Source: Alphaproteobacteria bacterium
GTDB lineage: Bacteria; Pseudomonadota; Alphaproteobacteria; Micropepsales; Micropepsaceae
DNA: 39,870 nt
Reading direction: 5' to 3'
Assembly: GCA_947473475.1 (NCBI GenBank)
Contig: CANJBZ010000037.1
Location: forward strand, 1 to 39,870
In this document: positions 1 to 39,870 of the stretch, piece after piece
Position numbering within the stretch: position 1 is the stretch's first letter
How the letters are laid out: each line of letters opens with the position of its first letter
The notes under the pieces: generated by a model
The model's database searches: none
Told to the model about the DNA's origin: nothing
What the model saw: only the letters and a program-made list of their open reading frames with translations
Translations under genes and position numbers: made by a program

Positions 1-176
1 GAACCAAATACCTCCCAAGCCCCTTCCTGAAGTTGTCCTTTCCACTGCGTGATCTGATTGGGGTGAACATCGAACAGTTGCGCCAGCTCCGACAGCGTCT
101 TCTCGCCCTTGATGGCGGCAAGAGCCACCTTCGCCTTAAATGCCGGTGTATGGTTCCAGCGTGGTCGTTTCCACAT
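1..176 (-). CDS. IS3-family transposase OrfA, N-terminal part (runs off the left edge)
   Basis: Reading leftward from an ATG at 176, the frame encodes MWKRPRWNHTPAFKAKVALA and continues with AAIKGEKTLSELAQLFDVHP and NQITQW. This is the N-terminal helix-turn-helix (HTH_Tnp_1/LZIPPER type) of IS3-family OrfA proteins, which bind the element's terminal repeats. An AGGAG Shine-Dalgarno lies just upstream on the minus strand and decides the start. Only about 58 residues are inside the window. OrfB and the other end of the element are outside it. The left end of the element should fall around 240-250, but the inverted repeat cannot be proven with one end visible. The short plus-strand reading frames over this stretch are shadows. 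Confidence 0.85.
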   Translation of the reverse strand, partial: MWKRPRWNHTPAFKAKVALAAIKGEKTLSELAQLFDVHPNQITQWKGQLQEGAWEVFG

Positions 177-326
177 CGTCTCTCCTGTTCGCAAGCCATC
201 ATGGCTGCCGTCAGGCGGAAACTCCACTTATCGCCTTGTTCAATTTTGCAGAGCCAGCTCTCACATCGCCGCATTGCTTCCATGAAATCGACCGTGTAGA
301 CTTTGGTCGTGAGCGAGTTTGGTGTG
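177..326. other. Junction between the IS end and the metal-efflux operon
   Basis: No gene is supported here. Bases 177 to about 250 are the untranslated left end of the IS3-family element. The remainder leads into the first gene of the efflux operon. It contains TTGCTT (274-279) and TAGACT (297-302) separated by 17 bases, a weak sigma70-like pair that could drive the downstream operon. No MerR-, ArsR- or two-component-regulator gene is visible next to the operon. Confidence 0.4.
274..302 (+). promoter_or_regulatory. Weak candidate sigma70-like promoter for the divalent-cation efflux operon
   Basis: TTGCTT and TAGACT are spaced by exactly 17 bases. Each matches its consensus only partly. The position, 25 bases before the first start codon, is sensible for a promoter with a short leader. 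No metal-responsive operator was recognised. This is inference from spacing and position only. Confidence 0.25.
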
Positions 327-701
327 ATGCAGTTAACGCATTTAATTGCTAACGGGCTACGGCGGCTAGGCGCTTTCAGCGTGGCCGTGATGGGCGCGCT
401 TGCTCTGCTGTTGTTTACGCACATTGTCATGTGCCCGCCTACGCTGGACGATGACGTTTGTGCCGCTGCACGCATCGATCATGCCGTCCATTGCACGCTT
501 GAAAAGGCCGCGCATGTGGCGAAGCCCGATGGGGACTTGCCCACATTGCTGGCACCCGAACCGGTGCAACACGTGGCGGTTCTGTTTGCTGCCATCCTGG
601 CGCTGCCTCAGCCTGCCTCAGCACATTTGCTTCGTGAGGCACGAGCGCCGGATCGAAGCTCTGCCCTTGCCCACAAGCGAACCGTTGTTCTGCTGACCTA
701 G
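327..701 (+). CDS. Small hypothetical membrane/exported protein at the head of the efflux operon
   Basis: The protein is 124 residues from the ATG at 327. The open frame begins earlier at a TTG, but GAGCGAG lies a sensible distance before the ATG. A hydrophobic segment at about residues 13-35 (LGAFSVAVMGALALLLFTHI) is followed by a Cys-Pro-Pro and an acidic DDD run. A second hydrophobic stretch, around residues 80-98, contains FAAILALPQPASA. I do not recognise the family. Short, variable membrane or periplasmic proteins often precede RND metal-efflux genes (for example CzcI-like proteins), but sequence similarity to those is not evident. The gene ends about 110 bases before the adaptor start, so co-transcription is plausible. 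Confidence 0.45.
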   Translation: MQLTHLIANGLRRLGAFSVAVMGALALLLFTHIVMCPPTLDDDVCAAARIDHAVHCTLEKAAHVAKPDGDLPTLLAPEPVQHVAVLFAAILALPQPASAHLLREARAPDRSSALAHKRTVVLLT

Positions 702-812
702 CTCAGTCCTTGAGCTTGCGAGTTGGTAGCGTGCGCGATTTCGCGAGCGCACGCCATCGCATTTCAAGTCAGTCCAAAGCCGCAGTCGCGGCAGACAAAC
801 GACGGTATTCCT

Positions 813-2012
813 ATGAGCACATCCGAATCGCGCGGAGCCATCGCGCGCATATTCAGGCGTTCTTGGCGCACATGGCTTTTTGCGCTCGGAGCGATTTTCG
901 TTGTCGCCGATGTCGCCTATCACATCTATGGCGAACAGGCCGGAACCGCCGGACGAACGATCACCGCCCCTCCGGCGGCTGAAGCCACAGCTATCGCGTC
1001 CACTCAGACCGGTATCGTCAGACTTTCACCCGAGCAGCGCGCCGCTGCAGGGATCACGGTGGAATCCGTTGCGTTCAAGCCGCACGCCGAAACGTTCCGT
1101 GCGCCGGGCGAGGTGCGGGTCAACGACTACGCGACTAGCAACGTAACTTCGCGGCTGAGGGCAACGGTCATTTCTCGCCAGGGAAAGCTTGGGGACCGTG
1201 TGCCCGCTGGTCAGGTTTTGGTCAGGCTCTACAGCGCCGACATGGCGGATGCGGAGAGCGCCTTTGTGCTGGCAAGTAAGACCTTTACCCGCGTGAACAG
1301 CCTTAAAGCTTATGTCTCTGGCCAGCAGTTCGACGAGGCGGAGGTAAAGCGAGACGAAGCGCGGGGACGGCTTGAAACATACGGCCTTGCGGCTTCCCGG
1401 ATCGCAGATTTAGCAAGCAACGGCCTAGCGAACCGCTCCGCTGGTGAATTCGAAATCTCGGCACCTCAAGCGGGGATCATAACGAGTGACGCGTTCCGTG
1501 CCGGGGAAGTAGTCGAACCGGGCAAGACGCTATTCGAAATCTCCAATCTAAGCTCTGTCTGGGTTGAGGCACAGGTAAGTCCAGAAATTGCGTCCCGCAT
1601 CTCCGGAACCCGCGCGAGGCTGACGGCAGGTGGACGCGCTTACGACGCGCGCATCGTGCAAGTCCTTCAACAACTCAACGAAACGACTCGCACTGTCGGC
1701 GTCCGGCTGGAAGTTGCGAACGCCGGGGGGGGCCTCAAGCCGGGCCAATACGCCGATGTGGAGCTGTACAGCGCATCGGCACCGGAACTGTTCGTCCCTA
1801 CCGTGGCGCTGCTGCGTAATGGGGACGGCGGATGGATTGTGTATGTCGAGGACGCTCTCGCTGCATTCCACCCTGTGCCGGTAACACCGCTGCACGCTGC
1901 CGGCGACGAAACTGCCATCACCGGAATTCAACCCGGTGCCAAGATCGTCACCATGGGGGCCTTCTTTGTGAAATCCGAAGCCGAAAAATCGGCATTCGGC
2001 GACGAGGATTAA
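813..2012 (+). CDS. RND efflux periplasmic adaptor (membrane-fusion) subunit, CzcB-like
   Basis: The 399-residue adaptor links an inner-membrane RND pump to an outer-membrane channel. The frame is open from a TTG at 723, but the ATG at 813 gives the expected cytoplasmic start (MSTSESRGAIARIF) followed by one membrane anchor (WLFALGAIFVVADVAYHIYG). The mature part begins with the family-typical LSPEQRAAAGITVESV. It continues with a lipoyl/barrel half (GEVRVNDYATSNVTSRL), an alpha-hairpin rich in Ala/Glu/Arg, the second lipoyl half (SAPQAGIITSDAFRAGEVVE) and the beta-barrel and membrane-proximal domains ending in GAFFVKSEAEKSAFGDED. The pump gene follows after 4 bases. The CzcB assignment rests on the neighbouring pump; the metal is not readable from this subunit. 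Confidence 0.88.
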   Translation: MSTSESRGAIARIFRRSWRTWLFALGAIFVVADVAYHIYGEQAGTAGRTITAPPAAEATAIASTQTGIVRLSPEQRAAAGITVESVAFKPHAETFRAPGEVRVNDYATSNVTSRLRATVISRQGKLGDRVPAGQVLVRLYSADMADAESAFVLASKTFTRVNSLKAYVSGQQFDEAEVKRDEARGRLETYGLAASRIADLASNGLANRSAGEFEISAPQAGIITSDAFRAGEVVEPGKTLFEISNLSSVWVEAQVSPEIASRISGTRARLTAGGRAYDARIVQVLQQLNETTRTVGVRLEVANAGGGLKPGQYADVELYSASAPELFVPTVALLRNGDGGWIVYVEDALAAFHPVPVTPLHAAGDETAITGIQPGAKIVTMGAFFVKSEAEKSAFGDED

Positions 2013-2016
2013 GGCC

Positions 2017-5000
2017 ATGCTCGATTGGATTGTCCGTGCAGCGATTACGGGACGATTACTTGTCGTCCTGGGCCTTGTTAGCCTCGCACTCGCAGCAGTC
2101 CTTCTGATCCCACGTCTCAACCTCGACGCCTTCCCGGATGTGACGAATGTTCAGGTCGTGGTGAACACAGAGGCGCGGGGTCTTGCCGCTGCGGAGGTCG
2201 AGCAGCTCATAACCTATCCCGTCGAAGCCGTGATGTACGCTCTCCCAGATGTGCAGGAAGTGCGTTCGATTTCGAGCACCGGGTTGTCCGTCGTTACCGT
2301 CGTCTTTCGTGACGGAACCGATATCTATTTCGCGCGGCAGCTCGTGTTCGAGCAATTACAAAAAGCCAAGGAAGACATCCCCGCCTTCGCGGGAACGCCG
2401 GAACTCGGGCCGAACACCTCCGGCCTGGGCCAAGTCTTTCAGTACATCCTCTATTCCGAACGGCCCGGCGCGTACGACAAGATGGCCCTCCGTAGCCTCA
2501 ATGACTGGGTCGTAAAGCGGCTGTTGATGTCGGCCGACGGCGTGACGGACATCGTCTCGTTCGGTGGTGACGTTCGCCAATATCAGGTGAACCTCGACCC
2601 GTCGAAGCTGCTCGCCTACGGGCTTTCGGTCGCCAATGTTCGAGAAGCGCTGGAAAAGAATAACCGCAATGTCGGCGGCTGGTATCAGGACCGCGGCGCG
2701 GAACAGCTCGCCATTCGCGGTGTCGGTTGGATCAGGCCGGGCGACGAGGGGCTCGCGGATGTCGCCAACGTGCCGGTTAAGGAAAAAGACGGGACGGTAA
2801 TTCGCGTGCGCGATGTGGGTGAAGTCGCCTTCGGCGGTGAAATCCGACAAGGTGCGACGACCATCACGCTGCGTGACCAGGACGCTAAGCCCGTTTCTAT
2901 GGGAGAAGTCGTCACCGCCATCGCTCTCAAGCGCATCGGCGCTAACACGAACTCTACCGTACGCGCCCTGCAGGAGCGTGTGCCCCTGGTTCAGCGCACA
3001 TTACCCCCCGGCGTCCGCATGCAGATCATCTACGATCAATCGGATTTGGTTCAGAGAGCGGTCGGGACCGTCACAAAGGCGCTCATGGAGTCATTTGTTC
3101 TAATCGTTCTCGTATTGATGGCCTTCCTCGTAAACCTACGCGCCTCTTTGATTGTGCTCTTGTCCGTTCCGATCTCGATTGCCGCGGCGCTCGTCCTGAT
3201 GGCGTGGCTCGGCATTTCCGCAAACCTTATGTCAATGGGCGGGCTTGCGATTGCAATCGGGATGATCGTGGACGGTTCCGTCGTGATGATGGAAAATGTA
3301 TTCGCACATCTCAGCCATGCAAACCAAGGCGGTCAGGACAAGCCGGATTTGCGCCTGGTTATTCAGGAAGCGGCGCGCGAGGTTGCTCAGCCCGTCTTTT
3401 TCGGGGTTCTCATCATCGTTGTGGTGTTCGCGCCGCTTTTCAGTTTGGAGGGCATTGAAGGAAAGCTCTTCATTCCCATGGCGCTCAGCATTGTTTTCGC
3501 GCTTCTTGCGTCGCTCGCGGTAGCGCTGCTCGCAATTCCGGCTCTCGCGACGCTTCTATTTTCCAAGCCCGCGCGACATGTCGAAAGTCCCTTGCTCGCG
3601 CCCATCGCGAAGGCATACCAAAAACTTCTTCCGGCGGCGATCAGGCACCCTGCATTGATTGCCCTCTGTGCAGCAGGTGTGTTTGGGCTGACCTTGCTGC
3701 TTGTCCCACACCTTGGCAGTGAGTTCATTCCCGAACTCGAAGAAGGCACGCTCGATATTCGCGTGACGACGGCTCCCTCCGTAAGTCTGGACACAGCGCT
3801 CTCGCTTGCCCCGAAGATTGAACGCACGCTGATGCAGTTTCCGGAAGTGACCTATGCCTTCAGTCATATCGGCCGCCCGGAACTCGGCGGCGATCCAGAG
3901 CCCGTGTCGAACAATGAGGTTTGGGTCGGACTGAAACCGATTGAAGAATGGACGACCGCCCGAACGCGTCCCGCGTTGCAGGAGAAAATTGAACAGGCGC
4001 TGTCTGTGTATCCCGGCGTTTTGATCTCCTTTACACAGCCTATTAAGATGCGAGTGGACGAACTTCTTTCCGGCGTTCGCGCCGATTTGGCTATCAAGCT
4101 GTTCGGACCCGATCTTGCGATACTTGCTGAAAAAGGGGGGCAGATCGAAGCCTTGGTCCGTGGAACGAGCGGCGCGAGCGACGTGGCCTTAGAGCCCATC
4201 GAGGGCGAGGCGCAGCTCACCGTTACTCCGGATCGCGCTGCTCTCGACCGGCACGGAATAGCGGTCAACGACGTAATGGACCTGGTGCAGGATGCCATTG
4301 GCGGATCAGCAGCCGGGCAAATCATCAATGGTAACGAGCGTTATGACATCTATGTCCGGCTTGCTAAGAGCTATCGCGATACACCCGGCGCCATTCAGGA
4401 TTTGATCCTGAAATCGCCGAACGGAGCACTCGTCAGGCTTGGCGATGTTGCTAAAGTCGACATTGTGAGCGGCCCACCGCAAATCCGGCGCGATGATGTT
4501 CAACGCCGCGTGGTGATCCAAACCAACGTTGAAGGCCGCGACATGGGCGGGCTCGTTAGCGAGCTGCAAGAACGTATCGCATCGCAGATACAGCTTCCGC
4601 CCGGCTACACCGTGACCTTCGGTGGGCAATTCGAGAACCAGCAGCGGGCGCAAGCGCGATTGATGATCGTTGTGCCTGTCTCGTTGGGCCTAATCTTTCT
4701 TCTGCTCTATTTCGCGTTTGGTTCAGTAGGGCAGGCGCTGCTCATCATGACGAATGTTCCCCTCGCTTTGATCGGCGGCATCACGGCCCTTTATGTTTCT
4801 GGAACATATTTATCTGTTCCGGGATCAATCGGTTTCATCGCGCTATCCGGTGTGGCGGTTCTGAACGGCGTCGTGATGGTCAACGCCATTAATCAACGCT
4901 TGGACCGGGAACGTCCGGTCCAACAGGCGGTCTTCGAAGGCGCGGTTTCGCGGCTTCGGCCCGTGCTGATGACGGCCACGATAACGGGGCTCGGCCTCAT

Positions 5001-5199
5001 TCCTTTGCTGCTCGCGCGCGGTGTGGGATCGGAAGTGCAGCGGCCGTTGGCCATCGTCGTGGTGGGCGGCCTCGTAAGCTCCACCCTGCTCACTCTTGTA
5101 GTCTTACCCGCGCTTTATCGCTGGTTCTCGCGGGGCGTGCTTGCCGATAACAAACGTGCCGTAGGCCAAGAATTATCGCCCGCTGGAGGCGCTCTATGA
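2017..5199 (+). CDS. CzcA-family heavy-metal efflux RND transporter (inner-membrane pump)
   Basis: This 1060-residue proton-driven antiporter has the length of the heavy-metal-efflux RND family. TM1 is near residues 10-32. TM4 carries the proton-relay aspartate in GGLAIAIGMIVDGSVVMMEN (Asp419). Two RND repeats and large periplasmic porter loops are present. The CzcA-type segment MRVDELLSGVRADLAIKLFG is clear. At the three positions where CusA has its substrate methionines, this protein has Ile (LDIRV), a non-Met residue (SNNEVWVG) and Glu (MRVDEL), so a divalent metal (Zn, Cd, Co or Ni) is more likely than Cu(I). TM4 lacks the DFG of classical CzcA, so the exact metal is open. The stop overlaps the next start (ATGA at 5196-5199). 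Confidence 0.93.
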   Translation: MLDWIVRAAITGRLLVVLGLVSLALAAVLLIPRLNLDAFPDVTNVQVVVNTEARGLAAAEVEQLITYPVEAVMYALPDVQEVRSISSTGLSVVTVVFRDGTDIYFARQLVFEQLQKAKEDIPAFAGTPELGPNTSGLGQVFQYILYSERPGAYDKMALRSLNDWVVKRLLMSADGVTDIVSFGGDVRQYQVNLDPSKLLAYGLSVANVREALEKNNRNVGGWYQDRGAEQLAIRGVGWIRPGDEGLADVANVPVKEKDGTVIRVRDVGEVAFGGEIRQGATTITLRDQDAKPVSMGEVVTAIALKRIGANTNSTVRALQERVPLVQRTLPPGVRMQIIYDQSDLVQRAVGTVTKALMESFVLIVLVLMAFLVNLRASLIVLLSVPISIAAALVLMAWLGISANLMSMGGLAIAIGMIVDGSVVMMENVFAHLSHANQGGQDKPDLRLVIQEAAREVAQPVFFGVLIIVVVFAPLFSLEGIEGKLFIPMALSIVFALLASLAVALLAIPALATLLFSKPARHVESPLLAPIAKAYQKLLPAAIRHPALIALCAAGVFGLTLLLVPHLGSEFIPELEEGTLDIRVTTAPSVSLDTALSLAPKIERTLMQFPEVTYAFSHIGRPELGGDPEPVSNNEVWVGLKPIEEWTTARTRPALQEKIEQALSVYPGVLISFTQPIKMRVDELLSGVRADLAIKLFGPDLAILAEKGGQIEALVRGTSGASDVALEPIEGEAQLTVTPDRAALDRHGIAVNDVMDLVQDAIGGSAAGQIINGNERYDIYVRLAKSYRDTPGAIQDLILKSPNGALVRLGDVAKVDIVSGPPQIRRDDVQRRVVIQTNVEGRDMGGLVSELQERIASQIQLPPGYTVTFGGQFENQQRAQARLMIVVPVSLGLIFLLLYFAFGSVGQALLIMTNVPLALIGGITALYVSGTYLSVPGSIGFIALSGVAVLNGVVMVNAINQRLDRERPVQQAVFEGAVSRLRPVLMTATITGLGLIPLLLARGVGSEVQRPLAIVVVGGLVSSTLLTLVVLPALYRWFSRGVLADNKRAVGQELSPAGGAL

Positions 5200-6647
5200 T
5201 CCGGCCGCCGCATCGCCTTAGGACGTTTACCGGCTTTGCTGCTTTGGTCCTGGCCGGGTGCGCCGCGCCATCCGTTCCTTCGCCGAACCCCGTTATGGTG
5301 GAGTTGCCCTCAATGTGGGCCGAGGGCATCTCCCCGAACAGCGAAGTGTGGCCCGACACATCTTGGTGGCAGCAATTCCAAAGCCCGGAACTCAACGCAC
5401 TCGTAACGGAAAGCCGTGCCCGAAATTTTGATCTTGTGGCGGCGACAGCTCGCATCACACAAGCCGAAGCGCAGACCAATATCGCGCGCGCAGCACGTTT
5501 CCCAAGCGTTTCCGTTGGGGCGGCGGGCCAAAACCAAGGCGCGCTGGCGAGCGGTGCCGCTGCAAGCAACCTCCTGTTCGGAGTCTCCGGGCAGGTCGCG
5601 TACGAAGCGGATTTTTGGGGTGTCGCCAGAAACAACATTCGGGCGGCCCAGTCCCTGTTGCAATCGACGCAGTTCGCACGGGAAACGGTGGCTCTTACGA
5701 TCACAGCGGAGACGGCCAACAGCTTCTTTGAAGTGCTGGCTTTCCGTGAGCGGCTGGCAATTGCTTCGCGCAACCTCGAAACCGCAACGCGTATCGTGGA
5801 AGCCATAAGGCGGCTTACAGAGAATGGCCTCTCATCGCCGCTCGATTTGGCACAACAGGAGGTCCTCATTGCCGGGCAGGCAGCGGCGATTCCTGCGCTT
5901 CAGCAGCAAGAGCGCGAAGCTTTCTATCGATTGGCCGTTCTGTTGGGCCGTGCGCCCGCCGGCTTCTCAGTCAATGCCGAAAGCCTGAGCGGTCTTCCTT
6001 ATCCAGCCGTCTCTCCGGGATTACCGTCAGAGCTTCTTCTGCGCCGACCGGATATCGCCCAGGCAGAAGCAAATCTCGCAGCTGCCGACGCCAACATTGA
6101 GGCCGCGCGCGGTGCGTTCTTGCCCAAGATTGCGCTAACCGGTTCTGGCGGGCTCGTGACCGGGGCTATTTCGGTTGTAACGGATGGATTCATAGGAGGT
6201 GACGTAGCGGCTGCTTCGGGCGGCACAGGGCTGGTATATGCCCTTGGCGCATCGCTGCTGCAGACGATTTTCGACGGCGGCCGTCGCCAAGGTCAACTGC
6301 AATTGGCCCAAGCACAGCAACAGGAGCTAGTCGCCGATTACCGAAAGGCGGTTTTCAAATCCTTCGGCGAAGTCGAAACCGCGATTAATCAGGTTAGCCG
6401 CCTTGCCGAGCGAGAACGGCTCAAAACCGAGCAGGTAACGAAGGCAACGACGGTCTTCGACATTTCCAATGTGCAATATCGCGAGGGTCTGATCGGCCTT
6501 CTGGCGTTGCTGCAGGCGCAACAAACGCTTTTTACTGCACAGGACGAATTGGTCGAACTCCGGCTCGCACGACTGCAGGCAATCACAAGCCTATACAGGG
6601 CACTCGGGGGCGGATGGGTTCGAAACCCGGAGACCACCGCGCCATGA
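5196..6647 (+). CDS. NodT-family outer-membrane efflux channel lipoprotein
   Basis: This 483-residue TolC-type outer-membrane factor of the NodT lipoprotein subfamily should complete the tripartite efflux complex with the two preceding proteins. The signal peptide ends in a lipobox, ALVLAGC, with the lipidated Cys at residue 22. The TolC repeat structure is visible twice as Ala/Gln-rich helical hairpins, for example ITQAEAQTNIARAARFPSVS and GQLQLAQAQQQELVADYRKA. The family signature LLLRRPDIAQAEANLAAADA is near residues 280-300. Its start overlaps the pump stop by four bases, so translation is coupled. Part of its 3' half recurs in decayed form at 8983-9405. Confidence 0.92.
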   Translation: MIRPPHRLRTFTGFAALVLAGCAAPSVPSPNPVMVELPSMWAEGISPNSEVWPDTSWWQQFQSPELNALVTESRARNFDLVAATARITQAEAQTNIARAARFPSVSVGAAGQNQGALASGAAASNLLFGVSGQVAYEADFWGVARNNIRAAQSLLQSTQFARETVALTITAETANSFFEVLAFRERLAIASRNLETATRIVEAIRRLTENGLSSPLDLAQQEVLIAGQAAAIPALQQQEREAFYRLAVLLGRAPAGFSVNAESLSGLPYPAVSPGLPSELLLRRPDIAQAEANLAAADANIEAARGAFLPKIALTGSGGLVTGAISVVTDGFIGGDVAAASGGTGLVYALGASLLQTIFDGGRRQGQLQLAQAQQQELVADYRKAVFKSFGEVETAINQVSRLAERERLKTEQVTKATTVFDISNVQYREGLIGLLALLQAQQTLFTAQDELVELRLARLQAITSLYRALGGGWVRNPETTAP

Positions 6648-6678
6648 GCGGCACGCATCCAAACGGGGAATTATTCAG

Positions 6679-8928
6679 ATGAGTAACGCCGGGGATGGCC
6701 TTCAAGATAATTGCGCGTCGGAGGGCTGTGCACTTTCCGGGGTACCGTCGGCTTCTTCTGCTTCGGGGAAGCGCTCCTACAAAATTGGCGGAATGGATTG
6801 TGCAGAAGAAGTGCAAGCGTTGAAACGTGCGGTCGGGCCGGTGGTCGGCACCGAGAACAACCTTGCCTTCGATGTATTGAATGCTCGCATGACCGTCAGC
6901 GACGCCGCGCAAAGCGTTCCAGACGAACGGATTCTGGAAGCAGTGGCATCGACAGGCCTGACTGCTGAGCGATGGCAGGAGGCGCAAGGAAAACCACAGG
7001 CTGGCGGTCAGCAGCGGCAGCAACTCCGATTCACGGTTGCAAGTGGTGCGTTCATTCTGCTCGGTCTCGGTATCCATACGGCGCTCGCCGGCGGCCTGGA
7101 GAACGCATGGCGCCTTTTTGCGACTCATTCCGGCCAGACGATGCCGGTGGCGGAGGTCGCCGCCTATGTCCTGGCGATTCTCACGGGCGGGCGCTTTGTC
7201 GCCGTCAAGTCTTGGTATGCGGTACGCGCATTGCGGCCGGACATGAATCTCTTGATGACGGTAGCCGTCATCGGCGCCGCAATCATAGGGGAATGGTTTG
7301 AAGCCGCTACGGTAAGCTTCCTGTTTGCCGTGTCGCTGACGCTTGAGAGCTGGAGCGTCGGTCGAGCGCGTCGCGCTATCGCCCAGCTTCTCGATTTGGC
7401 GCCCAAGATTGTTCGTTTGCTCCTGCCGGACGGGAAGGAAAAGGACGTGCCACTTGCCGAAGTTCGGCCCGGCGACCGCTTTGTCGTACCCGGCGGGGCG
7501 GCAATCGCTCTCGACGGGCGCGTCATCTCAGGCACCAGCGCGGTGAATCAGGCGCCCATCACCGGGGAGAGCGTACCTGTTGAGAAAGCCCCCGGCGCGG
7601 AAGTCTTTGCTGGCACCATCAATGGAGACGGCACGCTTACGGTCGAGGCAAGCAAAGCAGCGCAGGACACGACCCTCGCCCGCATCGTCAAAATGGTCGA
7701 AGAAGCCCATGGGCGGCGCGCACCATCCGAGCAATGGGTTGAACAATTTGCCCGCGTTTACACTCCGGCAGTCATGGCCTTGGCGGTAGCGGTTTTCCTC
7801 GGGCCGCCACTCATCTTCAGCGGCGCATCGTGGGACGACTGGTTCTATCGGGCATTGGTCCTGCTCGTGATCGCCTGTCCTTGCGCGCTGGTGATCTCGA
7901 CGCCGGTTTCGATCGTGGCCTCGCTCGCGGCGGCGGCGCGTGCTGGCGTGTTGGTGAAAGGCGGCGCTTTCATCGAATTGCCTGCTCGCCTGAACGCGAT
8001 TGCCATGGACAAGACCGGAACGATTACCCGGGGCGAGCCCGAAGTTTTCCGCGTTATCGCATTCAACGGTCACACCGAGCCGGAGCTGCTGGCCCGCGCG
8101 GCGGCACTCGAAGCGCGGTCCAGCCATCCGCTCGCGAGCGCCATTCGCCGCTACTCAGACGCCAGAGATATCGCGACAACGCCAGCCGCCGACGTTCAGG
8201 TCCTGAAGGGCAAAGGCCTTGTCGGCACGTTCAACGGAGAAATCTTTTGGCTCGGCTCGCACCGTTACGTCGTTGAGCGAGCTCAGGATACGCCCGAGTT
8301 CGCCCGCAATGCGGAAGCTTTCGAGGCGGAGGGCAAGACAGTGATCTTCGTGGGCAATACGCGGCATGTTTGCGGTTTGATTGCCGTCGCGGACGCGATC
8401 CGCCCGGAAGCACGCGATGTCGTGAAGCGTCTGCATGATATGGGCATCCAACATCTGGTGATGCTGACCGGGGACAATCGCGCCACGGCTGACGCCATTG
8501 CGCGAGAGGTAGGTATCGACGAGGCCCATGCCGAGCTTCTGCCCGAGGATAAACTCAAGAAGATCGAGGAACTCGTCGCCCGCTATGGCACAGTCGCGAT
8601 GGTGGGCGACGGCATAAACGATGCTCCAGCACTTGCGCGCGCAAATCTTGGTATCGCCATGGGCGCCATTGGCTCGGATGCCGCCATAGAGACAGCCGAT
8701 ATTGCGCTCATGACAGACGATATTTCGAAGCTTCCTTGGCTTATCGCCCACAGCAAACACACTCTCGCTGTCATCCGTCAGAACATCGTGTTCTCGCTCG
8801 CGGTCAAGGCCGTGTTCCTCGTGCTCACATTTATCGGTATGGCGAGCTTATGGGCAGCCATCGCTGCAGACATGGGCGCGTCTCTCCTCGTGATCTTCAA
8901 TGCTCTTCGTCTGTTGCGGGCGAAATAG
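6679..8928 (+). CDS. P1B-type heavy-metal translocating ATPase (Zn/Cd/Pb, ZntA/CadA-like)
   Basis: This 749-residue inner-membrane pump exports soft divalent metals to the periplasm at the cost of ATP. An N-terminal HMA-like domain carries GMDCAEE (residues 38-44), with one Cys where most have two. The intramembrane metal motif CPC is at residues 400-402. The phosphorylated aspartate is Asp444 in DKTGT. SSHPLA (the HP motif of the N domain), MLTGDN and GDGINDAPALA complete the catalytic set. The last helix carries the Asp of ADMGASLLVIFNALRLL that marks ZntA-type pumps. The gene starts 31 bases after the outer-membrane factor. With the RND operon it would give two-step export, cytoplasm to periplasm and then to the outside. 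Confidence 0.94.
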   Translation: MSNAGDGLQDNCASEGCALSGVPSASSASGKRSYKIGGMDCAEEVQALKRAVGPVVGTENNLAFDVLNARMTVSDAAQSVPDERILEAVASTGLTAERWQEAQGKPQAGGQQRQQLRFTVASGAFILLGLGIHTALAGGLENAWRLFATHSGQTMPVAEVAAYVLAILTGGRFVAVKSWYAVRALRPDMNLLMTVAVIGAAIIGEWFEAATVSFLFAVSLTLESWSVGRARRAIAQLLDLAPKIVRLLLPDGKEKDVPLAEVRPGDRFVVPGGAAIALDGRVISGTSAVNQAPITGESVPVEKAPGAEVFAGTINGDGTLTVEASKAAQDTTLARIVKMVEEAHGRRAPSEQWVEQFARVYTPAVMALAVAVFLGPPLIFSGASWDDWFYRALVLLVIACPCALVISTPVSIVASLAAAARAGVLVKGGAFIELPARLNAIAMDKTGTITRGEPEVFRVIAFNGHTEPELLARAAALEARSSHPLASAIRRYSDARDIATTPAADVQVLKGKGLVGTFNGEIFWLGSHRYVVERAQDTPEFARNAEAFEAEGKTVIFVGNTRHVCGLIAVADAIRPEARDVVKRLHDMGIQHLVMLTGDNRATADAIAREVGIDEAHAELLPEDKLKKIEELVARYGTVAMVGDGINDAPALARANLGIAMGAIGSDAAIETADIALMTDDISKLPWLIAHSKHTLAVIRQNIVFSLAVKAVFLVLTFIGMASLWAAIAADMGASLLVIFNALRLLRAK

Positions 8929-8982
8929 TGAGTGCTAACAGTGCGCAAAGGAAAGGGTGATGTAACGTCTTTAGATCGGCGG

Positions 8983-9405
8983 CTACCGCGCGCGGTTCGT
9001 TCTTGCCCAAGATCCGCTAACCGGTTCGGGTGGCGCATGGCTTGTATATGCCCTTGGTGCATCGCTGTTGTAGCGATTTTCGGCGGTGGCCGTCGGCAAG
9101 GTCAACTGCAATTGGCCCAAGCACAGCAACAGGAGCTGGTCGCCAATTACCGAAACGCTGTTTTCAAATCCGTTGGCGAAGTCGAAACGGCTGCTAATCA
9201 GGTTAGGCGCCTTGCCGAGCGAGAACGGCTCAAAGTCGAGCAGCAACGAGGGCCTTCGACATTGATCTGATCGGCCATTTGGCGCCACTGCAGGCGCAGC
9301 AACGTTTGTTCGGGGCAACTGACCTATTGGTCGAAATCCGGCTTGCACGATTCCAGGCCATCACAGCCTTGTGCAAGGCACTTGGTCGTGGATGGTTCGG
9401 AAACA
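8983..9405 (+). pseudogene. Decayed partial duplicate of the NodT-family outer-membrane factor gene
   Basis: From about 8983 to 9405 the DNA closely follows bases 6105-6625 of the intact gene, for example GGTCAACTGCAATTGGCCCA at 9100 and in the intact copy. It has lost about 75 bases after the GGTTCGGGTGG stretch and a shorter piece after the GAGCAGCAACG stretch. A CAG codon of the intact copy is a TAG at 9071. No frame spans the copy and it has no start, so it cannot make a channel. It is either a scar of a tandem duplication or the remains of a second operon's outer-membrane gene. The ATPase gene separates the two copies. Confidence 0.88.
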
Positions 9406-9413
9406 AGGAACAC

Positions 9414-9461
9414 ACCCAGTCACCCGGTCAAAATCAGCGCTCACTAATGACTGGGTTTCTT
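9414..9461. terminator. Possible bidirectional terminator between convergent operons
   Basis: ACCCAGTCA (9414-9422) and TGACTGGGT (9448-9456) form a perfect 9-bp inverted repeat, with TTCTT following on the plus strand. It lies where the plus-strand island and the minus-strand copper operon converge and overlaps the stop codon of the last minus-strand gene. The 25-base loop is long, so the call is weak. Confidence 0.35.
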
Positions 9462-9914
9462 GCGTAAAGGTTCCTTCGCTGCCTCTAGTGTAACGTCTCG
9501 CCCCAAGAGCTTTGCATCCTGGACAGGCAGCGTTACATCAAGAATTGGCAGCTCACCTTTCTTTAACCGCATGAGCACCACGTCTTCCCCATTTGTCAGG
9601 CGCATTCTGCCCACGTGGTAACCTGTCGGACGAAAGGCGCTTAACCCCGTCGCCGACAATGCGGCTTCATGTCCGGCGAAGCGCGCCAGTTGGTCACGAT
9701 GCGCTAGGCCACCAGCGGTCATTAGAGACAACATGAGCTTCGGAAATGCAAAAAACGGAAACAATAAAAGCGATAACGTACCGTCTTCGGTTTCGATTTC
9801 CATGCCGAGATGCTCGCCGTTTTCCGTAGACCCCACCATCAATATACGCCGGATGACGATAGCATCTTCCTTGCCAAAGGTTTTGATACCAATCTGCTCT
9901 TCGTTCATGTTCAT
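9444..9914 (-). CDS. Hypothetical protein, last gene of the copper-efflux operon
   Basis: The protein has 156 residues from the ATG at 9914. A second ATG at 9908 has better spacing to GGGAAG and may be used instead; a GTG at 9917 opens the same frame. It has no signal peptide and no clear membrane segment, although LLLFPFFAFPKLMLSLM (about residues 49-65) is quite hydrophobic. The sequence is mixed charged, with a lysine-rich C-terminus (EPLRKKPSH). I do not recognise the family. It begins 35 bases after the cytochrome gene on the same strand and so probably belongs to the operon. Confidence 0.6.
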   Translation of the reverse strand: MNMNEEQIGIKTFGKEDAIVIRRILMVGSTENGEHLGMEIETEDGTLSLLLFPFFAFPKLMLSLMTAGGLAHRDQLARFAGHEAALSATGLSAFRPTGYHVGRMRLTNGEDVVLMRLKKGELPILDVTLPVQDAKLLGRDVTLEAAKEPLRKKPSH

Positions 9915-9949
9915 CACTTCCCGTTTTGTGGCGGTTTTGCACAGCCATC

Positions 9950-10306
9950 TTATTTAGGCTCATCCTCACGCAGTCGCGGCGGGAGTGCCCTCGCGAGATA
10001 CGCCGCCACAGCGGGTATTTGCTCACGGGGGATCGTAGCGCCAGCCCTAATCATTCGTTGAATTCGGTCCGTCCAGCCCTGCACGGTGCCCCCCGAACGG
10101 ACGATCCAATCGATGTCGTGACATACCGCGCAATGTTCGAGCACGATGGCTTTCTCAGGTCCGGCAGGCAATGCAGCCAGCGCCGTCGCGCTTCCGACGG
10201 GACCACGCGCCGGGCTTGCCTCTCCATTTGCCTCCGCGTCCCCTAAGATGAGCATCGCGGAAATGCTTCCGACCCTAAGCAGACCGAGGACGTTCATGCG
10301 GTTCAT
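9950..10306 (-). CDS. Small exported c-type cytochrome
   Basis: This 118-residue protein has a hydrophobic N-terminus (about residues 5-22) suggesting export and one haem-attachment motif, CAVCH (residues 59-63), followed by DIDWIVRSGGTVQGWTDRIQ. The C-terminal helix IPAVAAYLARALPP is typical of small class I cytochromes. Met85 (in IQRMIRAG) is a possible distal ligand. Only one base separates the pump stop from this ATG, so translation is probably coupled to the Cu(I) pump. It could accept electrons in a periplasmic copper oxidation step, but that is inference. No oxidase partner is seen in the window. Confidence 0.82.
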   Translation of the reverse strand: MNRMNVLGLLRVGSISAMLILGDAEANGEASPARGPVGSATALAALPAGPEKAIVLEHCAVCHDIDWIVRSGGTVQGWTDRIQRMIRAGATIPREQIPAVAAYLARALPPRLREDEPK

Positions 10307-10307
10307 T

Positions 10308-13300
10308 CTAGGTTGCCGATATTGCCCCTACTTCGCGAACAGGGGCGCCCCTTCCCCGCCATCGCCGAATGTCTTCGCCGATGGCGAAAAGGCACGGGAT
10401 TAGAAACAGCACATAAACCGTCGAACTAATCATTCCGCCGACCGTAGGAGTGGCAATCGGCTTCATGATCTCCATGCCCGGACCGGTCGAAAGCATAACT
10501 GGCAAAAGTGAGAGAACCGTCGCCGCAACGGTCATCAGTTTGGGCCGCAACCGCAAAACGGAACCATCGACCACAGCATCCATGTAGGTTTCGGCCGGGC
10601 CTTTGCGCGCAAGCGCTTGCCGAATGAAAATGATCATAATGATGCCGGTCTGAATCGCCACTGCGAAGAGTGCGATGTACCCGATCACGACAGCGGTCGT
10701 CATGGAATAGCCAAGCAGCCATTGCAGGAAGACGCCGCCGACCAGCGCAAAGGGCACCGATGCCATGATCAAAAGACTATCGGCAACGGACCGAAATGCG
10801 AGCGAGAGCAGAACAAAGATGATCAGCAGTGTAACGGGAACAATAAGCTGCAATTGAGACCGAGCGCTGGCGGCATATTGATAATCACCTGTCCATTCGA
10901 GTGAATAGCCGGCAGGAAGCGCGAGCGCCTTGGCGAGATAGGGCTTTGCTTGTTCTACGTAGTCCGTCGCTGTGACATTCGGGTTGAGATAGACAAAAAC
11001 GTATCCCGCCAAAGCGCCATTGTCGTTGCGGATCATCTCCGGCATTTTTTTGACGGCTACGTCCGCGATCTCCCGCAGACTAATAGTGCCGCCGCCCGGC
11101 ACCACCATGGGTGTGTTGCGTACCTTATCGAGCGTATCGAGATATTCCGGCGAATATTGGACGCTCAGCGGTACGGGCAGGCTTCCGCGCTCTTTGATGG
11201 AAACGACATTGTCGCCGCCTATCGCGTAGCGCACGATCGGCATGGCTTCGTCGGCCGTAATGCCCGCTTGCGCTAAGCGAGCCGGATCGAACTCCACATC
11301 GATAAAATAACCTTCCGAAATGCGTTCGGCGATCACCGATTGGGTGCCGGCAAATGTTCTTAGGGCTGCTTCGGCCTTTTGCCCTAGTTCTTCTATGGTG
11401 GCGATATCAATACCTTTGATCTTAATGCCCACGGGCGTCTGAATGCCCGTATCCTGCATGACCACGCGCGCATTGATCGGCTGGACCCACATATTGACGT
11501 AACCCACGATCTTCATCGCCTTGTCCATTTCGGCGGTCAGCTTCGCTTTCGTCATTCCAGGCCGCCATTCCGATTCCGGTTTAAGCAGCACGGTGGCTTC
11601 GATCATCGTTACCGGCGCGGAGTCGGTCGCTGTGTCGGCGCGGCCAAGTTTTCCGAAGACGCTCGTTACTTCGGGAAAGCTTTTCAGCTTCTTGTCGATC
11701 TGCTGCAGAACCCAGCCGGCCTCGCGCGCAGGAACACCGGGCAGCGTCGTTGGCATGTACAGGATCGAGCCCTCCTCCAGCTGGGGCATGAAATCCTTTT
11801 TGAATCCCCCAATGAGAACAACCGCGACTGCCAAGGCGACGAGATTGGCGGCAAGAAATGCGTAACGAAAACGGACGACTGCGTTTACGGCCCGCCGATA
11901 CAGATTCACAAACGCGAGTTCGCGGTGGCCTTGCGGCTTTAACTTGCGGCCCTGGAAAACCCAAACGACGATGATGGGCAGAAGGAAAAGGGTGAGCAGA
12001 GTAGAAAATGCCATGGCGAACGTCTTGCTGAACGCCAGGGGATCGAACATGCGGCCTTCCTTTTCGCCGAGGAAGAAGACGGGAAGAAACGACGCAAGGA
12101 TGATGAGGAGGGAGAAGAGCAGCGGCCGCGCCACATTCGTGATGGAATGCACGATAATATCACGCCGTTGCGCCACGGATGCGTTCGGATGCGCGGACAA
12201 CTCTGCGGTACAGTTCTCTACGATCACAATGGTCGCGTCTACCATTTCTCCAATGGCGATGAAGAGACCTGCGAGCGAGAACAAATTGATCGTCTGGTGG
12301 AACAGAGACAGCGGCATCGCCGTGAACAGCACGCCCAAAAGCAAGACCGCAACGGGGGCGATGGCGGTTCGGGGATTGTGCAAGAACAGCGCCGTGATCA
12401 GGATGACAACGATCAATTCATAAATTAGCGTCGTTATAAAATGTTCGAGCGTCCCCCAGATCAGCGTCGAGCGGTTGTACGCTGGCACAATGTCGATGCC
12501 CATCGGCAGAGACGCTTTGACCTCACGAAGCTTTGCGTCGAGCGCCCCGGTGACTTCGAGGACGTTTTGCTTCTGCTCCATGACGACGATGCCTGCAACG
12601 ACCTCGCCGGCGCCGTTCAAATCCGCAATGCCGCGGCGTTGGTCATAACCAATCTGGATATAGCCAATATCCTTAAGAAGGACGGGTTTCCCATTGGGGC
12701 TCCGGCCCAGCACCATCTGTTCCAGGCTATTAATGTCGTTGTTGCTTACGACGCCACGAATTTGATAATCGCGGTTGGTGACTTCGATGGTCCTTCCACC
12801 GGCTTCTTGGAAGGAACTTTGTAGTGTTGTTACGAGCTGCCTGAGCGAAATGCCCGCTTCCGCCAGCAATGGTGGGAAAATTTTCAACTGATACTGCTTC
12901 TCCAAACCGCCAACAGAAGCCACTTCGGCGACTCCGGGCACTGTCTGTAGGGCAGGCTTGATCTGATTTTCATTCAGCAGGCGCAAATCGCGAGGATCGC
13001 GAGTCCCCTCCTTGTCGATAAGGGCGTACTCATAAATCCATCCCATGCTGCTTGCGTTGGGTCCGAGTGTAACAATCGCATCTGGTGGCAATTGCGGACG
13101 AATGGCGCTGATGCGGTCGGCAACAAGCTGACGAACAGCCGGGCGTTGCCCCTCGCTCTTTAGGATGACGTAAATGAAGGAATAGCCCATATGGGATGTG
13201 GCTCGAACCGCTTGAATCTCGGAAGCGCCGGCCAAAGACTTAATGATGGGTTCTGTAACTTCGGTCTCTAGCAGTTCGGGCGTGCGCGGCCATTTAGCGT

Positions 13301-13448
13301 AAACAATGATTTGCGGATCGGAAATGTCGGGAATGGCGTCAAGCGGCGCGGTGCGGATTGCGTAAGCACTTAAAAGGACGCCCGCTAAGACGAGCAGCCC
13401 TATAATCAGCCGGTATTGCAAGACCCGTGCAACAATGGTGGCGATCAT
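10308..13448 (-). CDS. CusA-type Cu(I)/Ag(I) efflux RND transporter
   Basis: The 1046-residue pump starts at the ATG at 13448 (MIATIVARVLQYRLIIGLLV); the frame opens earlier but only inside the preceding gene. The three CusA substrate methionines are all present with the E. coli spacing: Met565 (SILYMPTTLPG), Met615 (DSAPVTMIE) and Met664 (NARVVMQDTG), 50 and 49 residues apart. The nearby acidic residues Asp609 and Glu617 match CusA Asp617 and Glu625. TM4 has AIGEMVDATIVIVEN with the relay Asp404. These features support export of monovalent copper or silver, unlike the CzcA-like pump at 2017. The adaptor gene ends 10 bases upstream. No dedicated outer-membrane factor is encoded in this operon. 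Confidence 0.93.
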   Translation of the reverse strand: MIATIVARVLQYRLIIGLLVLAGVLLSAYAIRTAPLDAIPDISDPQIIVYAKWPRTPELLETEVTEPIIKSLAGASEIQAVRATSHMGYSFIYVILKSEGQRPAVRQLVADRISAIRPQLPPDAIVTLGPNASSMGWIYEYALIDKEGTRDPRDLRLLNENQIKPALQTVPGVAEVASVGGLEKQYQLKIFPPLLAEAGISLRQLVTTLQSSFQEAGGRTIEVTNRDYQIRGVVSNNDINSLEQMVLGRSPNGKPVLLKDIGYIQIGYDQRRGIADLNGAGEVVAGIVVMEQKQNVLEVTGALDAKLREVKASLPMGIDIVPAYNRSTLIWGTLEHFITTLIYELIVVILITALFLHNPRTAIAPVAVLLLGVLFTAMPLSLFHQTINLFSLAGLFIAIGEMVDATIVIVENCTAELSAHPNASVAQRRDIIVHSITNVARPLLFSLLIILASFLPVFFLGEKEGRMFDPLAFSKTFAMAFSTLLTLFLLPIIVVWVFQGRKLKPQGHRELAFVNLYRRAVNAVVRFRYAFLAANLVALAVAVVLIGGFKKDFMPQLEEGSILYMPTTLPGVPAREAGWVLQQIDKKLKSFPEVTSVFGKLGRADTATDSAPVTMIEATVLLKPESEWRPGMTKAKLTAEMDKAMKIVGYVNMWVQPINARVVMQDTGIQTPVGIKIKGIDIATIEELGQKAEAALRTFAGTQSVIAERISEGYFIDVEFDPARLAQAGITADEAMPIVRYAIGGDNVVSIKERGSLPVPLSVQYSPEYLDTLDKVRNTPMVVPGGGTISLREIADVAVKKMPEMIRNDNGALAGYVFVYLNPNVTATDYVEQAKPYLAKALALPAGYSLEWTGDYQYAASARSQLQLIVPVTLLIIFVLLSLAFRSVADSLLIMASVPFALVGGVFLQWLLGYSMTTAVVIGYIALFAVAIQTGIIMIIFIRQALARKGPAETYMDAVVDGSVLRLRPKLMTVAATVLSLLPVMLSTGPGMEIMKPIATPTVGGMISSTVYVLFLIPCLFAIGEDIRRWRGRGAPVREVGAISAT

Positions 13449-13458
13449 CGATTCCGGC

Positions 13459-14511
13459 TCATTGCACCGAGAACGAGAACTCGCCCTCAAGAGTCTTAGA
13501 TAACGCAACGGTCCGCCATTTCACTTTGTACGTCCCGGCGGGCAGAGGTGTTTTCGGCATCGCCATCAGCATAGTTGCGCCCATGGGCATGGCTTCACCC
13601 ACTTCAATCCGGCTGCCGTCAGCTTTTGTAACTTCGAAGCTCGATGTTTTAGGATCGACCGGCCGGTTGAACATAACATGGATCATGGGCAACGGCCCTT
13701 TGACCTTCGAATTAGCCCCGGGGTCTGTCATGATCAATGCGGGAGCAGTTCCCGAGTTTGCAGGCGGCGCATTTGCTGCCATGGCGCCGTGCTCCATGCC
13801 GGGCATGGAGCCGTGATCCATTCCCGGCATCGCCGCCATCATAGTTGCCGGCGATTTTAATTTGGTCTCTGCATCGACGAAGAAGCTGCCTATTGAGACG
13901 ATCTGATCGCCTTCTTTGAGCCCATCGGTGACTTGCGTGTAGAGCTCGCCTTGCAAGCCCGTCTTGATCACTTGGGGCGTGTACTGCCCGGGTTGCTTCT
14001 GAATATAGACAACGTGATCGTCGCCTTCTTCGATGATCGACACATTAGGTACGGACAGAAACGGCCCGCGCTCGACGACAATTTCCATCAGATAACGCGA
14101 GACGTCGTTCGATGTCTCAACGGGAAGCGTGCCTTCTATAGAAGCGCCGCCGGCTTGCGGTGCTATCTTGGTAATTCGCCCAAGATGTTTTCGCGTCCTG
14201 GTGTTAACTGTGTAGGCCTCAAAACGTTGGCCTAATTGCACTAATTCTGATTCCGGCGGACGCAGGAATGCCGTCAGCGTTTTGCGGCTCGCGTCCAAGC
14301 GGCCCGCAGTGCGAATCCAATTCTGGATAGGGCGTGTTGCGGCTTGTGTCAGCGTGAGTGTCAGTTCCGACGCTTGCGCATCGCTGACCGCCGTGCCCGC
14401 TGGCGGTGCTTTACGCGTAAAATCGCGCACACCTGCCGCCTGCGCGGAAGAAAGAAGGGTGAGGGGCACGAGCCAGATCAGATTACGCAAAACCGACCGC
14501 ATGCTGCTCAT
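13459..14511 (-). CDS. Hairpin-less RND adaptor fused to a CopC-like domain by a Met/His-rich linker
   Basis: The protein has 350 residues. A signal peptide covers about residues 1-25. Residues 50-220 resemble the beta-barrel and membrane-proximal parts of CusB-type adaptors (GQRFEAYTVNTRTRKHLGRI, then GLKEGDQIVSIGSFFVDAET). The lipoyl halves and the long alpha-hairpin that normally reaches the outer-membrane channel are missing or reduced. Residues 224-244 form a metal-binding-looking linker (MMAAMPGMDHGSMPGMEHGA). Residues 258-349 match the CopC fold: TDPGANSKV, IHVMFNRPVDP, MPKTPLPAGTYKVKWRTVAL. The His of the CopC Cu(II) site in the last part (TH in CopC) is absent here (SKTLEG). It probably hands copper to the CusA-type pump. 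ATG 14502 is an alternative start. Confidence 0.82.
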   Translation of the reverse strand: MSSMRSVLRNLIWLVPLTLLSSAQAAGVRDFTRKAPPAGTAVSDAQASELTLTLTQAATRPIQNWIRTAGRLDASRKTLTAFLRPPESELVQLGQRFEAYTVNTRTRKHLGRITKIAPQAGGASIEGTLPVETSNDVSRYLMEIVVERGPFLSVPNVSIIEEGDDHVVYIQKQPGQYTPQVIKTGLQGELYTQVTDGLKEGDQIVSIGSFFVDAETKLKSPATMMAAMPGMDHGSMPGMEHGAMAANAPPANSGTAPALIMTDPGANSKVKGPLPMIHVMFNRPVDPKTSSFEVTKADGSRIEVGEAMPMGATMLMAMPKTPLPAGTYKVKWRTVALSKTLEGEFSFSVQ

Positions 14512-14553
14512 AACTCAAAACATACCCCTCACGAGGTGCTAAACGTGATCTGC

Positions 14554-15819
14554 CTAGTGGCAGTAATTGTCTTTGCTATCCATGATGTGCGTTCCCCAGG
14601 GATAGAGGCCGACATTGGGCACGCGCTCCACAGCTTCCGTCCGGCCATCCACGATATAGACCGAATTGTCGGTTGCACTGGCGACGTAGAGCTTCTCGTC
14701 CGCAACATCGGTGGTTGACGTCTGAAGAAACAGGTTCTGACCAATTTTTAGACGACCGGCGGGCGTGAGCGTGTTCAAATTGTAGCTATAGAGAAAGCCT
14801 GTCGTCGAGCCGATGACCCAGGCCTTTCCGCCGGCAAAATTGATGCCGGTCATGTCCTTCGGGCCTTCCAGCGTCGATACAACCTCATTTTTCTGGGTAT
14901 CAATGATGGAGATGGTCTGGTCACCGTTGTTGGCGGTGATGAGATATTTGCCGTCATGGCTCATATAGCCGCGCCAAGGATCTCGTCCCACCCTAATGAC
15001 CTTGATAACCTTGTCCTCGCGCGTGTCGATGACGCCCACGACGCCAAGATCGCCATCCGCGGCATAAAGGTAACGTCCATCGGCGCTGGGCGTCGCGTTA
15101 AATATTCCGTGTATTTCGCTCAGGTACTTTGTCGGCTCAAGGGCCGAAATGCCTGGTGTCGGAGCGATCTGGATTCGCTTGATTACCTCATGGCGCGTCA
15201 CGTCGATGACGCTGACAAAATGAGCACCGTAATTGCCGACATAAGCTTTGGAGCCGTCCGGGGTGAAGGTGATATTCAGCGGTTCTTTCAGGCCTTCAAT
15301 CGTTTTGATCACGCTCAGCGACTGCATATCGATGACGCTGATGGAATCACCCTCTGGATTACCCTGATAATAATACCGGCCGTCGGGCGAGAACGATAAA
15401 TGCTCGGGGAAAAGCCCTACCGGAATGACCTTCACCAATTTCAGCGTATGCGCATCGATGATGTAGGCCTTGCTGGAGCGTTGACCGCCGGTAACAACGT
15501 AGCGACCGTCAGGCGACATCATTACCATGTGCGGATTGACGTTGTTGCCGAGGAACGTCTTTCCGACAATCTTCTTGGTCGAGATGTCCATGAACGCGAT
15601 TTCGTTGGAGTCGCGATTGACTATCATCACCACCTTGGTCGGGTCGGGGACCAGTATGCCTGGCCCGCTTTGCGGGGCCGGCATCGCCATGTTCGGCATG
15701 TTGGGCATATTCGGCATGTTTGGCATCGCCGACTGCGCAGCGAGGGAGCCAGACGAGCTGATCAGACCGGCTGTTCCAACCAGAATAGAGGCAATCGCTG
15801 CAAGGTTAAAAGTGCGCAT
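14554..15819 (-). CDS. Exported YVTN/YncE-type beta-propeller protein with Met-Pro-Asn repeats
   Basis: The 421-residue protein starts at the ATG at 15819, which has AAGGAG six bases upstream; the frame opens earlier at TTG 15825. The signal peptide ends near residue 28. Residues 32-46 are a methionine-rich run (MPNMPNMPNMPNMAM), a type of motif that binds Cu(I) in other periplasmic proteins. The rest is a seven-bladed-type propeller with YVTN-like repeats, for example SPDGRYVVTG, TPDGSKAYVGNYG and MSHDGKYLITANNGDQTISI. The protein ends in Cys-His. Propellers of this class are often periplasmic binding or scaffolding proteins without known catalysis. Its place between porin and adaptor suggests a role in periplasmic copper handling; the exact function is unknown. 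Confidence 0.85.
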   Translation of the reverse strand: MRTFNLAAIASILVGTAGLISSSGSLAAQSAMPNMPNMPNMPNMAMPAPQSGPGILVPDPTKVVMIVNRDSNEIAFMDISTKKIVGKTFLGNNVNPHMVMMSPDGRYVVTGGQRSSKAYIIDAHTLKLVKVIPVGLFPEHLSFSPDGRYYYQGNPEGDSISVIDMQSLSVIKTIEGLKEPLNITFTPDGSKAYVGNYGAHFVSVIDVTRHEVIKRIQIAPTPGISALEPTKYLSEIHGIFNATPSADGRYLYAADGDLGVVGVIDTREDKVIKVIRVGRDPWRGYMSHDGKYLITANNGDQTISIIDTQKNEVVSTLEGPKDMTGINFAGGKAWVIGSTTGFLYSYNLNTLTPAGRLKIGQNLFLQTSTTDVADEKLYVASATDNSVYIVDGRTEAVERVPNVGLYPWGTHIMDSKDNYCH

Positions 15820-15839
15820 CTTCAACTCCTTCGAGTTTG

Positions 15840-17360
15840 TCAGAACGTCACGCCCATCCGAAGACCGGGAATGAAAAAGTTAGAACGGATGCCCGACTCC
15901 ATCACGTATTGCAGCATCATTGACACTGCGAGGTGGTCCGTCAGGTGTAGATTATAGAAGCCTTCGACCAGTTTTTCATTGGGGGCGGTCAAGTCGCTCG
16001 GCCCTTGTACAACTTCGGTCTGGGCATAGCCGACTCCCCATCTGTCCAACGGATTTAATGCAAACGGAGCTTGGAAGCCGAACCCGCCGTCAAAGAAGTG
16101 CACCCGCGTTCCGCCAACATCGCCATTGCCATAGCGGCCAAAGATTGTGACTTCCGGCGTCAGATGCTGGTCGATGCTGATGCCCCAGCCAGTTCTGTCC
16201 TGCCCGGTGCTGTTATCCACGCGACCCCATAGGCGATAATGACCTTCACCCAGGCCGAAGGGGACGGCGATAACTTCGACTTCCGCCAGAGAGAAGATCG
16301 AGTCATTCAGATTGGTCGCGATAGGATTGGTGGGATCGGCTTCGCTTTGCTGCACGCCGATTTTAACATTGTAGAATGACTTCGGGTCCCAAACAGCCAC
16401 GGCGCCAAGGCCGTTATTGGCCAAACCAAGAACCTGATTGTTCACCAAGGCATCGCTAATAAATTGTGAGGTCTCGTCATTGGCAACCGCATTGCGGTCG
16501 AAGTAATTTGTCAGGTCGACTTGGCCGAGCGTAAGCCCCAATCTTTGCCCGAAAATTTCCGTGCGAATCCAGGCTTCCCGCATCTGCAGCCGATTGTTCG
16601 ATAGGCGGGCGCCCTGACTGTTGAGGAGCGTAAGCGCCGGAATTTCACCATTCGGCGTCGGTCCACCAATCGCGACAACGTCTGCAAAAAAGCTTGTATT
16701 CAAGGCAGCGGATTGCGCCAAAAAGGTAATGTCTGACTGTGTCACTCCGTAAATGTGGCCATCCGGGTCCTTAGGGAATAGTTTTGGACCGCGCGTTTGA
16801 AACGCGCCTTGAATTGTCGTGATGCTGCTGACGCCAAGCTGGATGCCATTCTCGGCCTCTTTGGCGAGGGCCTCTTCAATCTCATCCTCGACAACTTGGC
16901 GGCGGAAGACGCGCTCCCGCTGATATGTCTTCTGGGCGGTTAAACCCGGTCCCGGTTGATCGAACTCGTTACCGTTCTGATCGACATAAACGTCGACCTC
17001 TTTGACATTGATTTTTGGCGCGGACAGGACCGTGTTGGTTTCAAGGTCCGTTAGCCGCTGGTCGATCTGTTCCAAGCGATCGAGAATCGCTTGGGTGTCT
17101 AGATTCGCCGGCGGAGGAGACAACGGCACCCCCGGCATTCCAGAGCGACCTTCGATCTGGTTCAACCTTTGTTCGAACTGTTGCAGCCTTTGAAGAAGGA
17201 GCTGTCGGTCATCCATCGGCTGCCCGCCAGCCGCCTGGGCAACAATAACCTGCCGGTTTGCTTCTTGCGCAAGAGCGGCGCCGCAGCTAGCGGCGGTTAA
17301 TACGGCCGTTATGGCCGTACCCGCCAAAAAGCGCCATCTCCGATTAAGCACTTCTTTCAT
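15840..17360 (-). CDS. OprB-like outer-membrane porin with N-terminal coiled coil
   Basis: The protein has 506 residues from the ATG at 17360. A GTG three codons earlier (17369), next to GGGGAG, is an alternative start. The signal peptide runs to about residue 31 (GAALAQE). Two coiled-coil stretches follow: LLLQRLQQFEQRLNQIE and AILDRLEQIDQRLTDLE. From about residue 150 the sequence is a beta-barrel pattern, with REAWIRTEIFGQRLGLTLGQ and a C-terminal strand ending in GLRMGVTF, the terminal Phe being the usual BAM-recognition residue. The barrel resembles carbohydrate-selective OprB porins and other proteins with periplasmic trimerising coils. It is the first gene of the copper operon, 20 bases before the propeller gene. 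It might serve as the passive outer-membrane exit in place of a CusC channel; this is inference. Confidence 0.78.
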   Translation of the reverse strand: MKEVLNRRWRFLAGTAITAVLTAASCGAALAQEANRQVIVAQAAGGQPMDDRQLLLQRLQQFEQRLNQIEGRSGMPGVPLSPPPANLDTQAILDRLEQIDQRLTDLETNTVLSAPKINVKEVDVYVDQNGNEFDQPGPGLTAQKTYQRERVFRRQVVEDEIEEALAKEAENGIQLGVSSITTIQGAFQTRGPKLFPKDPDGHIYGVTQSDITFLAQSAALNTSFFADVVAIGGPTPNGEIPALTLLNSQGARLSNNRLQMREAWIRTEIFGQRLGLTLGQVDLTNYFDRNAVANDETSQFISDALVNNQVLGLANNGLGAVAVWDPKSFYNVKIGVQQSEADPTNPIATNLNDSIFSLAEVEVIAVPFGLGEGHYRLWGRVDNSTGQDRTGWGISIDQHLTPEVTIFGRYGNGDVGGTRVHFFDGGFGFQAPFALNPLDRWGVGYAQTEVVQGPSDLTAPNEKLVEGFYNLHLTDHLAVSMMLQYVMESGIRSNFFIPGLRMGVTF

Positions 17361-18423
17361 AACTGACACTTGCTCCCCTCGACCGTTGTATCCGCCCATC
17401 CCCACGAAGGCGGTCTCCTGCCGGTCTGTCCCACAGATTACGCGGCGGAAACACCGTTCCCTCACGGGCGAAGTAGTCGCCGTCCACTAGTATGGCGACG
17501 GAAGGGTGCCGAACAGGGGCGTTGGTCCGGGCGCCGTGCATCCGGCAGACGGCGATTTTTAGAAATCGGCCGAACACTGACGCGTCTGAGGGCCTTGGGA
17601 GTGTCCGTCTAAGATTTGCCGGTACAGATGCACCTTGTTGCTCGCGCGGGGGGCGACGCAATCAGGCTGTTCTCGCACGAAGCCTGCCTCCCCGGGGCAT
17701 AGGCAGCGGTGGGCGGTCTAGATCAGTCCGGAGCAGGGTAGGACCTCCGTCACCCGCCCAAGAACGGCGAAATGTGATCAATCGCATTGCCATCGCACCC
17801 GACGACCTCGTTTGCGTCGTCGACTTGGCAGATGACCGCCACTGATGCACACGCCTGTTGGCAATTGCGTTATCGCCTAAGCCTTGTCGTGACAGCGGAA
17901 TGGCGCGGCAGTTTGAATTCAAAACTGCCGCGCGCCGGTTTGGGAATCGGAGAAGAATGCATTGGGAATCAATGAACGCATGCGACAGGGTTGGGACAGG
18001 TAACCATTTGAAGATTAAGGGTTGTTCTGTTCCTGCCCGGTGGGCCGTTTGTGGCGACGCATACATTCCATTTCGTCAGTCCGACCTAGACGGACGCGCT
18101 GCAAATTCCCAACGCCTGCAATAATTGTCATAAGGATAAGGACACCAAATGGGCAATTTTAGCGCTGAAAACTTGGGATGACCGATCGCCATGTCGCGTC
18201 GCGCCGTAAGCCACCATGCGCCTCGCCACATGCGCCAGCCCCACTTTTACGAATCAAGCCTAGCAATTCATACGTCTTCGCGAAACGCGACTTATCGCCC
18301 GATAGTTTGAAGACACTGGAAACATACTCTGTGTAGGAGGTATCGCCTAACTAAAGCGTGAGAAGGTGACTTGTATTTCGGAAAGATGGCGCGTTCCGAG
18401 GCCCGCGCGTCACCAGCGAAAAT
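17361..18423. other. About 1 kb spacer between the copper operon and the prophage; no gene supported
   Basis: Several short open frames occur on both strands, but none has a Shine-Dalgarno plus a protein-like composition, and they overlap one another. The right part should contain the attachment-site junction, because the last phage gene ends at 18424. No tRNA, integrase or clear core duplication is visible. The left part should hold the promoter of the minus-strand copper operon, but I could not pick a convincing -35/-10 pair. A strong palindrome lies at 17903-17933. Confidence 0.6.
17903..17933. repeat. Perfect 12-bp inverted repeat in the spacer
   Basis: GCGCGGCAGTTT (17903-17914) and AAACTGCCGCGC (17922-17933) are exact reverse complements around a 7-base centre, GAATTCA. 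No T-tract follows on either strand, so it is not a typical intrinsic terminator. It could be an operator for a dimeric regulator, a REP-like hairpin or part of a phage attachment region. Confidence 0.7.
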
Positions 18424-19137
18424 TCAATCCCTTCCCGCTGCCTCCAACAACCTCTCCCGCATCCACTGCTGCGCCGCTTCCAACTGCCCCGCGACGCCGC
18501 GAGCCCATTCGCTCAAATTGACATAGCCGCGGAATAGTTGATTGCAGGTCAGGAATTCTCCGTCTCCCGCTCCCGCGGCAGAAGCGGAGGCCGTGGCGGC
18601 AGCCGCAGCAATTCGGCCGGCGGGATCGGCTTCGGCAGCTCGATCGCCGGGAACGAAATCGGCGCCCGGATCGGCTCCGGAGGCCTGGTCGAGCACGCGG
18701 CGAGAATCGCCGCTCCAGCCGCAAGCGCGAGGCTCGGCAACCGCAACACGCATCTGGTCCATTTCATCGTGCAGTTCCTTTCTTTCCTTGCTGAGTTGGG
18801 CGAGGGCCGCATCGCGATCGCGATGCGCCGACGCCTCGCGGGCACGCAACGTCGCGGAAGCGAGATCGGCGGCCCTGGCGCTCTTCTCGGTCTCGATTTG
18901 AATCCTGGCGTTGGCGGCTTTGACGTTCGCCGCAATCTCGGCGGTCGCGCTGGCAAATTCCCGGTCGGCGTGCGTCTGAACCGTTTCGACCACGGATTTG
19001 ACCGCGTCCGACGTCGCAGCGTATTGGCCGAAGGCAAAGCCGACGAAAAACACAAACGCAGCAGCGGCAGCGATCTCGGCCCATCGTGCGATACCGCCGC
19101 CTCGCCATGACGCGAGCAGCAGAGCGAGCAGACTCAT
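18424..19137 (-). CDS. Rz-like inner-membrane spanin (i-spanin)
   Basis: The protein has 237 residues. It starts at the ATG at 19137, which overlaps the holin stop (ATGA); the longer open frame upstream lies inside neighbouring genes. A single N-terminal membrane anchor spans about residues 19-40 (EIAAAAAFVFFVGFAFGQYA). A charged alpha-helical coiled coil follows (NARIQIETEKSARAADLASA, then DAALAQLSKERKELHDEM). This is the i-spanin layout. The last third is Ala-rich and ends in a helical AQQWMRERLLEAA. It is longer than Rz of lambda (153 residues). A complete Rz1-type lipoprotein gene lies inside it in another frame. In lysis the pair would fuse inner and outer membranes after the endolysin has acted. 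Confidence 0.8.
   Translation of the reverse strand: MSLLALLLASWRGGGIARWAEIAAAAAFVFFVGFAFGQYAATSDAVKSVVETVQTHADREFASATAEIAANVKAANARIQIETEKSARAADLASATLRAREASAHRDRDAALAQLSKERKELHDEMDQMRVAVAEPRACGWSGDSRRVLDQASGADPGADFVPGDRAAEADPAGRIAAAAATASASAAGAGDGEFLTCNQLFRGYVNLSEWARGVAGQLEAAQQWMRERLLEAAGRD
18549..18767 (-). CDS. Rz1-like outer-membrane lipoprotein spanin (o-spanin), nested in Rz
   Basis: This 72-residue frame is read inside the Rz-like gene in a different frame. It starts at an ATG preceded by AAGGAA eight bases upstream. The N-terminus MKWTRCVLRLPSLALAAG leads to a lipobox, ILAAC, with Cys25 as the lipidation site. The mature part is very proline-rich (STRPPEPIRAP, ELPKPIPPAELLRLPPRP). A short, Pro-rich lipoprotein embedded in the i-spanin gene is the hallmark of Rz1. 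It is complete, with its own TGA at 18549. Confidence 0.88.
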   Translation of the reverse strand: MKWTRCVLRLPSLALAAGAAILAACSTRPPEPIRAPISFPAIELPKPIPPAELLRLPPRPPLLPRERETENS

Positions 19138-19442
19138 CGCGTTCCTCCCCGACGGTTGCTGAGCGCGTCGAAGACGCGCACCACAGCGAGCGGCCCCGCG
19201 AAGGCGAGGACCCCGGCCAATCCCTCGCCCACAAAATCCCCCGCATACGGAAACCAATGGAGCGCCGCCGGCACGAGGGCGTGCGCCACGACGCCGGTCG
19301 CAAAGGCGACGGGAAGCTGCAGGAGCAGCATTCCCCAGCGGAACTTGCCGTCCTTGTCGCGAACGATATCGGGCCAGCGGACTGCCGAGGCGCAAAGCGC
19401 GATCAGCATCAGCCAAGCATAGGATTTCCAATTGTGCAGCAT
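19134..19442 (-). CDS. Holin-like small membrane protein
   Basis: The protein has 102 residues from the ATG at 19442, which has AGAGGTG eight bases upstream; a TTG further upstream opens the same frame. Three hydrophobic segments are visible: SYAWLMLIALCASAV (about 6-20), GMLLLQLPVAFATGVVAHAL (about 38-57) and GLAGVLAFAGPLAVVRVF (about 75-92). Charged stretches lie between them, and the tail is basic (NRRGGTR). Size, topology and position between endolysin and spanins fit a class I-type phage holin, which forms the membrane lesions that release the endolysin. No specific holin family motif is recognised. Confidence 0.7.
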   Translation of the reverse strand: MLHNWKSYAWLMLIALCASAVRWPDIVRDKDGKFRWGMLLLQLPVAFATGVVAHALVPAALHWFPYAGDFVGEGLAGVLAFAGPLAVVRVFDALSNRRGGTR

Positions 19443-19493
19443 GGTCACACCTCTGCGGTTCAATGGGTTCGCCGAGCGTCAGCCGGGCGCGGT

Positions 19494-20102
19494 TCAGACG
19501 AAAATCTCTTTGGCGCGCTCGGCGAGAGCGCGACGGGCCGCGAGGCCTTCGAGCGCAGCACCATTGATGGCGCGTGTGATCGCTTTGATGTCGTCGCGAT
19601 CAGCCGCTTCGTTGCAGTGATGCGATTGCCAGAATGAGAGGGCAACGCGCACGGCCGTATCGGGTTCGGCGGCGCGCTCAGGGTCCGCCACGAGATCGAT
19701 TCTCAGCACCACGCCACGGGCGCGGTAATTGTCGCGGCCGGTGATCTGGATGAGACCACGTCCACGATAGCGCCAGCCATCGCCGGAAGCCTCGTCACTG
19801 TTGCCGAGATGATTGGCATAGGCAGCGTTCGCGAGCGCCTCGGGCTGATGCGCAAGTTCAACCGCCCGTGCAGCAAGACGTGGCCATATGACGGGAATAC
19901 GCTCAGCGGAATAATTGAGGTTCTCGGCGAGGCGCGTGAATCCCGCACTCTCATGAGCGATCTGCGCCATCAGATGAGCGCGCCGCAGCGATGTCGTCGT
20001 CTCGAAGGCGGGCGCAAACTTTTCCAGCGCCGGTACCACCGCATCGACGATATCGGCATGCGCATACGGACAGAGCTGCTGCAGCCGCTCGGCTGTGAAC
20101 AT
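19494..20102 (-). CDS. Glycoside hydrolase family 19 endolysin
   Basis: The 202-residue enzyme starts at the ATG at 20102, which has GGAG eight bases upstream; the longer frame overlaps the neighbouring gene. GH19 lysozyme/chitinase motifs are present: AQIAHESAGF with the probable catalytic Glu51, ENLNYSAERI with the second Glu60, and the substrate-cleft motif YRGRGLIQITGRDNY. GH19 endolysins cleave the sugar backbone of peptidoglycan. There is no signal or SAR sequence, so release depends on the adjacent holin. The order endolysin, holin, Rz/Rz1 makes a complete lysis cassette. Confidence 0.92.
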   Translation of the reverse strand: MFTAERLQQLCPYAHADIVDAVVPALEKFAPAFETTTSLRRAHLMAQIAHESAGFTRLAENLNYSAERIPVIWPRLAARAVELAHQPEALANAAYANHLGNSDEASGDGWRYRGRGLIQITGRDNYRARGVVLRIDLVADPERAAEPDTAVRVALSFWQSHHCNEAADRDDIKAITRAINGAALEGLAARRALAERAKEIFV

Positions 20103-20125
20103 GATGGGCTCCGAATGAAATTGAA

Positions 20126-20479
20126 TCAGGTGAGCTGCGTGCGCAGGCTCTTGCGGTTCGTGATCAGATCGGCCGCTTCCTTGGGGAGATCGCGCGCTGT
20201 GAGCACGCCCTTGGCGATGAGCGCATCCCACAGATCCTCGGTCGCTCGTGCCATGCGGGCATCGCTCGAGGCGAGTTCGACCTTCGTTTCTTCGCGCCGC
20301 ATGGCGTCGGCATCGTCGGCGGGTTCCGGAATTTCGTGGTAGCCCGGCTTTTCGATTCCGAGCGCGACCACAGCGGGATCGCCGAGATGCATGATTTCCG
20401 AGGCGCCCGCCTTACCAGCCTCGTCGAGCATTTCCTTGCCCGGCGGAAACGGTTCCTCCGCAATCCAGAGCTTTCTCAT
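20126..20479 (-). CDS. Hypothetical phage protein, possible tail-fibre assembly factor
   Basis: The 117-residue soluble, acidic protein starts with MRKLWIAEEPFPPGKEMLDE. The C-terminal part, RATEDLWDALIAKGVLTARDLPKEAADLI followed by NRKSLRTQL, resembles the helical end of small XkdW-like proteins encoded next to tail-fibre genes. The ATG overlaps the stop of the preceding glycine-rich gene (ATGA). A chaperone or assembly role for the adjacent adhesin is an inference from position. Confidence 0.65.
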   Translation of the reverse strand: MRKLWIAEEPFPPGKEMLDEAGKAGASEIMHLGDPAVVALGIEKPGYHEIPEPADDADAMRREETKVELASSDARMARATEDLWDALIAKGVLTARDLPKEAADLITNRKSLRTQLT

Positions 20480-21564
20480 AGCGACACCTGCGTGGTTGTT
20501 GCGGGAGTTGCCGCGCCACCCGTCGCGCCGCTGTGCGCACCCCCGGGGACAGGCGGTTTGCTTAGGGATGCGGTCACGGTGCCGTCCGCGACACTACCGA
20601 AGATCACGAGACCACTTGGGCCGCCCCCACCGGCATCACCACCGACACCCGTGCCGACACCATTTGCCCCGGCACCGCCGGCGCCGCCGGTCACGTCGAA
20701 GCAGCCCGATGCCGGTGCACCGATGAGAAAGCGGTAGATCACCAGAATGAGCCCGCCGGCACCGCCGCCACCTCCGCCACCGCCACCGCGATTGGTGCCA
20801 CCGGTTCCCGACGCACCGTTGCCGCCAATCCCACCTTTCGACTGAATGGCGCCTGCCGCTGTGGCGGGACCGCGATTGATGGTCCGCGCAAATATGCCAA
20901 TACCACCGCCACCTGACGCGCCTCCCCCGCCGCCACCGCCCGAACCCGTCCCGTCGCCGCCACCCGAGCTTCCACCGGGGGCCGCCTGGGATTGGCCGAT
21001 AATCTGAAACGTTGTGCCGGTGGACTGGCCTCGCATCAGATCGGGAGAAAGCCTGCCGATTGGTTCGACTGCCGCGGTATTGCCTGCGCGCGAGGCGCCG
21101 CCTGCATTGACGCCGGATGTGCCTCCTGCGCCGCCCGCCGCTCCGGGAGAAACCAGAGGCGAGACGGGTGCTGCAACAGCAGCAGCGACGGTGCCGACGC
21201 CGGTGCCCCCGGCCGCTCCCGCCCCCGGAGTGACGGACGTGACCATGCTGCGCGAGATGAGCAGCGCGCCCGGTGTGCCACCTGTCGCATTGGTGGCGTT
21301 CGCGGCGTTCCCGGCATTGTTGAAGATGCTGCCCGTGGGCGCCGCGGTAAGATCGAGCGTGCCTTTGACGAAGATGCGCCAACTGGCGGGATTGATGGCC
21401 GCGCCCGCGGCGACAGTGAGATTGTTGAAGTACATGTCACGGGTGAGCGTGACGGCGCCGTTCACCGTTACATCGCCGTCCGCGCCATTGCCGAACATCC
21501 ATGCGTCAAGGAACGGGTCGAAGGAGGCGTTGCCCGCGCCCTTGGGATTGGAGAGGAAATCCAT
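20476..21564 (-). CDS. Glycine-rich tail adhesin / fibre-tip protein
   Basis: The protein has 362 residues. The N-terminal 80 residues look like a beta-structured attachment domain (VNGAVTLTRDMYFNNLTVAA, then SWRIFVKGTLDLT). From about residue 110 the sequence is dominated by glycine runs, with GGGDGTGSGGGGGGGASGGG near residue 205 and more to about residue 320, and with hydrophobic segments between them. This arrangement recalls the polyglycine-II sandwich of T-even gp38-type adhesins, which sits at the fibre tip and binds the receptor. It is also GC-extreme DNA with many homopolymeric codon runs, so slippage could vary its length. It follows the fibre gene at 21569 after four bases. Confidence 0.65.
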   Translation of the reverse strand: MDFLSNPKGAGNASFDPFLDAWMFGNGADGDVTVNGAVTLTRDMYFNNLTVAAGAAINPASWRIFVKGTLDLTAAPTGSIFNNAGNAANATNATGGTPGALLISRSMVTSVTPGAGAAGGTGVGTVAAAVAAPVSPLVSPGAAGGAGGTSGVNAGGASRAGNTAAVEPIGRLSPDLMRGQSTGTTFQIIGQSQAAPGGSSGGGDGTGSGGGGGGGASGGGGIGIFARTINRGPATAAGAIQSKGGIGGNGASGTGGTNRGGGGGGGGGAGGLILVIYRFLIGAPASGCFDVTGGAGGAGANGVGTGVGGDAGGGGPSGLVIFGSVADGTVTASLSKPPVPGGAHSGATGGAATPATTTQVSL

Positions 21565-21568
21565 CGGC

Positions 21569-22357
21569 CTATCCCAGGATCGAACAAGCGAACTGGCCGG
21601 CCGCCGGGGCCGTGGCGAAGTTGAACCGGATCGTGTTCGTATCCGGGCGGCTCACATCGCAGAGGATCGTGTCCCAGGGTGTGGAGTTGCGGTAGACGGT
21701 GACGCTCAAATCGCGCGTCCCAAAATTGTGGTTGATGTCGTATTGCGTCGCCGAACCATCGCCGATGAATCCGGATTTCTTCAGCTTCCTCGCCGCATAG
21801 TTCGCAAGCTTCAGCGGCGTGACGATTCGCAGATCGTCAGTACCCGCATCGGTTTCTGCTTGCGTCGCCAGCTCGGCCTTACCAGCAACAGTTTCGGAGG
21901 CCGCGGCTGTGGCAACACCGAAGGCGCCCCAGCTCACCGCGCCAACATCAAGGGTGAAGTTGACCGCGGATTGGCGCCACGTCGTGGCGGCGTTCGTAGT
22001 TCCCTCGTCAACCGAAACGATCGCGCTTTCGAGTTCGTTCGCTGTGCTGGTGTCGGTGGAGCGGACCATAGCGACGGCCGCGCCGTTCCAGATATAGATG
22101 CCGTTCTGCGAGGCAGTGCCCTGGTCCTTGGCCAGGATACGATCGCCTGCCGTCAATGAAATCCCGTCGATCGAGGCACCGGGCGATGCCAAATTGATGT
22201 TCGCCGTCGAGGCGGCGCGTGCGTTGTCCTTCCAGTTCAGGCCTTCGACCAGGGCATCGACATAGGCTTTGGTCGCCGCATCTTGCGCGGAAGTGGGATC
22301 AAGGAGCCCCTTTGCCTTCGCAACGCCCGCAAAATCGAGATCGGAAAGCTGTTGCAC
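21569..22357 (-). CDS. Phage tail fibre protein
   Basis: The protein has 262 residues. The N-terminus contains the tail-fibre repeat signature DPTSAQDAATKAYVDALVEG. Next is a domain seen in many fibre proteins (GISLTAGDRILAKDQGTASQ, NGIYIWNG, STANELESAIVSVDEG, TTWRQ). The middle has KAELATQAETDAGTDDLRIV, a fibre segment that often leads to the tip. The C-terminal 65 residues (YDINHNFGTRDLSVTVYRNS to the end) form a small domain that recurs in the next gene upstream (22368-22658). Confidence 0.85.
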   Translation of the reverse strand: MQQLSDLDFAGVAKAKGLLDPTSAQDAATKAYVDALVEGLNWKDNARAASTANINLASPGASIDGISLTAGDRILAKDQGTASQNGIYIWNGAAVAMVRSTDTSTANELESAIVSVDEGTTNAATTWRQSAVNFTLDVGAVSWGAFGVATAAASETVAGKAELATQAETDAGTDDLRIVTPLKLANYAARKLKKSGFIGDGSATQYDINHNFGTRDLSVTVYRNSTPWDTILCDVSRPDTNTIRFNFATAPAAGQFACSILG

Positions 22358-22367
22358 CGGAAAACTC

Positions 22368-22658
22368 CTATATCAGCCGGGCCGAGCCGGCGGTTGCCTG
22401 CGCAAAATTCACCTGCACCTGGTTGACGCTGACGTGCAGAATGTCCGCGTTCATCTCCATGCCACCCACGGTGAGCAGCGAGACGAGCGGCTTGCGGCCG
22501 AGATTGTGATTGATGGTCCAGGTCGCGGCAGGCGTTCCCTGGGTGAAGACGTAATCGTCGACCGCGCCCGGCGGGCCCGTGGGCCCCGGCGCACCGCGCG
22601 GAGCGGCAAATTCGACCGTGATCGTCCGCCTCCTGATCTCGAGGGTGCGTTCGCTCAT
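22368..22658 (-). CDS. Small tail protein with collagen-like linker and INHN-type domain
   Basis: The protein has 96 residues. The basic N-terminus (MSERTLEIRRRTITVEF) is followed by a short collagen-like stretch, GAPGPTGPPG. The domain from TWTINHNLGRKPLVSLLT to the end parallels the C-terminus of the neighbouring fibre protein. The ATG overlaps the stop of the gene at 22655. It is likely a fibre or baseplate-decorating component; its precise role is unknown. Confidence 0.68.
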   Translation of the reverse strand: MSERTLEIRRRTITVEFAAPRGAPGPTGPPGAVDDYVFTQGTPAATWTINHNLGRKPLVSLLTVGGMEMNADILHVSVNQVQVNFAQATAGSARLI

Positions 22659-23050
22659 TTCGTGACGCCCTCATCGACGACGAGCGCGCCTTTGAGATAG
22701 ACGTTCTCATCGCCGCCGGGCTCGGTGAGAACGACGTCATAGGCAAAGATGCTCTGGGGCTGAGGCGGGGTTGCAGCTTCCGGCAGCGCCGCGATGTCGG
22801 CTTTGGCGATGAAGATTTCGAGGATGCCGCCGGCGGCATCGGTGATGGCGATATGGCTTCCGTTCGAGGACGTAACCGATGTCCCCAGATCGATGAGGGG
22901 CGTTCCCGCTTCGCCGGGGTACCGGCGCACCTGCATGCGTGCGGCCCAGCCGGTGATATCGAACGTCTGACCGCTCTGCCGGAAATAGAGCAAGTCCCTG
23001 TACACGCCGTTGCGCGCGACGCGAATGTCCGCTTCGGCTGGAATCATCAT
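22655..23050 (-). CDS. Phage tail/baseplate-associated hypothetical protein
   Basis: The 131-residue protein is predicted to be mostly beta-structured, with DIRVARNGVYRDLLYFRQSG and TFDITGWAARMQVRRYPGEA at the front. A typical end follows, with FAYDVVLTEPGGDENVYLKG and a VVDEGVT tail. This organisation resembles the N-terminal module of upper-baseplate proteins (BppU-like), which attaches fibres. Two adjacent ATG codons (23050, 23047) could start it. Confidence 0.6.
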   Translation of the reverse strand: MMIPAEADIRVARNGVYRDLLYFRQSGQTFDITGWAARMQVRRYPGEAGTPLIDLGTSVTSSNGSHIAITDAAGGILEIFIAKADIAALPEAATPPQPQSIFAYDVVLTEPGGDENVYLKGALVVDEGVTK

Positions 23051-23146
23051 GGGTGTTCCCGATGGTCAGAATTTTGGTGAAGCCTCGTCAGCGCGCTGTT
23101 CAGCGATGCTCAACGCGGAAGATCACTTGCGCTAAGTCGGAGGTGA

Positions 23147-23422
23147 TCAAAGCACCGCGACGCTGTCGTCCGGCGCCGCATCGCATTGCTCTTTCACGGT
23201 CGTGGCGAAGGCGATGAGATTGATGACATCCGGGACTGCCTCGACCGCGGCCAATGTGCCGAGCATGGTGGTGCACAATTCGCTCACTTCAGAACCGGTG
23301 TGCCCGTCCCAGGAGAGCGGCGATGGACCCCAGGCATTCTCGTCATAGGCTTGCGGGCTGTAGTAGCGGGCGGCGAGCCTGCTATCGCCCTCAGCGTTCG
23401 TCATCTTCACCGAGAAGTTCAT
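23147..23422 (-). CDS. Hypothetical phage tail-region protein
   Basis: The protein has 91 residues. It starts at an ATG preceded by GAGAGGCACAA, a good ribosome-binding site. The first 35 residues are polar and Tyr/Asp-rich (RLAARYYSPQAYDENAWGPS). The rest is helical, with LCTTMLGTLAAVEAVPDVIN. No domain is recognised. It lies between the tail-tip gene and the fibre genes and is translated in the same direction. Confidence 0.6.
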   Translation of the reverse strand: MNFSVKMTNAEGDSRLAARYYSPQAYDENAWGPSPLSWDGHTGSEVSELCTTMLGTLAAVEAVPDVINLIAFATTVKEQCDAAPDDSVAVL

Positions 23423-23435
23423 TTGTGCCTCTCAA

Positions 23436-26252
23436 TTATCGCTTGAACGGAATAGCGCCGATGGACCGGTACTTCGCCCGCTCGGCGGTGCTGTTGGGTT
23501 TCCATTGCAGCGTGTAGGTGCGGCTCCCGGCGGCCGGGGAGACGAGATAGGCGAAGGTGAACGGCAGATGGCTGGTGTGTTGCACCGTCGTGTTGGCGGC
23601 AGACCAGATGTCCGCGCCGCCTTCCTGCAGCCTGATCCCGGTGGCGTGGTCGCCGTTGTCGTCGTTGCGGAACATGGTGCTGACAATGATGAGGGCCGGT
23701 GACCCGTCGCTGGTGAAATTGATCGAGATGACATCCGCCCAGACATTGGCAGTCGGCGCGCTTTCGGTGCCGGCGTCGTAGGCGCCCGTCGAGTCCGTCA
23801 CCGCATGCGCAGTCAGGTGACTGGTGACGATCAGGTCATCGACGATGATCGAACTCGCGTTGACCGCACCGGCCGACACCTTGCCCGCCACTACGGCGCC
23901 GGCGGTGAGTTCGTTTGCGGTTACCGCGCCGGCGGCGATCTTCGAGGTCGTGATGGCTTCCGCCGCGATGTTGCCTGCTACAATGGTTCCCCCCGCGATT
24001 TCGGCCGAGGTGATGGAGCCGGAGGCGATCTGCGCCGCCGTAATAGTGTTCGCGGCAATCTGCGCAGCGGTGATTGTATTGGCTGCGATCTCGGACGCGG
24101 TCACGGCGCCAGCAGCGATCTTCGGAGCCGTTACCGCGTCGTCGCTTATCTGAGTGGTGCCAATTGCCCCGGTGATCTTTGCGGCCGCGATTGCGGAAAG
24201 CTGGGCGTCGGTAAGCGTGCCCGTAATCTTTGCTGCCGAAATGGCAGCAAGCTGAGCATCGGTGAGTGTTCCCGTGATCTTCGCCGCTGCGATGGCCGCA
24301 ATCTGCGCGTCCGTCAGCTGGCCGGTGATCCTGGTCGCTGCGATTCCGGAGACGACGACATTGATATCGACATAGACGTCGGTGCCGTACCGCTTGAACT
24401 GGTCGAAGGCACGGACGTGGTAGCGATGAGCGCCCGCGGCAGGGGCCGCGAGCGAGAACGACGTGCCGTTGTAGAGCGCATCGATGTAGGCCGACGCCGT
24501 CCAATCAGGCGTGCCCGCGCCACCCTTGATCCCATAGCCGAGAATGAGCGAGGGCTCGCTGAACCCGTTCCAGGACAGAGTGATCGTGTCGGCGCTCTGC
24601 ACGGCCGTGAGACCCGTCACCGCCCCGAGCAGCGGCGGCAGATCGGGCTCGACCAGCGGCGTCTGATTTACCGGGAGGTAATCGGCATTGGGATCGAAGT
24701 CGTAATCGGCGGGATCGATCTCCGAGAGCGAGACCGGAATGTCGAGGTTCTCATTGATCGTCGCCTCGTTGACGAGCATCGCCTTGGCGGCATAGCCGTT
24801 GCGGGCGCTCGTCCATGAGGTCGTGTCGAGCGGTTCCAGCACAAAGGCCGGAGGCGGCATGGTGTGGGCGTGGCGCCGCAACCTGCCGGCTTCGCCAAGG
24901 GCCGCGTCCTGCAAGCGCTGCACCTGGCTCGCGTCATAGACGGTGGCGTAATTGACGTTCGAGAATATCTCGCCATCTTCATCGACCGCTGCTTGGTACT
25001 TCCGCAGCGGCGAATCCTTGTTCGCCCAGGCTTCGGCCGGCTCGGGATACGTGGCGGTGATCCCGTTGACCGCCTTATCCATCGGCGGGAAGGGATCGAA
25101 GGTCTGGGGCTGACTGACGATGATGTCGGAATCGGTGAAGCTGTAGACGGAGGCCGAGGCGGCACCGACGAGCACCTTGTAGACGCCGCCGATCTCCGCA
25201 ATCCGGCCGTTGCAGCCCTTCAGCAGCGCATCGATCATGTCGGCAGGCTGTACGTCGACGGAAATCTCCGCGCCGCAGCGATACTGGGCGTGCGAGCCGC
25301 CACCGATGTCATTGATCGTGGCATCGCATTCGTTCATCGCCGCAAACCAGGATGCCGACGGCACGCGCGAGGCAGGAAGCCCTTGCAGGCCGTAGAGCGG
25401 CTGCCCGCCGTAGGAAATGGCGCGCAGGATGTTGTTGACGATGAGAACCGGATTCTCGCTGTAGGCCCAGGTCGTCTGATCGCTGAAGCGCTGCGGGCCC
25501 GAGCCACCGGCCGTGGAATCCAGGCGCTGGTCGTAGAGTTTCGCACCGCGGAGAGCGAACTTGTATTGCGGAAAGCCGCTCGGAAAGACCTGCGGGTTCA
25601 GCCGTGCGGTGACGATGACGTAGGCGACCCCATGTCCCACCATGTTGGTGGTCCAGGGATAGTTCGGATCGGAACCAAAGGTCGAAGTCAGAAACGAGTC
25701 CGCGAGGCTTTGCGTGCCGTCGTAGAAGCGGACCCAGAGATTATCGACGCCGCTCTTGCGGAAGGCGAGGATCGGATAGCCCTGGCTGACTGGCGTCTGG
25801 CCGGTATCGAAATTGCCTTTCGTCGATCCCACCCAGATGTCGTTCAGCGATGTGATGGGAAAATCGGAGAGCTTGACCACATAGGTCAAAAAAGCATTCG
25901 GCGTATTGCCGTCGGTGCCCCAGCTGTTGGCGTAGAGGAGCAGGCCCGCGGTCGCATAATTGCCAACCATGATGGAACGGGGGACCGTGCCACCCGTCTG
26001 GATCGTCCCGTTGACGCCGTTGATGGCGGGATGGGGTTTTCCGGCCAGTGACGAGATGACGTAATTGAGCCCGACAACGGCCGCTGTCTTCAGCGCAAAG
26101 GCCGCAACGTCGGCCCAGGTGACCGCGGTGATCGATCCGACGATCCAGTCGACCGCCGCCGCGACCGCTGTCGTGATGGGATCGGCATGCGCGGGATCGC
26201 TCGCCGCGCAGAAGATTGCAGCGGCGATGAGGACATTGCGGAGGCGCATCAT
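23436..26252 (-). CDS. J-like tail tip / host-specificity protein with hydrophobic N-terminus and long repeats
   Basis: The 938-residue protein is the largest of the tail-tip region. The N-terminus is signal-like (VLIAAAIFCAASDPAHA) and is followed by another hydrophobic stretch to about residue 70, resembling the membrane-active tail-assembly (gpI) region joined to J. Residues 80-500 hold the tail-tip core (VPRSIMVGNYATAGLLLYAN, SWFAAMNECDATINDIGGG, IDALLKGCNGRIAEIGGVYK). A fibronectin-III-like domain follows near residues 540-635. Then come about 3.5 copies of a 17-residue repeat (AKITGTLTDAQLAAIS) and about ten copies of a decapeptide (AANTITAAQI). A beta-rich receptor domain closes the protein (about 810-938). 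Confidence 0.85.
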   Translation of the reverse strand: MMRLRNVLIAAAIFCAASDPAHADPITTAVAAAVDWIVGSITAVTWADVAAFALKTAAVVGLNYVISSLAGKPHPAINGVNGTIQTGGTVPRSIMVGNYATAGLLLYANSWGTDGNTPNAFLTYVVKLSDFPITSLNDIWVGSTKGNFDTGQTPVSQGYPILAFRKSGVDNLWVRFYDGTQSLADSFLTSTFGSDPNYPWTTNMVGHGVAYVIVTARLNPQVFPSGFPQYKFALRGAKLYDQRLDSTAGGSGPQRFSDQTTWAYSENPVLIVNNILRAISYGGQPLYGLQGLPASRVPSASWFAAMNECDATINDIGGGSHAQYRCGAEISVDVQPADMIDALLKGCNGRIAEIGGVYKVLVGAASASVYSFTDSDIIVSQPQTFDPFPPMDKAVNGITATYPEPAEAWANKDSPLRKYQAAVDEDGEIFSNVNYATVYDASQVQRLQDAALGEAGRLRRHAHTMPPPAFVLEPLDTTSWTSARNGYAAKAMLVNEATINENLDIPVSLSEIDPADYDFDPNADYLPVNQTPLVEPDLPPLLGAVTGLTAVQSADTITLSWNGFSEPSLILGYGIKGGAGTPDWTASAYIDALYNGTSFSLAAPAAGAHRYHVRAFDQFKRYGTDVYVDINVVVSGIAATRITGQLTDAQIAAIAAAKITGTLTDAQLAAISAAKITGTLTDAQLSAIAAAKITGAIGTTQISDDAVTAPKIAAGAVTASEIAANTITAAQIAANTITAAQIASGSITSAEIAGGTIVAGNIAAEAITTSKIAAGAVTANELTAGAVVAGKVSAGAVNASSIIVDDLIVTSHLTAHAVTDSTGAYDAGTESAPTANVWADVISINFTSDGSPALIIVSTMFRNDDNGDHATGIRLQEGGADIWSAANTTVQHTSHLPFTFAYLVSPAAGSRTYTLQWKPNSTAERAKYRSIGAIPFKR
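23864..24336 (-). repeat. Two tandem repeat families inside the tail tip gene
   Basis: About 24160-24336 contains roughly 3.5 copies of a 51-bp unit encoding AKITGTLTDAQLAAISA-type sequence. About 23864-24150 contains about ten copies of a 30-bp unit encoding AAxxITAAQI-type decapeptides. Copies differ by synonymous changes, so the repeats are old enough to have diverged but are kept in frame. They probably form a long trimeric stalk before the receptor-binding end. Confidence 0.8.
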
Positions 26253-26662
26253 CCAACCCTGAAGGCGCGCGACGCGCGCTCGCGTTCGACCGTGCCGTAA
26301 CCTTTGAGCGTGAGTACGCCGATGCGCTCGCCCGCGAAGACGCCGACGGTCCAGCCGGTGGGCTCCGAGGGGATGAGAGCCAGATCGCCGATGCGTGCCT
26401 GCGAGGGATGGATTTCCTCGAAATGGGCGAGAGCAAAGGCGACGAGATCGGCAAACCCCGCATCGTTCAACGCCGCAATGGCGCCCTCTGCCGTGTCGTA
26501 GGTTCCGCGAAACGGTGCGGCCATGTCCTCACCGGTGATGGCTTGCACACAGCGCGCCGCCAATCCGATCGCGCAGTCGTTCTCGCCCCAAACAAAGGGC
26601 GCGCGCATGGCGCCTTCAATCGCGGCATGAAGACGCGACCGCCAATCCGGGAGCCTTGCCAT
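26249..26662 (-). CDS. DUF6950-like phage tail-tip assembly protein
   Basis: The protein has 137 residues from the ATG at 26662, which overlaps the preceding stop (TGATG). FVWGENDCAIGLAARCVQAI near residue 22 looks like the Cys motif of NlpC/P60-type tail hydrolases, and IGDLALIP near residue 92 matches their second block. A catalytic His is not obvious where expected, so it may be inactive. Position (after the minor tail genes and before J) matches the lambda K tail-tip protein. The stop overlaps the J-like start. Confidence 0.72.
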   Translation of the reverse strand: MARLPDWRSRLHAAIEGAMRAPFVWGENDCAIGLAARCVQAITGEDMAAPFRGTYDTAEGAIAALNDAGFADLVAFALAHFEEIHPSQARIGDLALIPSEPTGWTVGVFAGERIGVLTLKGYGTVERERASRAFRVG

Positions 26663-27351
26663 CACAGGAACGGAATTCTGCCGCGGCCGGTTTGGGACGC
26701 GGTGACAGCTTGTGCCGTCGTGGTGGCGGTGCCCTTGCTCTCACCCCAATAGAGGGTCATCGCCCCGGCGATGCCGGTATATTGAAAGAGCCGATCGCCC
26801 GAGACGCGCTTCTGCTGGCTGGCGTCGGAGCACTTCTCGGTGCTGACACGAGTGAGTTCCCGGCTGTGGCTGACCAGTTGCAGCTTGACGCTGCCGCCCG
26901 CACCAACGGCTGGCGTTGTAATCGGCGCTCCGTTCACGAAGCCGACGAAGACGGGATAGAGCTGCGAGACGACAAGGCGCGATGAGGGATCGAAGAGCCC
27001 GATATGCCGCTCGGCCGGCGCCTTCCTCAAATTGTAGCCGCGCACCAGATTGTTGATGGCGGCATCGATCATGTTGAGTTCGACGCTGGTCGTCCGGACG
27101 CCGATGCCGGTCGCAAGAACTATGGGCTCAAACTTGATCGCCTTGCCCGAGCCGGAGTAGCTGCGCGACACCGTCGAGCCCGAGACGCCATCCACGACAT
27201 TGAGCGTGACCGCGCCAACATCGTTCCAGAATCCCACCGCCGCAACCTGCGCCCCGGTTACAGAATCACGGGGCGTGATCCAGAAGAAATGCCGAATGAT
27301 GAGACGCCGCGCGCCGAGGGCGGCGAGCGTTGGGGAATCGAGGCTCCGCAT
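26662..27351 (-). CDS. Minor tail protein (lambda L-region analogue)
   Basis: The protein has 229 residues from the ATG at 27351, which overlaps the previous stop (TGATG); the longer open frame upstream is a shadow inside the neighbouring gene. The pattern resembles DUF2163/lambda L-type proteins. It opens with an HFFWITPRD strand. The middle region is EPIVLATGIGVRTTSVELNM. A LYPVFVGFVNGAPITTP strand follows. The end carries SDASQQKRVSGDRLFQYTG, like the Asp/Arg-rich cap of that family. It would form the baseplate hub with the flanking products. Confidence 0.7.
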   Translation of the reverse strand: MRSLDSPTLAALGARRLIIRHFFWITPRDSVTGAQVAAVGFWNDVGAVTLNVVDGVSGSTVSRSYSGSGKAIKFEPIVLATGIGVRTTSVELNMIDAAINNLVRGYNLRKAPAERHIGLFDPSSRLVVSQLYPVFVGFVNGAPITTPAVGAGGSVKLQLVSHSRELTRVSTEKCSDASQQKRVSGDRLFQYTGIAGAMTLYWGESKGTATTTAQAVTASQTGRGRIPFL

Positions 27352-27992
27352 CAGAGGACCTGGACCGCCTCGAAGGAAACGACGGATTTCATGCGGCTGG
27401 TATTCCCGATTTTGAAGCTCTTGGGCCGCATGCGCATCAGTGCTGCCGGCTTCTTGAGCGTCACGATCTGGTCGGCCGCCGCGCCCGTGCGCAATGGCGG
27501 CGCAATCTGAAACAGCGGCGTCACGCCGGTGCCATCGGCGACGGCCGTCTCCGCGATCTGGTGGAAGGCACGCGATGGCCCGGCACCGTAGTCGAAGCAG
27601 AGAAAGTCGCCGAGCGTGACGACATATCCCACCGGCAATCCCTTCAGCCGCAGCAACACCATTCCGGAATCGACGGTGTGAATCTTGACCGTGCTGGCAC
27701 CAAGGATGGTCCCTGAGGGATCGGCTTGCGGATAGGGCGCAAGCGGATTCCACGCGAGAAAGGTCTGCAGCGAGCCTCCCATCGCATTATAGAGCGCCTG
27801 ACATTGCAGGGCTTTGGCGTGCACGAGTTCGTTCGAGGTGAGCTTTGCCTGCCAGAGCGGCGGGGCGAGGTCTTTGACCCAGAGCCCGCCATCGCCCGCG
27901 AGTGAAATGTCCTGGTTGAAGTCGAGATCGAACTCGCAGGTCTTCACCAGCATCCGATCAATCAGATCGGTGAGCGGGAACGTCAGGCTCAT
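27351..27992 (-). CDS. Minor tail protein (distal tail region, lambda M-like position)
   Basis: The 213-residue protein is beta-rich, with CEFDLDFNQDISLAGDGG, LQTFLAWNPLAPYPQADPSG, and a basic C-terminus (AALMRMRPKSFKIGNTSRMK). No named domain is clear. It follows the tape-measure gene with an ATGA overlap and precedes the L-like gene, the place of the distal tail / baseplate ring protein. The function is inferred from order. Confidence 0.68.
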   Translation of the reverse strand: MSLTFPLTDLIDRMLVKTCEFDLDFNQDISLAGDGGLWVKDLAPPLWQAKLTSNELVHAKALQCQALYNAMGGSLQTFLAWNPLAPYPQADPSGTILGASTVKIHTVDSGMVLLRLKGLPVGYVVTLGDFLCFDYGAGPSRAFHQIAETAVADGTGVTPLFQIAPPLRTGAAADQIVTLKKPAALMRMRPKSFKIGNTSRMKSVVSFEAVQVL

Positions 27993-30900
27993 CCGTGATA
28001 TCTCGGATCGTCGATGCCGTTCTGCACGATGGGAATGACGCGGCGCTCGAGCCCGGCATCGTATTGCTGCAGAGCCTGCATGCTCGCCGCGATGGCCGTC
28101 GAGGTGCCGCGGTTCACGGCGTCCTCGATCTCCGCGCTGCCGCGTGCGCCATCGATCCTGACCGTGACCTCGATCTTCGGTGGCGTCCAGCTCGAGGCGA
28201 CAGGCATGGGCCGATACCCGCCAGAGGCGCTGTAGCGCCGGTTTTCACCGATGTTGAGCACGCGCTCGCCGCGCTTGAGGATGGCGGGAATTTCGTCGGA
28301 CGCGAGATTGATGCCGGAATGAAAGCGCGGTGCGCTGGCAAGCAACTCGATCGGCATTGGCCGCGTCGGCAGCAGATCGATGCCCGGACGCCCACCGCTG
28401 TGCGCGACAGCGAAATCAAAATTTCCAACCGCTCCAGCAGCGGACGAACCGGAGCTGAAGAGCGCGTCAAGAAAGCTTGTTCCGCCGAGATTGCCAAGCG
28501 TCGGATAGGCGCCGCCGAAGAGGGCGTTCTTCAAAGGGTTGGCGATGGCAAGCGTCTCGAATTCGTTGAGGATGTCGCGAATGGCGGAGAGCCCAGCGTC
28601 CCGCCACGATTTGAAATCCAGATTTCCTTCTCGGATCAGATCGCCGAAACGATCGAACGCCTGCTCGCCCGCGCCGCGGATGGAATCCACCGCCGCTTTG
28701 GAGAGGTGGAGTTGATCCGTCAATTCCTGAATGCGCCCCGCATTGGCGATGATTTCTTTTGCTTCACTGCTACCAAGATCGATATTGCGGCGGCGCAGAT
28801 CCTGTTCCGCCGTCAGCTGGGCGAGGATGAGATTACGCTGAGATTCGGTCGCGCCGACAAGATCGAGCTCCTTGTTGAGATATTCGACATGCTCCTTCTG
28901 CGAGGCCAGGATTTGCAGCGACTGCTCGCGGTCGCCTTCCTTGTTGGAGCGCCGCAACGCGTCGGAATATTCGTCGATGATCTGCGTCAGCTTTTCTTTG
29001 GCCTCGCCCTCCGCAAGTGCCCGGGCGATCAGCAATGGCCGCAGCGCGAGTTCGATCTGCAGCTGACGCCCGGCTTGCGCGTACGTCAGAGCGCCGCTTG
29101 CCACCTCGTCGTTCAGCCGGGTACGCGCGCTTAGCTCGGCGGTGAGCTGGCTCAATGCCTTCGCGCCCGCGACCGTCTGGTCCGACACCATCTGCCTGAG
29201 AAAATCATCGCCAAGATTGATGCCGCTCTTGATGGCCGCGTTCAGACCCTGGCGCCTGGCTTCCGCCGCGAAGGCCGCATCGCCACTTTGGAGATACGCA
29301 CCGGCCAGATCGAGATTGGATTGCGTGTTGGTTTTGACGGTTTGGATTTCCGTGTTCATCTGAACGGTGGCGCGACGTGACGTCTCAAGCCGCGCCTGCT
29401 CGATCATGGCGTTCTTCTGGGCGACCGGGATCACCTGGCCCGCCAGTTCAAGACGTTCGCGTTCCGCGGCGACCTCGCCCTTTTGCGCCGGCGTGAGCGC
29501 GGTCAGCGCCTTGACGTCCACCTCGGCGATCTTCTGCGCCTTTACCGCGGGATCGAGGTAGCTGGAAACCGCGGCGCTCACTGCATCATAGGCATCGCGC
29601 AATTCCTTCAGATCGGACACTTGCGCGGTGACCGCCGGGTTGGCTATCGCCGATCCCAGCTGCGCCTTCTGGTCCTTTAGGGTCTTGAGATATTCCGGGC
29701 CAGGGACGAGCTGGCGCGCAAGCGCGGCAGCCGAGGTCGCCAGCTGATTGTTCCGTTCGTCGGCCTGCGCCTGTGCTGCCGTAGCGGCAGCATCGGCATT
29801 CTGGGCGGAGAGCCGGTCGATATCGGCCCTGATCTCGGCGGGCTTTCGCGTCGTCCCGACGACCTGACCTTCGGGCGTGATGATCGGACCACGGATCGCG
29901 TTGTCCAATTCGGTCCGCAGGGATTTGAGCTTTTCGTCGATGGAAGGGCCATCGATCAGCCGACCGAAGAACTTGCCGACACTTTCCCACGCATTGGACC
30001 ACGCGTTGGAAATCGCCCGGGCAATCTTCTCATGGGCTGTGAGATGGACATTGGCGGCATCGATGCTTTTGACGAACGCATCCTGGAGCGCGGTCGCGGC
30101 CTTGGTCTGCTCGCCCTGGGCAACAAGGTGCTGGATGTATTGCCGCGTCCTGTCATCGAGAAATCCAAGGCGCTGGTTCAGGATATCGGCGCCATGGGCG
30201 GGATCCGCCAGCGCCCGTGCAATCTCCTCGGCTGCTGAAGGAAGCGCTTGCCGGGTGATGAGCGCGTATTTGTCGGTGGCGGCCGCGAGAGTCTGAAACT
30301 GCTCGGCGCCGATCTTTCCCGTTCGGATGAAGGCAAGTTCGACCTGACGCGCTTCGGCTACCGAGATATCGGCGGTTTGGGCACTGGCTTGCGCAATGCT
30401 TTCGATCTCATCCGCCGTCGCGCCTGCGCCCCGCCCGACGCCCACCAGCGCGCGCGACACCTCCGTCTCCTTGGAGATCCAGTCGTCATAGGATTTGAGC
30501 GCAACAGCGACACCAGCGGCGACCGCAGCGCCTGCCGCCCCTGCTGGAGAAATGATCGATGTGAGAGCACGACCGGCGCCGGTAATCATGCCGGTGAGGC
30601 CCTGACCTTCGCCAAGATCGACAGAAAGGCGTTCCGCCTCGGTAGCCAGTTCCCGGATGGGTACCGTGCCGGTGGTCAGCCCGCCGATGATGAGCCTGAA
30701 TGCGCCCGCGGTCCCTCTTAGCTGGCGCTCGGCATTAGCCGCCGCGTCGGCGACCGGCTTCAATACCCGCGCCGCCGCTTCCGCTTCGCCATTGGCCGCA
30801 GCCCGCACGCCCAGAAGCGCGTTGAAGCGCCGCTGGGCCTCGTCCTGGCTGATAGACTCTTTGGCCGCGGCGGCGAGCCGCTTCCAGCTTGCCATCTGGC

Positions 30901-31045
30901 GGTCGATGGAGTTGCTCGTCTGATCGGTCGCGCCCCGGATGCGTGCCATCGCGGCCTGGCCGTCGTCGCCCACCTCCTTCAGCCCGCGACGGACCTCGTC
31001 CTTGCCGTCAAGCCCGATCCGGATCGCGATCTGGCGCTCAGCCAT
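27989..31045 (-). CDS. Tail length tape measure protein (lambda H-like)
   Basis: The 1018-residue protein starts at the ATG at 31045 (MAERQIAIRIGLDGKDEVRR); the nine codons before it lie in the overlap with the tail chaperone frame. The long coiled-coil and Ala-rich helices are typical. A lambda H-like N-terminal tail-length region reads YDDWISKETEVSRALVGVGR and continues with IARALADPAHGADILNQRLG. A hydrophobic Ala/Gly segment occurs near residues 145-165. The C-terminus has the usual Gly/Pro-rich end (FHSGINLASDEIPAILKRGE). Length would set a tail of roughly lambda size. It is the longest gene on the late strand, as expected. Confidence 0.9.
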   Translation of the reverse strand: MAERQIAIRIGLDGKDEVRRGLKEVGDDGQAAMARIRGATDQTSNSIDRQMASWKRLAAAAKESISQDEAQRRFNALLGVRAAANGEAEAAARVLKPVADAAANAERQLRGTAGAFRLIIGGLTTGTVPIRELATEAERLSVDLGEGQGLTGMITGAGRALTSIISPAGAAGAAVAAGVAVALKSYDDWISKETEVSRALVGVGRGAGATADEIESIAQASAQTADISVAEARQVELAFIRTGKIGAEQFQTLAAATDKYALITRQALPSAAEEIARALADPAHGADILNQRLGFLDDRTRQYIQHLVAQGEQTKAATALQDAFVKSIDAANVHLTAHEKIARAISNAWSNAWESVGKFFGRLIDGPSIDEKLKSLRTELDNAIRGPIITPEGQVVGTTRKPAEIRADIDRLSAQNADAAATAAQAQADERNNQLATSAAALARQLVPGPEYLKTLKDQKAQLGSAIANPAVTAQVSDLKELRDAYDAVSAAVSSYLDPAVKAQKIAEVDVKALTALTPAQKGEVAAERERLELAGQVIPVAQKNAMIEQARLETSRRATVQMNTEIQTVKTNTQSNLDLAGAYLQSGDAAFAAEARRQGLNAAIKSGINLGDDFLRQMVSDQTVAGAKALSQLTAELSARTRLNDEVASGALTYAQAGRQLQIELALRPLLIARALAEGEAKEKLTQIIDEYSDALRRSNKEGDREQSLQILASQKEHVEYLNKELDLVGATESQRNLILAQLTAEQDLRRRNIDLGSSEAKEIIANAGRIQELTDQLHLSKAAVDSIRGAGEQAFDRFGDLIREGNLDFKSWRDAGLSAIRDILNEFETLAIANPLKNALFGGAYPTLGNLGGTSFLDALFSSGSSAAGAVGNFDFAVAHSGGRPGIDLLPTRPMPIELLASAPRFHSGINLASDEIPAILKRGERVLNIGENRRYSASGGYRPMPVASSWTPPKIEVTVRIDGARGSAEIEDAVNRGTSTAIAASMQALQQYDAGLERRVIPIVQNGIDDPRYHG

Positions 31046-31729
31046 CGTTGTCTCTCTGCCAGGCCCAGACAATCACGCGTTCGATCTCCGGAAGGAGTTC
31101 AAGGAGCAAGGGAACGGCAGCGCCCATGGCGCCAGCAAATGCGAGGACAGCCGTGAAATCGATTCCGTAAACGCTGCCAAATCCCACACGCAGCTGGCGC
31201 TCGCAGGATTTGAGGATTTCCCAGGCGATCTCACCATCCGGAGTTTTGGGGCGTTGCACAGTGTACGGACATTCAGCGCAGCTTGTTACGCATTCCGCGC
31301 AATAGGCGCGTCCGCCGCCGCCCCTGGCTCCCCCTTCAACGCCCCCGGCGAAGTGCCATTCAGCGAGGGCGATGATGCGTTTTTTTCTTCGGACCGCAGG
31401 AAGATCGGGAGCACGAGCTTCGTCTCAACGAGATCGAACACCCGCGGGATCGCCAGGAGGCTCTCGACGGCATCGGGCGAAGGCTCGATTGCGTTGCCAT
31501 CGGCGTCACCGATGCCCTCCCAGGATGTGAGGCAGCGGGACAGAAGTTTTCGAGCGAAAGTCGCCCGGAACGCCGCGCCGCGGTCGTCATCCTCCAGATC
31601 CAGCAACGTGTCCGCCGCGGCGGTGCGCGCGATGACGATATCGGCCACATCGGGCTGACGCAGGTGAAGCGCCGCGCCATCGCCAAGATCGATCGTCTCG
31701 GGAGTTCTGGTTCGTTCAATTCGAAGCAT
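31038..31729 (-). CDS. Tail assembly chaperone GT-like fusion produced by -1 frameshift
   Basis: Ribosomes that slip back one base at A AAA AAC (31385-31379) leave the G-like frame and continue without a stop through RIIALAEWHFAGGVEGGARG into the frame that contains AYCAECVTSCAECP and QRPKTPDGEIAWEILKSCER. The product ends just inside the tape-measure gene at 31038, giving about 230 residues. The downstream part has no convincing start of its own; the first candidate, GTG at 31259, lacks a Shine-Dalgarno. This is the lambda G/GT arrangement that keeps a fixed ratio of the two chaperones during tail assembly. The extension carries four Cys in a CxxC-x3-CxxC spacing. Confidence 0.86.
31286..31729 (-). 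CDS. Tail assembly chaperone, G-like short form
   Basis: The 147-residue protein starts at an ATG with GAGAGG upstream. The N-terminal domain includes LHLRQPDVADIVIARTAAAD and acidic LLDLEDDDRGAAFRATFARK, as in tail chaperones next to tape-measure genes. Codons 114-117 read GAA GAA AAA AAC, which contains the slippery heptamer. The zero-frame stop follows about 30 codons later, so the short form has a low-complexity tail (SPSLNGTSPGALKGEPGAAA). Confidence 0.82.
   Translation of the reverse strand: MLRIERTRTPETIDLGDGAALHLRQPDVADIVIARTAAADTLLDLEDDDRGAAFRATFARKLLSRCLTSWEGIGDADGNAIEPSPDAVESLLAIPRVFDLVETKLVLPIFLRSEEKNASSPSLNGTSPGALKGEPGAAADAPIARNA
31379..31385 (-). promoter_or_regulatory. Programmed -1 ribosomal frameshift site (A AAA AAC)
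   Basis: The minus-strand heptamer A AAA AAC is in the correct phase of the G-like frame (..GAA AAA AAC..). A GC-rich stretch follows, in which CGCCC and GGGCG about 20 bases apart can pair to form a stimulatory stem. The -1 frame is open on both sides of the site. Confidence 0.85.
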
Positions 31730-31740
31730 GGGTTCCTCTC

Positions 31741-33027
31741 TCAGTAACCGTTCACGTCGTTGACGAGCGTCATGGTGCAGGTCTTGGCCAGCACCGGGTC
31801 TTTGGCGGCCTGGAAGTTGAAGGTCGCCTGCACGCCGTTCGGGCCGGTGATGGGCAGCTTGGGTTTGGGCAGCAGAACCCGGTGGACGACCATGAGCAGC
31901 GACTTCTGCGCTGCGATCTGCCAGTTGAACCGCAGTTCGAGAGGCGTGTTGTTGATCGCGAGATTCAGCAGCATCGTGTCAGCGAAGCGCAGCACGATGT
32001 CGCCGGTGACGGCGATTTCCGCTGCGTCCGAGCCGCCGATGCGACCGTCGGAACGGATGACCTCGATCTTGTCCAAGCCGTTCGAATATTGCAGCGAGCC
32101 CGAGACGATATTGGCGAGCGGCACACCATCGCGCGCGATCTGTCCGGTGAACTGGGTAAAGCGCTCGAACACCCGCGTTGTCGGCGCTCCGGCGCCCGTC
32201 GTTGCCGCGCGCGCCTCGCCTTGGCAGATGAGACCGAGCTGGGCACCAAGGAGGCCCGAGCGCTGCAGCTGCACCCGGAAGCTGTTCAGCATGCAGCCAT
32301 AGTTCATGCCGTAGCTCGGAACCTCGACCAGCCCTACCTCGATTGATACCGACGGGAGCGAGGTCGCACCGGAGACGAAGACATTGTTGTATGGCCCGGT
32401 CGCCGCGCCCCCGGTGAGCGTAGCGCCCGAGGCGGTCGCGTTGGTAGCCGGCGCGCTGCCCGCCACGATGGTGAAGGCGTTGCCCGCCACGCCGATGGTG
32501 TCGTGGACGATCAGGATCGTGGTGCCGGCAAGATCGGCGCTGTAGGTCGCGGCGGCAACGCCGGCGACCACGCTGGCATTAAGCGCAATCACGGCGTTCG
32601 CAATCGTATCGCTGAGTGTGGTGCCAATCTTGACCTGGTTGGCAATCGGCGTACCGGTCACGAAGGTGATGGCCTGGCCGTTCACCGTGAGGATGGAATT
32701 GTTCACCGGCTGTGCGCTGAAGAGATAGCTGCCGGTTGCAGCCAACCCTTGCGTGGTCGTTGGCGCGCCCATCATGAGCTTCAGCCAGTCGCCGGTGCTT
32801 CTCAAATCGAGAGGAACCGCGACGTTGCCCTCGTTATTGATGACGTCGAGAACCGGGTCCTGCGGATCGCGCCCGTAGCCCAGGACATCGCTGGTGATGA
32901 GGTTCTGCTGCTCGCCGAGATCGGAGGAGACGAAGGGCATCTTGATGTAGCCCGAGCCCGGCGGCGTGCCGTAATTCGTCTCGTAGGCAAGGCATAGTTG
33001 TGCATTCGCACCGCGGGCGCGTGCCAT
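31741..33027 (-). CDS. Major tail tube protein
   Basis: The protein has 428 residues. Ribosome site AAGGA precedes the ATG by nine bases. The N-terminal part (AQLCLAYETNYGTPPGSGYI, then QDPVLDVINNEGNVAVPLDL) and the C-terminal half (FERFTQFTGQIARDGVPLAN and SDAAEIAVTGDIVLRF) match tail-tube proteins of lambda-like phages of alphaproteobacteria. Residues about 110-190 (LTVNGQAITFVTGTPIANQV, AGNAFTIVAG) look like an inserted surface domain of the type found in other tube and sheath proteins. The tube polymerises around the tape measure. The gene lies 12 bases upstream of the G-like chaperone. Confidence 0.82.
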   Translation of the reverse strand: MARARGANAQLCLAYETNYGTPPGSGYIKMPFVSSDLGEQQNLITSDVLGYGRDPQDPVLDVINNEGNVAVPLDLRSTGDWLKLMMGAPTTTQGLAATGSYLFSAQPVNNSILTVNGQAITFVTGTPIANQVKIGTTLSDTIANAVIALNASVVAGVAAATYSADLAGTTILIVHDTIGVAGNAFTIVAGSAPATNATASGATLTGGAATGPYNNVFVSGATSLPSVSIEVGLVEVPSYGMNYGCMLNSFRVQLQRSGLLGAQLGLICQGEARAATTGAGAPTTRVFERFTQFTGQIARDGVPLANIVSGSLQYSNGLDKIEVIRSDGRIGGSDAAEIAVTGDIVLRFADTMLLNLAINNTPLELRFNWQIAAQKSLLMVVHRVLLPKPKLPITGPNGVQATFNFQAAKDPVLAKTCTMTLVNDVNGY

Positions 33028-33053
33028 GGATTCAATCCTTCGGTTTTAGGGAG

Positions 33054-33497
33054 TCAGAGGAGCGGGTTGCTCGTCCCGTAGGTGGCGACAATGGCGACGT
33101 CCGCCCATCTGGCGGTGCGCGCTCCTTCCGCCTCGATGTCGTCGGTCGCAGGCGCTTCGCATTCCAGGAAATCGCAGAGGCCGCCAAGCGTGCGGTCCGC
33201 CAGGATCGCGTTTCCGATTGCCATCAGCATCCTGTCGAGAGCTTCTTCGCGCGTGGCCCCGCCCGAGGTTTGGTAGGTCGCAACCTCAAGCGGAATCCGG
33301 TGGTCGTAGATGTAGAGAAGCGGAGACAGGATCACGTCCGGCTGTCCGCAATCGCCGTCCCTGACGATCACCATGCCGCCGGCCGGAATGCTTTGCGGCT
33401 TGTCCCGATTGCGCTTCACGTCGGCGCCGGGCATCGCGTCCTCGATCAACCTCTTCACCGCATCGAGAACCTGTTCGCGCTTGCTCGTCACGATCAC
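33054..33497 (-). CDS. Tail terminator-like protein (lambda U position)
   Basis: The 147-residue protein starts with SKREQVLDAVKRLIEDAMPG and has the alternating helix-strand pattern of gpU-type terminators (MVIVRDGDCGQPDVILSPLL, HRIPLEVATYQTSG, DRMLMAIGNAILADRTLGGL). These cap the tail tube and join it to the head. The ATG overlaps the stop of the gene at 33494 (ATGA). The call rests on size, pattern and position. Confidence 0.72.
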   Translation of the reverse strand: MIVTSKREQVLDAVKRLIEDAMPGADVKRNRDKPQSIPAGGMVIVRDGDCGQPDVILSPLLYIYDHRIPLEVATYQTSGGATREEALDRMLMAIGNAILADRTLGGLCDFLECEAPATDDIEAEGARTARWADVAIVATYGTSNPLL

Positions 33498-34144
33498 CTC
33501 ATGTTCTGCGTAAGAACGCCCGGGACGCGCTGCGCCCAGCGATCCGCCGGCCCGTCAATGTCGAGCCGCTTCGGCAGCTTGACCGAGGGGACGAGCACGA
33601 ACATCACGACATCGACGGCGCTGCGTCCCTGCTTCAATCGCCCCGCTGTCGCCGGACGGAAGCCGCGCGCGCTTTTTGAAGGGGTAGCCTCGATGAAGGC
33701 GATCAGGCGGCCGTTCCCGGCCTTCGCGAACTTCAAATCGGCGTTGAACGTCGTCTCCACTTCGAAGGGAGACATCTTCGATCCCCTGCTGCCGAAACCA
33801 CCACCGCGCCGACGTGCAGGAACATTGTCTGTCGGAATCGCCAGATAGCGCCTGCCATTGATGGGAACGATGGTAGCGCCCCGGTCAAACCCATCGACGA
33901 TGGCGGGCGCCCGAGACCAGACATAGGCGACCGCGTTGATGCTGAGATGCGTTTGCGGATAGCGCCTCCCGCGCCAGGTATTCGCTAGGCGCTGACCAAG
34001 GCCGCCCGCGACGACCTGATCGCGAAGCTCGGATTTGAGCCCAGCCGTGACCTCGTCCATGGTCGCTACAGCCGCGTGCGCGATGTCCTCCTCGCAGCCT
34101 TTCGTTAGAGAGGAAAAATGGGGCGCATCAAATCTGAGGCGCAT
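33494..34144 (-). CDS. DUF6441-like phage morphogenesis protein (lambda Z position)
   Basis: The protein has 216 residues. A helical N-terminus (CEEDIAHAAVATMDEVTAGL) is followed by a basic middle with NTWRGRRYPQTHLSINAVAY. Next come a strand pair around GRRYLAIPTDNVPARRRGGG and a closing PSVKLPKRLDIDGPADRWAQ. This organisation fits the DUF6441 family, found in prophages of alphaproteobacteria between connector and tail genes. It may be a minor head-tail joining protein. It is the first late gene after the cytochrome cassette, and its ATG lies about 16 bases after a remnant-like frame. Confidence 0.72.
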   Translation of the reverse strand: MRLRFDAPHFSSLTKGCEEDIAHAAVATMDEVTAGLKSELRDQVVAGGLGQRLANTWRGRRYPQTHLSINAVAYVWSRAPAIVDGFDRGATIVPINGRRYLAIPTDNVPARRRGGGFGSRGSKMSPFEVETTFNADLKFAKAGNGRLIAFIEATPSKSARGFRPATAGRLKQGRSAVDVVMFVLVPSVKLPKRLDIDGPADRWAQRVPGVLTQNMR

Positions 34145-34519
34145 TGCTCAGAATACCTATCAGGTTACATCCACGGTCACTTGCGCTAGCGGGCGCCCAG
34201 GCTGGTGGACGTCCACCGCCGCGCAAAGCGCGACGGTGTGGATGCTTGCCGCGAGCGACCGGAGCCTCGGTCCCTCAGCGTTATAACTGACGCCTCACGG
34301 TAGCAGAGACGCGGATATTTGCACCGGACTTAAGCACCAAATAAGCCTTTGATTCTGTTGCGACTAAATCGCGGTGCGAAATTCTTGCATTTTGCACAGA
34401 ATTTCGGCCATTGGCCGCTATGGCGACGACCAGTCGGAATTCGTCAACGAGACATAAGCGTAAGGGATTCCACCTAGGCCACTTCCGGCTTCGCCCCCGT
34501 CCCCTAGGCGTTCACGCCG
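34145..34519. other. Left flank of the cytochrome cassette; 45-codon remnant frame and hairpin-prone DNA
   Basis: A minus-strand frame between a stop at 34297 and the TGA at 34160-34162 reads YNAEGPRLRSLAASIHTVAL and then CAAVDVHQPGRPLAQVTVDV. It looks protein-like and phage-like in codon use but has no start. It could be the 3' end of a phage gene cut by the insertion. To its right the DNA becomes clearly AT-richer. The first copy of the 15-base repeat GGTGCGAAATTCTTG lies at 34373-34387, with GCATTTTGCAC as a partial pairing arm. No complete gene is supported. Confidence 0.5.
34373..34387 (+). repeat. 15-bp direct repeat flanking the cytochrome gene, left copy
   Basis: GGTGCGAAATTCTTG is identical to 35351-35365, 978 bases to the right. 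The left copy is followed by a less perfect pairing arm (CATTTTGCAC). The pair brackets the promoter and the whole cytochrome gene. Confidence 0.75.
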
Positions 34520-34561
34520 TTGATCCTAATCAACATCCCGACCTTGAAAATGACGAATATT
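34520..34561 (+). promoter_or_regulatory. FNR/FixK-type operator and promoter of the cytochrome gene
   Basis: TTGATCCTAATCAA (34520-34533) is a perfect TTGAT-N4-ATCAA site for FNR/FixK/Anr/Nnr-type regulators, extended to a 16-base palindrome by G and C. If its centre (34526.5) is at -41.5, the transcript would start near 34568. AATATT lies at 34556-34561, exactly where a -10 element is needed. The leader would be about 93 bases. This is the layout of a class II activated promoter, so induction under low oxygen or nitric oxide is expected. Confidence 0.82.
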
Positions 34562-34660
34562 GGGACAGCGATGACCGCGTCGCAGTGAGGCATTTTGTTC
34601 AGCGGCGCGTATATAGGGCGTTCATCAGAAATCCAAATACACTTCGATGGAGGAGCCAAA

Positions 34661-35179
34661 ATGAAAAATTCGTCTTTTTTGATACGTACCGCTGTCGCGA
34701 TGTTATCGGTGGCGACAGTCAGCGCGTTGAGCGCAATTGGATGGAGTGCCAATGCCGCGCAACAAGGCGCGGCTCAGACGCCGTTCCTACCCCTCTCCAT
34801 CAGCATCAATGCGCTCATGGTCGCCATGGTTGACGATGTTGCTCACGACATTTGGGAGGGCGGCAACAAAGGCGCTGCTCTGTCTGGTCGAGAGTGGCAG
34901 GTTATCGATGAGCACGCGCTTCAGTTACAAGCCGCGGCAACGCTGGTTTCGCTCGGTGGGACAGGACAGGCCGACCGAGGCTGGGTGACTTCGCCCGGGT
35001 GGCAGGATTGGGCGCGCAAATTACGAGAGTCGGGAGTGGCGGTAAAGCGCGCGGTCGACACCAAGAACCAGATGGCTCTGCGCAGCGCTGGCGATGCGCT
35101 CGTAGACGTTTGTGAGGGTTGTCATAAACAGTTCAAGCCCGATGTTCCGACGGAAGGCATCTTGCACGTACCGCATTGA
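34661..35179 (+). CDS. Exported class II c-type cytochrome (cytochrome c'-like), prophage moron
   Basis: The 172-residue protein starts at the ATG at 34661 with GGAGGAG close upstream; the frame opens earlier but without a ribosome site. The signal peptide covers about residues 1-33 and ends around SANA-AQQ. The mature protein is all-helical, with NALMVAMVDDVAHDIWEGGN in helix 1, and the haem-binding motif CEGCH is only about 16 residues from the C-terminus, as in the four-helix-bundle cytochromes c' and c556. In these proteins the fifth ligand is the CxxCH histidine, and some bind nitric oxide. It is the only plus-strand gene inside the prophage, sits between two virion genes and has its own operator. 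The exact family member is uncertain. Confidence 0.82.
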   Translation: MKNSSFLIRTAVAMLSVATVSALSAIGWSANAAQQGAAQTPFLPLSISINALMVAMVDDVAHDIWEGGNKGAALSGREWQVIDEHALQLQAAATLVSLGGTGQADRGWVTSPGWQDWARKLRESGVAVKRAVDTKNQMALRSAGDALVDVCEGCHKQFKPDVPTEGILHVPH

Positions 35180-35201
35180 TCCGGAACCCACCGAAGTCGG
35201 A

Positions 35202-35240
35202 TACCCTGAGCGGTGAGGACTACGCTCATCGCTCAGGGTA
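35202..35240 (+). terminator. Candidate terminator hairpin after the cytochrome gene
   Basis: TACCCTGAGCG (35202-35212) and CGCTCAGGGTA (35230-35240) are perfect 11-bp arms around 17 bases, starting 22 bases after the stop codon. There is no T-run behind it, so Rho-independent function is unproven. Confidence 0.4.
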
Positions 35241-35348
35241 CGAAGTGAGTTCGTTGGCGAGAACCATGATGTCCGAATTGGGGTCAATCTCGGTCCGTGG
35301 CGTTGTGGGAACTAACGAGAATGTACAAGGCTTTTCCGGCCGTTCTAG

Positions 35349-35378
35349 ATGGTGCGAAATTCTTGAATTTCGCACCAT
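35349..35378. repeat. Perfect 13-bp hairpin containing the right copy of the 15-bp repeat
   Basis: ATGGTGCGAAATT (35349-35361) pairs exactly with AATTTCGCACCAT (35366-35378) around CTTG. Bases 35351-35365 equal the left copy at 34373-34387. It marks the right side of the cassette. Confidence 0.8.
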
Positions 35379-35488
35379 AGCGAATGCTCCCTTTTGGCGA
35401 TCTATCGCTCTCGGGTGGCCGGATTGCTCCCCTGAGGGGTTACCGGCCCTACGGACGACTGGCCTGTGCGTGTTTGACTAAGCATCGC

Positions 35489-35803
35489 TCAGAGCTTTGC
35501 CGCTTCACAGGTCCAGACGAGGCCGGCGCTATCGAGCGTTGGCTCTGCCAGGATCTGAAACGCCACCCCACCGATAGTGGCGAGATCGCCCTCGGAGGGG
35601 TTGGCAATTTCCGCCGCCCGAACGTCGATCAGGGTCGTCGGCAGAAGCGCCCGGCTTCCACCGAAGTTCACGATTCTGTCGGGACATCTGCGGATCACGC
35701 GAACCGGAATGGGCGCGCCCACCCCGCCAGCCGCCCATGTGGCATCCAGGGCGAGTTCGGGATCGGCGAAGAGATCGGCGAGCGCGTCGGCGAAGAGGGT
35801 CAT
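35489..35803 (-). CDS. Head-tail connector protein (lambda FII-like position)
   Basis: The 104-residue protein begins MTLFADALADLFADPELALD. A GAPIPVRVIRRCPDRIVNFG segment leads to strands LLPTTLIDVRAAEIANPSEG and ends in LVWTCEAAKL. This is the length and the end (LVWT.EA) of small FII/gp6-like joining proteins downstream of lambda-type capsid genes. The start overlaps the capsid stop (TGATG). It is complete, so the cassette next to it did not cut this gene. Confidence 0.75.
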   Translation of the reverse strand: MTLFADALADLFADPELALDATWAAGGVGAPIPVRVIRRCPDRIVNFGGSRALLPTTLIDVRAAEIANPSEGDLATIGGVAFQILAEPTLDSAGLVWTCEAAKL

Positions 35804-36825
35804 CAGTTGCTGGAGAAGATGCGCACGGCGAGACGCGGGCGCTTGTTGACGGGCAGGATCGACGCTTCCGTCTTCACGTCAATGGCGCTTCCATCGAGAC
35901 GCGCGATCTGGCGCGCATAGATGGGAAGGCCGACGGTGTTGACGGTCTCGATGAGGTTGGCGGGCGCGCCGTAGGTGACGAACGTGTCGAGCGTGCCCAT
36001 GGGGAACGCGATACCTTCGCCGACGGGGATGAGGGTTTCGGTGGCGCCCGTCGAGAGGGTAACGGTCGCGTTGTATTCCTCGAACACGATGCCGGCGAAC
36101 GGAAAGCGCCGGCGGGTGTCCTCGCGCAGCGGCTGTGCGCCCGTCGAGGAGAAATATTTGTAGGCGTCCTCTACCCTGGCGTGACTGATGAGCTTGTCGA
36201 AGAAATCCGGGCTAACCATGGCGACGACGCCATTCATGGTTTCGCCTTTGAGTTCGACTTCGATCTTGCGCAGCACATCGCGGACCTTGGTCTGGATGCT
36301 CGTGGTGGACGTGCCGAGCACGAAATCAGTCGACTGCTGGGCAAGGCCGAACTCAGTGAAGTAATTGTACAGCGTCGATCCCGCGCCATCCTTGACGATG
36401 CCGCGCAGCGCGTTGACCTCCATGTATTCCCGCGTCTGGGCATGCTTCGCCCGCATGCGGGTGAGCTTCCTCTCCATGACGGTCGCCAGCGGGTCGGCCG
36501 CATCCCCCATCCCGAAGCCGCGCACGCCCTGGACGTCCTGGGGTGTGATCACATCGTCATGCGGAATCCAGGGGACAGTGAAGGAACGCATCGAGCGGGT
36601 GTCACGGTTGGCAACGGTCGCCGGGCCGCCGAGCGGCACGGTGGGCAAGAGATTCAGTACACCATCCGCCTGTTCGATGATGACACTTCGCTGGGTCACG
36701 CCTTCGAAGCGGAAAAAGCCCATCTGGCCCAGCCGCGTGTAGATGTTGGGCAGGATGTTAATGGCTTCGGTCATCTCGGCGAGCGAGTAACCGCCGGTGT
36801 CGAAGGGATTGATGATGGCAACCAT
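35803..36825 (-). CDS. Major capsid protein (lambda E family)
   Basis: The 340-residue protein starts at the ATG at 36825, eight bases after AAGGAG; the frame opens earlier over the terminator hairpin. The family pattern of lambda gpE is clear: INPFDTGGYSLAEMTEAINI, GFFRFEGVTQRSVIIEQADG, TVPWIPHDDVITPQDVQGVR, AKHAQTREYMEVNALRGIV, MVSPDFFDKLISHARVEDAY and FPFAGIVFEEYNATV. It forms the icosahedral shell with the decoration protein encoded just upstream. A terminator-like hairpin separates these two genes. Confidence 0.93.
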   Translation of the reverse strand: MVAIINPFDTGGYSLAEMTEAINILPNIYTRLGQMGFFRFEGVTQRSVIIEQADGVLNLLPTVPLGGPATVANRDTRSMRSFTVPWIPHDDVITPQDVQGVRGFGMGDAADPLATVMERKLTRMRAKHAQTREYMEVNALRGIVKDGAGSTLYNYFTEFGLAQQSTDFVLGTSTTSIQTKVRDVLRKIEVELKGETMNGVVAMVSPDFFDKLISHARVEDAYKYFSSTGAQPLREDTRRRFPFAGIVFEEYNATVTLSTGATETLIPVGEGIAFPMGTLDTFVTYGAPANLIETVNTVGLPIYARQIARLDGSAIDVKTEASILPVNKRPRLAVRIFSSN

Positions 36826-36840
36826 GAGGAGGGCTCCTTG

Positions 36841-36880
36841 AAAAAAGATCGGGCCCCGATGGCAAACCATCGGAGCCCGA
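36841..36880 (-). terminator. Intrinsic terminator between decoration and capsid genes
   Basis: On the minus strand CGGGCTCCGATGG pairs with CCATCGGGGCCCG (one G-U wobble) around TTTG, and ATCTTTTTT follows. This is a strong Rho-independent terminator. The capsid ribosome site follows directly, so it probably attenuates rather than stops late transcription, or is overridden by an antiterminator. Confidence 0.85.
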
Positions 36881-36908
36881 GGGATGACTGGATTAGAGAG
36901 TCTTCGAA

Positions 36909-37298
36909 TTAGGCGGCGTCGCGCGGCACCAATCCGACAGCGGCAAGCTGGGTGTATTTGGTACCCTTCTTTGTCGCGTCGCTCACTGAAGCGTCAAAGA
37001 CGAGCGGGTCCTTCGAGACGATCACGGGCCCACGCACAACGACAAGGCCGGGCTTGTCCCCGCCTGTTGCATCCACCGCGCCAATCAGAACCGCGGTCGC
37101 GGTTTCCGCGCCGTCATCGCCCGCGACCAGGGCGTTGGGCGAGAGACGGTATTTGCCCGACGCCGTGATCTTGCCGAGCACCGAACCGAGCGCATAGTTC
37201 GTGCCGGATTTGAGCGTCACGGTTTCGCGGTTGTAGTTTCCGTTGAGTTCGAATTTGAGCAGATCGCCCAAGGTGGGCGACATGGTGAGTGTGGTCAC
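36909..37298 (-). CDS. Head decoration protein (lambda D family)
   Basis: The protein has 129 residues. AGGAG with eight-base spacing supports the GTG at 37298 as start; an ATG five codons later is the alternative. The family signature is visible: TLGDLLKFELNGNYNRETVT, GTNYALGSVLGKIT, AVLIGAVDATGGDKPGLVVV and GPVIVSKDPLVFD, ending KYTQLAAVGLVPRDAA. Trimers of this protein stabilise the expanded capsid. Order protease/scaffold, D, E is that of lambda. Confidence 0.93.
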   Translation of the reverse strand: MTTLTMSPTLGDLLKFELNGNYNRETVTLKSGTNYALGSVLGKITASGKYRLSPNALVAGDDGAETATAVLIGAVDATGGDKPGLVVVRGPVIVSKDPLVFDASVSDATKKGTKYTQLAAVGLVPRDAA

Positions 37299-37327
37299 GG
37301 GGTTTTCTCCTGACTACGTTTCTGTGT

Positions 37328-37714
37328 TCAGTTCTTGCCGGCGGCAGCGCGCTCGCGCGCCCGCTGCACAATCGGGCTTGCACCAGCGGCCGGCTGCGGC
37401 GGCGCCGCCGCGACGATCGTCGAGGCTTCGGTTCGCGCAGCGAGTGTATCGAGCACCGAGCGCCGCAACGCTTCCGGCTTGATGCCCTTTTTCATCGCGT
37501 CGGCCGGATCGATGGCGACGCCGAGGCGACCGGCCTGTGCGGCAATGCCGGCGATTTCGGAATATTCGGCACGCAGCGTGTCCGCCTCGGAACGCGCCTC
37601 GGCGGGCGCGACAGGCGCCGGTGGCGCAGGGCTGGCCGATACGGGCGTTGGCGCCACTGCGGGCGCCGTGGGGGCTGCTTCCGGCGCGTCGGCCGGCAAT
37701 TCAGTCGTGGTCAT
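37328..37714 (-). CDS. Nested scaffold protein (Nu3-like), internal start of the protease gene
   Basis: The 128-residue product begins at Met298 of the protease frame (MTTTELPADAPEAAPTAPAV). AAGGAG lies eight bases before this ATG, a much better ribosome site than expected by chance inside a gene. The first 45 residues are Ala/Pro-rich, and the rest is helical (EADTLRAEYSEIAGIAAQAG, then ALRRSVLDTLAARTEAS). Lambda makes Nu3 from an internal start of gene C in the same way. It would fill the prohead and be cleaved by the protease. Confidence 0.8.
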   Translation of the reverse strand: MTTTELPADAPEAAPTAPAVAPTPVSASPAPPAPVAPAEARSEADTLRAEYSEIAGIAAQAGRLGVAIDPADAMKKGIKPEALRRSVLDTLAARTEASTIVAAAPPQPAAGASPIVQRARERAAAGKN

Positions 37715-38605
37715 GACAGGGCTCCTTGGGTGAGAGGCAAGAACGCGGGTGCTTCGCGCCGCCGCGGTGCGACTTTTTTCGATCTCCGTTCCGAGATCGG
37801 CGAGGGCGCTCGCAACGGTTCCAATGCGATCAGCCAAACCGGCAGCAACCGCACGCTGTCCGCGATAGATGGCAGCTTCCGTCAACCGCACGGTCTCGGG
37901 TGTGATGCCGCGATTGTTCGCAACGAGAGCGACGAACTCCGTGTACAGAGCATCGACATCGGCCTGGATTTCGGCGAGCGCCTGAGACGACAACGGCTGG
38001 TGTGGGTTGCCGTCGGTCTTCTTGGAGCCCGCCTGGATCAGCGTCCATTTCTGGCCAGCCATCGCATCGGCCGCGCTCTCGTCCACATGCGCGGCGACGA
38101 CACCGATGGAACCGGCTTCACCCGTCTGCGTCACATAGAGCCGGTCGGCCGTGCTCGCGATTGCGTAGCCGGCCGACAATGCGGACTCGCAGGCGACCGC
38201 CCACAGGGGTTTAACCGAGGCATCGCGCGCGGCACGAATTTGATCGACGAGATCGAACAGCCCGCCGACTTCGCCCCCGGGCGAGTCCATTTCGAGCAAG
38301 ACGGCGTTGACGGCCGGATCGGCGAACGCATTGTCGACGGCGAACGCCACGTCGGCGTAACTCATGATGCCGAACATCTCGGTCAGCCAATCGCCGCGCG
38401 ACAGCAGCGGACCAATGATCGGAACGACGGCGATCCCGCCGTCGGCGAGCGCGTATTCCAGTGAAGCCGTGGCAGCGATACCGGTGGTCGCGAATGCACC
38501 CGGCTTTGCATCGGGCAGCGGAGCAGCCAGAAGCGTTTCGAGCGCGCGCGGCGCGATCGCAAGCGGCCGGCCGGCGAACCGCGCCGCGATCGTGTTGATC
38601 GTCAT
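37328..38605 (-). CDS. Prohead S49-family protease with C-terminal scaffold (lambda C-like)
   Basis: The 425-residue protein starts at the ATG at 38605, seven bases after GAGG; the frame opens 25 codons earlier inside the portal gene. The N-terminal 270 residues are a ClpP/SppA-fold serine protease: VVPIIGPLLSRGDWLTEMFG, AVLLEMDSPGGEVGG, and ESALSAGYAIAS with the probable nucleophile Ser144. A Lys at 195/196 (GSKKTDG) serves as general base. The last third (from residue 298) is Ala/Pro-rich and then helical, as in scaffold domains. It matures the prohead and removes the scaffold. An in-frame start for the scaffold alone is at 37714. Confidence 0.93.
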   Translation of the reverse strand: MTINTIAARFAGRPLAIAPRALETLLAAPLPDAKPGAFATTGIAATASLEYALADGGIAVVPIIGPLLSRGDWLTEMFGIMSYADVAFAVDNAFADPAVNAVLLEMDSPGGEVGGLFDLVDQIRAARDASVKPLWAVACESALSAGYAIASTADRLYVTQTGEAGSIGVVAAHVDESAADAMAGQKWTLIQAGSKKTDGNPHQPLSSQALAEIQADVDALYTEFVALVANNRGITPETVRLTEAAIYRGQRAVAAGLADRIGTVASALADLGTEIEKSRTAAARSTRVLASHPRSPVMTTTELPADAPEAAPTAPAVAPTPVSASPAPPAPVAPAEARSEADTLRAEYSEIAGIAAQAGRLGVAIDPADAMKKGIKPEALRRSVLDTLAARTEASTIVAAAPPQPAAGASPIVQRARERAAAGKN

Positions 38606-38612
38606 TGATGCC

Positions 38613-39870
38613 TCAATTGGTGGCGTCGGCCGCCGGCGGGTCGCTTTGAATTGGCGCTGGCGCCATCGATGCCGTGGCAAAGTTTAGGCCCAGTGCCTTT
38701 TCGCGCGCCCTGTCGGCCGCGATCTCCGCATCGACCTGTTCGGCGTCATAGCCGCGTTCGGCGAGCGCCTGCGTGCGGCTCTTGAGGCCGGCATCAATCT
38801 GCTCGATCTCGGCGCGTGCGTCCTTCATGGGATCGACCCAATCCCATTTCGGCGGCAGCCAGGCACATGCGATGTATTCGCGCCGGCGGTTTTCGTAGTC
38901 CGGAATATCGAGCGCGCCAGATAACACCGCCACATCCATCCAGCGCGACCACACCCGCCGGCAGAACTGCCAGACCATGACGGCGTGCTGATAGGCTTCG
39001 ATGCGGCGGCGGAATTCGAGCAATGCGAGCCGCGAATTGGAGTAATTCGCCTTCAGCATGTCGTTGCTAAGATACGCGTAAGGAACACCCAGCGCCCCCG
39101 ACACCTGCAGCAGCGTCCGGTACTGGAACGGTTCGTAGGTTTGGCCGACATCGGCAGGGGCCGAGGTCTGCACTTCCTCGCCCGGCTCCAGCATGGTGAT
39201 CTGGCCGGGCTGCAGATCGAGCGTGCGCTCGCCGTCCTCGTCGCTCTCCGCCACGTCGAAGGCTTCGGCCGGGGCCGGTGTCGTGATGAAGAGCGCGTGC
39301 ATCGCCGCGACCTTCTTCCGGTCGAGTTCGGCGTCATCGTACTGGTCCAGAAGAAACAGCTTCACGATGCCGGGAGCAAATCGTGACACGCCACGAATCT
39401 GTCCGGCATCGACCGGATCGACGACGTGCACCACCTCCGTTGCCGGGACGCGAACGATCTCTCCTGCCAAGCCGGGATCGGTGATGTCGCCGGGATGGCG
39501 GCGCAGGAAATGATAGGCCACGCGCCGGCCAATGGCATCGAACTCTATTCCCTGCCTTATGACATTGCCTCCCGGCACGGTTTCGTTCCGGTTCAGCGGC
39601 AGCATCTCGGAGGGGATCATCTGCAGCTGCAGGGGGACAACGAGTCCGTCCACGGGCCTGCGCGGCCGGAAGCGAAAGAACACCTCCCCCGCGATGAACA
39701 CCTCGCGCGCCGCGCGACGCTCAAGGCCGTAGAAATCCGTGAATCCTTCCGCGTCGCTCTCGTCGGTCCAGTCGAGCCAGAGGCGCTGGACCTTGGCCTT
39801 CAGTTCCGCATCGGCAATCGACGAGGACGGCTTGATACCGCTCCCTGCAACATTGCCCGCCCAGCTCTCG
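38613..39870 (-). CDS. Portal protein (lambda B family), 5' end outside the window
   Basis: About 418 C-terminal residues are visible. The open frame runs to the right edge (AGNVAGSGIKPSSSIADAEL, then LWLDWTDESDAEGFTDFYGL), so the apparent internal GTG at 39701 is not the start. Family features are IPSEMLPLNRNETVPGGNVI, QYRTLLQVSGALGVPYAYLS, NDMLKANYSNSRLALLEFRR and WMDVAVLSGALDIPDY. The portal is the DNA entry ring of the capsid. The terminase genes should lie just upstream (to the right, outside the window). The stop lies 7 bases before the protease start. Confidence 0.92.
   Translation of the reverse strand, partial: ESWAGNVAGSGIKPSSSIADAELKAKVQRLWLDWTDESDAEGFTDFYGLERRAAREVFIAGEVFFRFRPRRPVDGLVVPLQLQMIPSEMLPLNRNETVPGGNVIRQGIEFDAIGRRVAYHFLRRHPGDITDPGLAGEIVRVPATEVVHVVDPVDAGQIRGVSRFAPGIVKLFLLDQYDDAELDRKKVAAMHALFITTPAPAEAFDVAESDEDGERTLDLQPGQITMLEPGEEVQTSAPADVGQTYEPFQYRTLLQVSGALGVPYAYLSNDMLKANYSNSRLALLEFRRRIEAYQHAVMVWQFCRRVWSRWMDVAVLSGALDIPDYENRRREYIACAWLPPKWDWVDPMKDARAEIEQIDAGLKSRTQALAERGYDAEQVDAEIAADRAREKALGLNFATASMAPAPIQSDPPAADATN

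Follow-up and report, generated by a model that had tools for sequence, protein, structure and literature searches.

A 1,344-bp cassette, carrying a gene for a predicted exported c-type cytochrome behind an oxygen-control operator, is inserted in reverse between two virion genes of a prophage. The best explanation for this arrangement, which we regard as probable rather than assured, is a host-derived electron-carrier moron, controlled by FixK and lodged in a cargo slot of a temperate lambda-type phage. Morons are known as a system; new here are the gene that is carried and the switch placed before it.

The DNA analysed here (39,870 nucleotides, hereafter the window) spans one whole contig of a draft assembly that totals 3.87 Mb in 66 contigs. 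The first 17.5 kb or so of the window belong to the host and contain two RND efflux pump genes as well as OprB/CopC genes, and the stretch from about 19.5 to 39.9 kb is a lambda-type prophage late region, with every phage gene on the minus strand. The genes for the portal, S49 protease, decoration protein D, capsid protein E, attachment protein and DUF6441 protein are followed in order by those for the tail terminator, minor tail protein, tape measure, tail fibre and endolysin. The contig end cuts the portal gene, and the prophage is visible here as its late region alone. No close relative was found in the phage collection, where the nearest capsid DNA is that of Acidithiobacillus phage AcaML1 (66%). 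On the host side, RND efflux gene sets with CopC/OprB genes lie at 723-5199 and 10308-17465 and adjoin the prophage, this end of which is probably flanked by a metal-resistance region. Elsewhere in the host chromosome, a 378-bp stretch of DNA (G000:C13:78765-79142; L193:8765-9142) is 91.5% identical to the DUF6441 gene. It lies in frame within a 713-aa chimeric ORF with, by eye, an HsdR-like start and a glycosyltransferase-like end, and this ORF is either a recombination relic or an assembly chimera.

Related phage and prophage loci were gathered with the capsid and DUF6441 proteins, yielding 128 distinct loci (the window excluded). The attachment and DUF6441 genes abut in 118 of them, with a gap of -38 to 42 nt, compared with 1,344 bp here, and the cassette is therefore an insertion. 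This bears out the original prediction of a gene inserted in reverse between two normally contiguous virion genes, the cytochrome gene being on the plus strand and its neighbours on the minus strand. Comparison of the same site in related prophages, which had been proposed as a check, thus found 118 of the 128 loci without an insert and the cytochrome in none of them. In the remaining ten loci, the gap measures 0.4 to 1.9 kb; it is filled by small same-strand genes in six and holds opposite-strand genes in four (L032, L084, L185, and L135). In L032, the opposite-strand cargo is an uncharacterised 273-aa protein and in L084 an uncharacterised 302-aa protein; L185 has an ankyrin protein that matches PADLOC weakly, and L135 encodes a trypsin/PDZ protease together with a LuxR-type regulator. 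Slot segments of L032, L084, and L185 are clearly below their surroundings in G+C. Because this place is thus occupied in four other phage lineages, each time by different opposite-strand genes, it is a moron slot, whose cargo would be independently transcribed.

The composition of the cassette is host-like and unlike that of the phage. Its G+C content is 56.5%, close to that of the host DNA in the window (57.4%), whereas the phage DNA on both sides reaches 63.5-64.1%, and even the phage stretch of equal length (1,344 bp) with the lowest G+C, at 60.6%, stands above it. Similarly, the GC3 of the cytochrome gene (0.63) falls within the range of host genes (0.62-0.66) and below that of phage genes (0.67-0.83). 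The cassette had been described as more AT-rich than the phage genes around it and as a moron; the first description was correct, and the second agrees with both this composition and the absence of the cassette from most related loci.

Table 1. Positions of the features discussed (window coordinates unless a locus is named)
Feature	Position	Strand	Remarks
Tail terminator	33054..33497	-	phrog_4204
DUF6441 virion gene	33494..34144	-	PF20039, E 1.5e-25; phrog_6367
Inserted cassette, 1,344 bp	34145..35488	.	Absent from most related loci; lower G+C
Left repeat copy, 25-nt imperfect palindrome	34373..34397	+	
FNR/FixK box TTGATCCTAATCAA (predicted operator)	34520..34533	+	Exact TTGATN4ATCAA
-10-like AATATT	34556..34561	+	22 nt after box; predicted +1 at 34568
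Shine-Dalgarno-like GGAGGAG	34649..34655	+	Read from sequence
Class II c-type cytochrome gene, 172 aa (predicted)	34661..35179	+	ORF, signal peptide, haem motif
16-bp stem-loop, candidate 3' end	35202..35240	+	22 nt past cytochrome stop codon; z -4.5
Right repeat copy, perfect palindrome of 14-nt arms	35349..35378	+	Fold z -5.2
Head-tail attachment protein (Phage_attach)	35489..35803	-	PF05354, E 5e-22
Major capsid protein E	35803..36870	-	PF03864, E 5e-108
Head decoration protein D	36909..37298	-	PF02924
Head maturation protease (S49)	37328..38680	-	
Portal	38613..39869	-	PF05136; frame open to contig end
Opposite-strand slot genes in other loci	L032:568-1389; L084:3887-4795; L185:7356-8564; L135:7412-8988		

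The box upstream of the cytochrome gene is the sole match to TTGATN4ATCAA with at most one mismatch in the whole window. Its centre lies at -41.5 relative to the predicted (unmapped) start, so that the perfect site and its distance from AATATT were correctly read at the outset. We consider the box a genuine FNR/FixK-type operator in kind, as predicted from its sequence. A sigma-70 scan returned no promoter match for the cassette, which is expected of an activator-dependent promoter without a -35 element. A terminator scan of the cassette detected no T-run terminator; the stem-loop following the cytochrome gene has no T run, and termination at the stem-loops of the cassette thus stays putative. 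An Rfam search of the cassette gave nothing above the cut-offs.

The host genome contains 16 perfect TTGATN4ATCAA sites in 3.87 Mb (about one per 240 kb), while the reversed control sequence gives none. At this density, the probability that a box lies by chance in the 300 bp before any one gene is near 0.1%. At least three of the 16 boxes stand before cytochrome genes. Boxes are found directly upstream of two class I cytochrome c genes, a UspA gene, and a gene for a FixL-type PAS histidine kinase, and one of the cytochrome c promoters has the same 22-nt spacing between the box and its -10 element (CATATT). The host also encodes two FixK-like CRP/FNR proteins (on contigs C26 and C48) with the recognition helix ETVCR, in neither of which was an N-terminal FNR cysteine cluster seen. 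Thus, of the FNR/FixK control originally proposed, the operator holds in kind, and the regulators found in the host are of the FixK type. The C26 regulator gene is located about 1 kb from a FixL-like gene. In this region (G000:C26, ~5.9-8.3 kb; L024, L253), the FixK-like regulator, the FixL-like PAS kinase and a class I cytochrome c are grouped around a perfect box, in what appears from the sequence to be a compact oxygen-control locus. The cassette promoter resembles those of the Bradyrhizobium FixK2 regulon, in which a TTGA-N6-TCAA box lies about 40 bp upstream of the start (PMC5582078, PMC9104804), at 40.5 bp from mapped start sites (PMC5582078); unlike them, the box is here located on a prophage, and the start is predicted from sequence.

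The cytochrome family is scarce, with representatives in 6 of 385 sampled genomes of the class, a count that includes the genome of the window. An orthologue on the chromosome of a member of a different family in this class (genome G407; 41-42% identity, E 6e-42) passes the Pfam Cytochrom_C_2 model with 28.9 bits and adjoins a molybdenum hydroxylase gene. It is preceded by a perfect box, TTGATTTGGATCAAcatcc, compared with TTGATCCTAATCAAcatcc in the cassette. The longer segments, TTGATTTGGATCAACATCC in G407 and TTGATCCTAATCAACATCC in the cassette, agree in both half-sites and in five flanking bases on the 3' side. The gene and its operator were therefore probably captured together, and the operator would probably predate its capture by the phage. 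The box is absent upstream of the closest homologue (genome G001, same genus; 53% identity), which adjoins a UspA-like gene, so that the comparison of homologues for the operator gave a mixed outcome, with a perfect box at the orthologue with 42% identity and none at the homologue with 53%. No homologue of the cytochrome was detected in 50,697 phage records, nor any true one in IMG/VR by a single-protein scan. The only IMG/VR match (L008) proved false, as it corresponds to an unrelated frame (DUF5131-like, by eye) sharing GWQDWARKLRD. The cassette is the single occurrence of this cytochrome found in a phage.

The cassette protein carries a Sec signal peptide (approximately residues 1-33) and a CEGCH haem motif at residues 151-155 of 172 (codons 35111-35125), as had been noticed from the sequence at first. 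On the basis of profile and fold searches, it is predicted to be a Sec-exported monohaem class II cytochrome c. Profile matches in the PDB are cytochromes c', and the protein scores 22.6 bits with Pfam Cytochrom_C_2 (PF01322), under the gathering score of 26.5; the initial label "cytochrome c'-like" thus holds for the class II family, with a score below the Pfam cut-off. Like cytochromes c' and c556 (PF01322), it combines CxxCH near the C-terminus, a predicted four-helix bundle, and a signal peptide; unlike them, it has an invariant Met in the first helix and a C-terminal KPxxPTEGIxHxP tail. The model (pLDDT 63, two-sequence depth) is a four-helix bundle with helices at residues 49-68, 76-98, 114-133, and 137-158. 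It matches cytochromes c' and NaxLS (Kusta0087/Kusta0088) of Kuenenia, the best match being to the NaxLS chains (Z 15.9, 1.8 A over 111 residues), although identity is about 10% and NaxLS is a heterodimer.

The end points of the full-length alignment to NaxLS give an offset of 21, which places Met53 (codon 34817-34819) on NaxLS residue 32, the position mutated by the depositors of those entries (C32M/C32G). We take Cys32 of NaxLS to be the distal haem ligand of that complex. Met53, Trp65, Trp79, and CxxCH are invariant in eight homologues. A Met at the distal haem-ligand position, as suggested by the sequences and the model, makes an electron carrier of the His/Met c556 type more likely than an open (His/open) cytochrome c', which is also the outcome, at pLDDT 63, of the structure prediction that had been proposed as a check. 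Given the low depth of the model, this assignment of the ligand draws on conservation and a single structural register. With a six-coordinate His/Met haem, like that of c556, the protein would be an electron carrier.

Two copies of a 25-nt repeat, GGTGCGAAATTCTTGAATTTYGCAC, bracket the prophage cytochrome gene (34373 and 35349). The same repeat brackets an HNH endonuclease gene located between flagellar genes in the host (G000:C8:60961 and 62052; L220), with a weaker third copy on this contig at 64863, and its orientation relative to the bracketed gene is the same at both sites. At up to three mismatches, the whole genome contains four copies, and the repeat was not found in 6 other genomes of the genus or in 384 of the class. 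With two instances at hand, the repeat may be intergenic sequence common to both sites, or it may mark a mobile cassette. There is a slim chance that it marks the ends of an undescribed mobile single-gene cassette and that the cytochrome entered the phage as such a unit. Other readings of the palindromes were set aside. A Xer/dif-like reading (11+6+11 nt layout) was dropped, as there are no CATAA/TTATG cores, and an ordinary dispersed intergenic repeat was rejected, given that 390 kb of host DNA contain only the C8 copies and the genome only four. Finally, palindrome matches in plasmids (Lichenihabitans, Acidiphilium, and Acinetobacter) have E values of 0.1 to 5 and occur as single copies, with no gene bracketed.

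The insertion, its orientation and composition, the operator here and at the orthologue, the haem motif, Met53, and the FixK- and FixL-like genes of the host are read from the sequence, and from them we infer the following course of events. A bacterial transcription unit, consisting of a FixK-type operator, a promoter, an exported class II cytochrome, and a 3' stem-loop, would have been captured in reverse at the slot. In the lysogen, the late operon would be silent, and falling oxygen would switch on the host FixL/FixK cascade. FixK would then bind the box at -41.5, and the cytochrome would be transcribed independently of the late operon. After export and attachment of one haem c at CEGCH, ligated by His and Met, the protein could act as a low-mass periplasmic electron carrier supplementing low-oxygen electron transfer in the host, to the benefit of lysogen and phage. 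It might take electrons from a periplasmic dehydrogenase or hand them to a terminal oxidase, with which the molybdenum hydroxylase neighbour in G407 is consistent. In the lytic cycle, transcripts of the late genes would run through the cassette in the antisense direction.

The original prediction also envisaged an NO-binding cytochrome, and a functional open-site cytochrome c' could indeed bind NO and protect the lysogen from nitrosative stress. The only relevant Pfam model is that of cytochrome c', the PDB profile matches are of the same kind, and NaxLS, to which the fold is most similar, has been described as a complex that binds NO (PMC11897245). However, the distal Met is invariant in all eight homologues, NaxLS has at this position a Cys that its depositors mutated, and the chromosomal orthologue adjoins a molybdenum hydroxylase gene, not NO genes. 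With this invariant Met, and with a best structural match that is not a classical cytochrome c', the open-site claim is not supported and we consider this alternative unlikely, although NO binding by displacement of Met53 is possible. The inducing signal is probably low oxygen through FixL/FixK, and nothing specific to NO was found.

A lesser but appreciable chance is that the cassette is a passive passenger, i.e., host DNA brought into the slot after lysogeny by illegitimate recombination, possibly involving the palindromic repeats, with no gain to either partner. Its host-like composition, its single occurrence with no phage homologue, the repeats in common with the chromosomal HNH region, and the DUF6441 fragment in the host chromosome are all compatible with such an origin. 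Yet the insert falls precisely at the boundary of two intact genes, both frames being left open, it brings its own predicted promoter, Shine-Dalgarno sequence, and 3' stem-loop, and the slot is filled by other cargo in other phages. That the cytochrome serves the phage itself, in lytic growth or in the virion, is suggested by its location inside the late region; but this is very improbable, as late transcription would produce only antisense RNA from the opposite-strand gene, which moreover encodes a Sec signal peptide and lies behind a promoter of the host type. We give scarcely any credence to an assembly artefact joining a chromosomal cytochrome region to phage contigs. The assembly is a draft of 66 contigs, and there is a chimeric frame elsewhere with part of DUF6441 in it, but both joins fall exactly at the gene boundaries of a slot filled in other phages and the cassette sequence occurs once in the genome.

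Most characterised morons are toxins, surface modifiers or defence genes. The cassette, read as a host-derived moron, shares with known ones its own (predicted) promoter, opposite strand, different composition, absence from most relatives, and place among replaceable cargo. It differs from them in that its cargo is a predicted periplasmic c-type cytochrome and its switch a host FixK-type oxygen operator. No prophage cytochrome under an oxygen regulator was found in the literature covered, which is incomplete. Phage-encoded SoxD, involved in thiosulfate oxidation, and electron-transfer auxiliary metabolic genes provide a parallel in that a virus carries a host c-type cytochrome-related protein (PMC8190135). 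Both reported SoxD copies lack one or both haem motifs (PMC8190135), whereas the cassette protein has an intact motif, is a predicted class II carrier, and has its own predicted redox-regulated promoter.

If the moron reading is correct, lysogeny can directly alter low-oxygen respiration, through a prophage gene governed by the metabolic state of the host instead of phage regulators; a dormant virus may, as its sequence suggests, supply its host with a respiratory protein. The late-gene slot between the head-tail attachment and DUF6441 genes is now defined, and further cargo can be looked for there. In other prophages, this moron hotspot may hold defence genes.
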